Source: Camellia lanceoleosa (lineage: Eukaryota; Streptophyta; Magnoliopsida; Ericales; Theaceae). Taken from it: DNA of 64,000 nucleotides. The notes below the pieces were generated by a model. The model was not told the origin of the DNA and ran no database searches. It saw nothing but the letters and a program-made list of their open reading frames with translations. The stretch's first letter is position 1. Each line of letters begins with the position of its first letter. The DNA is taken from the NCBI GenBank assembly GCA_025200525.1, contig CM045758.1:59553649-59617648 (forward strand). The letters are read 5' to 3'. The position numbers and the translations under genes are program-made. Positions 1 to 64,000 of the stretch are shown here, in pieces.

Positions 1-986
1 TCCTGAATTGAAGGGGTTCAAGGATCAGATTCTTGCCAGTGAGACTTTACCGTCTGCTGCTAATGCCTATTCTTAGATGTTACATTCTTCCTTGGGCCAG
101 TCCCAACCCCCTATCTAGGTCCTTTACATTGTCTTCTTCTGCCGTGGTCTTTAGTAGTGGTGATCGAGGGTCTACTCGCAGGGGTTTTCATGGCTTTTTT
201 GGTTCATGAGGTTCTTATTCTGGTTCACGAGGTTCTCGTGGAGGTGGTTCCCGTGGGGGGGGATTTTGTGGTGGTAGTGGTTCATGTGGAGGCGGTAGTA
301 GTGGACTTGGTTCCCGCACACGTGGTGATCACAAGTGTACTTATTGTGGTTCCCAAGGTCATATTGAACCTTGGTGTTGGCAGAAGTATGGCAAACCTGA
401 TCATGTACATCAGGTTATGGATGCTCCATCCTCACAGTCATCCTTATTTTCCATTAGTTTTGTTGCTTCTCTGGTTGATTCTCACGAGACTCTCACTACG
501 CTTCTCCGGTTGATTTTCACAAGACTCTCACTACTCAGATTAGTGAGCTTACCACTCTTGTTTAGTCTCGCCTGCTTAGTCTGCCTTCATCCTCTACTGC
601 TACTATGGTTAGTTCAGGTAATGTTGCATGTGTGGCCAAGTCTACTCAGCCTTGGCTTCTAGACTCTGGTGCTAGTTCTCATATCTCTGGTAATTCCTCT
701 CTTTTTGATACTCTTAGGCCTATTGATCATACTATTATACTTGCTGATGGATCTTCTCAATCTGTCAGTGGTCAAGGTTCTCTTCATCCCACTTCATCAT
801 TTTCCTTACCCTCTGGTCTTTATGTTCCTAAGTTTCTATTTAATTTGCTTTATGTTATCCAATTAACTCAAGCTCTCCACTGTTCAATAACTTTTTCTCC
901 CACTTCATGTGTTTTACAAGACCTTCGGGCTAAGAGGATGATTGGTTCGGGGCATGAGAATGATGGCTTATATTTTTTGGACATTG
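1..986 (+). pseudogene. Copia gag C-terminus and protease (relic, outer element)
   Basis: The first bases encode a Gag-like segment (DQILASETLP) followed by a stop. A glycine/arginine-rich linker leads to a CX2CX4HX4C zinc knuckle at 336-377 (C-TY-C-GSQG-H-IEPW-C). The aspartic protease signature LLDSGASSHISG lies near 655-690, and the frame then runs open to the inner insertion point. Gag packages element RNA and the protease processes the polyprotein. Stops and frame changes between the gag and protease parts show that it is not functional. The protein continues after the inner insertion at 7052. Confidence 0.8.
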
Positions 987-991
987 AGATT

Positions 992-1132
992 TGTCAAGTA
1001 TTATTGTATAAGGGTAGTTATGTCTTTTGTTCCTTTAGTCTTTTATTATAAGTATGTGTAACCCTAATATGTTTAGGTGGGTGAATAATATACAGAAGCT
1101 CTTTCTTTTCTTTCTTTTATGCAAATCTAACA
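992..1132 (+). repeat. 5' LTR of inner copia (141 bp)
   Basis: It starts TGTCAAG and ends CTAACA, and matches 6906-7046 at 140 of 141 positions. It is unusually short for a Copia LTR. Confidence 0.95.
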
Positions 1133-1144
1133 TGGTATCAGAGC
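1133..1144 (+). promoter_or_regulatory. Primer binding site of inner copia
   Basis: TGGTATCAGAGC begins at the first base after the 5' LTR. This is the standard plant Copia site complementary to the 3' end of initiator tRNA-Met, used to prime minus-strand synthesis. The 540 bases that follow, up to the gag start at 1683, are an untranslated T-rich leader. Confidence 0.93.
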
Positions 1145-1682
1145 ATCATCTTCCTCCTTGAAGATTCTTTTCTTTTTCTTGTTTCTTTCGTTCTTCCTTG
1201 TACACAGAAAAAATCAGAAAAAAAAAATCCAAAAAAAAATCCTTTATGGTCGAAATTTGATGGGTTTTCACCCTAGATTTTTATTTTAATTTTTTTGATG
1301 AGTTTGAGTGTTTTTCCAATTTTTGTTGATTTTTGGAAAAATCGATTGATTTTTTTGGAAGTCCCTGCTGGGGCTTGTTTTTGGCTGTTTTTTCCCTTCC
1401 TCCCTCTACCTTGGGAGCCGACTGGGACTGATCTAGGGTTGGGAGGACTGGTTTTGATGATTTGGCAAGCTTTCACTCTATTTTTGTCAATTTTCCTCAG
1501 TTTCAGCACGTTTTCTCTCAGTTTCTGACTAGTTTTGGCCTCTCCAGCCCTTGTTTCGACTCTATTTTTGTCTCTAGAGGTAACTTTTGTCCCTAAGTTG
1601 AGTTTGTGTATTCGCCTCTGTTGGTTTTTGTTGTTTTCGGCTGGTATTTGCTTTTTTCCCTATTGTGGGCATTTAATCTTCA

Positions 1683-4600
1683 ATGGTTGAGGGTGAGACT
1701 GAGGATACAATTAGTGATGAGGGTGGCCTCCGTCGTGTTATGACTCTTACCGACAATCCCTCTCTTCAAATTAGTCCTGTTAAATTGGATGGTTCCAACT
1801 ATTTGATTTGGTCCCGCTCCTGTGGTCTTGCTATTACTGCTCGCCGTTTGACTGGCTACATTACTAGGTCTCTTCCCCTACCGGATGGTGATGACTCACT
1901 CCATACCAAGGTTTTAAAAAGCGGCCGCAACCGTTACGTAACGCCGTTACGTAACGGTTTTGGCGGTTACCGCCACCCATTACGGCCGCTTTTGCAGTGT
2001 GATTGAGATTTATAGGTGTGTCGGTCAGAAGCGATGTCAGAATGCAGCCATAACGGTCACATTACGCACCGTTATGTAACGGTTCCAAAATGTTTCTTTC
2101 GAAAAAACACAAAAAAAAGCTGAAAATGGGGGAAGAGAGATAGAGGGAAGAGAGAAGATAAAGAGAGAAAATAGAGAAGCAAGAGATAGAGAGAGAGAGA
2201 GAGAGAAGAGGGAAGATGAAGAACATGTTATTGATTTGTTGAAATTATAAGACTTATGCTATTCTATTCAGCTGCTATCACCAAACCATTTTGTTTGTGT
2301 GTGTCTATCTATATATTGTTTGAAAATAATAATAATAATAATAATAAGTGTGGTCATTATCTATTTGGCTTGGTTAAAATATGTATATATATATATATTT
2401 ACGCTCTTATTTATTCTCTTACTTTTGTCATTATTTATTTTATATATAATATTTAGTGATTAATTTTTTGTAAAATATAAAGTCATTAATTATTAAAATA
2501 AAATGTAAAAAACTCAGTTTATAGTGATTTAAAAATATAAAATATATTGGATCATACTTAAAAATTTACAAAAATTGATCAATATTTATTTTTAATCCAA
2601 TAAATATGATCATGGAAAAAAAATATGCGTATCGGTAAGTTTTTTCAAATTGTGTGAAAAATAAAAAAATTCACTTGGTTTCGATCATCGACTGCTTACA
2701 CATTTACCTTTTACACCTCAAGAATCAAGAATCACGGCCACCGTTACATACTGATCAAGAATCGCTTAGAACCTTGCTCCATATTCAATGGATTTCTAAA
2801 AATGCTCTTGTTATGACTTGGCTAATCAACTCTATGCAGCCCACTATTAGTCGGAGTTTCCTTTTATTAGATACTGCTCATAAGATTTGGACAAATTTCA
2901 AATGTACTCCCAACAAGGTAATGATGCACAGGCGTATGAGTTGAGGAAGAAGCTTCGGAGCTTAGATCAGAAAGATAGATCACTCGCAGTCTACTATGCT
3001 GAGTTGAGTAGTTTGTGGCAGGAACTAGACTATTACCAAAGCTTCCAGGCTATTTGTTCTCGGGATGCCACGTTGTTTCAGCAAACCGTTGAGAAAGAGC
3101 GTGTGTATGACTTCCTTGCTGGCTTGAACTTGGAGTATGATCAGATTCGCGTCCAAGTGTTGGGTCGTTCACCTTTTCCCACCCTACGCGAGGCTTATGC
3201 CCTTGTCCAGCAAGAGGAGAGTCGCCGTAGTACTATGGTGCATTCCTCTATTCAGGATCGTTCTGCTTTAGCTGTTGCTCCTCCTACTCGGGCTCCTCAG
3301 CCTAGTCCGTTCGATCTAGGAGTCAGGTACAATCGTTGATCGAGATCGCTTGAAGTGTGATTATTGTGGGAAAGACAGACATGATCGAGAGCATTGTTGG
3401 AAACTGAATGGTCGCCCTACTCGGGGTCGAGGTCGTGGTAGTACAGCTTGACCCCAAGCACAGGTGTCCGAGATTGCTGTGAGTCCTTCTGAGCCCAGCA
3501 CTCTTTCCCAGGATGAGTTACACACTCTCAGACGTTTGATGGCTCGACTTGACTCTCCTTCTACCACAGTTTCTTCTACTTCCGCTTCTTCCAATTTTGC
3601 CAACACAGGTATTCCGACTAGTGCTCTTAGTACCTTATCATCACCTTCTTGGATTATTGATTCTGGTGCCACCGATCACATGACAGGTGCCTCTAGTCTT
3701 TTCTATTCTTATTCTCCTTGTTCCGGCCGAGACAAGGTTCGAGTGGCTGATGGCACTTTATCCTCTGTCTCTGGCAAGGGTTCAGTTCATTGTTCATCTT
3801 TGCTTTCTCTTTCCTCTGTGTTTCATGTTCCTACTTTTTCCACTAACTTGCTTTCTGTTAGTAGTCTTACTACTTCTCTAAATTGCTCAGTGACATTTTT
3901 TCCTACTCATTGTGTCTTTCAGGACCTGGCTACGGGAAAAACGATTGGCAATGGTAGAGCACAAGGTGGGCTGTACTTTCTGGATGCCATTCCTCCTGTC
4001 GTCCCATCTCAAGCTCTTTAGTGCACTATTGGCTCCTCTCTTTCTCTCCTTCATCAGTGGCATCGCCGTTTGGGTCATCCTTCCTTTAATGTTTTAGAGA
4101 AATTTTTTCCTTCTTTAGTTTGTGATTGTCCTAGGAGTATTTTTGGTTGTGATGCTTGTGAACTTGCAAAGCATAAACGTACTTGTTACCCTTCAATTAA
4201 TAAAAGAAGTATTTTTCCTTTTATGCTTATTCATACTGATGTGTGGGGCTCTTCTCCTATGGTTTCTACTTCTGGGTATCGATGGTTTGTTACTTTTATT
4301 GATTGTTTTTCTCGTGTGACTTGGATTTACTTGCTTCGAACTAAGAGTGAAGTTTTTTCTTGTTTCCAAACTTTTCATAAAATGGTGACCAGTCTTTTTA
4401 ATGCTCAAATCAAAATTCTTCGTAGTGATAATGGGACTGAGTATGTTGATGGAGTTTTTCGGGCATACCTAGCGGAGCATGGCATTCTTTATCAAATTAG
4501 TTGTGTTGGTACTCCTCAACAAAATGGGGTTGCCAAACGCAAGAATGGCCATCTTCTTGAAGTTGCTCGCTCTCTCTTGTTTACCATGAATGTCCCTAAG

Positions 4601-6898
4601 TCATTTTGGGGTGATGCTGTTCTTACCGCTACTTACCTTATCAACTGTATGCCTTCCAGTGTCCTCCAATTCCAGATTCCTCTTCAACTGCTTCCTGTCG
4701 CATATCCCACCTCTTCTCTTCCTTCTCGGGTGTTTGGGTGTGTCTGTTTTGTTCATTTGCAACCTCGTACTCGTGGGAAACTCGATCCTAAGGCTGTGCG
4801 TTGTGTCTTTATTGGTTATTCTACTACTCAGAAGGGTTACAAATGTTATGATCCTCACACTCGCAAAGTGTATGTAAGTATGGATGTCATTTTCCGTGAA
4901 TCTGTGTCCTTCTTTCCTTCTCCTCCTCCATCTCCTCCGGGGGAGAGTAGTAGTGGTATGGATGAGATTGCGGATGAGGAGATGGCCTATCAACACGAGT
5001 TGTCTTTTTTCCTTCCTAGTCAGCGGACTATTATTTGTGGTGAGGGGGAGCCTAATAGTTCTCTTGATGTGGAGCCTGACATTAGTGGTCGTTTGGACAG
5101 GGTTGATTTTAAGACTTATTCTCGGCGTCCGAAAGAGCAAGCATCCTTTGTGCTACCAAACCCATCATCATCCCTCATGCCAGTTCCAGGTAATACATCT
5201 CAGTCTATCCCTCTACCTGTAGTTGAGAGTCCTGTTGTCAATGATTTGAGTCTTCCTATTGCTCTTAGAAAGGGGGTTAGGGCCTGTAGTCAACACCTCA
5301 TTTCTAAATTTGTGTCATACGATTCATTGTCTTCTACATATCGTGCTTTTGTTTCGTCTTTGTCTTCTGCATGTATTCCTGGGGTTGAATGAGAAGCTAT
5401 CAATGATCCTAAGTGGAAAGTAGCTATGGTAGAAGAGATGCAAGCTCTAAGCAAGAATAACACTTGGGAGTTGGTTTCTCTTCCTAGTGGAAAAAAGCTT
5501 GTAGGGTGTAAATGGGTGTTCACCATCAAGCAGAAAGCAGACGGAACAATTGAACGGTACAAAGCACGATTAGTGGCCAAGGGATTTACTCAGACATATG
5601 GAATTGATTACCAAGAAACCTTTGCTCCTGTGGCAAAGATAAATTCCATTCGAGCTATTCTCTCATGTGCAGCTAATTTGGGATGGCCTTAAAGCAGTTA
5701 GACGTGAAGAATGCATTTCTCCATGGTGATTTGGAGGAGGAGGTATATATGGATATACCACCAGGATTCTCATCTCAGTCTACAGTTGGGAAAGTTTATA
5801 GGTTGAAAAAGGTGTTATATGGTTTAAAACAATCTCCTCGAGCTTGGTTTGATAAATTCCTAAAGGCTATGTTGAGGTTCAGGTATAAACAAGCAATGCA
5901 GATCACACAATGTTTGTCAAACATCACGCAAATAAGGTAACTGTGCTTATAGTATATGTGGATGACATAGTTGTGACAGGTAATGATGAGGAAAAAGTGA
6001 CACATCTTAAGATGCTGTTGGCCAAGGAATTTGAGATCAAAGACCTTGGTTCGTCATGTACTTTTCGGGATTGAAGTTGCCAACCGACAAAGGCATCTTT
6101 CTTTCTCTGAAGTATATTCTAGATCTTCTTGAGAAACGGCATGTTAGGTCGCCGACACCGATTCGATTAATTGAGGCTAATCACCATCTTTGTAGTGGTG
6201 TTGGTGATCTTGTAGAGAAGGAAAGGTACCAGCGACTTGTTGGGAGACTTATATATTTATCCCACACTCGTCCAGATATTGCCTATGCGGTTGGGATAGT
6301 GAGTCAATTTATGCATGAGCCTCATGCCCCTCATTTGGATGCAGTGTATCGTATTTTGAGGTATCTTAAATCTGCTCCTGGAAAAGGGATTTTATTTTCC
6401 AAGGATGGTCACTTGAGGTTGGAGGCATTCACAGATTCTGATTGGGCTGGTTCTATAGATGACAGGCGATTTACCTCTGGTTACTGTGCATTTGTGGGGG
6501 GAAATTTAGTGACATGGCGTAGTAAGAAACAAACAGTGGTGTCCAGATCTAGTGCAGAGGCAGAATACAGGGCTATGGCGCACGGTACATGTGAATTGAT
6601 GTGGCTCCAGTCCTTGTTGAATGATATTGGGTTTGTTTGTAGTGAACCATTAACACTGTACTGTGACAACAAAGCTGCCATTAGTATTGCTCACAATCCT
6701 ATTCAGCATGATAGAACAAAGCATATTGAAATCGACAGACATTTCATCAAGGAGAAATTGAATAAGGGTTTCATATGTATGCCTTTTGTGAAGTCTGCAG
6801 ATCAATTGGCTGATGTCTTTACTAAGGGTCTTAGTAGTAAAGTTTTCCATCCTATTTGCTGCAAGTTGGGCATGAGAGATATCTTTGCACCAACTTGA
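1683..6898 (+). pseudogene. Copia Gag-Pol polyprotein (inner element), disrupted
   Basis: Gag starts at ATG 1683 and is interrupted by a hAT element at 1907-2776. It resumes at 2777, shifts frame near 2887 and stops at 3337. Further along lie a CX2CX4HX4C knuckle at 3356-3397, protease motif WIIDSGATDHMTG near 3652, GAG-pre-integrase WHRRLGHPS near 4049, and integrase with HTDVWG, SDNGTEY and NGVAKRKNG (the usual E of the last motif region reads K). The RT core lies at about 5420-6050 with YVDDIVVTG near 5960, and RNase H follows at 6230-6898 (DSDWAG, SSAEAEY, TKHIEI). In-frame stops at 3449, 4019 and 5390, plus frameshifts near 5690, 5890 and 6055, rule out a working polyprotein. Confidence 0.9.
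1907..2776. mobile_element. Non-autonomous hAT transposon inside inner copia gag (870 bp)
   Basis: The ends form imperfect terminal inverted repeats: CAAGGTTTTAA at the left, and the complement of the right end reads CAAGGTTCTAA. They are flanked by an 8-bp target duplication, CTCCATAC (1899-1906) and CTCCATAT (2777-2784). An 8-bp duplication with CA-starting ends is the hAT signature. Gag reading resumes in phase when the element and one duplication copy are ignored, which confirms the boundaries. There is no transposase. The left subterminal region (1917-1994) is a GC-rich palindrome with repeated CGTTACGTAACG motifs, and the interior holds GA, AAT and TA microsatellites. Confidence 0.88.
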
Positions 6899-6905
6899 GG
6901 GGGAG
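6897..6905 (+). promoter_or_regulatory. Polypurine tract of inner copia
   Basis: GAGGGGGAG abuts the first base of the 3' LTR at 6906, where plus-strand synthesis is expected to be primed. Confidence 0.85.
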
Positions 6906-7046
6906 TGTCAAGTATTATTGTATAAGGGTAGTTATGTTTTTTGTTCCTTTAGTCTTTTATTATAAGTATGTGTAACCCTAATATGTTTAGGTGGGTGAAT
7001 AATATACAGAAGCTCTTTCTTTTCTTTCTTTTATGCAAATCTAACA
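6906..7046 (+). repeat. 3' LTR of inner copia (141 bp)
   Basis: This is the partner of 992-1132 with one substitution (position 33 of the LTR). It is followed directly by the AGATT target duplication at 7047-7051. Confidence 0.95.
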
Positions 7047-7051
7047 AGATT

Positions 7052-9857
7052 TCTTCTCCTCCTCAATCTACTGTGTTGAGTGCTACTATACCTCCTCTTC
7101 AGTGGCATTTTCGCTTGGGTCATCCCTCTTTGGCCAAGCTCAAGTTAGTTGTTCCTGGTTTGAGTTATGTTTCTAAGACTGAGTGTGAAGTTTGTCAACT
7201 TAGAAAGCATCATCGTAGTTCTTTTCCTAGTCGTAGTGTTAGTCGTGTGTTGGAGTCGTTTACTCTTGTCCATACAGATATCTAGGGTCCTTCAAAAACT
7301 CCCATTGTTAATGATTTTTTTTTATTATTTTGTTATTTTTGTGGATGATTACTCTCAGATGACTTGGTTATTTTTAATGAAACAGAGATCTGATTTGCCT
7401 TCTATCATCTCTAAGTTTTATAATGAGATATTTACTCAATTTGGGAAACATATTAAGATATTACTGTTTGATAATGTCTTAGAATATGTGCAGTATATCA
7501 TGACTACCTTTTGTGATACTCGTGGTATTATTCATCAGACTAGTTGTTCTCATACATCTCAAAATGGTGTTGCGGAGCGAAAACATTATTTGTTAGATGT
7601 TCCTCGCACACTGATGTTTAATATACATGTCCCAAAACAATTTTGAGGTGATGTTCTCACGGCTTGTTTCCTTATTAACCGCATGCGCTCCAGTGTTGTA
7701 CATACGTCTTCATATTATCAGTTATATCCCACATCGTCTCCTTTTCCCTTGTCACCTTGTGTTTTTGGATGTGTTGCCTTTGTCCATGTTCTTAACCTGG
7801 ATTTAGATAAGTTTCTCATTCTCGTGCTCGCAAATGTGTGTTCTTAGTCTACTCTTGTACTCAGAAAGGGTATTGGTGTTATCATTCTGAGTCACATTGA
7901 TACTTTGTTAGTGCCAATGTTACCATTTTTGAGTCCATTCCTTTTTTCTTCTCTGGGCAATAGTTATCTACTGATCTTCTTTCTTGTCATGAGGGGAAGC
8001 CGGCCTCCCTCACCTCTACTCTTCTGTCTTGTGATCCTTTCTCTTCCCTTTCTATATCTTCTCCCTCCAGTATCACCTCTACCCCTGCTTTGCTGGTTTA
8101 TCAGCGGTTTCAAGCTTGTTACATTGTGTCTTATGGCCTGACCAGTTCATCTTCTTCATCTGAGGTTCCTGACTCCCCTATTCTATCTGCTGGTGTGCCC
8201 TCTGGTGACCGTCCTATTGCCCTTTGCAAAGGTAAACACACCTGCACTTAATGTTCTATTGCTAATTTTGTTTTTCATGCTCGCCTCTCTCCTAGTCTCC
8301 ACTCCTTTGCTTGTAGCTTGTCTAGTATTACCATTCCCTGTTCATATCAACAAGCTATGTCCATCTCTGGTTGGAAGCATGCCATGGATGAGGAAATGCA
8401 TGCCCTTCATAAGAATCAGATGTGGGAACTCACTCCTCTACCTTCTGGCAAATCTATTGTGGGTTGTCGTTGGATTTATACTGTTAAGTATCTTCTTGAT
8501 GGGATTGTTGAGTGGCTTGAGGCTTGCTTGGTAGCCAATGGCTACACAAACCTATGGTGTTGATTACTTGGAGACTTTCTCTCTTGTGGCTCGTCTTAAC
8601 TCTGTTTGGATCCTTCTCTCCGTTGCTGTTAGGTCTTGGTCTTTATATCAACTTGATATCAAGAATGCCTTTCTTTATGACGATCTCCAAGAGGAAGTCT
8701 ATATAGATCAACCCCTTGGATATGTTGTTCTCGGTCATGAGCATCTTGTTTGTCGATTGCAGAAGGTTGTATGGTCTCAAGCTGTCCTCTCGTGCCTGGT
8801 TTGATCGTTTCAGTGTTGTTGTGATCGTCTAAGGTTTTCGCTGTTCCACCTTTGTTCACTTTGTCTTTGTTCACCACTTGTCCATTGAGAGTATTGTTCT
8901 TATTACCTATGTTGATGACATAATCATTTCTGGGAGCGCTTCCACTAGTATTGCTAATTTGAAGCAGTATTTGGGACAACAATTTCACACCAAAGACTTG
9001 GTTTATCTTTGGTATTTTCTTGGAATTGAAATTGCTTGCTCTTCTCAAGGATTATCTCTCTCCCAACAGAAGTATGTTCTTGATCTTCTCACTAAGACTG
9101 GCCTCTTAGGCACTCGTCCTAGTGATACTCCCATGGATTCTAGTGTCAAACTTGATGGTGAAATCGGGGACTTGTTTTCTAATATTGGTTGTTATCGTTG
9201 GTTGGTTGAGAAGTTAATGTCACTCATTCCGATATTACGTATGCCGTGGGAGTGGTTAGTCAGTTTATGTATGCTTTTTGCCAGCCTCATTTTGCTATTG
9301 TGTGTCGTATCTTGCAGTACTTGAAAATGCCCCCAGTCGGGATTTGCTCTATCAGCCATCTTCCTCGTTGTCTGTCACCGATTTCAGTGATGCTGATTAG
9401 GCTAGTAATAAGATTGACCGCCACCTCCGGCTGTTGTACCTTTATTGGTGGTAATCTTATTACTTGGTGTAGCAAGAAATAGACTGTTGTTGCTTGTTCT
9501 AGTGCCGAGCCTGAGTACCTTGCCATGGCTCATACTGCTTCTGAGATGTTCTGGATTCAATCTCTTCTACAGGGTTTTGGCTTTTCTGTTGCCACTCCTA
9601 TGCGTATGTCTTCTGATAATCAGGCGGCTATCTTTATTGCTAACAATCCAGTGTTTCATGAACAAACCAAATATATAGAAGTTGATTGCCATTTTATTTG
9701 TGATCTCTTACTCCGCAAGCAACTTGTGACTTCTTATGTTCGTTTTGAAGACCAATTGGGTGATATTCTTACTAAATCTTTGCTCGGTCTTCATTTCATC
9801 GTTTATTTGCCGAGTTGGGCATGTTTGATCTCTATGTTCCAACTTGAGGAGGAGTGT
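7052..9857 (+). pseudogene. Copia pol: integrase, RT and RNase H (relic, outer element)
   Basis: The outer polyprotein resumes here after the inner insertion. GAG-pre-integrase WHFRLGHPS lies near 7103, the integrase zinc region has CEVCQLRKHH, and a damaged catalytic part has FVDDYSQMTW and TSQNGVAERKH. The RT begins near 8350 (GWKHAMDEEMHAL), has DIKNAFLYDDL near 8657 and ITYVDDIIISG near 8900. RNase H closes it (SDNQAAIFIA, KYIEVDCHFI). The usual DN-x-EY part of the integrase core is altered to FDNVLEY. At least six frame changes or stops (for example 7283, 7643, 8560, 9322) show long decay, clearly more than in the inner element. Confidence 0.85.
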
Positions 9858-10072
9858 TAGAATAGTTATTATTTTCTATTTTATTGTTCTTATGTTAATA
9901 TTTACTTAAGTTGAGGATATGATGGCCATATCACTCTGTTAGGGTATGTATATCTATTTTGCTGATGTAATTAATAGATTCATTCAAGATATATAAAAAT
10001 TCTCTCTCTTCTCTTATCTCTTCTTCTTCCTCCTAAACCTTAACCCTAAATTGCTTCATTATACATTCTAAC
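9855..10072 (+). repeat. 3' LTR of outer copia
   Basis: It starts TGTTAGAATAG directly after the polypurine tract (GAGGAGGAG, 9846-9854) and ends near CATTCTAAC. The length is about 218 bp. It contains a telobox-like AACCCTAA near 10040. The 5' partner is outside the window, so the exact end and the target duplication cannot be confirmed. Confidence 0.75.
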
Positions 10073-10807
10073 TACCTCATTTAAAAGTTTACGCTATAAA
10101 AGAGGGTGTAACTTTATACATTCAACATATCTTCTCATGTGTGGCCAATCTTTCCTCCATGTGGATTAAACATGTGCAAGTATTATAAGTATCAAGTATG
10201 CGTGCAATTAAAACGTAATACCAAAACCTTTGTGGTCTGGTGCCATTATACAAAGTTGAGAGAGAGAGAGAGAGAGAGAGAGAGTCAAGGATCATTGTCA
10301 TACTTAAACATGATTGCTGATTGCTTCACAGAGACATGCTTATGCTACGAGTGTTGTCAGCAAAATATTGTCTGAAGAGAAATCTTTATCCATGATTGTT
10401 GTTAATTATTATTATTATTTTTGCTCATACCAAGCCATATAAATGCATACATTAGGGTGCTAGTTCTTTATAAATGACAGTCTTAACTTGCACTACTTAA
10501 CAAAGTCAAAAAAGAGAATATTACAATTTTTTTCTAGCTCTTTACTCATTGAGTTCCTTTGAGGGGATATGATCAATATCTAAGGAAAAGCTTATATGGT
10601 ATTAAATGGACTGAAAAACAATATTTGCCATCTTTCCAAGTGACTCTTAACGTGGACTGAACTGTCTATGTTTTTATTATCATTACAAACACAGCCTCAT
10701 TTATTTCCTTTGAAATTTTAAATTGTAAAAACTTGTGAGTCTGGCCATAACAATTATTCCTTCAGCACTCAATATGTGATATGGAATGTGGATGCTTCAT
10801 CATGCAG
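10073..10807. other. Probable intron sequence with a (GA)n tract, no gene seen
   Basis: This AT-rich stretch lies between the outer copia LTR and the first recognisable helicase exon. It holds a GA microsatellite (10257-10284). No open frame here resembles the helicase. The stretch ends in a good 3' splice site (CATCATGCAG before 10808). Confidence 0.5.
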
Positions 10808-12199
10808 GTGCTCCAGTATCTACTGGATGATGTCTCTGAGTTTTTGTCTACACGATTTATTATGCCAGAAGAGGGGAGAGCTATCGTAGAGGAAGACAAA
10901 GGCTGCATTAATGTACTTAAAGCTTTTATTGATTATATATCTGAAAGGGAGAGCGAAAATTTTCGTTCAAGGAGACATAACAATAAAGATGGTGTTACCC
11001 TGACTACCATTCATCAGGTTTTTCCTCTTTCTAAACAGCTAGATGTTTCCTTTTGTTTCCATGGAGATTCCTGTGTCTGTCAATGTAGATGTTTGAGAAT
11101 ACCCTTGGCTTACTTTCTTCACATCTCCCTTCTTTTCGTTTCTGTGCAGTCAAAAGGCCTGGAGTGGGATAATGTTTTCATAGTCAAGGTATCCTTGAGA
11201 AGTGACTTCTTCTACTGATGTTCATTTTGCATAATTGTCAGTAACCTAGCGGTTTTTTCAAAGTAACAATATGTAGTCTAATAGAGTGTGTTGTATTGCA
11301 TTTGTGGTTCCACTTCACCTAATAAAAAGTTTGGACTGGAGCATGGTATAACTCTTAGCTATTTATTCTCCATTATCTCTGGGGTGGTGAATTGCTGACA
11401 AATTTAGTTCCATCTGCTGAATTGGACATGTGCATTTCACATAATGGGAAGATTTCTCATTAGTTCTGACATTTGAAAGGCAAAACCACATTTAGGAAAG
11501 CCATGAGATGTACTTTACAATCAAATGGGGTCGGCTGCATGAATCCAAGGCCCTCTACTCCTTTCTTGAAATAAAATCATTTTCTGAAAGAAGTGACAGA
11601 TTTGTTTTTTTTCGATCAAAAGAAAATGTAGGTGGGATTTACGTAAGGTTCTATGTGTGGATTTCAACTTGTTGAGTTGCAAACTGTAGCGATGGCCATG
11701 AACTGTGCACTAGCTTGTGTTGAGTCCCATGTCAGAAGAATGAATGTGCTGAACACAATAAATATCGTAGGCTAGATGATTTGGGGGTGGACCTGGCTTG
11801 TTACTTGTATCATAGCAGACCTATGTACACAACTGTGTGGGCTCAGGTCACTGCTGTGTGTGTGATCCAGAACGGCTATTAAGAAATCCGTTCAACTGTA
11901 TTGATCTCAAAACCAGAAATTATGGAGAATTGATCCAATAGAAAAGATCAAAGATATCAAGAAGAATAAAAATATAGAAAGAAAAAGAACAAGGGTCAAA
12001 ACCCTGATAAATAAAATTACATAGTTTTTAAGTTTCCCTTCATCCCACGCCTTTCCGTTCCCCATCAGTGTGGTTGCTCTGTTTGGCTTTCCATTCCCCT
12101 CCTGGATTAATTGTGGTGTTTGAGCCTCTTGATATTGTAGATTACCCCTTTTGGAGGAGGACACAGTAGACTACGTAAACTGGATTGGGAATTGAAGCC

Positions 12200-12254
<55 letters not shown>

Positions 12255-15200
12255 TGAAGTGATTCTTGATTACCTAATGGAAAAAAGTAAGGGAAGAAAG
12301 AAGTGGCATGTTATGATACAAATGGAAAGAAAGTGAACATCAGAATGTGGTGTAATGTACTTGGTATAAAATAGAATCTCTATGATGAGCTTTGAAAGCT
12401 TTTAATCTATTGACAATTTATTTGAAAAAAATATTTATTATTTAAGTTACTTCACCTGGTTAGTTTGATTAGAAGATCACTTGTAATGTTGAGCTCAAAT
12501 TTGGTGGTAAAAGGATTGTTTCTGGTGGCTGCAGAGTAACATTTTTATATATACATATATTGTTGTATTAATATTCATATCAATGTATACATACACATAT
12601 TTAAAACGTGCACACACCTTGTCCTATCTTTGGCCAAAATTTTGTTGTTACTTGTAAAATTGTGATTAGCATGTCAGTTTAATATGAATAAAAGACATCA
12701 TCATTTCTGTTGGAAGTTGTCAAGCAATAATCTAATGCTTAAATGAACGCCCCAGGTGAATGAATCTGAAATCCCTTTGTTGCATGAATTCAATGGTGTT
12801 CTGAAGGAAAATTGCAATTCAATTGAGGTAAACATATTCTCTCATGAATTTTTTTTTGTTCACTGTGTCATGCTTTCTTTTTTTTTTTTTTTTTCCTTTT
12901 TCCAAATATCAATGTTTGTGTGGTACTCAACTAGTTTTGTTTTGTTTTTAAATATATATGTACTATTAGGAGGAGCGGCGATTGCTATATGTGGCAATGA
13001 CTCGTGCTCGGAAAAAACTTTTCATTCTTTATGTTATTATGGACTCAAATTGGCAGGTTGTATAACAATTCTGTTTTACTTTTTGGTTCTTATTCTTTTT
13101 CTGAACATCAGTGTGATTCATTCCAGATGCTTCAGCCATCACGGTTTTTAAAAGAAATTCCCGATCATCTTCGAGAGATCCAGGTGTGTTTTACTGTGCA
13201 ATCATTGTTTGTCAATTTTGAAGGTATCTAGGAGATGAAGAATCATGTTTTATTGCTTAGTGGCTTGCTTGGGATGCTTGCTGTTTATTTTATTATTCTT
13301 AAGTTAATTTATAATTGCAATATGTTTTTCAGCGATATCTTCTTGGGTTTAAGATAACTCACGTAAGAAGTGGATCACAATATTTAGTTGTATGGTCAAA
13401 AGAAGAAATTAAGCACAACCAAAATGTCAAAGTGGAGGAATTTGAATTCTAACCATGAATATAAGTTTCAAAACAAGAAAAAAAGAAAAGAAAAGAAACG
13501 ATTCCACTGTAATTGTATTACCAAAGTCATTCTTGTAACTTGAAAGCAGTGCTAAAATGAGAATTACTACACATTTTCACAATTCAAAATGAATTTTCTT
13601 TTTTTCTTTTTTGTATATAAACTTCAATATAATTGGCTATCAAGGAAAAAAAATATTTGAAACTAAAAGATGAGTTGATGATCAGATGTTTGGACGGCAA
13701 AAGTATGAGTGGGTTGGTTCATTGGATGACCTATAACTTTTCAAGGTGTCAATGGAAAAAGTTTCCATAGGCTTGGAAGTTGGAAGTTGATACGAAAAGT
13801 TTTACTCCTTTTTTTCTTGGTTTTCTTTTTTCAAGTTAGGAAAGGATGAATAATAGGAGAGAAAGAGAACCCAAGGGGGTGTGGCAATTTGGTAAGGCCT
13901 TGAGGCATAATCCTTGAGGTCCCAAGTTCCACTCTTCCTAGGGCCAGCCACCTGGGCAACAACACATATGGTTGGTAGGACGAACTTTCCAGGCTTGGGC
14001 AAATCGTATCCAGTGTCAGGAGTGTGGGTTCGAATCCTCGCCTATGTGCAAGTCCGCGACTTATCATTATATAGTTGAGTGGCCCTGCTATGTAGCACCA
14101 TCTAAGAGTGGCCTCTGGGGCCTTGGCTCCTTAGGGTTTAGCCCCATAGGGCACCCCTCTGTGGTTAGGCCTTTTAATAATAGGAGAGAGAGAATTCATA
14201 AAGGACAACTAGTAGAAGACCAATTCAAGTTTGCATGATTATTTGTTTGGAATTTATCCATTTGGATTTTAGATTGTGAAAAAGAATGGTGTGTTATGGT
14301 TGATTTAGATTGATAGGGATGTTTGTCCCTTATTGCATGTTGTTTCTGAAAGCACCACATGCACATGCCATTACTGTTGAAACTCATTTGGCAATCATCT
14401 TTTACTTCTAACCTGTATTTACCATTCAAAAGTGTGGGTTCAATTTCTTTTCATGCTGGTTTATGTTTTAATACTTCCTGAGGCTAGCTAAATCTGTTGT
14501 TGCTGCTGTTTTTTCTTTTTCCTTTCTGGATTTGAAGTCTGAGCTGAATTCAAAAGATCTACAAAACAAGGACCAACAAATTCAAACTGGAACTGCTGAA
14601 ATTCCTGCTGGTCTATCAAGAGAAACGGAATCTTCTGACGTAGATATAGTGCTGAAGGATACTGTCAAGATTCCAGTCCATGAAGGTTCCAAAGAGTCAA
14701 TGGAATCAATGGAGGCATGCTACGGGAATAGTTTTTTGAAAAGGTCTTTCTCCAAGTAGTGGGATTGTCAGATTAATATGTCAATATAAACCATTTCATA
14801 TTGATCAAGATTGCTTTTCTTAGACTAACATCTGCTTGATTTATCTATGCCGGTTCACAGATTCATTGTAGAGGACCGAGCAGTTGTTTCCCATTTATTC
14901 CATCAATGGGCCAAGAAGCCAGCATTTCAAGACCCAAAGAGGTTACTTGACAAGGTGAATCCTTTATTACATCCCTTTTTTTCAAATTTCTGGAAAGCAT
15001 TGTTTATTTTTTTTACTCTTATTTTGCCTAACTATTTATGTAATTTCTTCTTTTGATTCCCTTTAAATCCATGCAGGAGTTTTCTGTATATGTGAATGTA
15101 ATCTTTGGTTTTCAGTCTTTTGTTCAGTTTGACTTCTTCCTTATTTCCTTGTTACTGTTTCTTCTTCCTGAACCATGGTACTTGAATTCAACCAATTCAT

Positions 15201-18200
15201 GCAGTCTGATAGCCAAGCATATGGTCTGAAATATACCAATGTTTTTTATTGAAATTGGCATGCAAACTCTTCTGCATCAGCTACTCTTTTGTTTATGCCT
15301 GGCTTGCAGAACTTGATGAATTTACATCATCAAAATTGCATTCCCTAAAATGTAGTTCTGTGAGTTGAATGGTGAAGGGCCTGACCTTGGCCACAGCTAT
15401 GAAATTTTAAATTTGTTTAAGAAAAGAGTATGCCCATGAGTTTGGCTGCAGCGATGAACTTACAGGTTGTTTATGTAAAGTGTATTGCTAGTTTGGCAGT
15501 ACTGCCAAATGGGAAATCTTTGTTGTAGTTGGTACCATTTAAGGTATTACTCCTTGACACTGGTGCAACTTAGTGCCGTTTGGTGGTAGACTCGTATAAA
15601 AGAATGCCTTTATTAGTAACATTTCATTTACTGTGATGTGTACCTAAAAAATAATGTCCACTCTTTGTTAGGTCTTTGCTCACCTGCCCTGGCCACACCA
15701 GTTATCCAATTGTCTTTTGTTATTACTCGATGGATTTCCTCGTTTTTCTTTCTGGCTTCCTTTGTTAAGTACTGATGTAGTCTCTTTGGTACCAAGCAGC
15801 AATGCTTGTTCATATTGTTGCTGATAATCGTGGCATATCTACAGGAGATATTTTTTTAACTTTACTGCCCTCTTGCTAGTGTTGCTATGCGGTTGGATGG
15901 CTGGATTCTCTATCAATGCTGTCTTTCAATTCAACAGATCATCTATCAATGTTTTATCAGTAGTAACAACAGCTTGTTGCGTATGCATTCCACTTCTACC
16001 TGTTAAAATTTTTTATGAGGTGTTAATAGCAGTTCTGTCTCAAAACTTTTGAGACATTTTTTCCACACCAAGAATTGGTCTTGGGCTTTTTTCCAGTGAA
16101 CTCATCGTTTCCATGCTTTTATATTCCCGTGTACATTTGACAGCTTTTCTTTTCCTGATTGACCTTGCATTTTATGTTTGTCTCTGGTGTATTTACAGGT
16201 TGGCTTCGCAATTGATGAACGCTTGAGAGTCAAGAAAAGCACACACAAGGTTGTTTTGACTTTATTTTTTTTCATCTTATCAGCAACTATTTCTCTCTTG
16301 CTTTCTGCTTTTTTAATTCATATCATTCTTGCGGTCATAGCCTGCCATTCTGTTTAAGCTTTCCAGCCAGCTATTTTTGCTGTGAACCCTCTTGATTTAC
16401 CTGTGAAACTAATATTAGTCTCACATTACCTGCTCATGAACACATGCGGCTAGGACTTGTTTGATACATGTCTCCTAAAAGCTCAAAATTGTCATGACCC
16501 TTCCAAGTATAAATCCTGAAAAAGATAATTCCACAGATTCTGGTTTTTCGACATATGGATTCTAAGGATAACCCCTAAACGAAAGCTCTACAGAAACCAG
16601 GGATGAAAAAGGAATCTTTGGGCAGTCAAGAGATGTGATAGTTATACAGGAAAGATATGTAAAAAAAATCTCAGATTTAACCATGTATTCTGGATGGCTT
16701 AACAATAGTTTACTGAGGGTTTAAACTTTGAAAAATTGGACAGTTAGTCAAACAGAACTCAAGGTTCTCAGCCAATAAAATCAATTAACACTAGTGTCTG
16801 CTATAGTTCCTGAAGTTTCTATGATGAATTATTCTACAAACATGCAGGCACATGCCAAGACACATGTAATTATGTTCATGTATGCATATTCAGTTTCATA
16901 GTATCAGCAAAATGACTCTTGCATGACATGCCAGGATGTTATGCGTGAACTAAAGTCCTGCTTAAAGTGTGATGAGGCATTTCAATATGCACAATATGTG
17001 AGTTCTCTTCTCGTCTAAAAAATATTAGTTGAAGCATATCATAGCTTTTGTTCAAAAATATACAATTATTGTTGTTAGTTGTTTAATTTATTTATTATTG
17101 TTATTATTGACATAGGTTCTGAGGTGGGAACAAATACCTGCTGATAAGCGTGCTCATTTGATGAGGGAGAAACAGGTAAGTTTTTCAGCTCATAATCCAC
17201 TATCTCTGAGGCATACGGCGTGTGAAAGTGCAAGATAGATTCACTAAGATTACTAAGATTGAAAACTTGAAATTATGTATCACAAAATGGTTTCTTAAAA
17301 TATAAGATGGATTCACTATTTTTGGTGTCTTGAAGGTTTTTTTAGCCTGTTTGAGGTTCTAATTAATCTGTGTCAAGCATATCCTTGATTAATGACAAAG
17401 AGCTCTAAACTCTTCGGTGTTTATGTAATTCTCCACATTCTTAGCAGTAATTTTTCAGACATTAAACTTGTCAATTTAAATAATATCAGACATTTCCATA
17501 TTGATCCATGATAGAACACACAATTAATGAGTTCTTCAAATTACACTATCTATGCTCATGCACACATGCAGTCAAACTCAGACGAGAACATTTGTTGTAC
17601 CCATTTTGTCATATGTTTTCTTTATGTGTCTGTAATCTCTTTCAGTAATATTGTATAATTGTTCATTACTGTTGAAAAACAAAGGGATTGCAAGCGTTAC
17701 GCCTCAGGTCATAAGCTTTTGCCTGGCATACTATAAAGAAATGGTTGTTTATCTCTTGCATATTAGTATAAAGATTACTTTTTCTGCCCTCGTCGATAAT
17801 TTGAAGCGTTATTTATTTATTTATTTATTTTTACCTTCTAGGAACATTTTCAGAAACTAAGGATTGAGAATGCAATGGGTTCATCTGCCCCCACCTCTAA
17901 ACAGGTGACATCTATTCTCTACTAAATAACTTATGTCTGGTATTAGCTTCCTTTCATGGCAAATACAAAATACATATGACAATAGCCTATAAAAGTAAAT
18001 CTTCTTTTTTTTGTCCTTACAAGTTTATGTAATAAACTTTTCATAAACATGGCATATAATTTCTTGATTTCTATGTTATGTTTCTGTTTCCTTGTGTTGA
18101 ATATTTTAAACAGCATAACAAGAAATTACATACTGATGCATAGTTTATGTTTTCATTAGCCGAAAACTAATATAGGTCTTAAATATATTTTTCCTCACCA

Positions 18201-19698
18201 AGACTGTACAAAGCTACAAACAGAATATTTATACAAATGACATGGCTCACAGTGGTAGTGTCATTTGAAAATAAATGACCCATCAATGTTCTCATAATTT
18301 CAAAATTCTACCACCACATTGTTACATTGTCTTGGGTAGAACTCACCCTCAAAGCTAGTTGTTAAGGTGAGGGTGCCCTCACCCTTTAGTACTCAGGCTA
18401 TGTGGGACTTCGCTTCACACCCTCTCTCACACCCAACATGCTCACTTGGCAGCACTTGCGGCGTGCAAGCTAGGGACATGCATCCTACCCATCCCTGAGT
18501 ACTTTGACTTTGATACCATGTTGCACGGTCTTGGGTAGAACTCACTTAGGGCCGGCCCTGGGCATAGGCTCACCAGGCCATGACCTAGAGCCCCTCAAAA
18601 TAGACCTAAAAAAGGAGCCTCTCCTATTATAGTTTAGTGTAATATATTAGATATGTTTTAAGTTTAAAAAATTTTTGAAAAGGCCCAAATTAACTTAAAA
18701 TAAATTGACCCATTAAAAAATTGAAAGGTCCATTCAAAATTAAAAGGGCCAAAAAAAAAAAAAAAAAAGGCTCCCTCCTATTATAGTTTATTATAATATA
18801 TTAGGTATGTTTTAAGTCCAAAAAAAAATTAAAGGCCCAAATTAATTTAAAATAAATTGATCCATTAAAAAATTGAAAGACCCATTCAAAATTGACACAA
18901 ATCTTTTGTTTTTTACCTTCAAAATTTTTTTTCATTCAATGAAAAAGATAATGTGAAGGGCTCCAAAAATTTATTAGTTGATTATTGGCTTTGGGCTCCG
19001 AAAATCTCAGGGCCGAGCATAGGCTCACCCCAAAAGTTTGCTCTTAAGGTGAGGGTACCCCCACACTTACATGCTTAATATTACTTTAGTACTCAAGTAA
19101 TATGAGACTTCACTTTACACACATCATTCTAAGTGAGATTTCTATATAAAAATCTGTTTTAATGTTCTTTTCCCCCAAGTCCACCACCTCCTCAATTTCA
19201 AGGTCCTTTACATGTCCATGAAGTTATAAAAAAAAAAAACTCCATTTTTACTTTTTATCATTTTTGTTCATTCTAACCTTATGTTTAGGAGTTGCCTAGT
19301 TGTTTCAACCGTATTCTTACTTGCAGTGACTTAAAAATGAGTGACATATGAATATAAAAAGATGTTTGGTTACACTGTTGAAAGAGTATAAAATATTTTG
19401 CTTATCCAAAACTTATATCACTTCATGTTGGATTTTTCATCTTTCTTCCTATGGTATATGTTCTCTTGGTCACTAAAAGAGCTTGTAAGCATGGGAAGAC
19501 TGCTGAGGATTCCCCATCCTGTTATTATATTTCATGTCAAGTTTGATCAAAATTGACTTCTATTACTTTGGCCTCGCTTGGGCTATTTTTTTTCTTCATG
19601 GATGCCAGATTGCTTACTTACAGAGCTTGGGATGCACGGTGGTCCCTTCATCACGTCTCCATGCGTCTCGTTTGATTGAGGAATACAAATCATTGTAG
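10808..19698 (+). CDS. SRS2-like: SRS2-like UvrD/REP ATP-dependent DNA helicase, C-terminal part (12 exons)
   Basis: Exons: 10808-11017, 11150-11188, 12756-12827, 12970-13056, 13127-13183, 14538-14743, 14861-14954, 16199-16249, 16935-16997, 17116-17175, 17842-17904, 19609-19698 (stop TAG 19696-19698). All junctions are GT-AG and phases agree; the 363 residues shown are the C-terminal portion. Motif V spans the first junction (TIHQ then SKGLEW). Motif VI is [17 protein letters not shown] in exon 4. These are hallmarks of superfamily 1A 3'-5' helicases, and the C-terminal tail (IAYLQSLGC near the end, EEYKSL last) resembles the plant SRS2-like protein of the Arabidopsis At4g25120 type. The ATP-binding motifs (Walker A and B) must lie upstream of the window, beyond the copia nest. 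SRS2-type helicases are known for removing Rad51 filaments and limiting recombination. The donor after 14743 (GTCTTT) is weak, so that exon border is less sure. Confidence 0.85.
12200..12251. repeat. Compound microsatellite (TA)n(GA)n
   Basis: An alternating TA run passes directly into a long GA run inside a helicase intron. It is simple sequence with no coding potential. Confidence 0.9.
13870..14175 (+). mobile_element. SINE-like insertion in helicase intron
   Basis: A 306-bp GC-richer block in an AT-rich intron is flanked by direct repeats that begin with the same 14 bases, AATAATAGGAGAGA (13849-13862 and 14176-14189), with similarity beyond. Long, imperfect target duplications suit LINE-type integration. 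Near the left end TGGCAATTTGG resembles a pol III A box, and a perfect B box GGTTCGAATCC lies near 14027. The A-to-B distance (about 150 nt) is too large for one tRNA unit, and a weaker B-like GTTCCACTC occurs near 13921, so a dimeric or composite tRNA-derived SINE is possible. There is no poly(A) tail. Confidence 0.6.
14955..16198. other. Helicase intron, no internal feature recognised
   Basis: This is a 1.24-kb T-rich intron between phase-compatible splice sites. No transposon ends, RNA gene or conserved open frame were seen. Confidence 0.6.
18320..19119 (-). mobile_element. TRIM retrotransposon, antisense in helicase intron
   Basis: One LTR spans 18320-18419 (TGTTACATTG to TTCACA). The second starts at 18519 (TGTTGCACGG) and ends TTTACA at 19119. 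They share GTCTTGGGTAGAACTCAC and TTAAGGTGAGGGT blocks. The 5-bp target duplication CACAT is perfect (18315-18319 and 19120-19124). On the minus strand, a primer site resembling TGGTATCAAAGTC (18506-18518) lies next to the right LTR, and a purine tract (complement of CCCTCTCTC after 18419) lies next to the left LTR. The internal part is only about 100 bp and non-coding, which is typical of TRIMs. The right LTR is split by a hAT-like MITE. Confidence 0.82.
18547..19021. mobile_element. hAT-like MITE nested in the TRIM LTR
   Basis: The left end TAGGGCCGGCCCTG and the complement of the right end TATGCTCGGCCCTG agree at 10 of 14 positions. Ends with GGCCGGCCCTG are familiar from Tip100-type hAT elements of plants. 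The flanks (ACTCACT and GCTCACC) are compatible with a decayed 8-bp duplication. The interior is a tandem duplication of about 140-160 bp: the block starting CTCCTATTATAGTTTA at about 18612 recurs at about 18775. Confidence 0.6.
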
Positions 19699-20821
19699 CA
19701 AGAGATGGCTATTTTGATAGTTTTGCCTTCGTCTTCTTTCTTCTTTTGTTTTTTGCCGCAATTTCCAAACTGAGGTTTTATTTATATAAGAATAACTTTT
19801 CGGACAATTTTTTTTTTTTTGGTTGCTGACTTGTTTCAAAATTGTTGTAGACTATTAACAAGTGATGGAATTGGACTTTAAGAAATGTTAATAAGGGCAA
19901 TGTGATTTTTCTAAATGCATGAGATTATGCTATGAATTGGGAGCAAAGTATTAACATCAACAATGAATATATGGATAATAGCATTAAATTTTTTATTATT
20001 ATTTAGTGATCTATTATTCCAATAGGCATGCACTAGTTGATTGAACACAGGGAGCACATAATATATGTTGCAACTTAGGGTTTAGTATAACAACACTACA
20101 TAGTTGTGTAATAACCATTTCAACCATTCAATAGTAGTAACTAATAATCATGTTCCAGTTCAACAATCATATTCCTAATGATATTTATACACCAATGCTA
20201 ATTAGTTTGAGAAGGTTGAAAGGGAAATGAAATTAGTGGAACCAAGAAATTTCCTCTAAACATATTAACATAGTACAATCACCTTCTCCAATAGTTATAT
20301 GTTTTCCACCCCTAGATTCAGAAACACCACATGGTCAATCACTTTCAAGAAAAAATAGAAATAACTTGCGCGCATAGCACCATTAATAATTGACCGAACA
20401 AAGTTGCCATAATGTGGCAAGAGAGTTAGGTCCCAATAAAGATGAGCGTGACAAATTAAAAATTGACACCTTGCCATATCATTGTGGGTTAAATTATGAG
20501 AACTTTTTTAGGACTCACAAACATTTTCGTTAAATGAATTGAGTTAATTGCTCCTTTAAGCAGTTAATCAAAAGTGTATTTGCCACAATATTAAGGACAG
20601 GAAGCACATGAAATTATAATACAAAAACTCTTCGAACATCTTATATTACGAAAAATGAGGTTTCTCCCTTAGTAAAAGGATTACAATTATAGAGCTGATG
20701 CTCGTAACATTATCGAACAATTTGTATATATACAGAAGATGTTAGGACTTGTCATGAATGTGTAGATGCAGCAGAAAATCTCACATAGAATTGAGGGCGA
20801 AGTAAGAAATGATATGCTTTT
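19699..20821. other. Intergenic region between convergent genes
   Basis: AT-rich DNA between the helicase stop codon and the ORANGE stop codon. It should hold both 3' UTRs. No separate gene, RNA or transposon ends were seen. Confidence 0.6.
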
Positions 20822-23800
20822 CTAATCAAATGGGTCAATCCGAGGGTCATGCTCACTTGCCATCGCCATCCCTGTACACAGACAGGTAGGGCACATGACC
20901 TGCAAAATGAAAAGGTGTTGAAATAAAAATTTCAAAAGTCACGGTTTGGATCTCACATGTGTCACTACCAGTTTGTCAAATAACTTCCTGATTCAGCAAC
21001 CAACTTAAATAAATAACAAATTTAAAAATAAAAATAATAAATAAATAAATAAACAGCTCTAGCTTAGTTACTGTCAAAGCAGGTCTAGTGTCTTACTGCA
21101 CGGGAAGAAATTTCACCAATGGGGCTACAAAGGTATAGTTGGACAGGTCAGCTTAGGAAACAAATAAGAATAATTTCAAGCACGTTGAAGTCAGTAATTT
21201 AGCACAATATAAACACAAGGGCTTCAAAGCATTCCAAATTAGATATTTCTTTTTTCTGATGAAATAGCATCTTGTTTTCATAATCTCTTCCCCAAGAATC
21301 TCACATTAGTTCATCAAGCAACCATTTTAACCATGCACATAAGCCATATATTGCTTAGATAGGAAATAGCTCCATGTGACATTCATTAAATAAATACGGA
21401 AACCAAAATCCCAAATGTCTAACCTTTCCAGAACCCGAACAGTTTGAACATCGTTCAGTTTTAGGAGGTGCTAGGTGCTGATCTCCACCATTAACAGTTG
21501 AAACTGGTTCAACAAGGACAAGTGCTCCTGAGCTTGAACAGCGAGCACAAGCAAGATATCCTGCATAAACCAGATGATCAGCATATAAGCACAGCAAGTA
21601 TAAACATCATGACTAGAACAAGCAAAAAGAATAGCTCCCTGGTTTGTAAGATAGATGGGACCAAGAAAACAAGCACGCAGTGGCTTAAATAAATGCAGAG
21701 AAAACTTTTTTGGTGGTCAAGAAGATAGAAGTAGGACAAAAAAAGACAGAAAAGACGAAGGATAATTGGAATTATTCAAGAGAATCCCTTAATTCTATAG
21801 TAAGATCCCAAATTAGGGAATGTAGATCATTTGTAAGACCCCAAAACACAACTTGATCTATATTAATGCTTGTAAACATAACCACAACAGATGTCAAGCA
21901 ATCTCAAACTTGGCAAAATACCCTCGACTCTCAAAACATAGGAAACTGTAAACAAAGGTGACCAGCAGTAAACTAACTCTAGATAAACTAAAATTAAGAA
22001 TATAAACACTACCATGGACACTTTTCTTAGAACTAAAAAGTCTTCTTGCATGTTGTAGGGGCCATACGTTTTGTTTTAGGCTTTCAAAGTGGATACGCAT
22101 ATCTAATCATGCAATAGCTGTCATATTACCGAAGGCAGGTGGTTTTTAGTAACAATTTTCCACAATGAATGTGTTAAAAAAATTCCAGCACGTAAAAGAC
22201 ATGAGTAAATGGACCCAAGCAAGGCAAACATTTAGAATTATTTCTTCCAAGCCCAAATAATATAAACAAAAGCAACTAATTCAAAGACAAGATTTTAATG
22301 TAACAGCAAAATCCTTGAAGATGGGTTTCAGAAGTAGGATTTGTTAAAATGAATACCTGTTCCAAGACAGTACTTGCATCTTTTATGCTCCTGCTGTTTT
22401 ACATTATTTATTTCAACCACCATCAAAGCTGAGATCACTCCAACTGCTCCCCCAGAGAACGATGCCACGATGGGATCAACCTGACTGTGATTAAAACAAA
22501 AATAACTCCTATGTACTAAAAACTAGAAGCAATAGTCTACTCACTAAGCACACAAAACTTTTCCCTCTGCAATTCTGGAACTTCCAGAACCCCATAAAAA
22601 AATTATAAACTCTTTCTTTATCCATGCTTGCAATCTGACTGATATAAGCCTTCTACAAATTCCACAGGCATCATTAAAAACATTCTCAACACAGAATATT
22701 GTGCTGAGAATGACAGAATATATATCTTTCTAGTAGATTGTTTTGACAAATTAACCAAACTGAACAGGTGGTCTGATGGTGTAAGATGCATGGACAGGAA
22801 AACATTCCAAATAATTCATCAGGTACAAGAATTGTGATTCAAATGCAAAAGATTCAGTACTGCTAACATTCTAATATAGAAGGTTACACTCCACATACAA
22901 GCATACCTCAACTGCATTGGCAGATGCACACTCTGAATAAAGTCTGCATATGATGTGCCTCCTAGTCCCAACTTTAGCTCCAGCTGAGATGAACATTTGA
23001 AAGGAGAAACAATGGTTAGAAGGTGGATGGGCTTCATGTGATTCCATTTGGATCTAAAGAATCCGCCAAAGAGCCTTCTTCTAACTAGGAGAGTAAGCAA
23101 GTATCATTGAGAACCAAGATAATGTTAACACGTTTTGATAACATGGTTTCTACAATCTACTAGTATGTAGACGTCCAAAGGCTGAGGAAAATAACCGTTC
23201 AATGCTTTCTACAACATAAAGTGCTTATGTCAGTCCTTGACAAGGTTAAAACTTCATTTTAGGTCTGATATTTGTCCCTGGGTTGTGCCAGGCTGGCTCA
23301 AGACAAGCCCAAATTGGACAAATTTACAAATCCCCGGTCGACGCCAGGATTTTGTTGGGTCCTCAAGGTTTTTTATGTTTTCAATTTCTTCCAAAAAAAA
23401 AGTGTGTTGGGCCAAGCTCCAGATGCCTTAGCCCAACCCTTACTTGAGGGGGTCCAAGACCAACCATAGGGCAGCCTCAAGCCAACCCATGATCCTCAGG
23501 CTTTTTTTTACATCTCTACTTCTTTACACATTTAAGAGGAGAGTTGATGCAAAATAAAAAAAAGGTTGTACTCGGTGTGTGCATACTTATTGCATCATTT
23601 AATGAAGTTTAGGCTCAATTTGAGCCTAATATGTTTCCTATAGGTTGTTCGCTGCTAATGTAACATTGTCTATTTTTTACTGAGTTTATAAATCCAGAGC
23701 ATTCAATAATTTGTAAATTAGTTCAGACAAAGATTGTGGTCAAGCTATATCCTTACAAAAATTATTTAGTACCTTACCTGTAATGCAAATATGATGTGCA

Positions 23801-26171
23801 TACACCAATCAAAGTGTAACAGACCAAGGATAAGGTTAGTTTGTCGGAAAATCAATTTACGACATCACCCCTTTACAATATATAATCAGAAAAGAACATA
23901 AAGTTATCAAAAACTTATATTTTCACCCTGTGTTTGTGTGACTATTTGTGCAACTCTCAAAGTACATATTAAAGCCTGAAAACTCCTAAAAACTGAATCG
24001 AATAAGACATTAAAATGGCAATTCAATGTTTAATAAAAATATATTGAGGAAATCTTACATTTAGATCATGGTACCAGTAAAACTGACTGTGAGGTTGTTA
24101 AATAAACTTACAGTTGTAAGCAATCAAACTCAAGATATCATAAAAACATGAGTACTAAATATTAAAAGAACTGACGAAAGTTAAAGAACTATATCTTAAG
24201 CATGCAAAGGAAATTCTATTAGAAACATAGAAACTTCATCTATGATGATAGAAAAAAACAATCTCGATAATCATTCTCCTAGTAACACTCAGGAAAACCC
24301 TAAGAGGAATGATTCCTAAAGATATCTGGCGAATACGGATCAATTTATGGACAGAGTAAAAAAAGAAAAGACACTTAAAAAACCAATGGAAATTGATTGT
24401 GCTGCTGTAAAAGAACAAAAATATCAATTAGAAAGAAAACACAAATTATCCAAACTAAACAAAGCCTTTGGAGAATTTAGATTTTTGAAGATCCAGACTA
24501 TTCAAAGCCAAGTATACTATATTCTTGCAGCACCTAGGCCTTCATCTACAAAGTTAAGATTACTCACCCTATCTATGTGACTAATATACATATAGGTGTC
24601 CAAATCAAGAAGTGAAATATACTATAGAACTAAACTGATAATAGATAAAAATGAAACAGGAGGTAATGTTCTCAAGTTACTGGGTATTTAAAGCTTGGTT
24701 CTAATAACTAAGTGCAAGAAAACTTACAGTAGGTGCTAGAAGACCACCAAAAATGATAATCCCGCCAATAAGAGAGAAACAAGTCGCATAGTACAGCCTA
24801 AGATTCGCTGAGCTCTGCATGAAATACACTTATTGGTCATTGTATGAAGAATCTCTTCAAGGCAAACAAAGGAACTGATTTTTCATGATTCATAGATAAC
24901 AAAACAGAAAAGAAAAATAAGATAAAGATAGAAAGGGTTGTATGACCAACACAAAATTCACATCGTCCATTGCTGCAAGATAATGGATTTTAAGAATTAC
25001 CAATGGAGGCAAGAATGGAATGAATGAAGGAAAATTTGGAAGTTCATTTTCTTGTTCTTCATTTTGGATTCCAAGTTCAGCATTTTTTATCCTCTGTTGT
25101 ATCCGGAGCCGGCGAACCTACAAAAGTTTTCAACGATACGAGTATTAGCAATACGATGTTTCAACATACAAGATGGAGGTTAAAAATCCAGGCATTTCAT
25201 TTTCATGTTAAATATTGAAAGCATGAATATTAGGATTACAAGTTTACATTACAATATTATTTTTCACATGATAGTATGCTACAACTGGATCAACAACAAT
25301 GCTAACAGTTCTAGTAAGAACATACAGAAGCATGTGTAAGAATTGTAAAGTTCTATGAAAAGACAAACTAAGCATAGAATGTCAGCTCCTCTATTACTTC
25401 ACAGATATACATTTTGCAATCATAGATGCATCCAACACATATCCAAACCTATACCCATGTCAAGTAGCATCCTATACAGGTGTTCCGCACACGTTAATGT
25501 GTCCAAGTTAGATAACATATTCATATCAATGAAGACTACAAACAGTAATGTGATGATTTATTATTTTTTGATTTGTTCCACATGTACCTTTTCCATTTCT
25601 ATTTTCCCCAGGCCCTTGTTTAGTGAGTACAAAATATATGGTTGTAATCTTTTGGTACTATGTGGTTCATGATATTACTAGCTTTTTCTTATATAAAAGT
25701 ACTCTACCAATAACAGTAGAAGTAACAAATGCACCCCATATGGACATTATGTTAACTATCTAATAACCAACAAAAATTATCCAAAATCGATCTTACCTGC
25801 AAAAAGCTTATGAAAACTAAGGCAGTATCATCAAAGACACCAATCAACAGCAAGTTTTACCCTCCGAAACTCACCTCCTCCATATGCAAAAATATTTTGT
25901 TTCGCCGGCTTCGAATATTATCTTGAATTTCTTGCAGTTCCATTTTGGCAAAATCCTGCACTGTTTCAGGTCCTTCAATGATACAAAACCTGCACTCAAA
26001 AACACAAAGATTATCTGCACAATGTAATCGCCTTTTACGCCTTAATTCAAACCGGATTTGTTTATCTAAGCCATATGTCAACAAGCACATCAAGCATGTT
26101 TTAGCCAGAATATGCCGGATATTAAGCAGTAAAATTTTCAGATTATTCAATCAATTTCTGACACTGACCAA

Positions 26172-26207
<36 letters not shown>

Positions 26208-26533
26208 CTGAATTAAGTATACTGTACGCAAAATTGAAGCTGAATTCTAACCTACTGATGATATCACATAAAAAGTTAATAATTCAAATTAGAATCAAAT
26301 GAGTATCGAAAAAGAGTAGAGATAGATTACCCAGAGGAGTTTTTATCAGATGAGTCGGAATCAATAGAAGGAGCAAATGAAGAACCCTCGGGGTCAAACG
26401 CCATGGATGGCCATATGTGTTTGGATCTCAACTTTACTTGAATAAATCTCGAGTTCTTCGACCGTGGCGAATTGCGCTGTAAGAGTGGCGTCACAGGGTA
26501 TGAAACCGCCAATATTCGACCTGAACAAACCAT
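20822..26533 (-). CDS. OR: ORANGE protein (plastid DnaJ-type zinc-finger protein), complete, 8 exons
   Basis: Exons in transcript order: 26533-26331, 25989-25875, 25117-25001, 24814-24728, 22983-22907, 22484-22357, 21560-21424, 20899-20822. The total is 942 nt, 313 aa, with all junctions GT-AG and phases consistent. The N-terminus (MVCSGRILAVSYP, rich in S, R and K) fits a transit peptide. Then come the conserved CIIEGPETVQDF block, a basic stretch NIRSRRNK (residues 92-99), two hydrophobic membrane segments (exon 4 and exon 6) and four CxxCxGxG-type repeats at the C-terminus (CKYCLGTG, CARCSSSG, CSNCSGSG, CPTCLCTG). OR proteins stabilise phytoene synthase and promote chromoplast formation and carotenoid storage. 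The length is normal and no defect was seen. A downstream ATG (residue 44, MAFDPEGSS) is less likely because it would remove the transit peptide. Confidence 0.96.
22985..24727. other. Long fourth intron of OR with a GC-richer unclassified patch
   Basis: This 1.7-kb intron is AT-rich except for about 23265-23505, where GGCCAAGC, TAGCCCAACCC and CAAGCCAACCC motifs cluster. The patch looks like a degenerate repeat fragment, but no ends or target duplication could be defined. Confidence 0.4.
26168..26205. repeat. Poly(A) tract in OR intron 1
   Basis: A long, nearly uninterrupted A run on the + strand inside the first OR intron. No target duplication was found, so it is not called a retroposon tail. 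Confidence 0.7.
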
Positions 26534-26590
26534 CTCTCCCTCTCTCTCTCTCTCTCTATCTCTCTCTGGCTCTACTCTTTCTCTCTCTAG
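26534..26590 (-). promoter_or_regulatory. GA-rich 5' leader of OR
   Basis: Immediately upstream of the OR start codon the minus strand is almost pure GA repeats. GA-rich leaders are common in plant housekeeping and plastid-protein genes and may bind BPC/GAGA-type factors (inference). No clear TATA box was identified within the next 200 bases. Confidence 0.55.
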
Positions 26591-26926
26591 AAACGCTTAG
26601 CTCTGTGTATGTCTTCAATGGGATGGGATGTAGAAGAGAAGGAAGAGAGAAGTTGTTTAGCAGTGGAGTGGAGACAAGAAGGAGTATCTTGTTTTAGAGG
26701 GCGATCAGGGCGGCACGGATCTTTCTCCTCCGACTCTGGTGGTGCCCAAAATAATTATCAGGTGGTCGCCACGTGTTTGGATGCTATTTGCCTTTGTGTT
26801 TTTTTAACTGTTCTCTCCTCTTATACTCCGCTGTGTGCTTGCAATCATTTTTTATTTTTTTTGATGGGACGATGTTTGCAATCATTTAGGGGTTGGTTTG
26901 GAAACGGGAGGCTTTTTTCAAATTAA

Positions 26927-27155
26927 AGACTCGTTTGGGAACAGGTTAATTTAGTAATTTTTTGACTATTTAATTAAAAAGTAAGTAAAATAAATTTATA
27001 TGTTTGGGATGATTTTTTTAACTAATTACGAAAAGATGTGCAAAAAGTAGAGAGAAAAAAGAATCTTTGACTTTTTGGTATAAGTGATTGGCTTTTTGGT
27101 TAATTTAGTAACTTTTTGACTAATTAGCTAATTTAGTCAGTCCCCAAACGGGGCC
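26927..27155. mobile_element. Tourist-like (PIF/Harbinger) MITE in the MULE left TIR
   Basis: A 229-bp element with imperfect TIRs (AGACTCGTTTGGG at the left; complement of the right end GGCCCCGTTTGGG). It is flanked by TAA on both sides (26924-26926 and 27156-27158), the PIF/Harbinger duplication. The interior is AT-rich and non-coding. Removing it restores the MULE arm match (AAATTAA-GTCGATTTTG against AAACTGAGCCGATTTTG). Confidence 0.82.
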
Positions 27156-27208
27156 TAAGTCGATTTTGTATGGTATTTTTTAAATTAGGTTTATTTTTGA
27201 TGAATATA

Positions 27209-28975
27209 TCTATATATTAAAGAAAATGGTCTTTTAAAACTCAAAATTTGTGAAAGTTTCAACATGTCAATCCTAATTTCTTGATTTTTTAATATTTTTT
27301 TTTAAAAAAATTAACTTAGTGATTGGTTCAAAGATTGTAATAATTACACTATTGATTACAATAAACACTTAATTGATAATATTTACACTTATTAAATGAA
27401 TAACGCAATAAATAAAATCCTAATTTTCTTACTTTTTGTATCCCTAAGAGACCCATGTAATTATTGTGTAAATGTCTCTTTAATAAATAAATAAACACTT
27501 ATTAAATTCTTTCAAACTCTTCGGTCAAACCCCATGTATTTAATTTATATATTATGTAATTATTGTGTAAATGCCTCTTAAATAAATAAATAAACACTTA
27601 TTAAATTCTTTCAAACTCCTCGGTCAAACTCCATGTATTTAATTTATATATTAAAAAATCCTAATTTCCTATTTTTTAATATTTTTTTAAAAAAAAATTG
27701 ACTTGGTGATTGGTTTAAAGATTGTAATAATTACACTATTGATTACAATAAACACTTAATTTATAATAATTACACTTATTAAATGAATAACGCAATAAAT
27801 GAAATCCTAATTTCCTTACTTTTTGCATCCTCAAGAGACCCATGTAATTATTATGTAAATGTCTCTTAAATAAATAAATAAACACTTATTAAATTCTTTC
27901 AAACTCCTCGATCAAACTCCATGTATTTAATTTATATATTAAAAAAAATAAAAACAAATATAAATATTTATAATTATCCCGTGCATTGACTTGGTGATTG
28001 GTGATTAGTTCAAAGATTGTAATAATTACACTATTGATTACAATAAACACTTAATTGATAATAATTACACTTATTAAATGAATAACGCAATAAATGAAAT
28101 CCTAATTTTCTTATTTTTTGTATCCCCAAGAGACCCATGTAATTATTGTGTAAATGCCTCTTAAATAAATAAATAAACACTTATTAAATTCTTTCAAACT
28201 CTTCGGTCAAACCCCATGTATTTAATTTATATATTATGTAATTATTGTGTAAATGCCTCTTAAATAAATAAATAAACATTTATTAAATTCTTTCAAACTC
28301 CTCGGTCAAACCCCATGTATTTAATTTATATATTAAAAAATCCTAATTTCCTGATTTTTTAATATTTTTTTTAAAAAAAATTGACTTAGTGATTGGTGAT
28401 TGGTTCAAAGATTGTAATAATTACACTATTGATTACAATAAACACTTAATTTATAATAATTACACTTATTAAATGAATAACGCAATAAATGAAATCCTAA
28501 TTTCCTTACTTTTTCATCCCCAAGAGACCCATGTAATTATTGTGTAAATGCCTCTTAAATAAATAAATAAACACTTATTAAATTCTTTCAAACTCCTCGG
28601 TCAAACTCCATGTATTTAATTTATATATTAAAAAAAATGAAAACAAATATAAATATCTATAATTATCCCGTGCATAGATTGGTTCAAAGATTGTAATAAT
28701 TACACTATTGATTACAATAAACACTTAATTTATAATAATTACACTTATTAAATGAATAACGCAATAAATGAAATCCTAATTTCCTCACTTTTTTGCATCC
28801 CAAAGAGACCCATGTAATTATTGTGTAAATGCCTCTTAAATAAATAAATAAACACTTCTTAAATTCTTTCAAACTCCTCGGTCAAACCCCATGTATTTAA
28901 TTTATATATTAAAAAAAATGAAAACAAATATAAATATCTATAATTATCCTGTGCATAGCACGGGTGATAGGCTAG
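27209..28975 (+). mobile_element. Non-autonomous Helitron with internal tandem units
   Basis: It begins TCTATATATTAAAG after an A and ends CTAG before a T (28972-28975). Just before the end is a hairpin (CCTGTGC-ATA-GCACGGG) placed as in plant Helitrons. There is no target duplication and no TIR. The interior is built from five copies of a block starting GATTGGTTCAAAG at about 27321, 27707, 28003, 28398 and 28677. Spacings alternate long and short (about 386, 296, 395, 279), giving a higher-order unit of about 680 bp. Partial Helitron 3'-end motifs (ATTATCCCGTGCAT) recur inside at about 27974 and 28660. No Rep/helicase gene is present. Confidence 0.82.
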
Positions 28976-28984
28976 TTTTTTAAA

Positions 28985-29335
28985 TTAAGCTAAAGTGTTA
29001 TTATAAATCACGCTTTTACTGTTAGGAGGCAAAAATTTGATGTACAGTAAAATCACTATTCCAAATCGCGAATTTAATTAGGAAAACGCTATTCTGAATA
29101 GCGCTTCTTACATCAAATTTTTTTCTGATATAAAACGTTATTTCAACAAGCGATTTTGTATAAAACGCTATTCCAAATAGCGCTTTATTTGTGCATTGCT
29201 TTTGGGAATAAAACACTATTCGAAATAGCGATTTTATTGTGCATTTGGTTTGTGAAGAAAACACTATTCGTAATAGCGATTTCACTGCTCATTTGATTTG
29301 TGAAGAAAACGCTATTCTAAATAGCGTTTACACTG
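28985..29335. repeat. Inner part of MULE left TIR with tandem dyads
   Basis: This is the complement of 43135-43450. It contains about eight copies of a 17-nt dyad of the form CGCTATT-n3-AATAGCG (several degenerate). The last four are about 50 bp apart (about 29163, 29213, 29264, 29309). The regular array suggests binding sites for the transposase or a host factor; this is inference. Confidence 0.85.
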
Positions 29336-29384
29336 CCACCGTCCATTTCTTCCTTGGTAAGCAGATTATTGTTTAACATTTTAT

Positions 29385-30094
29385 TTTTTTTTCTGTTGTC
29401 ATTGTTTTGGTGATAATGTAATTCATAAAATTTTGGTGGCTTTACCAAAGCCATTGTCATGTTAAAATTTGTTGTTTTTTTCTTTTGTTTTTGTTTTGGT
29501 TTAGATGGTGTAATTCAAAAATTTTACATAATATGATAAAAACCTCTTTTCGTATATTTATTTTACATAATATTTTTCATATATATAATTTTAAAATCAT
29601 ATTCATTTAGATATTATTAAGCCAATTATGTTCATTTACAAAAGTCATGGTTTTATTGTTCACTATTGTAAACATGGATTGAAACCACACTTTAACTGTT
29701 CATTTAAATTATATTTAATTTTTTTGTAAATATTATTTTTCTGTTGTCATTGTTTCGGTGATAATGTTATTCATAAATTTTCTTTGGCTTTACTGAAGCC
29801 GTTCTCATGTTAAATTTTTGATTTTCTCTTTTGTCTTTGTTTCGGTTTAGAAAATGTAATTCAAAAATTTTTTTAGTCTTTACTAAAGCTGTTTTCGTGT
29901 AAATTTTTTTTGTTTATTGTTTTGTGTTTGTTTTGGGTAAAAGGTGATAATGTAATTAATAATTTTTTTTTTTTTTGCTTTACTAAAGTCGTTTTTCATG
30001 TAAATTTTTTTTTTTTTTTTTTTTGTTGTCTTTGTTTTGAGTTAGAAGGTGTTATTCAGAAAATAATTTTGACTTCACGAAAGCCGTTTTCATT

Positions 30095-30129
<35 letters not shown>

Positions 30130-30180
30130 CCTTTTGTCTTTGTTTTGGGTTAGAATGTGAGAACGTAATTCAGAAAATAC
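29385..30180. repeat. Degenerate tandem array, about 90-bp unit, MULE subterminal region
   Basis: A unit containing TTTGTTTTGG, GATAATGTAATTCA, a T-run and CTTTACTAAAGCCG recurs at about 29402, 29490, 29750, 29838, 29928, 30030 and 30135. Copies are loosely conserved and interrupted by long T and TA runs. No coding potential. Confidence 0.65.
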
Positions 30181-30361
30181 AATACATAAACATAACAGTT
30201 AGACAGACAAACACGTAATTCATGACCTAATATTGCATATTAATAGCCGCAACATTTGACAGACACAATACATAAACATAACATAACAGTTATACTTACT
30301 CTAACACAGACATTACATATTAATGCATGACCTAATATTGCCGAAGTGTAGACATTAACAC

Positions 30362-30961
30362 CTAATTCGCACTTAAATCGACAGGTGGCTCAAAGTCTGA
30401 ACAATCTGAAAGCTTAGCGTCAGAGACAAGCTCGGGATCCTCCATGATAGCTGCAACATTTGGTTCTGTTCTGTTCTTCTGTGCATCCTTCTTAACTATG
30501 TATAGCTGCATATCGCGAGCTAACCTACGGCGCATTTGAGAAATCTCACGTTGTAGTCTTTCACATAGTCGATCAACATTATCAGGATCTTCCTTTTGGA
30601 TCTCAACAGAACGTGCTTTTGGCACCTTCAGTCGATTTTCTCAACATAATCTTTCCATTTGCACTCGCTCTATAAATAGTGCGGGCCACTTCAGAAGTCT
30701 AGCATTTGCTAAACCATATCCTGTTTGATTATCTGATGGGTCCTCCACCAAACCACATGGATCTCGATAGTACTTGGGCATGACAAAATGTCACTTCCCA
30801 AACCTATCATGATAAGCATAAGAGGCATCTAACAAAAGAAATGGTGTTTCATCTTCAACCTCGCCACTTCCCCTTCCCCCTCCTCGTCGTGAACTGTCAC
30901 CCCTTTGGAAGTTCCTACCACCTCTGCGATTCCCACTCCCTCCCATGAACCATGCAGACAT
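30362..30961 (-). pseudogene. MULE accessory ORF A (unrecognised), two in-frame TGA stops
   Basis: Reading from ATG 30961 to a stop at 30362, a 199-residue frame stays in phase except for TGA codons at 57 (30791-30793) and 107 (30641-30643). The N-terminus is rich in G, R and S (residues 7-33, RGG-type). Then come a central part with MPKYYRDPCG and GYGLANARLLKW, a basic helical segment (EISQMRRRLARDMQL) likely to form a coiled coil, and an acidic tail (SDCSDFEPP). No family is recognised. It lies near the left end of the MULE in the same orientation as the transposase. It may be an accessory MULE protein or a captured host fragment. It resembles ORF B at 33832-34269 in layout. Confidence 0.5.
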
Positions 30962-31090
30962 GCTAATTTTTTAAAACAAATGAATGATAATTTCGTAGGG
31001 CGAAATGAGTTATAAGGTTGTGTCTTCACCTTTAGTCGTTTATATAGTTGGTTATGAACGGCTTTAAGAAGATGCCTCTGCATGACAATC

Positions 31091-32130
31091 CCACATATAC
31101 GAATAAGGTATGAGTTGTCACTAGAATGAAAAAACAGAGTAAAGCAAATACTGTGTACCAAGTCAGATGATTTGACAATCCATCTGCATATACCGACAAA
31201 GCAAGGGCATGCTCACTATAAGGTAAATCAGTGAATTCACTATTGCTATGTGAGTTTCTGAATTGAGAATCCCACATATATCAATAAGAGATGAGTTGTC
31301 ACTGTAATAAAAAAAAAGCAAAAAATCGAGAAAACCAAAGCCTGTGCACCAAGTCACATGACTTGACAATCCATCTGCATATACGGACAAAATAAGGGTA
31401 TGCTCATCAGAAGGTAAATCGTGAATTCATCATTTGCCATGTGACTTTCTGAATTGAGAATCCCACATATATCAAGTAGAGATGAGTTGTCACTGTAATA
31501 AAAAAATCGAGCAAAAAATCGAGAAAACGAAAGCCTGTGCACTAAGTCAGATGACTTAACAATCCATCTGCATATACGGAGAAAATAAGGACATGCTCAC
31601 TGTAAGGTAAATCAGTGAATTCACTGTTGCCATGTGAGTTTCTGAATTGAGAATCCCACATATATCAATAAGAGATGAGTTGTCACTGTAATAAAAAAAA
31701 CAAGCAAAAAATCGAGAAAACCAAAGCCTGTGCACCAAGTCACATGACTTGACAATCCATCTGCATATACGGACAAAATAAGGGCATGCTCATTGTAAGG
31801 TAAATCAGTGAATTCACTGTTGCCATGTGACTTTCTGAATTGAGAATCCTACATATATCAAGTAGAGATGAGTTGTCACTGTAATAAAAAAATCGAGTAA
31901 AAAATCGAGAAAACTAAAGCCTGTGCACCAAGTCAGATGACTTGACAATCCATCTGCATATACGGAGAAAATAAGGGCATGCTCACTGTAAGGTAAATCA
32001 GTGAATTCACTGTTGTCATGTGAGTTCCTGAATTGAGACTCCCACATATATCAATAAGAGATGAGTTGTTACCGTGTATCAAATAATCGAGCAAAATATG
32101 AACAAAACCAAAGCCTGTGCACCAGGTGAC
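31091..32130. repeat. Tandem array, about 190-bp unit, about 5.5 copies (in MULE)
   Basis: The motif CCACATATATCAATAAG or close variants, followed by ATGAGTTGTCAC, recurs at about 31091, 31271, 31465, 31659, 31849 and 32042, with spacings of 180-194 bp. Each unit also contains ATCGAGAAAAC and ATCCATCTGCATATACGGA. Short open frames on the minus strand repeat with the unit and are not genes. Confidence 0.88.
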
Positions 32131-32689
32131 ATGACTTCACAATGACAAGTCTCTTCACGATTTGACTACTCAATGTTTGAAAAAATGAAGCTTATGTAGG
32201 CAATGTTGTGTTTCACTTAGCTATGCATCATTCGTTGTTACAACGTACTATTTCTATCAACGGGAAAAGTATGACTATTTGAATTTTTGTTGTCATTTGG
32301 AATTATTTTAAAATCAACTTTTGAATATTCGATTTGTAATATTTTGGGAAACATTTACAATCTCAACTTTTGAAATCAACTTAAAAATAATGGTGGATAT
32401 CATGGTGCCTTCAAATCTGTCTTGAAAACTGGTGCATTCAAATCTGTCTGGAAAACTGGTGTTACACAATAATTTCGGAAGTGTTGTTCTCTTTGGGTAT
32501 AAATCCGAAAATTAACAAATCAGCGTCATCAGAACTGATTAAAATTCTAGTTTCTATACGAAGAGAATCGTCAATTTCTTGAAAAATGTACAGAAAACAA
32601 TCTGTTTGGGTATAATTCTTCAGATTAGTGATTCATCCCAACCAAATCAAGTAAAACCAATTGGGTTGTAAACTTAGTCCCCCAAGTGG

Positions 32690-33620
32690 ACCAACCACTT
32701 GGGTTTGAACTTGTTTGTCCAGCCCCAGAAGTTTAGTTTTCTGTCAACCCCCCATTCATTACCCGAGGCATCATTTGTACTAGACTTACAAGAATTGGAA
32801 GGTGACTCTTTCTTCTTTCCTGATGGAGATTGAAATTCTTTACGTAGAGGATCCCTATTTCAGCAGTCCCAGTTAAGGGAAGCTTTTCACCGAGTTAACT
32901 GTTCTGTTTTATGTGTTATTGAAGGCGGTAGTTTGTTTGTCTGAATTTTATTAGTCCCCCAACTGGACCAACCACTTGGTTTTCAGATTGTTTGTCCAGC
33001 CCCCGAAGTTTACTTTCATGTCAACCCCCCATTCTTTACCAGAGTCATCATTTTTACTGGACTTCTAGGAATTAGAATGCGACTCTTTCTTCTTTCCTGA
33101 TGGATATTGAAATTCTTTACGTAGAGGATCCGTATTTGACGAGGCCCAGTTACGGGAAGCTTTTCACCGACCTATCTTTTCTGTTTTATGTGTTATTGAA
33201 GGCGGTAGTGCGTTTCACCGAGTTTAGTTTTCTATCAACCCCTCATTCATTACCAGAGTCATCATTTTTATTGGACTTTCAGGAATTGGAAGGTGACTCT
33301 TTCTTCTTTCCTGAGAGAGATTGAAATTCTTTGTAAATTGATCCTTATTTTAGCAGCTGCAGTTACAGGAAGCTTTTCACCGACCTATCTTTTCTATTTT
33401 ATGTGTTATTGAAGGCGGTAGTTCGTTTCGCCGAGTTTAGTTTTCTGTCAACCCCTCATTCATTACCAGCGTCATCATTTTTATTGGACTTTCAGGAATT
33501 GGAAGGTGACTCTTTCTTCTTTCCTAATGGAGATTGAAATTCTTTGTAAATTGATCCCTATTTCAGCAGCCCCAGTTAAGGGAAGTTTTTCACCGAGCCA
33601 CCTGTTCTGTTTTATGTGTT
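32690..33620. repeat. Tandem array, about 210-280-bp unit, 4 copies (in MULE)
   Basis: Blocks containing TTTTCTGTCAACCCC, GGTGACTCTTTCTTCTTTCC and GAAGCTTTTCACCGA recur with starts near 32731, 33008, 33219 and 33438. The first two copies carry an extra segment (TCCCCCAA-TGGACCAACCAC) absent from the last two, so unit length varies. No coding content is supported. Confidence 0.85.
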
Positions 33621-33831
33621 TGAACTCATTGCAATTCAATAAAGAAAGTCATGAACTAATAACTGTAAATTACTATAAATGTAGTTATTTCATAAACTTC
33701 AGGTTCATAAACCAAATACTTGAAATACATCCGTACGTCAGATGAACAACAACATTGTCTTACACTCCAGTAACAAACATACGACACAACGTACATACAA
33801 ACATATATGACAGATAACGGTATTTGATTTC

Positions 33832-34269
33832 TTATTCCTCATCTGACATGTAGTAGTCAGAGAGATATTTTTCATTGTTTAAGACATTATTTCGCTCAGT
33901 CACTGTTAAATCTCTGTTGCTTGCTTCTGCCATTTCGGTGGCTAGCTGAAGCATGAAATGTCGACATCTCCGTATCAACATTCTGTTGTTCTCTTTCTTA
34001 ATTCTGCTAACTGCTTTTTCATAGTCACTCACATTTCGTCTAGCCATGGTCAATGAACGACGATGAGGTACCGGTGTCCCAAAGTTACATAGATCATTAT
34101 ATAATCCTTCTTGCTCCGTTACCCTGAACGCCCATTCTGCTCAGATACCAGCATAATAATCCTTCGGACTCGAGTACTTTTCGCTCTTGTAGTCATAGGT
34201 AAATGGAGGTAGCAGCCACACTTTCAGATTTCTTTGCCGGCGTGAACTTCCTGCACTTCTTGAAGACAT
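33832..34269 (-). pseudogene. MULE accessory ORF B (unrecognised), one in-frame TGA
   Basis: From ATG 34269 to the stop at 33832 the frame is 145 residues long, with a single TGA at codon 43 (34141-34143). Order: a basic, serine/arginine-rich N-terminus (MSSRSAGSSRRQRN), a PPFTYDY and SSPKDYY segment, a helical basic region (RIKKENNRMLIRRCRHFMLQL) that may form a coiled coil, and an acidic end (YYMSDEE). No known family is recognised. The layout parallels ORF A (PK-YY motif, then an RR-rich helix ending in MLQL or DMQL, then an acidic tail), which suggests two related accessory genes in this MULE. Confidence 0.5.
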
Positions 34270-34900
34270 TGTTGATAAAATTAAAAAATTAATAATAATG
34301 GTAATTGTAGATATATTACTATTGTTATGACTTCAAGAAACATCATACTGGGGTATTTATAGACATCATAGTGAGGGTTAACTACAGATGATCTGGTGAC
34401 GATAATGCGTGGTAGGGCACTATGGAACAAGTTATACACGTGATATTATTTTATGTTATTCATTTCATGTAATTTTGAGTACCTGTGACTTTGTGTACCT
34501 GTGATGTAGTCACGGATGTGGTTGTCAGATAAAATTGCTCGGATTGTAGGCCAGAGAATCACAATGCAATCCCTTTATATTCGAGCATTGAGTTGTCAAA
34601 TAAAACAAAATGCAGTGAGTTGTCACATCGCCACATGAAACTATTTTGTCATGCTTACTTTTGTACTACAGTAAGTAGTCATTTGGAATTTACGATTTCA
34701 GTACATATTGGTGTTTTAAAAAAATTATAAATGAAATCAAAAAATGTAACAACGGCTTTAATTTTCTTTGTTTTAAAGTAATATTGTTCATAAACGACTA
34801 TGAAACAGAGTGCAAGTAAATACACAACTGTCCAATTCAGTTCGACCTACAACACTATCGTTGTTTTTTTCACCAAAATAATAAAATGGTCACCTCATAT
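34270..34900. other. MULE spacer, no feature recognised
   Basis: AT-rich sequence between ORF B and the plant-mobile-domain-like fragment. No conserved frame or repeat was seen. Confidence 0.4.
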
Positions 34901-34904
34901 GTAA

Positions 34905-35155
34905 ACACGATTGGAACTTTGCTCCCACAGGCCGGAATCTCCCCGCCGGCATGCCAACATGGTGCGTGCCTGGTCTTGCATAACAGAATGAGTAGTTAAA
35001 ATTTTAGCATTATCACGTAATATAAAACAAAATGCAGGGTATTTTCATTGTAAGCGTAAAATCCAACAAACGTTATTGCATACCGGATCGTCCCATATAC
35101 TGTCAGCCTGATGTGGCTGACTCAAAAGTGGGACCTCATCAGGTAGATGTGCCAT
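34905..35155 (-). pseudogene. Possible plant mobile domain (PMD)-like fragment in MULE
   Basis: From ATG 35155 a short frame (MAHLPDEVPLLSQPHQ, then SIWDDP) ends at a plausible splice donor (GTATGC after 35084). Downstream on the minus strand near 34975-34920 another frame reads ACRRGDSGLWE. PMD (MAIN/MAIL-type) proteins often begin with an H-x-SE-x-IW segment followed by a CRRR-x-W segment, and such genes are frequently carried by MULEs. The two pieces are not in the same phase with the simplest splice, and nothing more of the domain is visible, so this is a weak call. Confidence 0.3.
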
Positions 35156-35159
35156 GAAG

Positions 35160-35985
35160 TCTGTACAGTTGACAAACAAATACATTTTTAAAAACTGTAT
35201 TGGTGAGCATGTAATTTAACTATAACAATTAAACTCAAATTATTCTGTACATGACGACTTGAAAAACAAATGTGGTCCATTATTTTAAAAGTATCAATTT
35301 GTGTGCCATTAACATGAAAGCAATTCACTAAAATCTAAATTTTGCATATTATGTGCGATTAAATATGATAACCAATTCAACAGAACCTATCGTTATCTAT
35401 GCTGTAACTAATATAGAAATCTTTTACAAAATCATTTTACGGTCTTAGTTACATAAGCTTAATAATGACTAGTAACATGTGGATAGTTTTCGTACATAAG
35501 TACATGCGAAAAAAATGGAATGAGAATTTTTTTTCCAAACCTTCATTATTGATTTTGGCATATTTGACAAAATTTCATTATTGATTTTGGCATATTTAAC
35601 AAAACTTCATTACATTTATGGCATATTTGACAAAACTTTATTATTGATTTTGTAATGTTTTTTTTTGTCAATAAAGTATCAAATTTGTAAATTACGTACA
35701 TCTAATTCAGAAATTGTAAATGTACAAAATGCTTGCATCAGTCGAAATATTAAAATCTTCAAATGGTAGAAGAACTATGTGATTTTAACTAAAATTTGGT
35801 AATAGACATTTTCAATCAAGTACAGAATAAAAAAACATAGGCCTATGTGGTATAGTTAAATGTTTTTGCATTGTCATTTAGTTTAATTTATTTGTTTAGT
35901 ATGTTAGTTGTAAATTTTGTCAAGGACCTGTCTTCATAGTCTTCATCGACCAAGTTGCGCCGGACATGTTCGCCTGTCATGACCT
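35160..35985. other. MULE spacer with a short imperfect repeat
   Basis: AT-rich spacer. At 35540-35660 the motif TTCATTATTGATTTTGGCAT or variants plus ATTTGACAAAACTT repeats about three to four times. Nothing else was recognised. Confidence 0.45.
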
Positions 35986-35990
35986 GTCTG

Positions 35991-38869
35991 CTAGCACTCA
36001 CTGCAACGAGCGGTCAAACGCCTATCTGATATGTCCATCTCATTCAGAATACGAGACATAGATGTACGACCCCGTTTTACTTCTCGCAGACGCAGTACAT
36101 TAGACATTAAGGTCCACTGCGGATCAGCCCAATAATCTTGATGCGGTATTGGATTGAATTTAGTTTCCGAAACCCTCATGTATACAGGAAGCTTATATAC
36201 TAGATCAACATATTCGAATGGATTGTCCCCGCATTCAGACATTACAGCGAGCATATGAGAACATGGATAGTGTCGTATCTCATATTTCCTACAACTGCAC
36301 GTGGGTTGATTCATCCGCACAATTTGTGTTGATTCATCCGCACAATTTGTGTATTGTGACCTCGTCCATGGCGAAAAGATGTTTGCACCTCAAATACGCG
36401 GTGTGGCCTAATAGAAAATTGTAATAAAAACTAATCAAGTTCATGTTTTTAGGTGTACTTAAGTTGACAACATAATAACAACAATTTAGTTTATATTACA
36501 AACTAACCTGTCATATGAGATCAACCTGAAAGTATTTGCCCTTGCGATGTTATCCTCAATAGTTTTTTGCATCTCTCTAGGGTATTGGAACTCATTTCGT
36601 ACATCTATTTCAGCTTGGGCTCCCATTTCGTCAAAATATTTTACGAGCCGCCGAAATGTGAATTCAACCATAGCTGAGATAGGTAAGTTCCTTGCACCTT
36701 TCAAGACGCTATTGAAGCACTCTGCATCATTGCTGGTCAATACCCCCCACCGATGTCCACCGTCATACGAAAGGGCCCACTCCTCAGGATTCATCTTGTA
36801 AACCCAATTGATGGCTTCTTGGTCAATAGCCTGTATTTGTTGTAAGTAACCATTACACTTCCGTCGTTGATGAGCACTCCCTACTTTCCATAGAAGTTGT
36901 TTCAGCTCCTTATTTTTGAACTTAGTGTTAAAATTACTACAAACATGACGAAGGCAGTGCCGATGATATCCAACAAATTGGAGCGAGGGATTTAGCCAAT
37001 GCCGCCTCACAGCAGCTAAAATACTCTCAGCTCGATAAGATATCAAAGTCACTCCCTGTCGGTCCATGACAATATGTTCCTTGATATTTAAAATGAAGAA
37101 CGACCAAGACTCCAAACTCTCCCTGTCGACAACAGCGAATACAAGCGGTAATATTTTCCCATTGGCAGTGACAATTGTTGCTACAAGCAACACACCAGTG
37201 TATTTCCCGTATAAGAATGTACCATCAATGGTTATAACAGGCCTACAATGTCTGAATCCATCGATGACGGGTTTGAAAGACTAGAAAACAAAGTGGAATA
37301 CGGGCATAATGGTTGTATTTCCGGTATATCTATGCTTCCATTGCACGATGGTGCCAGGATTAGATGTTTGTAATGCATACATGAATTTAGGTAACATCTT
37401 ATATGATTCATCCCAATCCCCGAATACCATTTTAATTGCCTTTGCCCTTGCATGCCACGCCTTCTTGTATGATATACTATAGTTCATGGTCTTTTTTATA
37501 TCTTCGATGACATTCTTAATGGGCATATTAGGTTCATTCTGCATACGACAATACCTATGAGTCAGATTATTATTGTGTGAACACTTTAAACAAACAAATA
37601 TGTATATAAATGTAAAAATTTATTTTTTATACTCACCGCAACTTGTCCCAAAAGATGAGAAGCAATGTAACTGGAGCTAATATTTGTGTGGTCCCTGTTC
37701 ATTCGTGGGTATAAACAATGGTGAGGACCCCAGTACTGCTTTATTTCAAAAAGACCATGTATCCTACTAAGAGATGCACGCAACCACCATCTACAATCGT
37801 GCTTGCAAGCACACACCCAAACGTCTTGCTTGGAGGTTACGACTTTATACTCTCGATTATTTGTTGCATGGTACAATTTCACAGCATGTACGAGTTGCTT
37901 CTTATCAACGAAAACCATCCCTTTGTCCAACTCTGGGTTTTCAGCATTCCAGATTCGGTTACGGGGAACAACATTGCGGTTACTAATGTCAAAATCACCA
38001 CCCGTGTGAATGTTGTCATAGAAAGGGATTTCAGGTCTAGGTGGAATGGGGGCATCCTGAATATCAACAGGAGCGTCGGCATCATCTTCTTCATCATCAT
38101 CATCGTCTGATCCGTCCAATAAATTTTCTTCATCACACATTTCATCCTCATCATTGTCTAGGGCGACATCAGGACCGTACATGTCACTGTCAGGAAACTG
38201 CATAGAATTAACCGTTTCAGCCATATTACCAGCAACTTCAACTGGAGTGGTATGATGGCTGTAGGTGGGCACATCTTCGGTGTCATTGTGAAATTCAGTC
38301 TCGTATCCACCACGTGAACTTGATTCTCCACCATGGCCATGAAATGGCTGTTGTGTGTAGCCAGCTGCGTAACATTCATTTGATTCATACATAGGAGATT
38401 GAAACGCTATCGTGTCAATCCCATGCGTCAGCAAGTTAGTGAACGGATGAGGATCCATCTGTGTTATATTCGGAAGATTGTGTACAACCTCTTTCTCAAT
38501 GTACACTTTCAAACAATTTGGTGGTTGGAAACTTCCACCGATACTTAATACGGTGTTCAACGCCTCATCGTCATTTATCGGTAATATTTTGTATTTGCTG
38601 GTTGCTTGCCACTGGCGATAAGGATATCTACATTTGAAGATTAATCGGACTGCTTCCCCGTAACTTGCCACCTTGTGCATAAACATCTACTCCAAATTGA
38701 CAAGCGTGGTGCCAAGTTGCACCCCATATATCCCTTTCGGCTCAGCATCATATGACACACCTTCATCAGGATCCCGAATTATATTTCCCCCCAGTAGAAG
38801 ATAATTGGAATAGTTGCCATATACTTGCTTCAATGAAACAATAAACATTAAAATATCAACAATATACAT
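35991..38869 (-). pseudogene. MURA-type MULE transposase, disrupted
   Basis: Pieces in transcript order: 38869-37637, 37538-36508, about 36400-35991. The N-terminal part has a YLLLGG-NIIRD segment and a PB1-like region (FKCRYPYRQW). An acidic stretch (DDDDDEEDD) precedes a WRKY/GCM1-like zinc finger of the Mutator DNA-binding type (CACKHDCRWW to HHC). The catalytic core has ITIDGTFLYGKY (first Asp) and a TSNDAECFNSVL segment. The C-terminal SWIM finger is CSCRKYEIRHYPCSH. Defects: TAG at 38687-38689; TAG at 37281-37283 where a Trp is usual; LISYRAE, where this family normally has Asp, so Tyr replaces the probable second catalytic residue; and a 23-bp tandem duplication (36306-36351) that shifts frame before the SWIM finger. 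A MULE transposase would cut and paste the element at its TIRs; this copy cannot. Confidence 0.92.
36306..36351. repeat. 23-bp perfect tandem duplication in the transposase
   Basis: TTGATTCATCCGCACAATTT plus GTG occurs twice back to back (36306-36328 and 36329-36351). The length is not a multiple of 3, so it frameshifts the region just before the SWIM zinc finger. Confidence 0.95.
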
Positions 38870-38889
38870 ATATCGAATTCTAATTATAA

Positions 38890-39560
38890 AATAAACATTA
38901 AAAGAAGAACAATAAATTTTCCAGAAGTCACATTTATATCATAACTGGCATTTTCCTATCAAAATCAACCCTCTCATTTTTTGTCAATTTATATTTTCCG
39001 GGGTTGAAGGAACTATAGAGGTGAAACATTAATTCAATTTATATTTTGTCAGCTGTATATTTGTGTCTCAATGTGATTATTACTATTTATTTTCTCATTT
39101 TTCTCACTTATTTTTATTCGTATAAAACAACAGCTGAGATTTCATCTGTACGTGGAGTTTTGTAGATAATTAAATATTTCTAAGGTTGAGTTGAAAGAAC
39201 GCGATTGATTTGGACAATATAAAATAGAGGTTGCAAACATTGTTATTAATTTTTTAAAAATGGTGATCCAATTCTTCAGATTTATGGACAATATAAGTTA
39301 ATTTGATTTGCTCAAACTTGTGCCATTAAGGACCTTAATGACAAAGTTATTTCTATGTGAACTAGTAACCCTCGTCTACTTTGTAGAGGTCATAGAGAGA
39401 ATTAAAACAAAAAGCTCATTTAGGATCGTTCTGAAAAGTAAGAAAAAAAATTTAATTTATTAACTCCTTTTTTTTCTTAAACATATAAAAACAAAAAAAA
39501 TTATTAGAGAGATAATTTATAATGGCCAAAAATTAGAGAGAATTAAATTGAAGTTGGTGG
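38890..39560. other. MULE spacer, no gene seen
   Basis: AT-rich DNA between the transposase 5' end and the 460-bp array. It may include 5' untranslated or intronic sequence of the transposase transcript. Confidence 0.4.
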
Positions 39561-39565
39561 TTAAA

Positions 39566-41404
39566 TATATGGACTAAATTTTGGATAGTTATCCATGTGA
39601 AGCTATGGGGCCATCCGTACCAATTATTTGGTATTACGAAACGCAGGCTTACCCATCAAAGTGCGATTTTTTTTTTTTTTCCCTTCTTACCTACGAATTT
39701 GCTATGGATTATTAATTAAAATAGTTTAAGACTCTTTTCATGCATATACTATAACTAGTCTAATAATGACTTCTAATTATATAAATAAAATTAAAAATTA
39801 TTAAAACATAATGTTTAGATTTTCCTTTTCAATGGTGGTGGACAGTCACAAAGCGGAAGTGGCGATAAGTCACTTCGTTCAATACCCATTTCAAAAACTT
39901 TTTCAGATTTTCTTCAGTTGTCTGAGGAAATTTTAATTTGTACTATAATGCTATTATATGTATTACAAATTCAGCTCATTAAATTTTTTAATCATATTCT
40001 AGGTCCCTATCCCCAAATATAGTGAAATATGGACTAAATTTTGGATAGTTATCCATGTGAATCTATGGGGCCATTCGTACCAATTATTTGGTATTACGAA
40101 ACGCAGGCTTACCCATCAAAGTGCGATTTTTTTTTTTCCTTCTTACCTACGAAATTGCTATGGACTATTAATTAAAATTATTTAAGACTCTTTTCATGCA
40201 TATACTATAACTAGTCTAATAATGACTTCTAATTATATAAATAAAATTAAAAATTATTAAAACATAATGTTTAGATTTTCCTTTTCAATGGTTGTGGACA
40301 GTCACAAAGTGGAAGTGGCGATAAGTCACTTCGTTTAATACCCATTTCAAAAACTTTTTCAGATTTTCTTAAGTTGTCTGAGGAAATTTAAATTTGTACT
40401 ATAATGCTATTATATGTATTACAAATTCAGCTCATTAAATTTTTTAATCATATTCCGGGTCCCTGTCCCCAAATATAGTGAAATATGGACTAAATTTTGA
40501 ATAATTATCCATGAGTCATCGATGGGGCCATCCGTACCAATTATTTGGTATTACGAAATGCAGGCTTACCTATGAAAGTGCGATTTTTTTTTTCTTTTCT
40601 TTCTTATCTACGAAATTGCTATGGACTATTAATTAAAATAGTTTAAGACTCTTTTCATGCATATACTATAACTAGTCTAATAATGACTTCTAATTATCTG
40701 AATTGAAAATTAAAAATTATTAAAACATAATGTTTAGATTTTCCTTTTCAATGGTAGTGGACAGTCACAAAGCGGAAGTGGCGATAAGTCACTTCGTTCA
40801 ATACCCATTTCAAAAACTTTTTCAGATTTTCTTAAGTTGTCTGAGGAAATTTAAATTTGTACTATAATGCTATTATATGTATTACAAATTCAGTTCATTA
40901 AATTTTTTAATCATATTCTGGGTCCCTGTCCCCAAATATAGTGAAATATGGACTAAATTTTGGATAATTATCTATGAGTCATCTATGGGGCCATCCGTAC
41001 CAATTATTTGGTATTACGAAACGCAGGCTTACCCATGAAAGTGCGATTTTTTTTTTCTTTTCTTTCTTACCTACGAAATTGCTATGGACTATTAATTAAA
41101 ATAGTTTAAGACTCTTTTCATGCATATACTATAACTAGTCTAATAATGACTTCTAATTATCTGAATTGAAAATTAAAAATTATTAAAACATAATGTTTAG
41201 ATTTTCCTTTTCAATTGTAGTGGACAGTCACAAAGCGGAAATGGCGATAAGTCACTTCGTTCAATACCCATTTCAAAAACTTTTTCAAATTTTCGTAAGT
41301 TTTCTGAGGAAATTTTAATTTGTACTATAATTCTATTATATGTATTACAAATTCAGCTCATTAAATTTTTTAATCATATTCTAGGTGCTGACCCCAAATA
41401 TAGT
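39566..41404. repeat. Tandem array, about 460-bp unit, 4 copies (in MULE)
   Basis: Copies start with ATATGGACTAAATTTTG or close variants at about 39566, 40027, 40483 and 40945, each 456-462 bp long and highly similar. Units carry GGGGCCATCCGTACCAATTA, ATGCATATACTATAACTAG and GTGGCGATAAGTCACTTCG. They hold no open frame. High similarity suggests recent amplification or homogenisation relative to the decayed transposase. Confidence 0.93.
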
Positions 41405-42890
41405 GAAATAAACCAAACGAAATTAAACCAAAATTTTTTTTATTTAAATAAAATAGAGTGAAAATTAGACAACATTATATTTTCATTTATTATTTTGAAG
41501 TCAATAAAAATATTTAATTTGAATAAAATAGAGTCAAAATTAAATATTTGAGAGAACATGATCTTTTCATTTATTATTTTGAAGTAAATACAAATATTTT
41601 TTTTAATAAAATACATTCAAAATTAAATATTTTTTTTAAATAATTACATTTAGTAGAAATTAGACATTTTGATTCAAAAAATATAGACATTAACAATTTC
41701 TGAAGCATAATTTGATTAAAAAAATATTGACATTTTGATTCACAAGCATAATTTTAAAATTTCAATTTCTGATTTCAAATTTCAAAATATAGACATTTCA
41801 TAATTCCAATTCAACAATTCTCAATTACATGAATTTCGTAATATGACATTAACAATTATGAATTATATGAATTTCACTTTTTTTAATTTTATTCTTAATT
41901 AAACAAAATTACTTTTCAAACCCAAATTTCAAACCCTAATTTCCTTTTAATTCCTCTTAACAAGCAAAAAAAAAAAAAAAAAAAAAAAAAACTCACAAGC
42001 ATAATTTCAAAATTCCAATTTTTGATTTCAAATTTCAAAATATAGACATTTCATAATTTCAATTCAACAATTCTCAATTACATGAATTTCATAATATGAC
42101 ATTAACAATTATCAATTATATGAATTTCGGATTTTTTAATCACAATTCTTAATTAAAGAAAATTACTTTTAAAACCCTAATTTCCTTTTAATTCCTCTTA
42201 ACAAGCAAAAAAAAAAAAAAAACAATTTCCAATTCAACAAATATAAGTTGGTTTATTCAAAATTCAAAATATAGACATTTTGATTCACAAGCATAATTTC
42301 AAAATTCAAAATATAAACATTTCATAATTGCAATTCTCAATTCTCAAATCTCAATTATATCAATTTCATAATATGACATTAACATATTTATGATTTATGA
42401 ATTTATGAATTTCATAATTCCAATTTTCAATTCTCAATTCTCATATTTATGATTTATTTAAAAAATTCAAAAAAATTTAAAAATTCCAAACCTGATTTAT
42501 GATTCAAAAGCATAAAGATTCACAAGCTTTAGCACCCTTAATAATGTGAACCCTAAAATGTCATCCTAAAAGGATGTGTGAACAATCGATCAACAATTAT
42601 CATTAGAACCCTAATTTCAAAACCACACTGATAAAGCATAAAAAATCCAAACCCAAATATTCAATTCACAAGCAACATTCAAAAATTCAAAAACATAAAA
42701 AATTCCACAAATTCAACGATTTCCAAACCCTGATTTCGGATTTCAAAAAATTCTAAACCCTAATTTCATAACCTCACTGATAAAATCCTAATTCACATAT
42801 AAAACCCTAACATTCACAGCAAATTAAAACACATTCACATTTTCACAAACACAAAAAATAAATTCATAAAATTAGGGTTAACTGTCATAC
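41405..42890. repeat. AT-rich region with local duplications (in MULE)
   Basis: Runs such as AGACATTTTGATTCA, CACAAGCATAATTT and CCCTAATTTCCTTTTAATTC recur two to three times (for example 41935, 42175), with poly(A) tracts at about 41968 and 42210. No coding potential. Confidence 0.6.
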
Positions 42891-43065
42891 CACGGAGAGA
42901 GAGAGAGAGAGAGCAGAGACGGAGAGTGAGAGCAGAGAGCAGAGGGAGAGCGAGAGCGACAGTGAGCCAAAGCAGAGCGAGATTGAGTGAGTCTGAGAGC
43001 AGAGGGAGATGGAGAGTGAGAGTGAGAGATGGAGAGTGAGAGATGGAGTTTGAGATAGATGGATC
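42891..43065 (-). promoter_or_regulatory. GA-rich transcribed leader region next to MULE right TIR
   Basis: The + strand is GAGAG/GAGTGAGA-rich, so the minus strand is CT-rich. It lies about 30-200 bases downstream of a minus-strand TATA box and upstream of the transposase, consistent with a pyrimidine-rich 5' leader (inference). Confidence 0.4.
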
Positions 43066-43124
43066 GAGGAAGAGACGAAAAAATAAGTGTAAAAAACGTG
43101 AATGCAAATGAGGGGGGGGCTTCG

Positions 43125-43132
43125 TATTTATA
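43125..43132 (-). promoter_or_regulatory. Candidate TATA box of the MULE transposase promoter
   Basis: The minus strand reads TATAAATA, just inside the right TIR and pointing toward the transposase. Terminal promoters are usual in MULEs. Confidence 0.5.
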
Positions 43133-43134
43133 AG

Positions 43135-43523
43135 ACCGTTAAAAACGCTAATTGAAAAAGCGTTTTCATTTAGTTACAGTAAAGTCGCTATTTGGAATAG
43201 CGTTTTCTTCATAAATGAAATGCACAGTAAAGTCGCTATTTGAAATAGCGTTTTCTTCACAAACCTTCACCCCAAATTAAGCGCTATTTGAAATAGCGTT
43301 TTATATCGGAAAAAAATTTGATGTAAGAAGCGCTATTCATAATAGCGTTTTCCTAATTAAATTCGCGATTTGGAATAACGATTTTACTGTACATCAAATT
43401 TTTGCCTCCTAACAGTAAAAGCGCGATTTGTAATAGCGCTTTAGCTTAGTTTGGGAATTCCATCAAAAGTAGGCCTAGTTTGGAAAATACCATGCAAAAT
43501 CGGCTCAGTTTGGGAAAAGCCTC
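43135..43523. repeat. MULE right TIR (about 390 bp)
   Basis: Inverted match to the left arm after removal of two insertions there. It contains about seven 17-nt dyads (for example CGCTATTTGAAATAGCG near 43230 and 43281) and ends at 43523 next to the TGGAAACGG duplication. Confidence 0.9.
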
Positions 43524-43719
43524 TGGAAACGGGGTTTGTTTTTTTATTTTATTTTATTCTATTTTACTTTATTTTATTTTATTTTTATTTTTTTATTTTT
43601 TTGACTTTTTTAAGTTATTTTAGCTTGGGTTAAAAAGTTTGGTTTGAGAATATTTTTTGATTTTTTGAATTTTTTGACTTTTTTTGTAAGAAAAGAGTGT
43701 AATGATTATGGGTTGGATG

Positions 43720-44060
43720 CAGGGACGGAATCAGGATTTCATTACTAGAGGGGCCAAAAGACAAATAATTTTTTGGTACTATATACATATGCTTGCATTT
43801 ATGTACAATATGATATATAAATTATGTATATACACAAAAAAATTCAAATACCACAGAAGTAATTTCTAATAGGATAAAGTTTTTTGGGTACAAAATAAAA
43901 AGAGAGCGCAAGATAAGAGAAAAATAAGATATATATTTTTTATATTGGGGGTCATTTTATGTACAAAATGAAATATATTTCAAAATACTATGACAAACCA
44001 TATTTTTCACAGAAACTGGGGGGCTATGGCCCCTATAGCCTTCTCCTAGTTCCGTCCCTA
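43720..44060. mobile_element. hAT-type MITE (341 bp)
   Basis: The left end CAGGGACGGAA and the right end TTCCGTCCCTA are inverted repeats with one mismatch. The 8-bp target duplication GTTGGATG is perfect (43712-43719 and 44061-44068). The interior is AT-rich and non-coding, apart from a GGCTATGGCCCCTATAGCC hairpin near the right end. Confidence 0.9.
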
Positions 44061-44070
44061 GTTGGATGTG

Positions 44071-44341
44071 ATGTTTTGTTTGTTGTGGCTAAAATAGCCT
44101 ATTTTGTCTTTTGTGGCTATTTTAGCCACAAACCATCTTGCCAAACGAATCTCGAAAAACTCTACAATCACATTTTTACTAATAGCAATGGTTGGTGGCC
44201 CGAAAATACGTGGCTCGAATGGCTCGAAACACCTAAAACGACGTTGTTTTGGGTGCAAAACGATGTCGTTTTGGGTGCAAAACGACGTCGTTTTGACATA
44301 CTCGAGCTATTTGAGCCACAGAATTTGTGACCACCAAACAT
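44071..44341. mobile_element. Foldback element with palindromic core
   Basis: The left part TGTGGCTAAAATAGCC and the complement of the right part TGTGGCTCAAATAGCT match, and TGTTTTG/TGTTTGG ends lie outside them. A further perfect 17-bp inverted repeat joins 44083-44099 with 44115-44131. The core at 44235-44294 holds three copies of a 22-bp unit, each with a 16-nt palindrome of the type AAAACGACGTCGTTTT. No target duplication could be fixed, so the class is open. Confidence 0.55.
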
Positions 44342-44344
44342 TTT

Positions 44345-45280
44345 TCTTTTACTAATTGATTTCAGTATAGTATTTGTTTTGAGTTTTTAAATTATAATTT
44401 TACATTTATTTTTAAAAAAAAAAATTCAGACAAAAAAATTTGACTAATTCGGTCATCCTCTCGGACGTCTAATCAGTTGACAGAAACAATGTTCGGTTTT
44501 TTTTTTACCTGTTATTTTTCTATTTTAAATAAAAAAAATTTCTAAATTTTTTTTAAATTTTTGATGACCTTTGAATAGGATTTTGAGTTATATATTTGGT
44601 TATGAGTTGTAAGTTTTGTAATTAAATATCATATGTCACATCATTTATTTCAAACTCAATTCAAAACTCCTTTCAAAACTCATAACTAAACAAATTTTTC
44701 ATATTTAAATTATAATTCTAAAACTCACAAACTCAAAATACAACTCTATTCTCAAATTATATTTAAAAAATTGTACCAAACGCTATCTTAGAATTTTCTT
44801 TTTCCTTTCATACAATTTTTATTTGGGATAGATCATGCTACACACACTTCTAAAGTCCGTAGGTATTATATAATTAAAGAAAAAGTTAATATAATTTGAT
44901 ATTTTGACTTATAATTAAAAAAATACTATAACTAAATAACACAAGGCATTATCAAATATTTCATAAGTTATAATTAAAGAAAAAAATTTATCATAATTAA
45001 AGAAAAAAAATGACACAATTTAAAAGTACATATAATAAAAAGTGTGTATAATAAAATTTTCCTTTTTATTTTTATTTCCACACAAGAAAATGAAATTGTA
45101 TTTGGGGATGAAATTTTTTTCATGCCCCACCTCTACGCATATTTTCGACCCTATAACAGAAAGTAAGGTAAGGACGGATTTTGCTCCTCTATCCCATTTG
45201 ATCTTGCCTTCATTCTGATTATGTTTATCAAATATATTTATCATAGACACTTAGTCCAAATATCCATTTTACAGACTTTT
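44345..45280. other. AT-rich intergenic DNA
   Basis: No gene. An imperfect inverted repeat around 44585-44775 (TTTGGTTATGAGTT against AACTCATAACTAAAC) suggests an old MITE, but no ends could be defined. Confidence 0.4.
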
Positions 45281-45284
45281 ATAC

Positions 45285-45442
45285 TGTGTTTGGTTGGAGG
45301 ATTTGGGGAGAGATTTGAAAAGGAAAAGAGAAAAGATGTGTGAAACTAGGTAAAATATAAACATGTTTTATTCACATTTGACCTACTTTTTCCATTTCTT
45401 TTTTCAAATCCTTTCTCAAATCGCCCAATCAAACACAACATT
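45285..45442. mobile_element. Small MITE (about 158 bp)
   Basis: The left end TGTGTTTGGTTGG and the right end CGCCCAATCAAACACAAC are inverted repeats, with inner matches (GGAGAGATTTGAAAAGG against TTTTCAAATCCTTTCTC). The flanks offer ATA/ATT, compatible with a 3-bp duplication but not decisive. Confidence 0.6.
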
Positions 45443-46030
45443 AAGGCTATAGATCCAAGCATTTTTTTTTTGGGTCTATAAGGACAATATATGCTTATCG
45501 AGCTGCGTTTTATTTGGGTCCTATAAGCCTAATATATGTCTATCAGTCCAAATTAGCATCTTGGATGGGTCTGTGAAATATTAGATGTCTATTTATTCAA
45601 ATGTTTAGGTCCATAGATTATGGAACAAAAAGTTAAAATAATTTGGACAAGTAAGAAAAAATACTAAGGCAGATAGATTTAATTTGGACAAATAAGCAAA
45701 ATAATACTAGGACGGATGTATTAAAATGAATTGGACAAATAAAAGTATAAAAATATTAACATATAGATTGAAAATAATTTGAATAGATAGGTTAAAAATA
45801 TTGTAAATAAGTTAAAATAATTTGAAAAAATAGATTCAAAAATTGAACACAGATAAAAATTTGGACTTCTTATGGAATTAAATTTGTTAAATACTTGTGC
45901 ATGAACTTTTGACCAGCAAATTCAAGAAATTGATCCTGATTTCCCTAACAGAACTACCATGTGTCTTCAATCACTTGTATGGTTGGGTTGTGGATTTATC
46001 AAGGATTGTTTCATTATTATATATAATATA
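45443..46030. other. AT-rich spacer before the gypsy element
   Basis: Short loose repeats of GGACAAATAAG with AATAATACTA occur between 45640 and 45800. No gene or element ends seen. Confidence 0.4.
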
Positions 46031-46732
46031 TGATAGGGTAATTTGTGTAAACAAATCGAGCCGAGCTAGTTCATTACCTTTGGAGGTTAGGTCACGTAGT
46101 GGGCTGAGGTAAGAACGAAGATAGCTCGGTTTGGAGCCGAACAGGTGCTAGGTCACATGTGTGGACCTAGCTATTTTGGTGTTACCCAAGCCTGAATCGA
46201 GCTACATGAAGCACGGTCAAACAGACCAAGGTACAAGTCAACTGGTCGAGAAGAAAGGTCGAGCAACCATAGCTCGGCAGCTCACTGTTCTCGTATTGCA
46301 AGCTGCACGATTCAATCAAGGACAAAACAGACTAAGGCAACCCATTTGCATGACAATAGCCGAACCAAGTGTTCACGCCATCTCACTTGGCTTGTAGTGA
46401 GGAGGGTGTTCCAGGGATAAGCATCATGCTTTAGAAATGTGATTCCTAGGAGGACTCTGCTAAGGAGAGTTAGAGTCCTACTAGGATTGTACCACGTAGA
46501 ATCTATAAAAGCTTATGATAGAACCTATTCCCAAGTATTGCAACACTTACTCTCGAATACATAAAGCTTTAGTGTCTTTAATCAACTTGCTCACTTAGGC
46601 ATCGGAGGGTTTCTGACACACACCTACCGGCTAGCTTACATTTGTGTTTTTAGGTGATAAGACTATGACGTTTGGAGGAGTGCAAATTTAATCAATGGGA
46701 TTATATACGAAGAATTATATCGTGCTCGTACA
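46031..46732 (+). repeat. 5' LTR of Tat gypsy element
   Basis: It probably starts TGATAGGG and ends CTCGTACA. A TATA box (CTATAAAAG) lies at about 46503-46511, in the expected place upstream of R. It is GC-richer than its surroundings and rich in CGAGC and GCTCGG words. The left border is uncertain because no partner LTR is available. Confidence 0.65.
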
Positions 46733-46752
46733 ATTAGCAGTGTCTGTGAGAA
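46733..46752 (+). promoter_or_regulatory. Primer binding site region of Tat gypsy
   Basis: AGCAGTGTCTGTGAGAAA corresponds to the common gypsy leader GGCGCCGTCTGTGGGAA, altered at several positions. Confidence 0.5.
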
Positions 46753-46801
46753 AGATACAAAGAACTTACCTCTTGATTAAGTTTTCCTTCAACTAGTTTC
46801 A

Positions 46802-49800
46802 ATGGCACACAACAAAGACTTGCCTCAGTCTGCCGCCAATGGACAAACTTCGGAGGGGAATAAGAGGCGTGAGGATTTGCCTTTTGTTCCGCCCATGGCA
46901 GACTTAGACCTTCAGCGACGGAACCCTCATAGGGGTACACAGGAAAAACGAGGATTGAGTTCTAGTCGCTCTCAAAGCTTAGATGGACAAAGGTGGAGGA
47001 TGGATGCCTAGGATCTGGAGGATCACATAAAGGAGCAAAATGAATTAATTAAGAGAATGTCGGCTGACATGGAAGCCATGAAACGCCAAATAAAGGGCAA
47101 AAGCGTGGCAGAGGTGGAAATCCAAGAAGGCAGAACGCGTTCTCGCTGCTCAGGACATCAGAATATGCAAGCCACACCTATACATTCTGAGAGAGGAAAC
47201 CTCTAGACAGGCGATACACTTTTAAGAACCTCCAAGACTCGTTAATCCAAGTCTAAGAGAATGTCACGTCCCGGATTTAAGAGGTCTGGCCCATATAAGT
47301 AAACCACCCAACGATAGACAATAGCTAACAACACTCATGCAAATATATATAATATAGGCACATAGTACATGTGTTATTCCAATTTTATACATTCTTAGAT
47401 ACAACATCTAAGTCAAATGGATGTGCTGTAACAAAAATATACAAACATGTTATAAATCAAATTAAAATGCCCAAAGGCTTACATCATATACAAAGAGTGT
47501 AACCCTTACAAGAATGGCACATGGCCAACAAATACATATATGGCCTTTGGCCGACAAGTAAAGGAACTACCCCACATGGTTCTAAACACAACTTCAACAT
47601 CTCAGTCCACATCCGCATAAGCATCCCTGAAATACATTTTCAGCCACGTAGGGTGAGCATAAAGCCCAGTAGGAAATATTTCAAAAACTAAATACGCCTC
47701 ACCAATGTAAATGATCATGAATGCAATACATACATAATATGCTCAATGCATTCTCAAATCCACTTTGTTTCTCAATATAAACCCTTTCTTTCTAGTCTTC
47801 CAAACCTTTCATTTATTCAAAATGTTTTCCAAATTCAATACATTAGTTTGATATAAAAATTCATTTCCACAAGTCAATCCAAGTATCTCAATATCGACTA
47901 GCAATTTCATTGCCAATTCCAATACGAATACATCTTTAACCAACAACAAATACATTGCTAAAATTGTTTCAAAATCATTTCTTTCCAAAACCAAAATGAT
48001 AATAAATAAAATGGGTAAATCTCCAAAACCAATACGACCTTTCACGGAAATTTCGTCCGTGGGAAACCATCAAACATGACCCATGTAAACGTAGACTATA
48101 CAAGTACTACCATTGCCATTTTATGGAAATTTCATCCGCGGGATCGGCACCCATATATACGCGCGTTTTACAAGACTTTCACCTTGAACACACAAGCTAA
48201 CTTAATTCAATGGAGTCCATCCCCTTTCTCCTCCCAAACATCATATATATACAATGTATTAAAACACAATCATATTCAATGACAATCGATAAGAGATTAG
48301 TTTCAATTCACCTAATCTGCACACATTGTTCTACAACAACCACTTCTCAGATTTACCATTTTATTTACTCTTTCCAAATAGCACAATACATGCGATCCAA
48401 AATATGATTTTCCAAATGAAACAAATGCCTTAAAACATAACACAATAATTTCCGAAATCTCTTTCCAAAACATACAGTTTAAATCCTCAAAACCCCTTGC
48501 ATGCTCCATGATGTGCATGATTTATAAATAGTCCAGTTTGTCCAGTCCACATGTAATTTCTACAACAATCATAGATATCCTCCACCAATAGCCCAAAACA
48601 AATAAATAAATTCCATTAAAGACACACTTTTCCAAAATCTCAAATGGGAATAATAATACATATCTAACTCCACCATCATCCTTAATCATCATTTCAATTT
48701 CACATTTCTGAACATTTATTCTATTTCCTCTTTACAATCTCAAAAATTACATTTTAGGGTATAACTCTCTTCCTCTTTGAAAATTCATTTCAATGCAAGA
48801 AATAGCTCATTTCAACATATATTAACTTCAATTTCATAATCACAACATTTTTCAAGAAAACATTTGAAAACCCCTCATTGGCATTTTGATTTAATAACCC
48901 AACAATTTCCCAAAAGATCAACATTTTAGGGTTTCTCCAAATTAGGGCTTTTTATATTTAAAAACTCATATACATTCTTTGTAAGTGGAAAATCGACTTT
49001 TGTAACTAAATCATAGCTCAATAATCCCATTTGGAACAAACCTTAACTTACAAACAAATTATCAAAAATCAATCCAAGAACAATGGGATCCATATATTTA
49101 AAATACACCACACATATACTACAGAACTCATATTGAGTTTAAGAAATAGACCATACCTCTTGAAGCAAGAAGGAAACAAGTCGGAAAAGTCATCGGCAAC
49201 GAAACAACAATCCGTTAAGATTAAATGGAAGCCCTCGTCGTGCCCTATGTTTTGGTATATGAAACTAGGGGTCAAAGATGTATAGAAATAGATGAAATCA
49301 AGCCTATAATGCTTAAGAAACCAAAAATGGCAGAAGAAGAGAGAAAGGGAAGTGAGAAATGAAGAGATTTGATCCAAAAAGTGGTTTTTAAAGATCTGAT
49401 TCTGCATCACACGCTCGAGCGTCGAAAGTTGCGCTCGAGTGCACTATGCTCACAACACAGATTTGCAAATTTCAAATAGGTATATCTCTCGTCCGGACTC
49501 TGTTGAGGGTCGTTCTTGTGTCCAAATTAAAGCTCCGGAAGTAAGCTTTCTAATGGTTCTAGCCTTACATCATGATTCAAAGTGTAGAGAGAGAAAATGA
49601 TAAAAGAGTGAAGACAACTTAATAACAACTATTCTAATTTGGAGTTTTTGAGTCAATCTCACCCAACCAATATGGCAACACCTCAACTAAGGCTCAAATA
49701 TCAACTAAGAAGATCCAAAATCAACATAATCAAAGAGTGAAATATAATTTCATTATAACATGAAGTATATAGTGTTACAGAGAACGAGGACTGAAAAGTC

Positions 49801-51175
49801 TTACACAGAGGGAAGTAGTTATTGACCCTCATATACTCACCAAACCACCTCTCGGCACACCAAGCTACCCAGGTCGGTGGATTTGCGATCAATTTTAGAG
49901 AAACGGGCACAAGGAAGAGAAGACGCCTAGGCCCATGACGCTTAAAGGATCTCAGCTCTATAGCATTTGGCACCTAGGACGTACGAAAGCGTCGAGGTTA
50001 GGATGCTAGTATCGTGCCTTGCCTATAAACCAGCCGATAAGGAATTGACAAGGTTGTAGAGCTCGTCGTTCGTTCCGGCGATAAAGAACACACCACTGCC
50101 CTTAGGCTTCAACCAATCTAAGTTCACGATCTACGGCGGGAAGTCAGATCCTTACATGTATTTAAGCTACTTTCGCCAAGTTATGGCCATACACTAGCGA
50201 AACGAGACTCTAATGTGCATCATATTTCTATCTAGCCTTGGAGATTTGGGCTTAACTTGGTTTGAAAAGTTTCCAGAATACAGCATTGCCTCCTAGGCAC
50301 AACTTGCAGAGGCATTTGTTACCAAGTTCAAGACAAACACCAAGATGCCAGTTAAAATAGATCATTTCCTCACCATCAACATGGGCGAGAAAGAAACATT
50401 GAAGTCTTACAACAACAGATATTGGGAGAGTTTCAACCAGATAGGTGATTGCCCCACTAACCTAACTATCGTGCAGTACAAGCGGGGTTTGCCAGTGGGC
50501 TATAAGTTAAGATATTCAATAACAATGACGCCACCCCTCACGATAGAAGCCCTAATGGAGAGAGTGCACCAGCACATCAAGGTAGATGAAGATGGCGCTT
50601 GCGCCAAAGTAAAGTTTGGCACAACAGTGATGTCGAACAAGAAACCTGCAGGAAAGGTTAATATGATTGGAAAGAAGGGCTAACCTAACAACAACAATCA
50701 TGGTGCACCGCCCAATGATGAAGACGCCAAGGCAAGGAGGTTGATGGTCCACACTACCATTATGACTGTTTTCAAGAAGCCCATCTAGTGAACTCTTAGT
50801 GAAATACACAATGAACCCTTCGTTCGGCGACCTGCCAAGTTGGAAGAAGCATAGAGGCGCTATGACGAGAGGTATAGGTTCATCTTTCATAATGAAGTAG
50901 GGCACCAAATCAAAGATTATACGTCTTTAAGGCAACATTTGAAAGAATTAGTGGCAGCTGGCCACTTAGATTGATACATTGAAGGGAAAGTTCGGTCTAC
51001 CCCTCAAGATCGCAATGCGGCAAACGGGATGTTGGCAGATGGTCTGCCTCAAGGCGTGATCAATGTGATTCATAGGATCATAGAACCTAAGCGAGTTTGT
51101 GAGCTCAAAGGAGTGATCAAAAAAGTGGAACACATGAGGAAAGTACTGAGTGTTCAACCGATCATAAAGAAAGGG
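46802..51175 (+). pseudogene. Tat Gag, split by a solo LTR
   Basis: The frame opens at ATG 46802 (MAHNKDLPQSAANG, with DLPFVPPMADLDLQ) and meets a stop at 47009. It is interrupted by the LTR at 47262-49779. Gag resumes by about 50085, with recognisable KSDPYMYLSYFRQ, SSLGDLGLTWFEKFPEY-like and MGEKETLKSYNNRYW segments (50345-50683), the last being the conserved Tat capsid region. TAG and TAA codons recur, and the C-terminal part to about 51175 is poorly preserved. Gag forms the virus-like particle; this copy cannot. Confidence 0.75.
47262..49779 (-). mobile_element. Probable solo LTR (2518 bp) inside Tat gag
   Basis: Begins TGTCACGTCCCGG and ends AGTGTTACA, a TG...CA structure flanked by a perfect 5-bp duplication GAGAA (47257-47261 and 49780-49784). 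It holds no coding domain and no internal LTR-LTR repeat, so a solo LTR from recombination is the simplest reading. Long LTRs with a GGGACGTGACA-type end fit chromovirus (Tekay-like) gypsy elements. The strand is inferred from that end only. Inside, CACGGAAATTTCGTCCGTGG and ATGGAAATTTCATCCGCGGG (48036-48145) form an imperfect local repeat. Confidence 0.78.
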
Positions 51176-54100
51176 AAGACAGAAGCAAATAACGTTATTA
51201 CTTTCTTTGACAGAGACTTAGTAAGGTTCCAAAGTCCTCACAACAACGCGCTAGTTGTTACTTTGCGCATCAAAAACTTTGATATTAAGAGGATCTTGAT
51301 AGATTAAGGAAGCTCGTACGAGATAACATACTATGAGACCTTTAAACAATTAAAATTGGAGGATAAAGACTTGACACCAGTGACTTCTCCATTGGTCGGC
51401 TTTAACTAGATGCCAGAGTGGCCAGTTGGCAAGATAATTTTGCTGGTCAAAACTAGATCGATGACAAAACAAGTGGAGTTCTGGGTGTTGAAAGTTCTCT
51501 TCACTTACAACATCATTTTGGGAAAAGCATGGTTGTACACCATACGAGCTATAGCATTGATGCACTTCCCAAACGAAGCTAGAGTAATTGAAGAAGTCCT
51601 GGGAGACCAAATCATGACCAAGCAATGCTTCGTGACCATGAACGATAGCCGAGCTACCAAAGGATTCATACAGATAATAGAAAAATCGGAGAGCAAAGAG
51701 ATGTTCGCAAACGTCGGTAAGGCAGCCGAACAGAAAGCGGTGGAAGATCTGGTGGAAAAATCGATGAGAACAACCCAGAGAAAGTTCATCTTTGTCCAGC
51801 ACTAAGAGAAAATAGATCATGGAATTTTTGATCTCTAATATTGAAGTGTTTACTTGGACGCCGTACGACATACCTTGCATTGACTCGAACTTCATATGCT
51901 ATCAACTTAATGTCAATCCTACCGCCAGACCAATTATACAACGAACTCGCAAGTCAGCATTACATTACGCCGAGATAGTGGCTGAAGAAATGGAAAACCT
52001 GCTAGAAGTAGAGGCAATCAGAGAAGCTCATTATCTTAAGTGGATTTCCAACACAGTGGTAGTGCCCAAGAAAAATGGCAAATGACGCATTTGTGTAGAC
52101 TACAAAACAATCAACAAAGCATGCCCAAAAGATGGCTTTCCTCTACCAAGGATAGACCAACTGGTGGACCTAACTGCATACCACAACCGACTTAGCTTTC
52201 TTGATGTGTATCGTGGATACCATCAAATTGTTATATATGAACTAGATCAGGAGGTCACATCTTTCATAACTCCAAAGGGGTTGTACTGTTACAAGGTCAT
52301 GCTCTTTGGTTTAAAAAATACAAGGGCAACGTTTCAGCAAATGGCCACCAAAATGTTCAAACCATTGTTAAGCAAAACAATAGAGGCTTACATTGACGAC
52401 ATGGTAGTCAAAAGTAAGAATGAAGTAGACCATCTCAACGACCTAACTGAGATGTTTCAAATTTTGAAGACCCACAAGCTGCGACTAAACGCTACCAAGT
52501 GTGCATTTGACATGGGGTCAGGCAAGTTCCTTAGCTTTTTAGTGACCAACTGCAGTATAGAAGCAGATCTTTACAAAATTAAGGTTGTTCAAGAGCTCAA
52601 AAGGCCTAACACGATCAAGGAATTGCAGCACTTGACAAGCCTAGTTGTCACACTAAATCGATTCATAAGTCGATCGTCAGGCAGATGTCGACCATTCTTC
52701 CGGGCGCTAAAAGCAAAATTTGAGTGGGATAAAGACTGTGATCGAGCTCTAGAGAGGTTAAAGGCATACTCGACCTCTCTGCCATTGTTAGCGACCTTGT
52801 GCCTGGAGAGGAACTTTACCTATACTTAGTGGTTTCCCATCATATAGTAGCACAGTGTTGGTGCGCGCAAAAGGAGTACTGTAAGAACCTAAATTTTTTG
52901 ACAACTAATTAGTTTGTTAATCATAATATTAAGTTAATTCATAGTGATTATTAAATTATTATGTTAATAGCATCATGATTACTACCAATTTAAAATTCCT
53001 TTAAATAAAATTATTTATTTTTTTGTGATTAAATTTTTATATCTAAACACAATTGTGGACACTAAATGAGTTAAATAAATAATAATCAAGTTGGTTAGAG
53101 GATAGAAGGGAGAGAAAAAAAAAAAACATCTAGTGACTAGGATATATATACATTGATTTTCATTTTGAACACAAAAAAAAAAAAATAGAAGTCAGATTTG
53201 TTGTTTTGGGCAGAACATTTCGGCTGCCCTTCTTCCCAATAAAGCTGCCGTCAAGGCATGCCATGGCATGCAAACATACTCTAAGTCTATTCTTGTAGAT
53301 GATAGTTCCCAAGCCAAGAAAAAAGTAATAAAATAAAAAATAAAATAAAATGAAAATAAAGATTGCCTCCAAGCTCCAATATATAGTGCACTATTCACCC
53401 CTTTTCATTTCTACGGCCGAGGAAAAGAAAAGGAGAGGAAGAGTAGAAAAGAAAAGAAAAGAGAGGAAGAAGAAAGGGTCCTTGGTGTTTACCAATTCAA
53501 AACAAGTTTTGAGAATTGTTTGTAAAAGCTCTTGAGGGAGGAATACTCAACCTCTATTCTCCTTTAGATATTTTTCTTAACTGAATCTACATATTAAAAA
53601 TATGTAAGAGTATGCATTGTTAATACACAATAGCTCAATGCATGTTTACATTTTGATAGAATGATAATCTTATGATTATATGATTTCTATCCTTCTTACA
53701 AGCATGGATTAGAGGGTTTAGCTACTGATTTTTCTTCTTATGTGTTCAAATATTCTCCATTGTTTGAAATATCTTGCATGTTTATGAATTTGTATTCACT
53801 CTTCATAAATATTATTTTCATCTATTCCCTGTTCCCACTAATGAAAGCAAATATGAAGGATTAGAGTTTCACATGGGAATAGTAGCAAGAAATAATTTTT
53901 ATAGTTTTGCGTATGATTCGCGGTGAATACAAAGTGTATTTTTCACAAAATAATGAACTTCCAGCAAAACAGATTTTTAATCCATTTTGAATAAACCCAA
54001 ACAAACTCATGAGAACACTTTCATAAAATCTGAAACTACTGGAGTTAGTTTAACATGTTTTCATGGTGCTAAAATATTGAAAAAATTATTTGACAATGTT

Positions 54101-57100
54101 TCGTGGTCAAAACATATTTTTAACTTCATTGCTGTCTAGAGGCAGCAACAATGCTGACTTTAACAGGTCACCGTTTATTCTATAGAATGAGTTTTCAAGT
54201 GATTCAAATTGGGAAAGTTATATTTTTAAGTTACCTTTCAAATTCAAAATGTGACAGAATCTGTCCAGTTTTCTTAGAAAAATTATTTGACCATCTTCCA
54301 TTGGGTTTCAGTCTTCAAACTCTTCTAAAAATATGTTCTAAACTCAAATATCTAGCAAGCCGTTCTGACCATACCTCTTTTTGATACTGTTTGAGGCCCC
54401 TTTTTATTTTTCAAACACAGATCACCTGTGCTGGAAGTTAATGTAACTCACTGTCTCAGAAAAACCAGTTTTCTTCAAATTTTATTTCTCCATTTTAAAA
54501 TTGTTTTTAGCCCTGGTATTCTTCTCGAAATATTTTACTAACTCGATGAACTAGCACCAGTTAAAATATTATAATGGTTGAACTTCATTTGGTATGGGTT
54601 TCATATTTTTTTTGTCTGACCATACAGTACTGAAAGAATAAGTGTATGAATTCTTAAGAAATTTTGTGATGATTCCTAAGACATTCTATCATATTTATTT
54701 TGGTTGCCATACATGATTGTGTTGTGGTATATAAACATTATGTCACTATGGTTTTCAAACTAATACTTGAACATGGATCAAAATGTGAATTCGACGAAGT
54801 AAAGAAATACAAAATTGAACCAATGATACATTAAAATTTAAAAGTAATGGGGTGAGCCTGATTTAGAATCTTGCGTAAGTGAGTTGCGAACCCTAATATG
54901 GCACAGGAAGGTATTTCGGCTCTTATTGGTGTAGGCAATATAAGGTTGGTGGTGCGGGCGTCACAACATTGACCGTTCCCTTAGGGCAAACCGTGATATC
55001 ATGACTCGGGTACGTAACCCTGGTGCGTGGGCATCATTGGTAGTTACAGCAAGTAATATTTGAATATTTGATCAAGGGGGAGTCAGAATTGCCCGTAGCC
55101 ATTGTTTAGCAGTTGAATGGAAATAGTGCTCCTCAGGGAGTTACTTAAACTTATCTGATAAACTAAATCTATGTGAATTTAAAGGAAAAGTTGGTATTTT
55201 TTCTTATGATGAAATACTGCTTCCGCTTGCCATTGTTCTTATTATCTATTGTTATTACTTCAACTGATAGCATTCATGTTATGCTTATTAAATGTTGCTT
55301 GTTATTTTGTTACTACACAGTATTCATTAATTATGAGTATTATTATCGAGGTGGGTATTTTTAGGTTGTATTATCTTATTGAGCTCGTCACTCATTGGCA
55401 TTCGCATTGCCTTAGCGTTTTATGCCAGGTACTGAAGAAACCGAAGGGAACACTGAGGCCTTGTAAGGCGACATTCAGCCTTGGTTAGCTTGAAGAGTGC
55501 CCAAGTTTCATGAACTAATTTCTAAATTTTCTAGTTTTTCTCTAGTTTTCTTTCTATATTTGTGTTTTTTTTTTTATGTACTAAGATTAAGTTGTAATTT
55601 AAGAACTTTTAGTTTCTGTGTTGTAAATCAAAATGGATGATGGTAAATTTGCTAGCAACATTGATGAGGATTCTTAATTAAGAAAATTGATTTTAAGTTT
55701 TAAACCTTATTATAATGTCCCCAAATTTTGGGGCGTCACAAGTACAACATTTGCCCATTTTTTATGTGAGTAAGACAATGCTGGATACCAAAACAAGGTA
55801 CTTGCCATTAGAAAAGCTTGCTTTAGCTTTAATGATGGCCTTAAGAAAGCTGTCGCACTACTTCCATGCGCACACTGTGGTTGTATTAATGGCATTTCCT
55901 CTAAAAGCCTTACTTGAAAGGGCAGATTTCTTTAGAAGAATACTAAAGTGGGCTATGGAGTTGGGACAGTTCAACATCAAATTCCAACCTAGAACGGCGA
56001 TAAAGGCCCAAGCTTTGGCAGACTTTATGGCAGAATTTGCTCCAGGAAGTCACTCTATTTGTCCGGTCGACTTGACAAAAGAAACTGAAAAAGAGAGAAG
56101 TGCTGCGGGAATAGTGCACCCCTCGCAGCGAGTTAATCAACCGTGCAATGTATCAGTAAGCCTAACAATGGCTACATCGTTAATTGAGGCCAACAACGCA
56201 TTGTCAGAGGGAGAAGGAGCAAGCTGCGCAACTACAGGCTCAATTTGTGAGGACATGCCTGAAAGGGAAATGGTAAGGTGACTGAGTAATGAGGTTAACG
56301 TCCAAACGGCGGACAAAGACTTGAAAGAAATCATTGACATCCTAGACCCTAAAACATCTTCAGACCCATCCACATGCTGGAAGTTATTTGTGCGAGAGAT
56401 GTGGAAGCTCTTTGTGGATGACGTGTCCAACAAACATGGCGTTAGACTTAGGATAGTCCTCATCTCGCCAGATGGATTGACCGTCGAATAGGAAATCACA
56501 CATGGATTTCCAGCATCCAATAATGAAGCAGAGGACGAAGCACTGTTAGCCGGTTTAAAGTTAGCCTACCGGATGAAGGTCATTGAAATAATGGTGTACA
56601 GCGACTCCCAATTGGTTGTCAACCAAATATCTGGCGACTATGAAGCAAATGATGACGGAATGGCCAAGTATTAACAGCTGGTCAAAAATGAGATCATGAA
56701 ATTCGAAGTCGTAAAGATAGAACAAATCGCTGAGAGAAAAATCATAAGGCAGACGAATTAGCCGGTTTTACGTTGATGGCAGGCACTTCTATCCCATATC
56801 CTTGGCTAATTGACTTCCTTCCAAGACTGAGCATCGCGGAACCTAAAACAGCCAAGGTATTCTGCACTAAGCTAGGTCCCTTTTGGATGGATGCCATCAT
56901 CACCTTCTTGAAAGATAAGATTCTACCAGAGGACAAGAAGGATGCAAACAAGATTCGAGTGAAGTTGCAATGATTTTGGCTTTCTTCATCTCTAGCGCTA
57001 TACAAAAAGTCCTTCACTGGACCATACTTGAAGTGTGTCCATCTTAGAAAGGTCGATACCTGTCTGTTCGAAATTCACGAATGCATTTACGGAAGCCATT

Positions 57101-58121
57101 AGATGGGGAGATCTTTGGCCTACCAAGCTATCTCGCAAGGATATTGGTGGTCATACATGCAAGCAGACGCCGAGAAATATGTCTAAAAATGCAAAAAGTA
57201 CTAAAAGTTTGCGCATCAAATCCATCAGCTAGCCAAAGAGCTCTTACCTCTAACCAGCCCTTAGCCTTTTATAGTGTGGGGCTTAGACATAGTGGGACCA
57301 CTCCCAACCTCGTCGGGTAGCAGAAAGTTCTTCATCGCAACAACAGACTACTTCACAAAATGGGTGGAGACAAAGACACTCATATCCATCAAAGAGAAAG
57401 ACATAAGAAGTTTGTCTGGAAGAACATCATAACCTAGTTCAGAATTCCTGAGGCCTTGATATCAGACAATGGCACTCAGTTCGACGGACGACTCTTCAGA
57501 GGCTTTTGTGTAGAGCACAAAATAGAATTCTACAACTCCACACTGGCTTACCCTCAAGCTAATGGCCAGGCTGAAGCATCAAACAAGGTGATCCTGGATG
57601 GCTTGAAGAAAAGGTTGGAAAAGGCAAAAGGAAAGTTGGTTGAAGAACTACTCCATGTCTTATGGGCCTACCGGACTACACCAAGGCGGTCAGCTGGAGA
57701 AACGCCCTTTGCCTTGACCTACAGCATGGAAGCAGTAATCCCTCTGGAAGTCAGCCTCCCCACTATTAAGAGCGAAAATTTTGACCCAAATTTGAATGGT
57801 AAAGTAATTGCCTTGGAATTGGACCTTACTAAAAAACGAAGAGAAAGGGCACTAATCTACTTTACTTCAGGTCAGCAAGAACTGTCCAAAAAATACAACA
57901 AGACGATGCATCCAAGGCAGTTTAAGATTGGAGATTGGGTACTGCACAAAGTAATGGGAAATACTTTGGCACTTGGTGATGGCAAATTAGGACCCAACTA
58001 AGAAGGGCCGTACAAAGTGGTCGGGCTAGCAGGCAAAGGAGCTTACTACTTGAAAGACAATAACGGTCGAGCTATCCCAAGGCGATGGAACACAGCCAAT
58101 CTCAAGATATTTTATTTTTAG
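51176..58121 (+). pseudogene. Tat Pol: protease, RT, two RNases H, integrase; split by an LTR
   Basis: Protease: ILID at 51293 then GSSYEI, with a stop between. RT: 51819-52829 with VVPKKNGK, a TGA at 52084 where Trp is usual, [32 protein letters not shown] and YIDDMVVKS near 52393. The classical RNase H begins before the LTR at 52880 and continues after 55745 (YVSKTMLDTKTRYLPLEKL, ALADFMAEFAPG). The second RNase H, 56400-56760, has [24 protein letters not shown] and [11 protein letters not shown]. Integrase: damaged HHCC about 57037-57190, DIVGPLPTSSGS near 57289, SDNGTQFDG near 57465, NGQAEASNK near 57562, then a GDWVL-type C-terminal domain and a stop at 58119. Another TAA lies at 57999. 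Not functional. Confidence 0.88.
52880..55740 (+). mobile_element. Probable solo LTR (2861 bp) inside Tat RNase H
   Basis: Begins TGTAAGAACC and ends GGGGCGTCACA, flanked by a perfect AGTAC duplication (52875-52879 and 55741-55745). No retroelement protein is visible inside. The RNase H sequence continues directly after the right duplication, which confirms the borders. The large LTR with a GGGGCGTCACA end fits a chromovirus-type gypsy LTR. Judged by the GC-rich terminus it lies opposite in orientation to the LTR at 47262-49779. Confidence 0.8.
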
Positions 58122-58290
58122 CTCTTTGTATTCGTAATTTTTTCTAACTTTTTGATTGGTATTTAAAAAAACAAGTAGGCAGTTTTTTCTGAATTTTTTT
58201 TCAATACTTGTATTTATTTTGGTCTATATATAAAAAATCTTTACACAACTGGGGCAAAGTGGATTGGCAGGTTTAACCAACTCTTTCTTG
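58122..58290. other. Tat post-integrase spacer
   Basis: T-rich sequence after the pol stop codon, leading into a tandem array. No gene. Confidence 0.5.
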
Positions 58291-58790
58291 AAATCCTCTG
58301 ACCGAGATGGTTATTTCAGCCAAAATAGGTTGACAAGTTTGACCAACTTTTTGGAAATCTTTGACCGAGATAGTTATCTCGGCCAAAGTAAGTTGACAGG
58401 TTTGACTAACTCTTTCTTCAAATCTTTGATCGAGATGATTATCTCAACCAAAGTAAGTTAACAAGTTTGACCAACTTTTTTGATTCCTTTGACTGAAATG
58501 GTTATCTCGGCCAAAAAAGGTTGGCAGGTTTGACGAATAAATTTTTGAAGTCTTTGGTCGGATAGTTATCTCGACCAAAACAGGTTGGCAGGTTTTTCCA
58601 ACAAATTTTGGAAGTCTTTGGCTAGATAGTTATCTTGGCCAAAGTAGGTTGACAGGTTTGACCAGCAAGTTTTTAAGACTCTTTAACCGATGTGGTTATC
58701 TCTGCAAAAGAAGGTTGGCAAGTATGACCACCAAATCTTTGAAGTTCTTCGATTGAGATGGTTATCTCGGCCAAAGTAAGTTAGCATGAT
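58262..58790. repeat. Tandem array, about 65-bp unit, 8 copies (Tat 3' region)
   Basis: The phrase GGTTATCTCGGCCAAA or variants recurs at about 58308, 58369, 58436, 58500, 58565, 58628, 58694 and 58760, coupled with GGTTGACAGGTTTGACCAAC. Such arrays are frequent between pol and the 3' LTR of Tat elements. Confidence 0.88.
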
Positions 58791-59391
58791 TGACAAAGAC
58801 CGAGTTGGCTAGCTCAATAGAGCATGCAAAGCCCAATAAAGTAAATTGAAGAAAGAATTTTCATTAATATCGAAATTGATTACAAGAGGAGGGTGTAGGT
58901 AACCCGGTTACAAGACAAAAAGCAAAAAAAGGAAACAACTACAAAAACAAAAGATACTAAAGCATGGTTATATCACAGTTACACAAAAAGATCATCCAGC
59001 TCAGCCTCAACACCAGTGCTGACTTCACCACTTGACAGATCAGCTCTAGCACCGTCTTCCAGGGTTAGATCAATGATGCCTTCTTTGATGATCAAGCCTG
59101 TCTCGGTCTGGCTAGGCACTTCTAACTAAGCTGGCAATGAATTTTCATGACCGAGATCGCTAGTTGATAAATGAGGCATCGGGCTATCCTCTTCCTCCTC
59201 CTCCTCCTCCTCCACTTGCAGAAACTTCTGTTGAACGGCACTGGCATATGCCGCCATATAGCTTGGAATGAAGTAAGGATGAGGATTGAGAAAGAACTCA
59301 GAGTGAGGGCATGGCCGGGCTTCTCTACCGCTGCCATCCAATCGTATTTAAAGAAGATATCCTTAGCTGTCTCGCATTGTTGGACGTAAGT

Positions 59392-61050
59392 CTACTCATC
59401 TTCAACGTAACCCCGATCCTTAGCATCCTCTATCTTCTTTTTAAGGGCCTTTATTTCGGCATTTTTGGTTATTTCTAGCTTGGCGAGTTCACGCAGATAG
59501 CGGTCTTTCTTCTTCGTCAGCACTTTTTGTTTGTCCACTTCGACTGTGCGGACCTGCTCGGCTAACGCTTCTTTCTCGGCATTCAGTTCGACCAAACTAG
59601 CCCTAAGCTCCTTTAGCTCGACATCTTTAGCCTAACTGTCAGCAATGGCAGCTCAGGAAGTTTTTCTTAATTCAAACACATGTTGGTTTTTTTCCATGAC
59701 TTGCAAATCATGGGAAACGTTAAGTCAAAATCGCGCAAAAAGTTAAAGACAATAGAAATGTAGAATTCAAGCTTACCAGGATAAGCGACTTAGTGGCCGA
59801 CTGAAAGGCCTTCAACTCAGTCAACTTCTCGTGTCTTTCCATGTCGAGTAGAAGACAGAGGCTCTTAGCCAAGTTGATGCCCAACTGATGGTCCTTCTCG
59901 GCCCAAAAAAAATCAGTGGTGGTCACAGTGCAACCTTTAAATGTCACAGCCAGTGTCCACGCCGAGAGAGGTAGGAGTAGCATGACCAAAATAGCAGCCT
60001 TTGTGGGGAGATTTAGTTTTGGGCAGCCCGACTTCTGGCTACTCAGTCTCTTTTTCATCCGCTATTTGTTGTTGTGCAGTGGATGAAGTGTGAACCCTTT
60101 TGCAGGGCCGAGAGATGGATACCCTTGTAGTTAGTAGAACAACAACAGTTTTGCGCGATTAATTTGCTAGGTGTTGCTCGGCCTGGACTTTGGCAGTAGC
60201 AGTGGTTGTTTACTCGGTGAAGAGAGCGCAGATAGCTATTTTCTTAGCCATCTCCTGCTCTTCGGTGAGGGAGATGAGGTTGATTTGTGGAAAATTGGGG
60301 CCTGGTTCTGGTAAAGACTCTAAGAGAAAGTCAGTGACTTTACTCTTTCGCTTATTGCTGTATCGGTAAGTTAGTTCGAAACTCAAGAGCTTGGTTCAGT
60401 CCTTATACCGGTATCGTAGCGCAGCATGGAGAGCGTCTTGATTGGCATAAGCATAGTTTTCCTTAAGCAAGTTCAGATTTGCAAAAAAGAGCAAGGGTTA
60501 GCATGGTAGGAAGTACTAATATCACAGAAGAAAAAAGAACCGAGCTATTCATACCAGCTGTGCCTTTATTCCAGTTTATGTTATAGCTCGGTATCTGGGC
60601 CTCTTGGTCTTCATAATTACCCAAGACCTAGAGAAAATCATCGTTGTGCAAGTCTTTGTCCAGTGTACGCTTGACGACTTTCTCTCGGCCTCTTTTGACT
60701 TTGAGGTAATATGTCTAACTGTCATCATTTTGACCGAGCGAATTCTAGTGGAATATCTCGGCCAGTCCAAGATTCAGGCCGAGACGACAGTTCATCTTGG
60801 TTATACCATTTATAATCCGGTATGTGTTTGTGGAGACTTGGGTTGGACAGAGCTTGGTTTGCCTGAGGAATTCACACATCAAGGGCTCGACTGGAAACCG
60901 AAGTCCACCCTAGACTATAGAAAGCCTGGTAAAAGGGAAAAAACCATATGTGCCCCATGGTACAGTGTCATGTTCAACTAAGGTGAACTATGCATCGTTT
61001 GGGATGTTATAATCCCTCCTAAATTCGGCTATAGCACTTGGCGAACTCAT
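59392..61050 (-). pseudogene. Antisense ORF of Tat element (coiled-coil protein), decayed
   Basis: On the minus strand, starting at ATG 61050 (MSSPSAIAEFRRDYNIPNDA, then a stop), segments with VEHDTVPWGTYGFFPF, GGLRFPVEPLMCEF, LCPTQVSTNTYRII and LNLGLAEIFH follow in order. Later pieces are 60058-59720 (ALNDERLKA-type helices such as MERHEKLTELKAFQSA) and 59595-59392, a clear coiled coil rich in K and E (KKKDRYLRELAKLEITKN). This order, with a conserved head domain and coiled-coil tail antisense to pol and downstream of it, matches the antisense ORF known in Tat/Ogre elements. Its function is unknown. Several stops and frame changes are present. Confidence 0.7.
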
Positions 61051-61440
61051 TATGAAGCAGTATTTACCCATGATGCTAGTGGTTTGCTCGACTAAGTAGT
61101 TTGGCTCTGACTCAATTGCTCAATTGAGCAGCGTCACCAAGTACTGAAGTGTAGGTATGCCTAGCCAACCTAGTTAAGTCTACAAAGTGAAAAGTAAATT
61201 GTGTTATGTTCAAGTGTTGACTGAGCTAAAACAATGCAAAACTTAAAGTTTGCTCGACTAGAAGAGTGTGCACGTGGAGCTTAGCTCGGTCCAGAGCAGT
61301 TCACTCCAATACAAGGGCAAGGTTTTAGCCCGATTTTGTCAAGGGGTAAGGTTTTAGCCCAGTCAAGCTTAGCAATGGTGTTCCTATCTCGATTGTAGTG
61401 CCTAAAACCAAGCAAACAAGATCTTAGCTTGATTACAGCG
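61051..61440. other. Tat 3' sequence upstream of an expected 3' LTR, no LTR seen
   Basis: GGTTTTAGCCC repeats twice (about 61321 and 61352), and GCTCGAC and GCTCGG words as in the 5' LTR occur. No clear polypurine tract or LTR start was found. Confidence 0.4.
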
Positions 61441-62940
61441 TGATTTTGGGTCAAAATCACGATTTTCGACTGGTGTTAATCCTAGTCGTTAGGTGTGCAC
61501 CTTAGAGTATGGGATTCTAAAAGTTTCAAAGACCCAAATGTGATTTCACGTTGTAACATGCCCGAGGGGTACCCGCGCGCGTTAAACAGTTCGGACTCCC
61601 GAGATCTCTTTGATCTAGTCTCACGAGTGCAATGTGAAACGTAGACAAGAGTCCATATTTGGAAACTTTTATTGAAAATCCATTTTATTGCAATTTTGTC
61701 AAAAATGGATTGCATCATCAGATTTCAGAGTCGCCACCTAATATTTTGGGAAATTAGGAAACCCATGACTCGTGCCAAGGCCACTGTTTGTCGTAACTAA
61801 GGATGCTTGGCTCGGAACCTTAGGTATGAGAGGGGAAGGTCAATAATAAGCACCCCCACTCACCCGATCAAAAGATCGGCCTCTACTAAACCATGATATG
61901 ACTTTTATTTTCTTTATATGTTCATGTTCTGATTATTTAGTAAATCCTAAAATTTACTATGTGAAGCATACAGTTATAGACTAGTTTGCTCAAATTGGAA
62001 CAATTCAATTTCATGTTTGTTTGTTGAAATGGGTTTGGATTTGCCACTTGACAAAGTGGGCTTAAAGTTTGTGAATTTGCCACTACAAAGTGGGCTTAAA
62101 ACATACAATCTTTGAATCATTCCAATTTAAGTAACAAGCCTTCATACACAGGCATTCAAACAGTTTATCACTTAAGCAAATAGCTACATGGTAGGATGCT
62201 AAACATAATAAGAAAATCACACACAAATGGGATGCTAAAGCATAAAAACTCACAGATTTACTGACGTCCCTCGAACAGCTACAAAACAAAGTTAGTAAAA
62301 TATGCATGATCATCTATACAAATTCCTAATGCAATTCACTCACGAGATGCAGCTAAAGATTCGGCTTCTAAGATATGACATGTGAAACATTGCATGTGAT
62401 AGTGCACATAATCACGTAGGAATTGATGAAATCTACAAATGCAAACTTAGCCGAATCAAGATACATGAAACATGGATACAAAGCACGGATATGCATGGCA
62501 TGTCAGATATATACATATGTACAGTTAGGGAAAGCGAGTAAAGAATGGGATAGAAAGAAGTGGGGTGGGGGAATTATTACAATACTTTGAATATTACAAA
62601 TCTGAGGGAGATGAATAAAATAAAATCCTCACAAACACTCAAAATAAAATAAAATAAAATCTTCCATCCAGCAGACTTGCACACCTCAGCCCATGTACTC
62701 ATCCTTAGTGGAGGGTTCCACAAATTTATTTGCTTGAATTTGATTTGTCCCGATCTTCTTTGCATGCTTTTTCTCCTCCAACTTCGAATACACTAGTTGT
62801 GGTAAGACAAGCTCTCGATATGGGTACAATGATTTCTGGTCTCCTATTCGTCATCCGAATCAACAACTACAATCGATAATCTCTCAACTGGAACATCATT
62901 TGCAAACCTCCATTTCCATATCATGTGTGAGCTTCTTCAG
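61441..62940. repeat. Unclassified repeat-like sequence, possibly LTR-derived
   Basis: A short perfect palindrome GTGATTTTG-GGT-CAAAATCAC lies near 61440-61460. The CAGAGTCGCCACCTAAT segment at about 61725, followed by GGAAATTAGGAAACCC and AGGGGAAGGTC, resembles a sequence type common in dicot gypsy LTRs. Two copies of AAAGTGGGCTTAAA flank 62055-62100. No gene or element borders could be set. Confidence 0.4.
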
Positions 62941-62984
62941 CTGTGTGCTTCTCTTGAAGAGAGGGAGAGTTTAGATTTGCCTCG

Positions 62985-63075
62985 TGTGTGTGTCCGAGAG
63001 AGAAGCAACTTTTGAACATTGTTTACATACCGTGCAGAGTAGTAACAACATCAAACAAAGACTTGAAGGGAGAGG

Positions 63076-63120
<45 letters not shown>

Positions 63121-63990
63121 GTGAGTGCCTCATGTCGTGTGGTATGTGTGTAGCTCTTGTGCTGGGTGTGTGCATGTGCTACGCATGGTGTGTGTGTGAT
63201 GGCAGTGGTGGTGGCTTGGTGTAGAGGTGGTGTTGTGTAAATGGGTGTGTGATGCATGGTCTGTGAGGTACCGAAAGAGAGAGAGAAGTGCTGGGTTTGG
63301 TGTTCTCTTCTCTCCCGCTCAGGAGGAGGAGGAAATGAGACGTAGATAGAGAACTTTAACTGTCCATGGTGTCGAGTCTGTGTGTCTATCTATACATGTG
63401 TGTGCATGTGTCTATGCATGTGTGTGTGGGTGTTGTGTGTATATCTATGCATGTGTGTGCATGTGTTTTGATCCTTTTTCAGTTGGTGTCCCCTGTGATG
63501 TCCATGGGTGTGTATGGATCTTGAGAGAGAAAAGTGTCAATGGTGCCTATATGTGGCTGGTCTGTGTTAGGTGTACTGGGTCTCTCTCTCTAAACCGTGT
63601 GTGTGTGAATATCATGTTCCTCCTCGTCTGCTCTCTATGGGTGTGTGAGAGGTGTGTTGTGTAGTGGTGCTGCTGTGTGTGCCGTGTATTAGTGTGTGTA
63701 TGTGTGTGTAGCTCTTAGTTGTGCGTTTGTATTAGTATGTAATAGCCGTGTGTGCTGGGAGAAGATGAAGTTGGTAGTGTGTATGTGTGTATGAGCTACT
63801 GCTGTGTGTGTGTTGTGTGTGTGTGAATGTGGGTGTGCTCATGCGTGTCCAGCTTTCCCTCTTCAAAATGCACCTGAGAGAGAGAGTCGTGTGTGTCGGG
63901 GGCTAGAGAGAGAGAGTTTGCAAGACCAAAAATTCTATCAAAATCAATTCAGACCCCCCTGAGAGAGAATGTGTAGTAGTGTTTATGTAT
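62985..63990. repeat. GA- and TG-rich low-complexity region
   Basis: A (GA)n run at 63072-63116 is followed by about 800 bases dominated by TGTG and GTGTGTG words with interspersed GAGAGAG runs. Open frames here are by-products of the low-complexity sequence. Confidence 0.85.
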
Positions 63991-64000
63991 TTTTTGTTTT

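Follow-up and report, generated by a model that had tools for sequence, protein, structure and literature searches.

The window analysed here, which is the whole stretch of 64,000 nucleotides of Camellia lanceoleosa DNA, contains a MULE of 16.6 kb (positions 26908-43523) with TIRs of about 350 bp, flanked by a 9-bp target-site duplication, TGGAAACGG, whose left (26899-26907) and right (43524-43532) copies are identical and are the only plus-strand matches to this sequence in the window. The right TIR lies at 43176-43523. Piecewise alignment to it recovered the left TIR (26908-29240) as three pieces (26908-26922, 27155-27205 and 28982-29240) that match the right one in order over about 350 bp; the inner 174 bp of the two TIRs are 93% complementary. 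The left TIR is split by two nested insertions (26923-27154 and 27206-28981): the first, of 232 bp, has inverted ends and looks MITE-like by eye, and the second, of 1.8 kb, consists mostly of tandem repeats of 99, 281, 295 and 394 bp. Outside the element, inspection by eye pointed to what may be the initial coding exon of a host gene (26337-26404, minus strand), at about 0.5 kb from the end of the MULE, to frames like those of a Ty1/copia retrotransposon (64-9857) and to Ty3-like retrotransposon frames (50297-57998).

Exons of a MURA transposase occupy 35991-38686 on the minus strand and comprise a SWIM region (35991-36320), a MULE domain (36486-37193) and an N-terminal ORF (37586-38686). Two Pfam domains scored above their cut-offs (PF10551, E 4.4e-9; PF04434, E 7.1e-10), PF03108 (DBD_Tnp_Mut) reached 20.2 bits in the N-terminal ORF, under its cut-off of 25, and the N-terminus upstream of 38686 is not in one open frame. 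The element is a MULE, since it combines a MULE-type transposase domain, a SWIM zinc finger, long TIRs and a 9-bp target-site duplication. The interval from the N-terminus of MURA to the right TIR contains a 463-bp tandem array (39567-41410; 4.0 units, 95% matches).

Two broken frames downstream of MURA

MURA is upstream of two frames on its own strand, which we call B (33832-34269, minus strand) and A (30362-30961, minus strand). The original prediction had given both as open reading frames on the transposase strand; the coordinates and the strand were correct, but each frame is interrupted in the window by in-frame TGA codons, at codons 57 and 107 in A and at codon 43 in B. Codon 57 of A is CGA in all 15 other genomic copies found, codon 107 is CGG in 10 of 14 (AGG, CAG, CGA and TGG were each found once), and codon 43 of B is CGA in 13 of 16 (with two TGA and one AGA). 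Given these codons, C:G to T:A transitions could account for the stops in the window, as would be expected of a methylated, silenced element.

Both frames do have the described layout, namely a basic start rich in R, G and S, a PK-YY motif (MPKYY in A, SPKDYY in B), an arginine-rich stretch (ending in DMQL in A and in FMLQL in B) and an acidic tail. The PK-YY motif, however, does not mark a shared position, as MAFFT places NQTGYGL of A, and not MPKYY, opposite SPKDYYAG of B.

Linkage to MURA and a third relative, C

Linkage was studied in one genome, that of Camellia (3.0 Gb searched). From 150 scored MURA hits we took the first 20 copies that had no inside stop, leaving out the window's own copy, and read 10 kb downstream of each (15 kb for 12 of them). 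On the MURA strand, B was found downstream in 17 of these 20 copies and A in 16, and the order was MURA, B, A in all 15 copies that had both. Within the stretch read, both ORFs were missing from L009 and L028, B from L019, and A from L023 and L026; L009 has a B match 16 kb downstream of MURA, and the A match of L025 is partial.

A pairwise count based on 150 scored hits from each of the MURA, B and A genome searches (4005, 1571 and 1755 first-look candidates, respectively), which includes the element of the window and overlaps in part with the 20 fully read copies, gave the same picture. Among pairs no more than 15 kb apart, B was downstream of MURA and on its strand in 49 of 49 cases; the same held for A relative to B in 53 of 55 and for A relative to MURA in 43 of 44, where 0.23 would be expected at random for each pair type. 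In a single same-strand case A preceded its B, and opposite-strand pairs within 30 kb numbered two for MURA-B, three for B-A and two for MURA-A. Predicted proteins had given a first sign of this shared context: gene models P0103 and P0126 contain B followed by A in one protein, and P0201 and P0202 contain the MURA SWIM region followed by A. The idea that A and B are accessory ORFs of a MULE, for which co-occurrence with related MULEs had been named as a check, is thus borne out by strong linkage in many copies, and we are nearly certain of the identity of the two ORFs and of their association with MURA.

We also found a third ORF in the same elements, C, first seen as a weak opposite-strand match to B in L016 and L026 and coding for 170 residues. 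It was present in 17 of the 20 MURA copies, antisense in all 17 and open in 9, and in the 16 C-bearing copies with B in the stretch read it lay between B and a plant mobile domain (PMD) ORF. The latter was identified in L026 through its match to PF10536 (E 1.1e-29); matches to it of at least 50 residues occurred in 18 of the 20 copies (the L026 ORF being the query). The fuller layout, put together across copies and not claimed for any single one, is MURA (forward), PMD (forward), C (reverse), B (forward), A (forward) and TIR. What the window retains of the PMD ORF is its first 22 residues (34916-34981, minus strand; 82% in tblastn over this length). When the window copy is aligned to L010 and L022, a deletion junction falls near 34920, and relative to L022 about 4.4 kb is missing, a deletion that took the rest of the PMD ORF together with C. 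PMD and C are likewise absent between MURA and B in L025 (L025:2386-3260); its junction is unlike that of the window, which makes the two deletions look like separate events.

Kinship of A, B and C

At E<=1 we found 89 protein homologues of B, the named ones coming from Camellia sinensis, C. fascicularis, Rhododendron griersonianum, R. simsii, Vaccinium darrowii, Quercus lobata and Q. suber, and 112 of A, of which the named ones are all from Camellia. Each ORF has many open homologues, and the closest protein relatives of both are in Camellia. One B homologue, P0214 (127 residues), is on a 39-kb JGI contig, which might reveal such linkage beyond Camellia; among viral contigs there was no confirmed relative of the A, B and C family. 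Neither A nor B had a credible match to a Pfam or PDB family. Among solved structures, none with a DNA-binding function stood out, and the open-access literature yielded no description of a family containing A, B and C. The two ORFs are therefore undescribed, as had been proposed, in the sense that searches of these libraries linked them to no family already described. As far as we have seen in that literature, the presence of three accessory paralogs in one kind of element is also new.

The part common to A and B begins at W92 of A and W46 of B (homologue numbering) and continues nearly ungapped to the acidic tail. Compared directly, the two sequences reached a Smith-Waterman score of 62, matched by one of 2000 shuffles. 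Family profiles were built from 53 of the 112 A proteins and 63 of the 89 B proteins, leaving out short, long or fused ones; three alignments (A1, A2 and A3) contained 19, 27 and 30 chosen proteins. In hhalign, A and B were aligned with a probability of 28 (E 6e-4) using smaller alignments and of 4.4 (E 0.009) using larger ones, and few proteins outscored the best shuffle when tested with the profile of the opposite family (3 of 53 from A, 6 of 63 from B). Such weak direct scores are what one would find if the two accessory ORFs had no common ancestor and resembled each other by chance, as basic helical proteins may.

It is C that makes the relationship firm, because it matches A and B over the same core. 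The hhalign probability was 96.5 for C and B (E 8.5e-10) and 69 for C and A (E 4.4e-5). When the nine open C proteins were scored with the B profile, the median was 35.7 bits and the lowest score 29.3, against 14.5 for the best of 9594 scored shuffles. With the A profile the median was 19.1 bits; the best of 8922 shuffles reached 10.3, so that one C protein, at 9.6, fell under it, a point in favour of coincidence, and reversed C sequences reached at most 7.1 bits, a point against it. We also translated these loci and the window in six frames and scored the resulting 2226 segments with all three profiles: in the band of 8-60 bits there were 26 matches to the A profile, 23 to the B profile and 34 to the C profile, all of them A, B or C frames or pieces of these, and all 26 matches to the A profile were C or B frames.

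Predicted structures, built from separate alignments for A and B, point the same way. The AlphaFold model of B (mean pLDDT 82; 60-70 for the other four models) has helices at 35-63, 71-74, 80-116 and 123-130. That of A (mean pLDDT 51) has helices at 92-111, 118-121, 126-162 and 169-176, among others, and is poor outside the long helix, blocks of which reach a pLDDT of up to 91. The last three of these helices in each model, the tryptophans W46 and W92, and V67 and V113 all correspond at one offset of 46-47 residues, as do the VP..RS motifs, which again argues against coincidence. The three proteins have in common a core of roughly 100 residues, modelled for A and B and read from the sequence for C. 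In its predicted order, a helix starting at or before the tryptophan leads through a short VP..RS turn into an arginine-rich helix of 37 residues, after which come a short helix and the acidic tail. We are highly confident that A, B and C are paralogous and consider a chance resemblance very improbable. The earlier suggestion of a duplicated pair is accordingly right about kinship, which holds through C in spite of the weak direct A-B profile scores, but not about number, as the family has at least three members.

Constraint, candidate targets and proposed role

To quantify selection we used pooled NG86 estimates of dN/dS from open copies only, a choice that favours conserved ones (6 copies of B, 6 and then 20 of A, 9 of C, and 21 of the MURA core including that of the window). 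The estimate was 0.354 (0.19-0.65) for B and 0.351 (0.25-0.51) for the MURA core, meaning that B is as constrained as the core of the transposase, and B is the only one of A, B and C for which constraint is demonstrated. The values for C (0.685; 0.42-1.21) and A (0.782; 0.51-1.37 with 6 copies and 0.806; 0.54-1.25 with 20) were not distinguishable from no selection in the 9 and 20 open copies, respectively, and the two ORFs may be either weakly constrained or fast-evolving.

One explanation for such ORFs is that the MULE once captured a plant gene, of which they are descendants without any function for the element. Capture of host genes is described as frequent in MULEs (PMC6446971), and the lack of clear constraint in A and C would fit. 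B is constrained, however, none of the three ORFs matches a Pfam family, and three divergent paralogs are found at fixed places in many copies. Moreover, no named host gene family was seen among the matches listed (120 of 407 proteins in the B profile search), and a check of the listed homologues for an unrelated host gene produced a single exception, P0235, a Quercus suber model named 40S ribosomal protein S29, in which the B protein comes first and an S29-like part last, and which is probably a fused gene model. We therefore consider capture improbable. The homologue search finds relatives that share short words, such that a distant parent gene could escape it, and the evidence against a recent capture is compatible with a very old one later put to use by the element.

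Several features of the element could serve as targets of a DNA-binding protein. The palindrome CGCTATTNNNAATAGCG occurs in runs of 6 matches at 29054-29326 and 7 matches in the right terminal region (43146-43438), so that the two terminal regions account for every one of the window's 13 matches (allowing up to 2 mismatches; 0.09 expected). Runs of CGCTATTNNNAATAGCG were found in 6 of the 20 other copies; in the remaining 14 they were not found, or the stretch read stopped short of the TIR. Between B and A lie a 213/277-bp tandem array 3' of B (32674-33620) and a 193-bp array of 5.3 units directly 5' of A (31129-32143). As in the window, arrays separated the two ORFs in all 15 other copies that carry both: the period was 193-194 bp in 14 of these, where the number of units ranged from 2.1 to 7.8, L027 had a period of 183 bp, and the 213/277-bp type was seen in 8 of the 15. 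Since MULEs commonly have tandem arrays and repeats in their TIRs, the presence of these is weak evidence of a target. In the proteins themselves, the cores of A, B and C are basic (pI 9.7-11.3) and are followed in the alignment by a short acidic tail.

We propose that A and B are decayed members of an unnamed accessory family in a large, many-copy, PMD-bearing family of Camellia MULEs. The basic cores and the helical hairpin of the models suggest a protein that oligomerises and binds DNA, and the constant linkage, the repeated sites and the small size and basic character of the proteins fit a DNA-binding accessory protein; we give DNA binding by A, B and C an even chance. Its likely targets would be the element's own repeats, i.e., the palindromes in both TIRs and the arrays between B and A, and the bound protein might assist in bringing the ends together or protect the element against silencing, in the manner of TnpA in Spm and VANC in VANDAL21. 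An anti-silencing or end-pairing role, drawn from these analogies, is tentative, and the explanation as a whole, of an unnamed MULE accessory family that binds the element's own repeats to pair ends or counter silencing, is our best one, at somewhat less than even odds. Points that count against it are the selection estimates for A and C, the poor model of A and the lower scores of four of the five B models, the fact that no DNA-binding protein stood out among solved structures, the 14 copies in which palindromes were not seen (in part because reading stopped before the TIR) and linkage evidence that comes from one genome.

VANC of the Arabidopsis VANDAL MULEs is likewise a MULE accessory protein, and VANC21 is reported to bind a motif in tandem repeats of non-coding parts of VANDAL21 and to remove methylation (PMC5735166, PMC10398659); in both kinds of element, the non-coding parts include tandem arrays that differ in unit number from copy to copy. 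VANC carries DUF1985 and DUF287 (PMC5735166), whereas neither domain was detected by hmmscan in 19 B and 27 A proteins (E<=1) or in one C (E<=0.1), and A, B and C, at about 145-200 residues, are much shorter than VANC. TnpA of the CACTA element Spm/En resembles the proposed A, B and C in being an element-encoded DNA-binding protein with repeated motifs near the ends: it is reported to bind subterminal repeats of Spm and to be needed for transposition (PMC2613891), with an activating effect that goes with demethylation (PMC10398659). TnpA belongs to another transposon superfamily, and the analogy is one of role. Our best guess is that the family is VANC- or TnpA-like in role without being a member of either family.

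The main rival to this reading is a MURB-like role, in which A, B or C would aid MURA in cutting, target choice or integration and have nothing to do with silencing. MURB is about 200 residues long. As the second gene of maize MuDR and a proposed helper, MURB parallels our ORFs, and it is reported to be necessary for MuDR insertion (PMC9168764, PMC6446971); the constant linkage to MURA and the strength of constraint on B, equal to that on the MURA core, would suit such a helper. By contrast, mudrB is described as opposite in direction to mudrA (PMC9168764), whereas A and B are on the MURA strand and only C lies opposite, and a transposase helper would leave the arrays between B and A without a role; the likeness is, again, one of description. 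We regard a MURB-type helper as unlikely, if far less so than capture or coincidence, and think a VANC/TnpA-like role the likeliest.

Extra ORFs in MULEs, also beside PMD, have been described before (PMC6446971, PMC9168764). In barley Abermu, MURA is accompanied by ORF2 on the same strand and ORFR in antisense (PMC9168764, PMC6446971), as in our element, where further ORFs lie on the transposase strand and one in antisense; some MULE groups also resemble it in combining a PMD partner with a further ORF (PMC9168764, PMC6446971). These likenesses are again drawn from descriptions, and paralogy among the ORFs of one element is not mentioned in the available parts of those sources (PMC9168764, PMC6446971). 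Transposon PMD proteins have also been suggested to be a means of counter-silencing (PMC8616336).

MULE accessory genes are known, and few of them have a function. Here, a protein family without a Pfam match has been triplicated inside one kind of element and is linked to MURA in many copies, one member of the family, B, is conserved from Camellia to oaks, and concrete proteins and candidate DNA sites are now at hand for asking why large MULEs carry more than a transposase. A more speculative extension, to which we give a small chance, is that one ancestral DNA-binding protein was triplicated within the MULE to form a kit for self-recognition, each paralog binding a different repeat of the element (the TIR palindromes, the 193-bp array beside A and the 213-bp array beside B), which would provide both pairing of the ends and sequence-specific escape from silencing. 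If true, VANC-like anti-silencing would have arisen in MULEs a second time and independently, and B would have taken it into at least two orders of plants.

Finally, Camellia gene models such as P0099, P0102 and P0105 contain pieces of the 193-bp array (31032-32143) as exons ahead of A, and in P0201 and P0202 a piece of this array connects the MURA SWIM region with A, which may be either real splicing or prediction noise.
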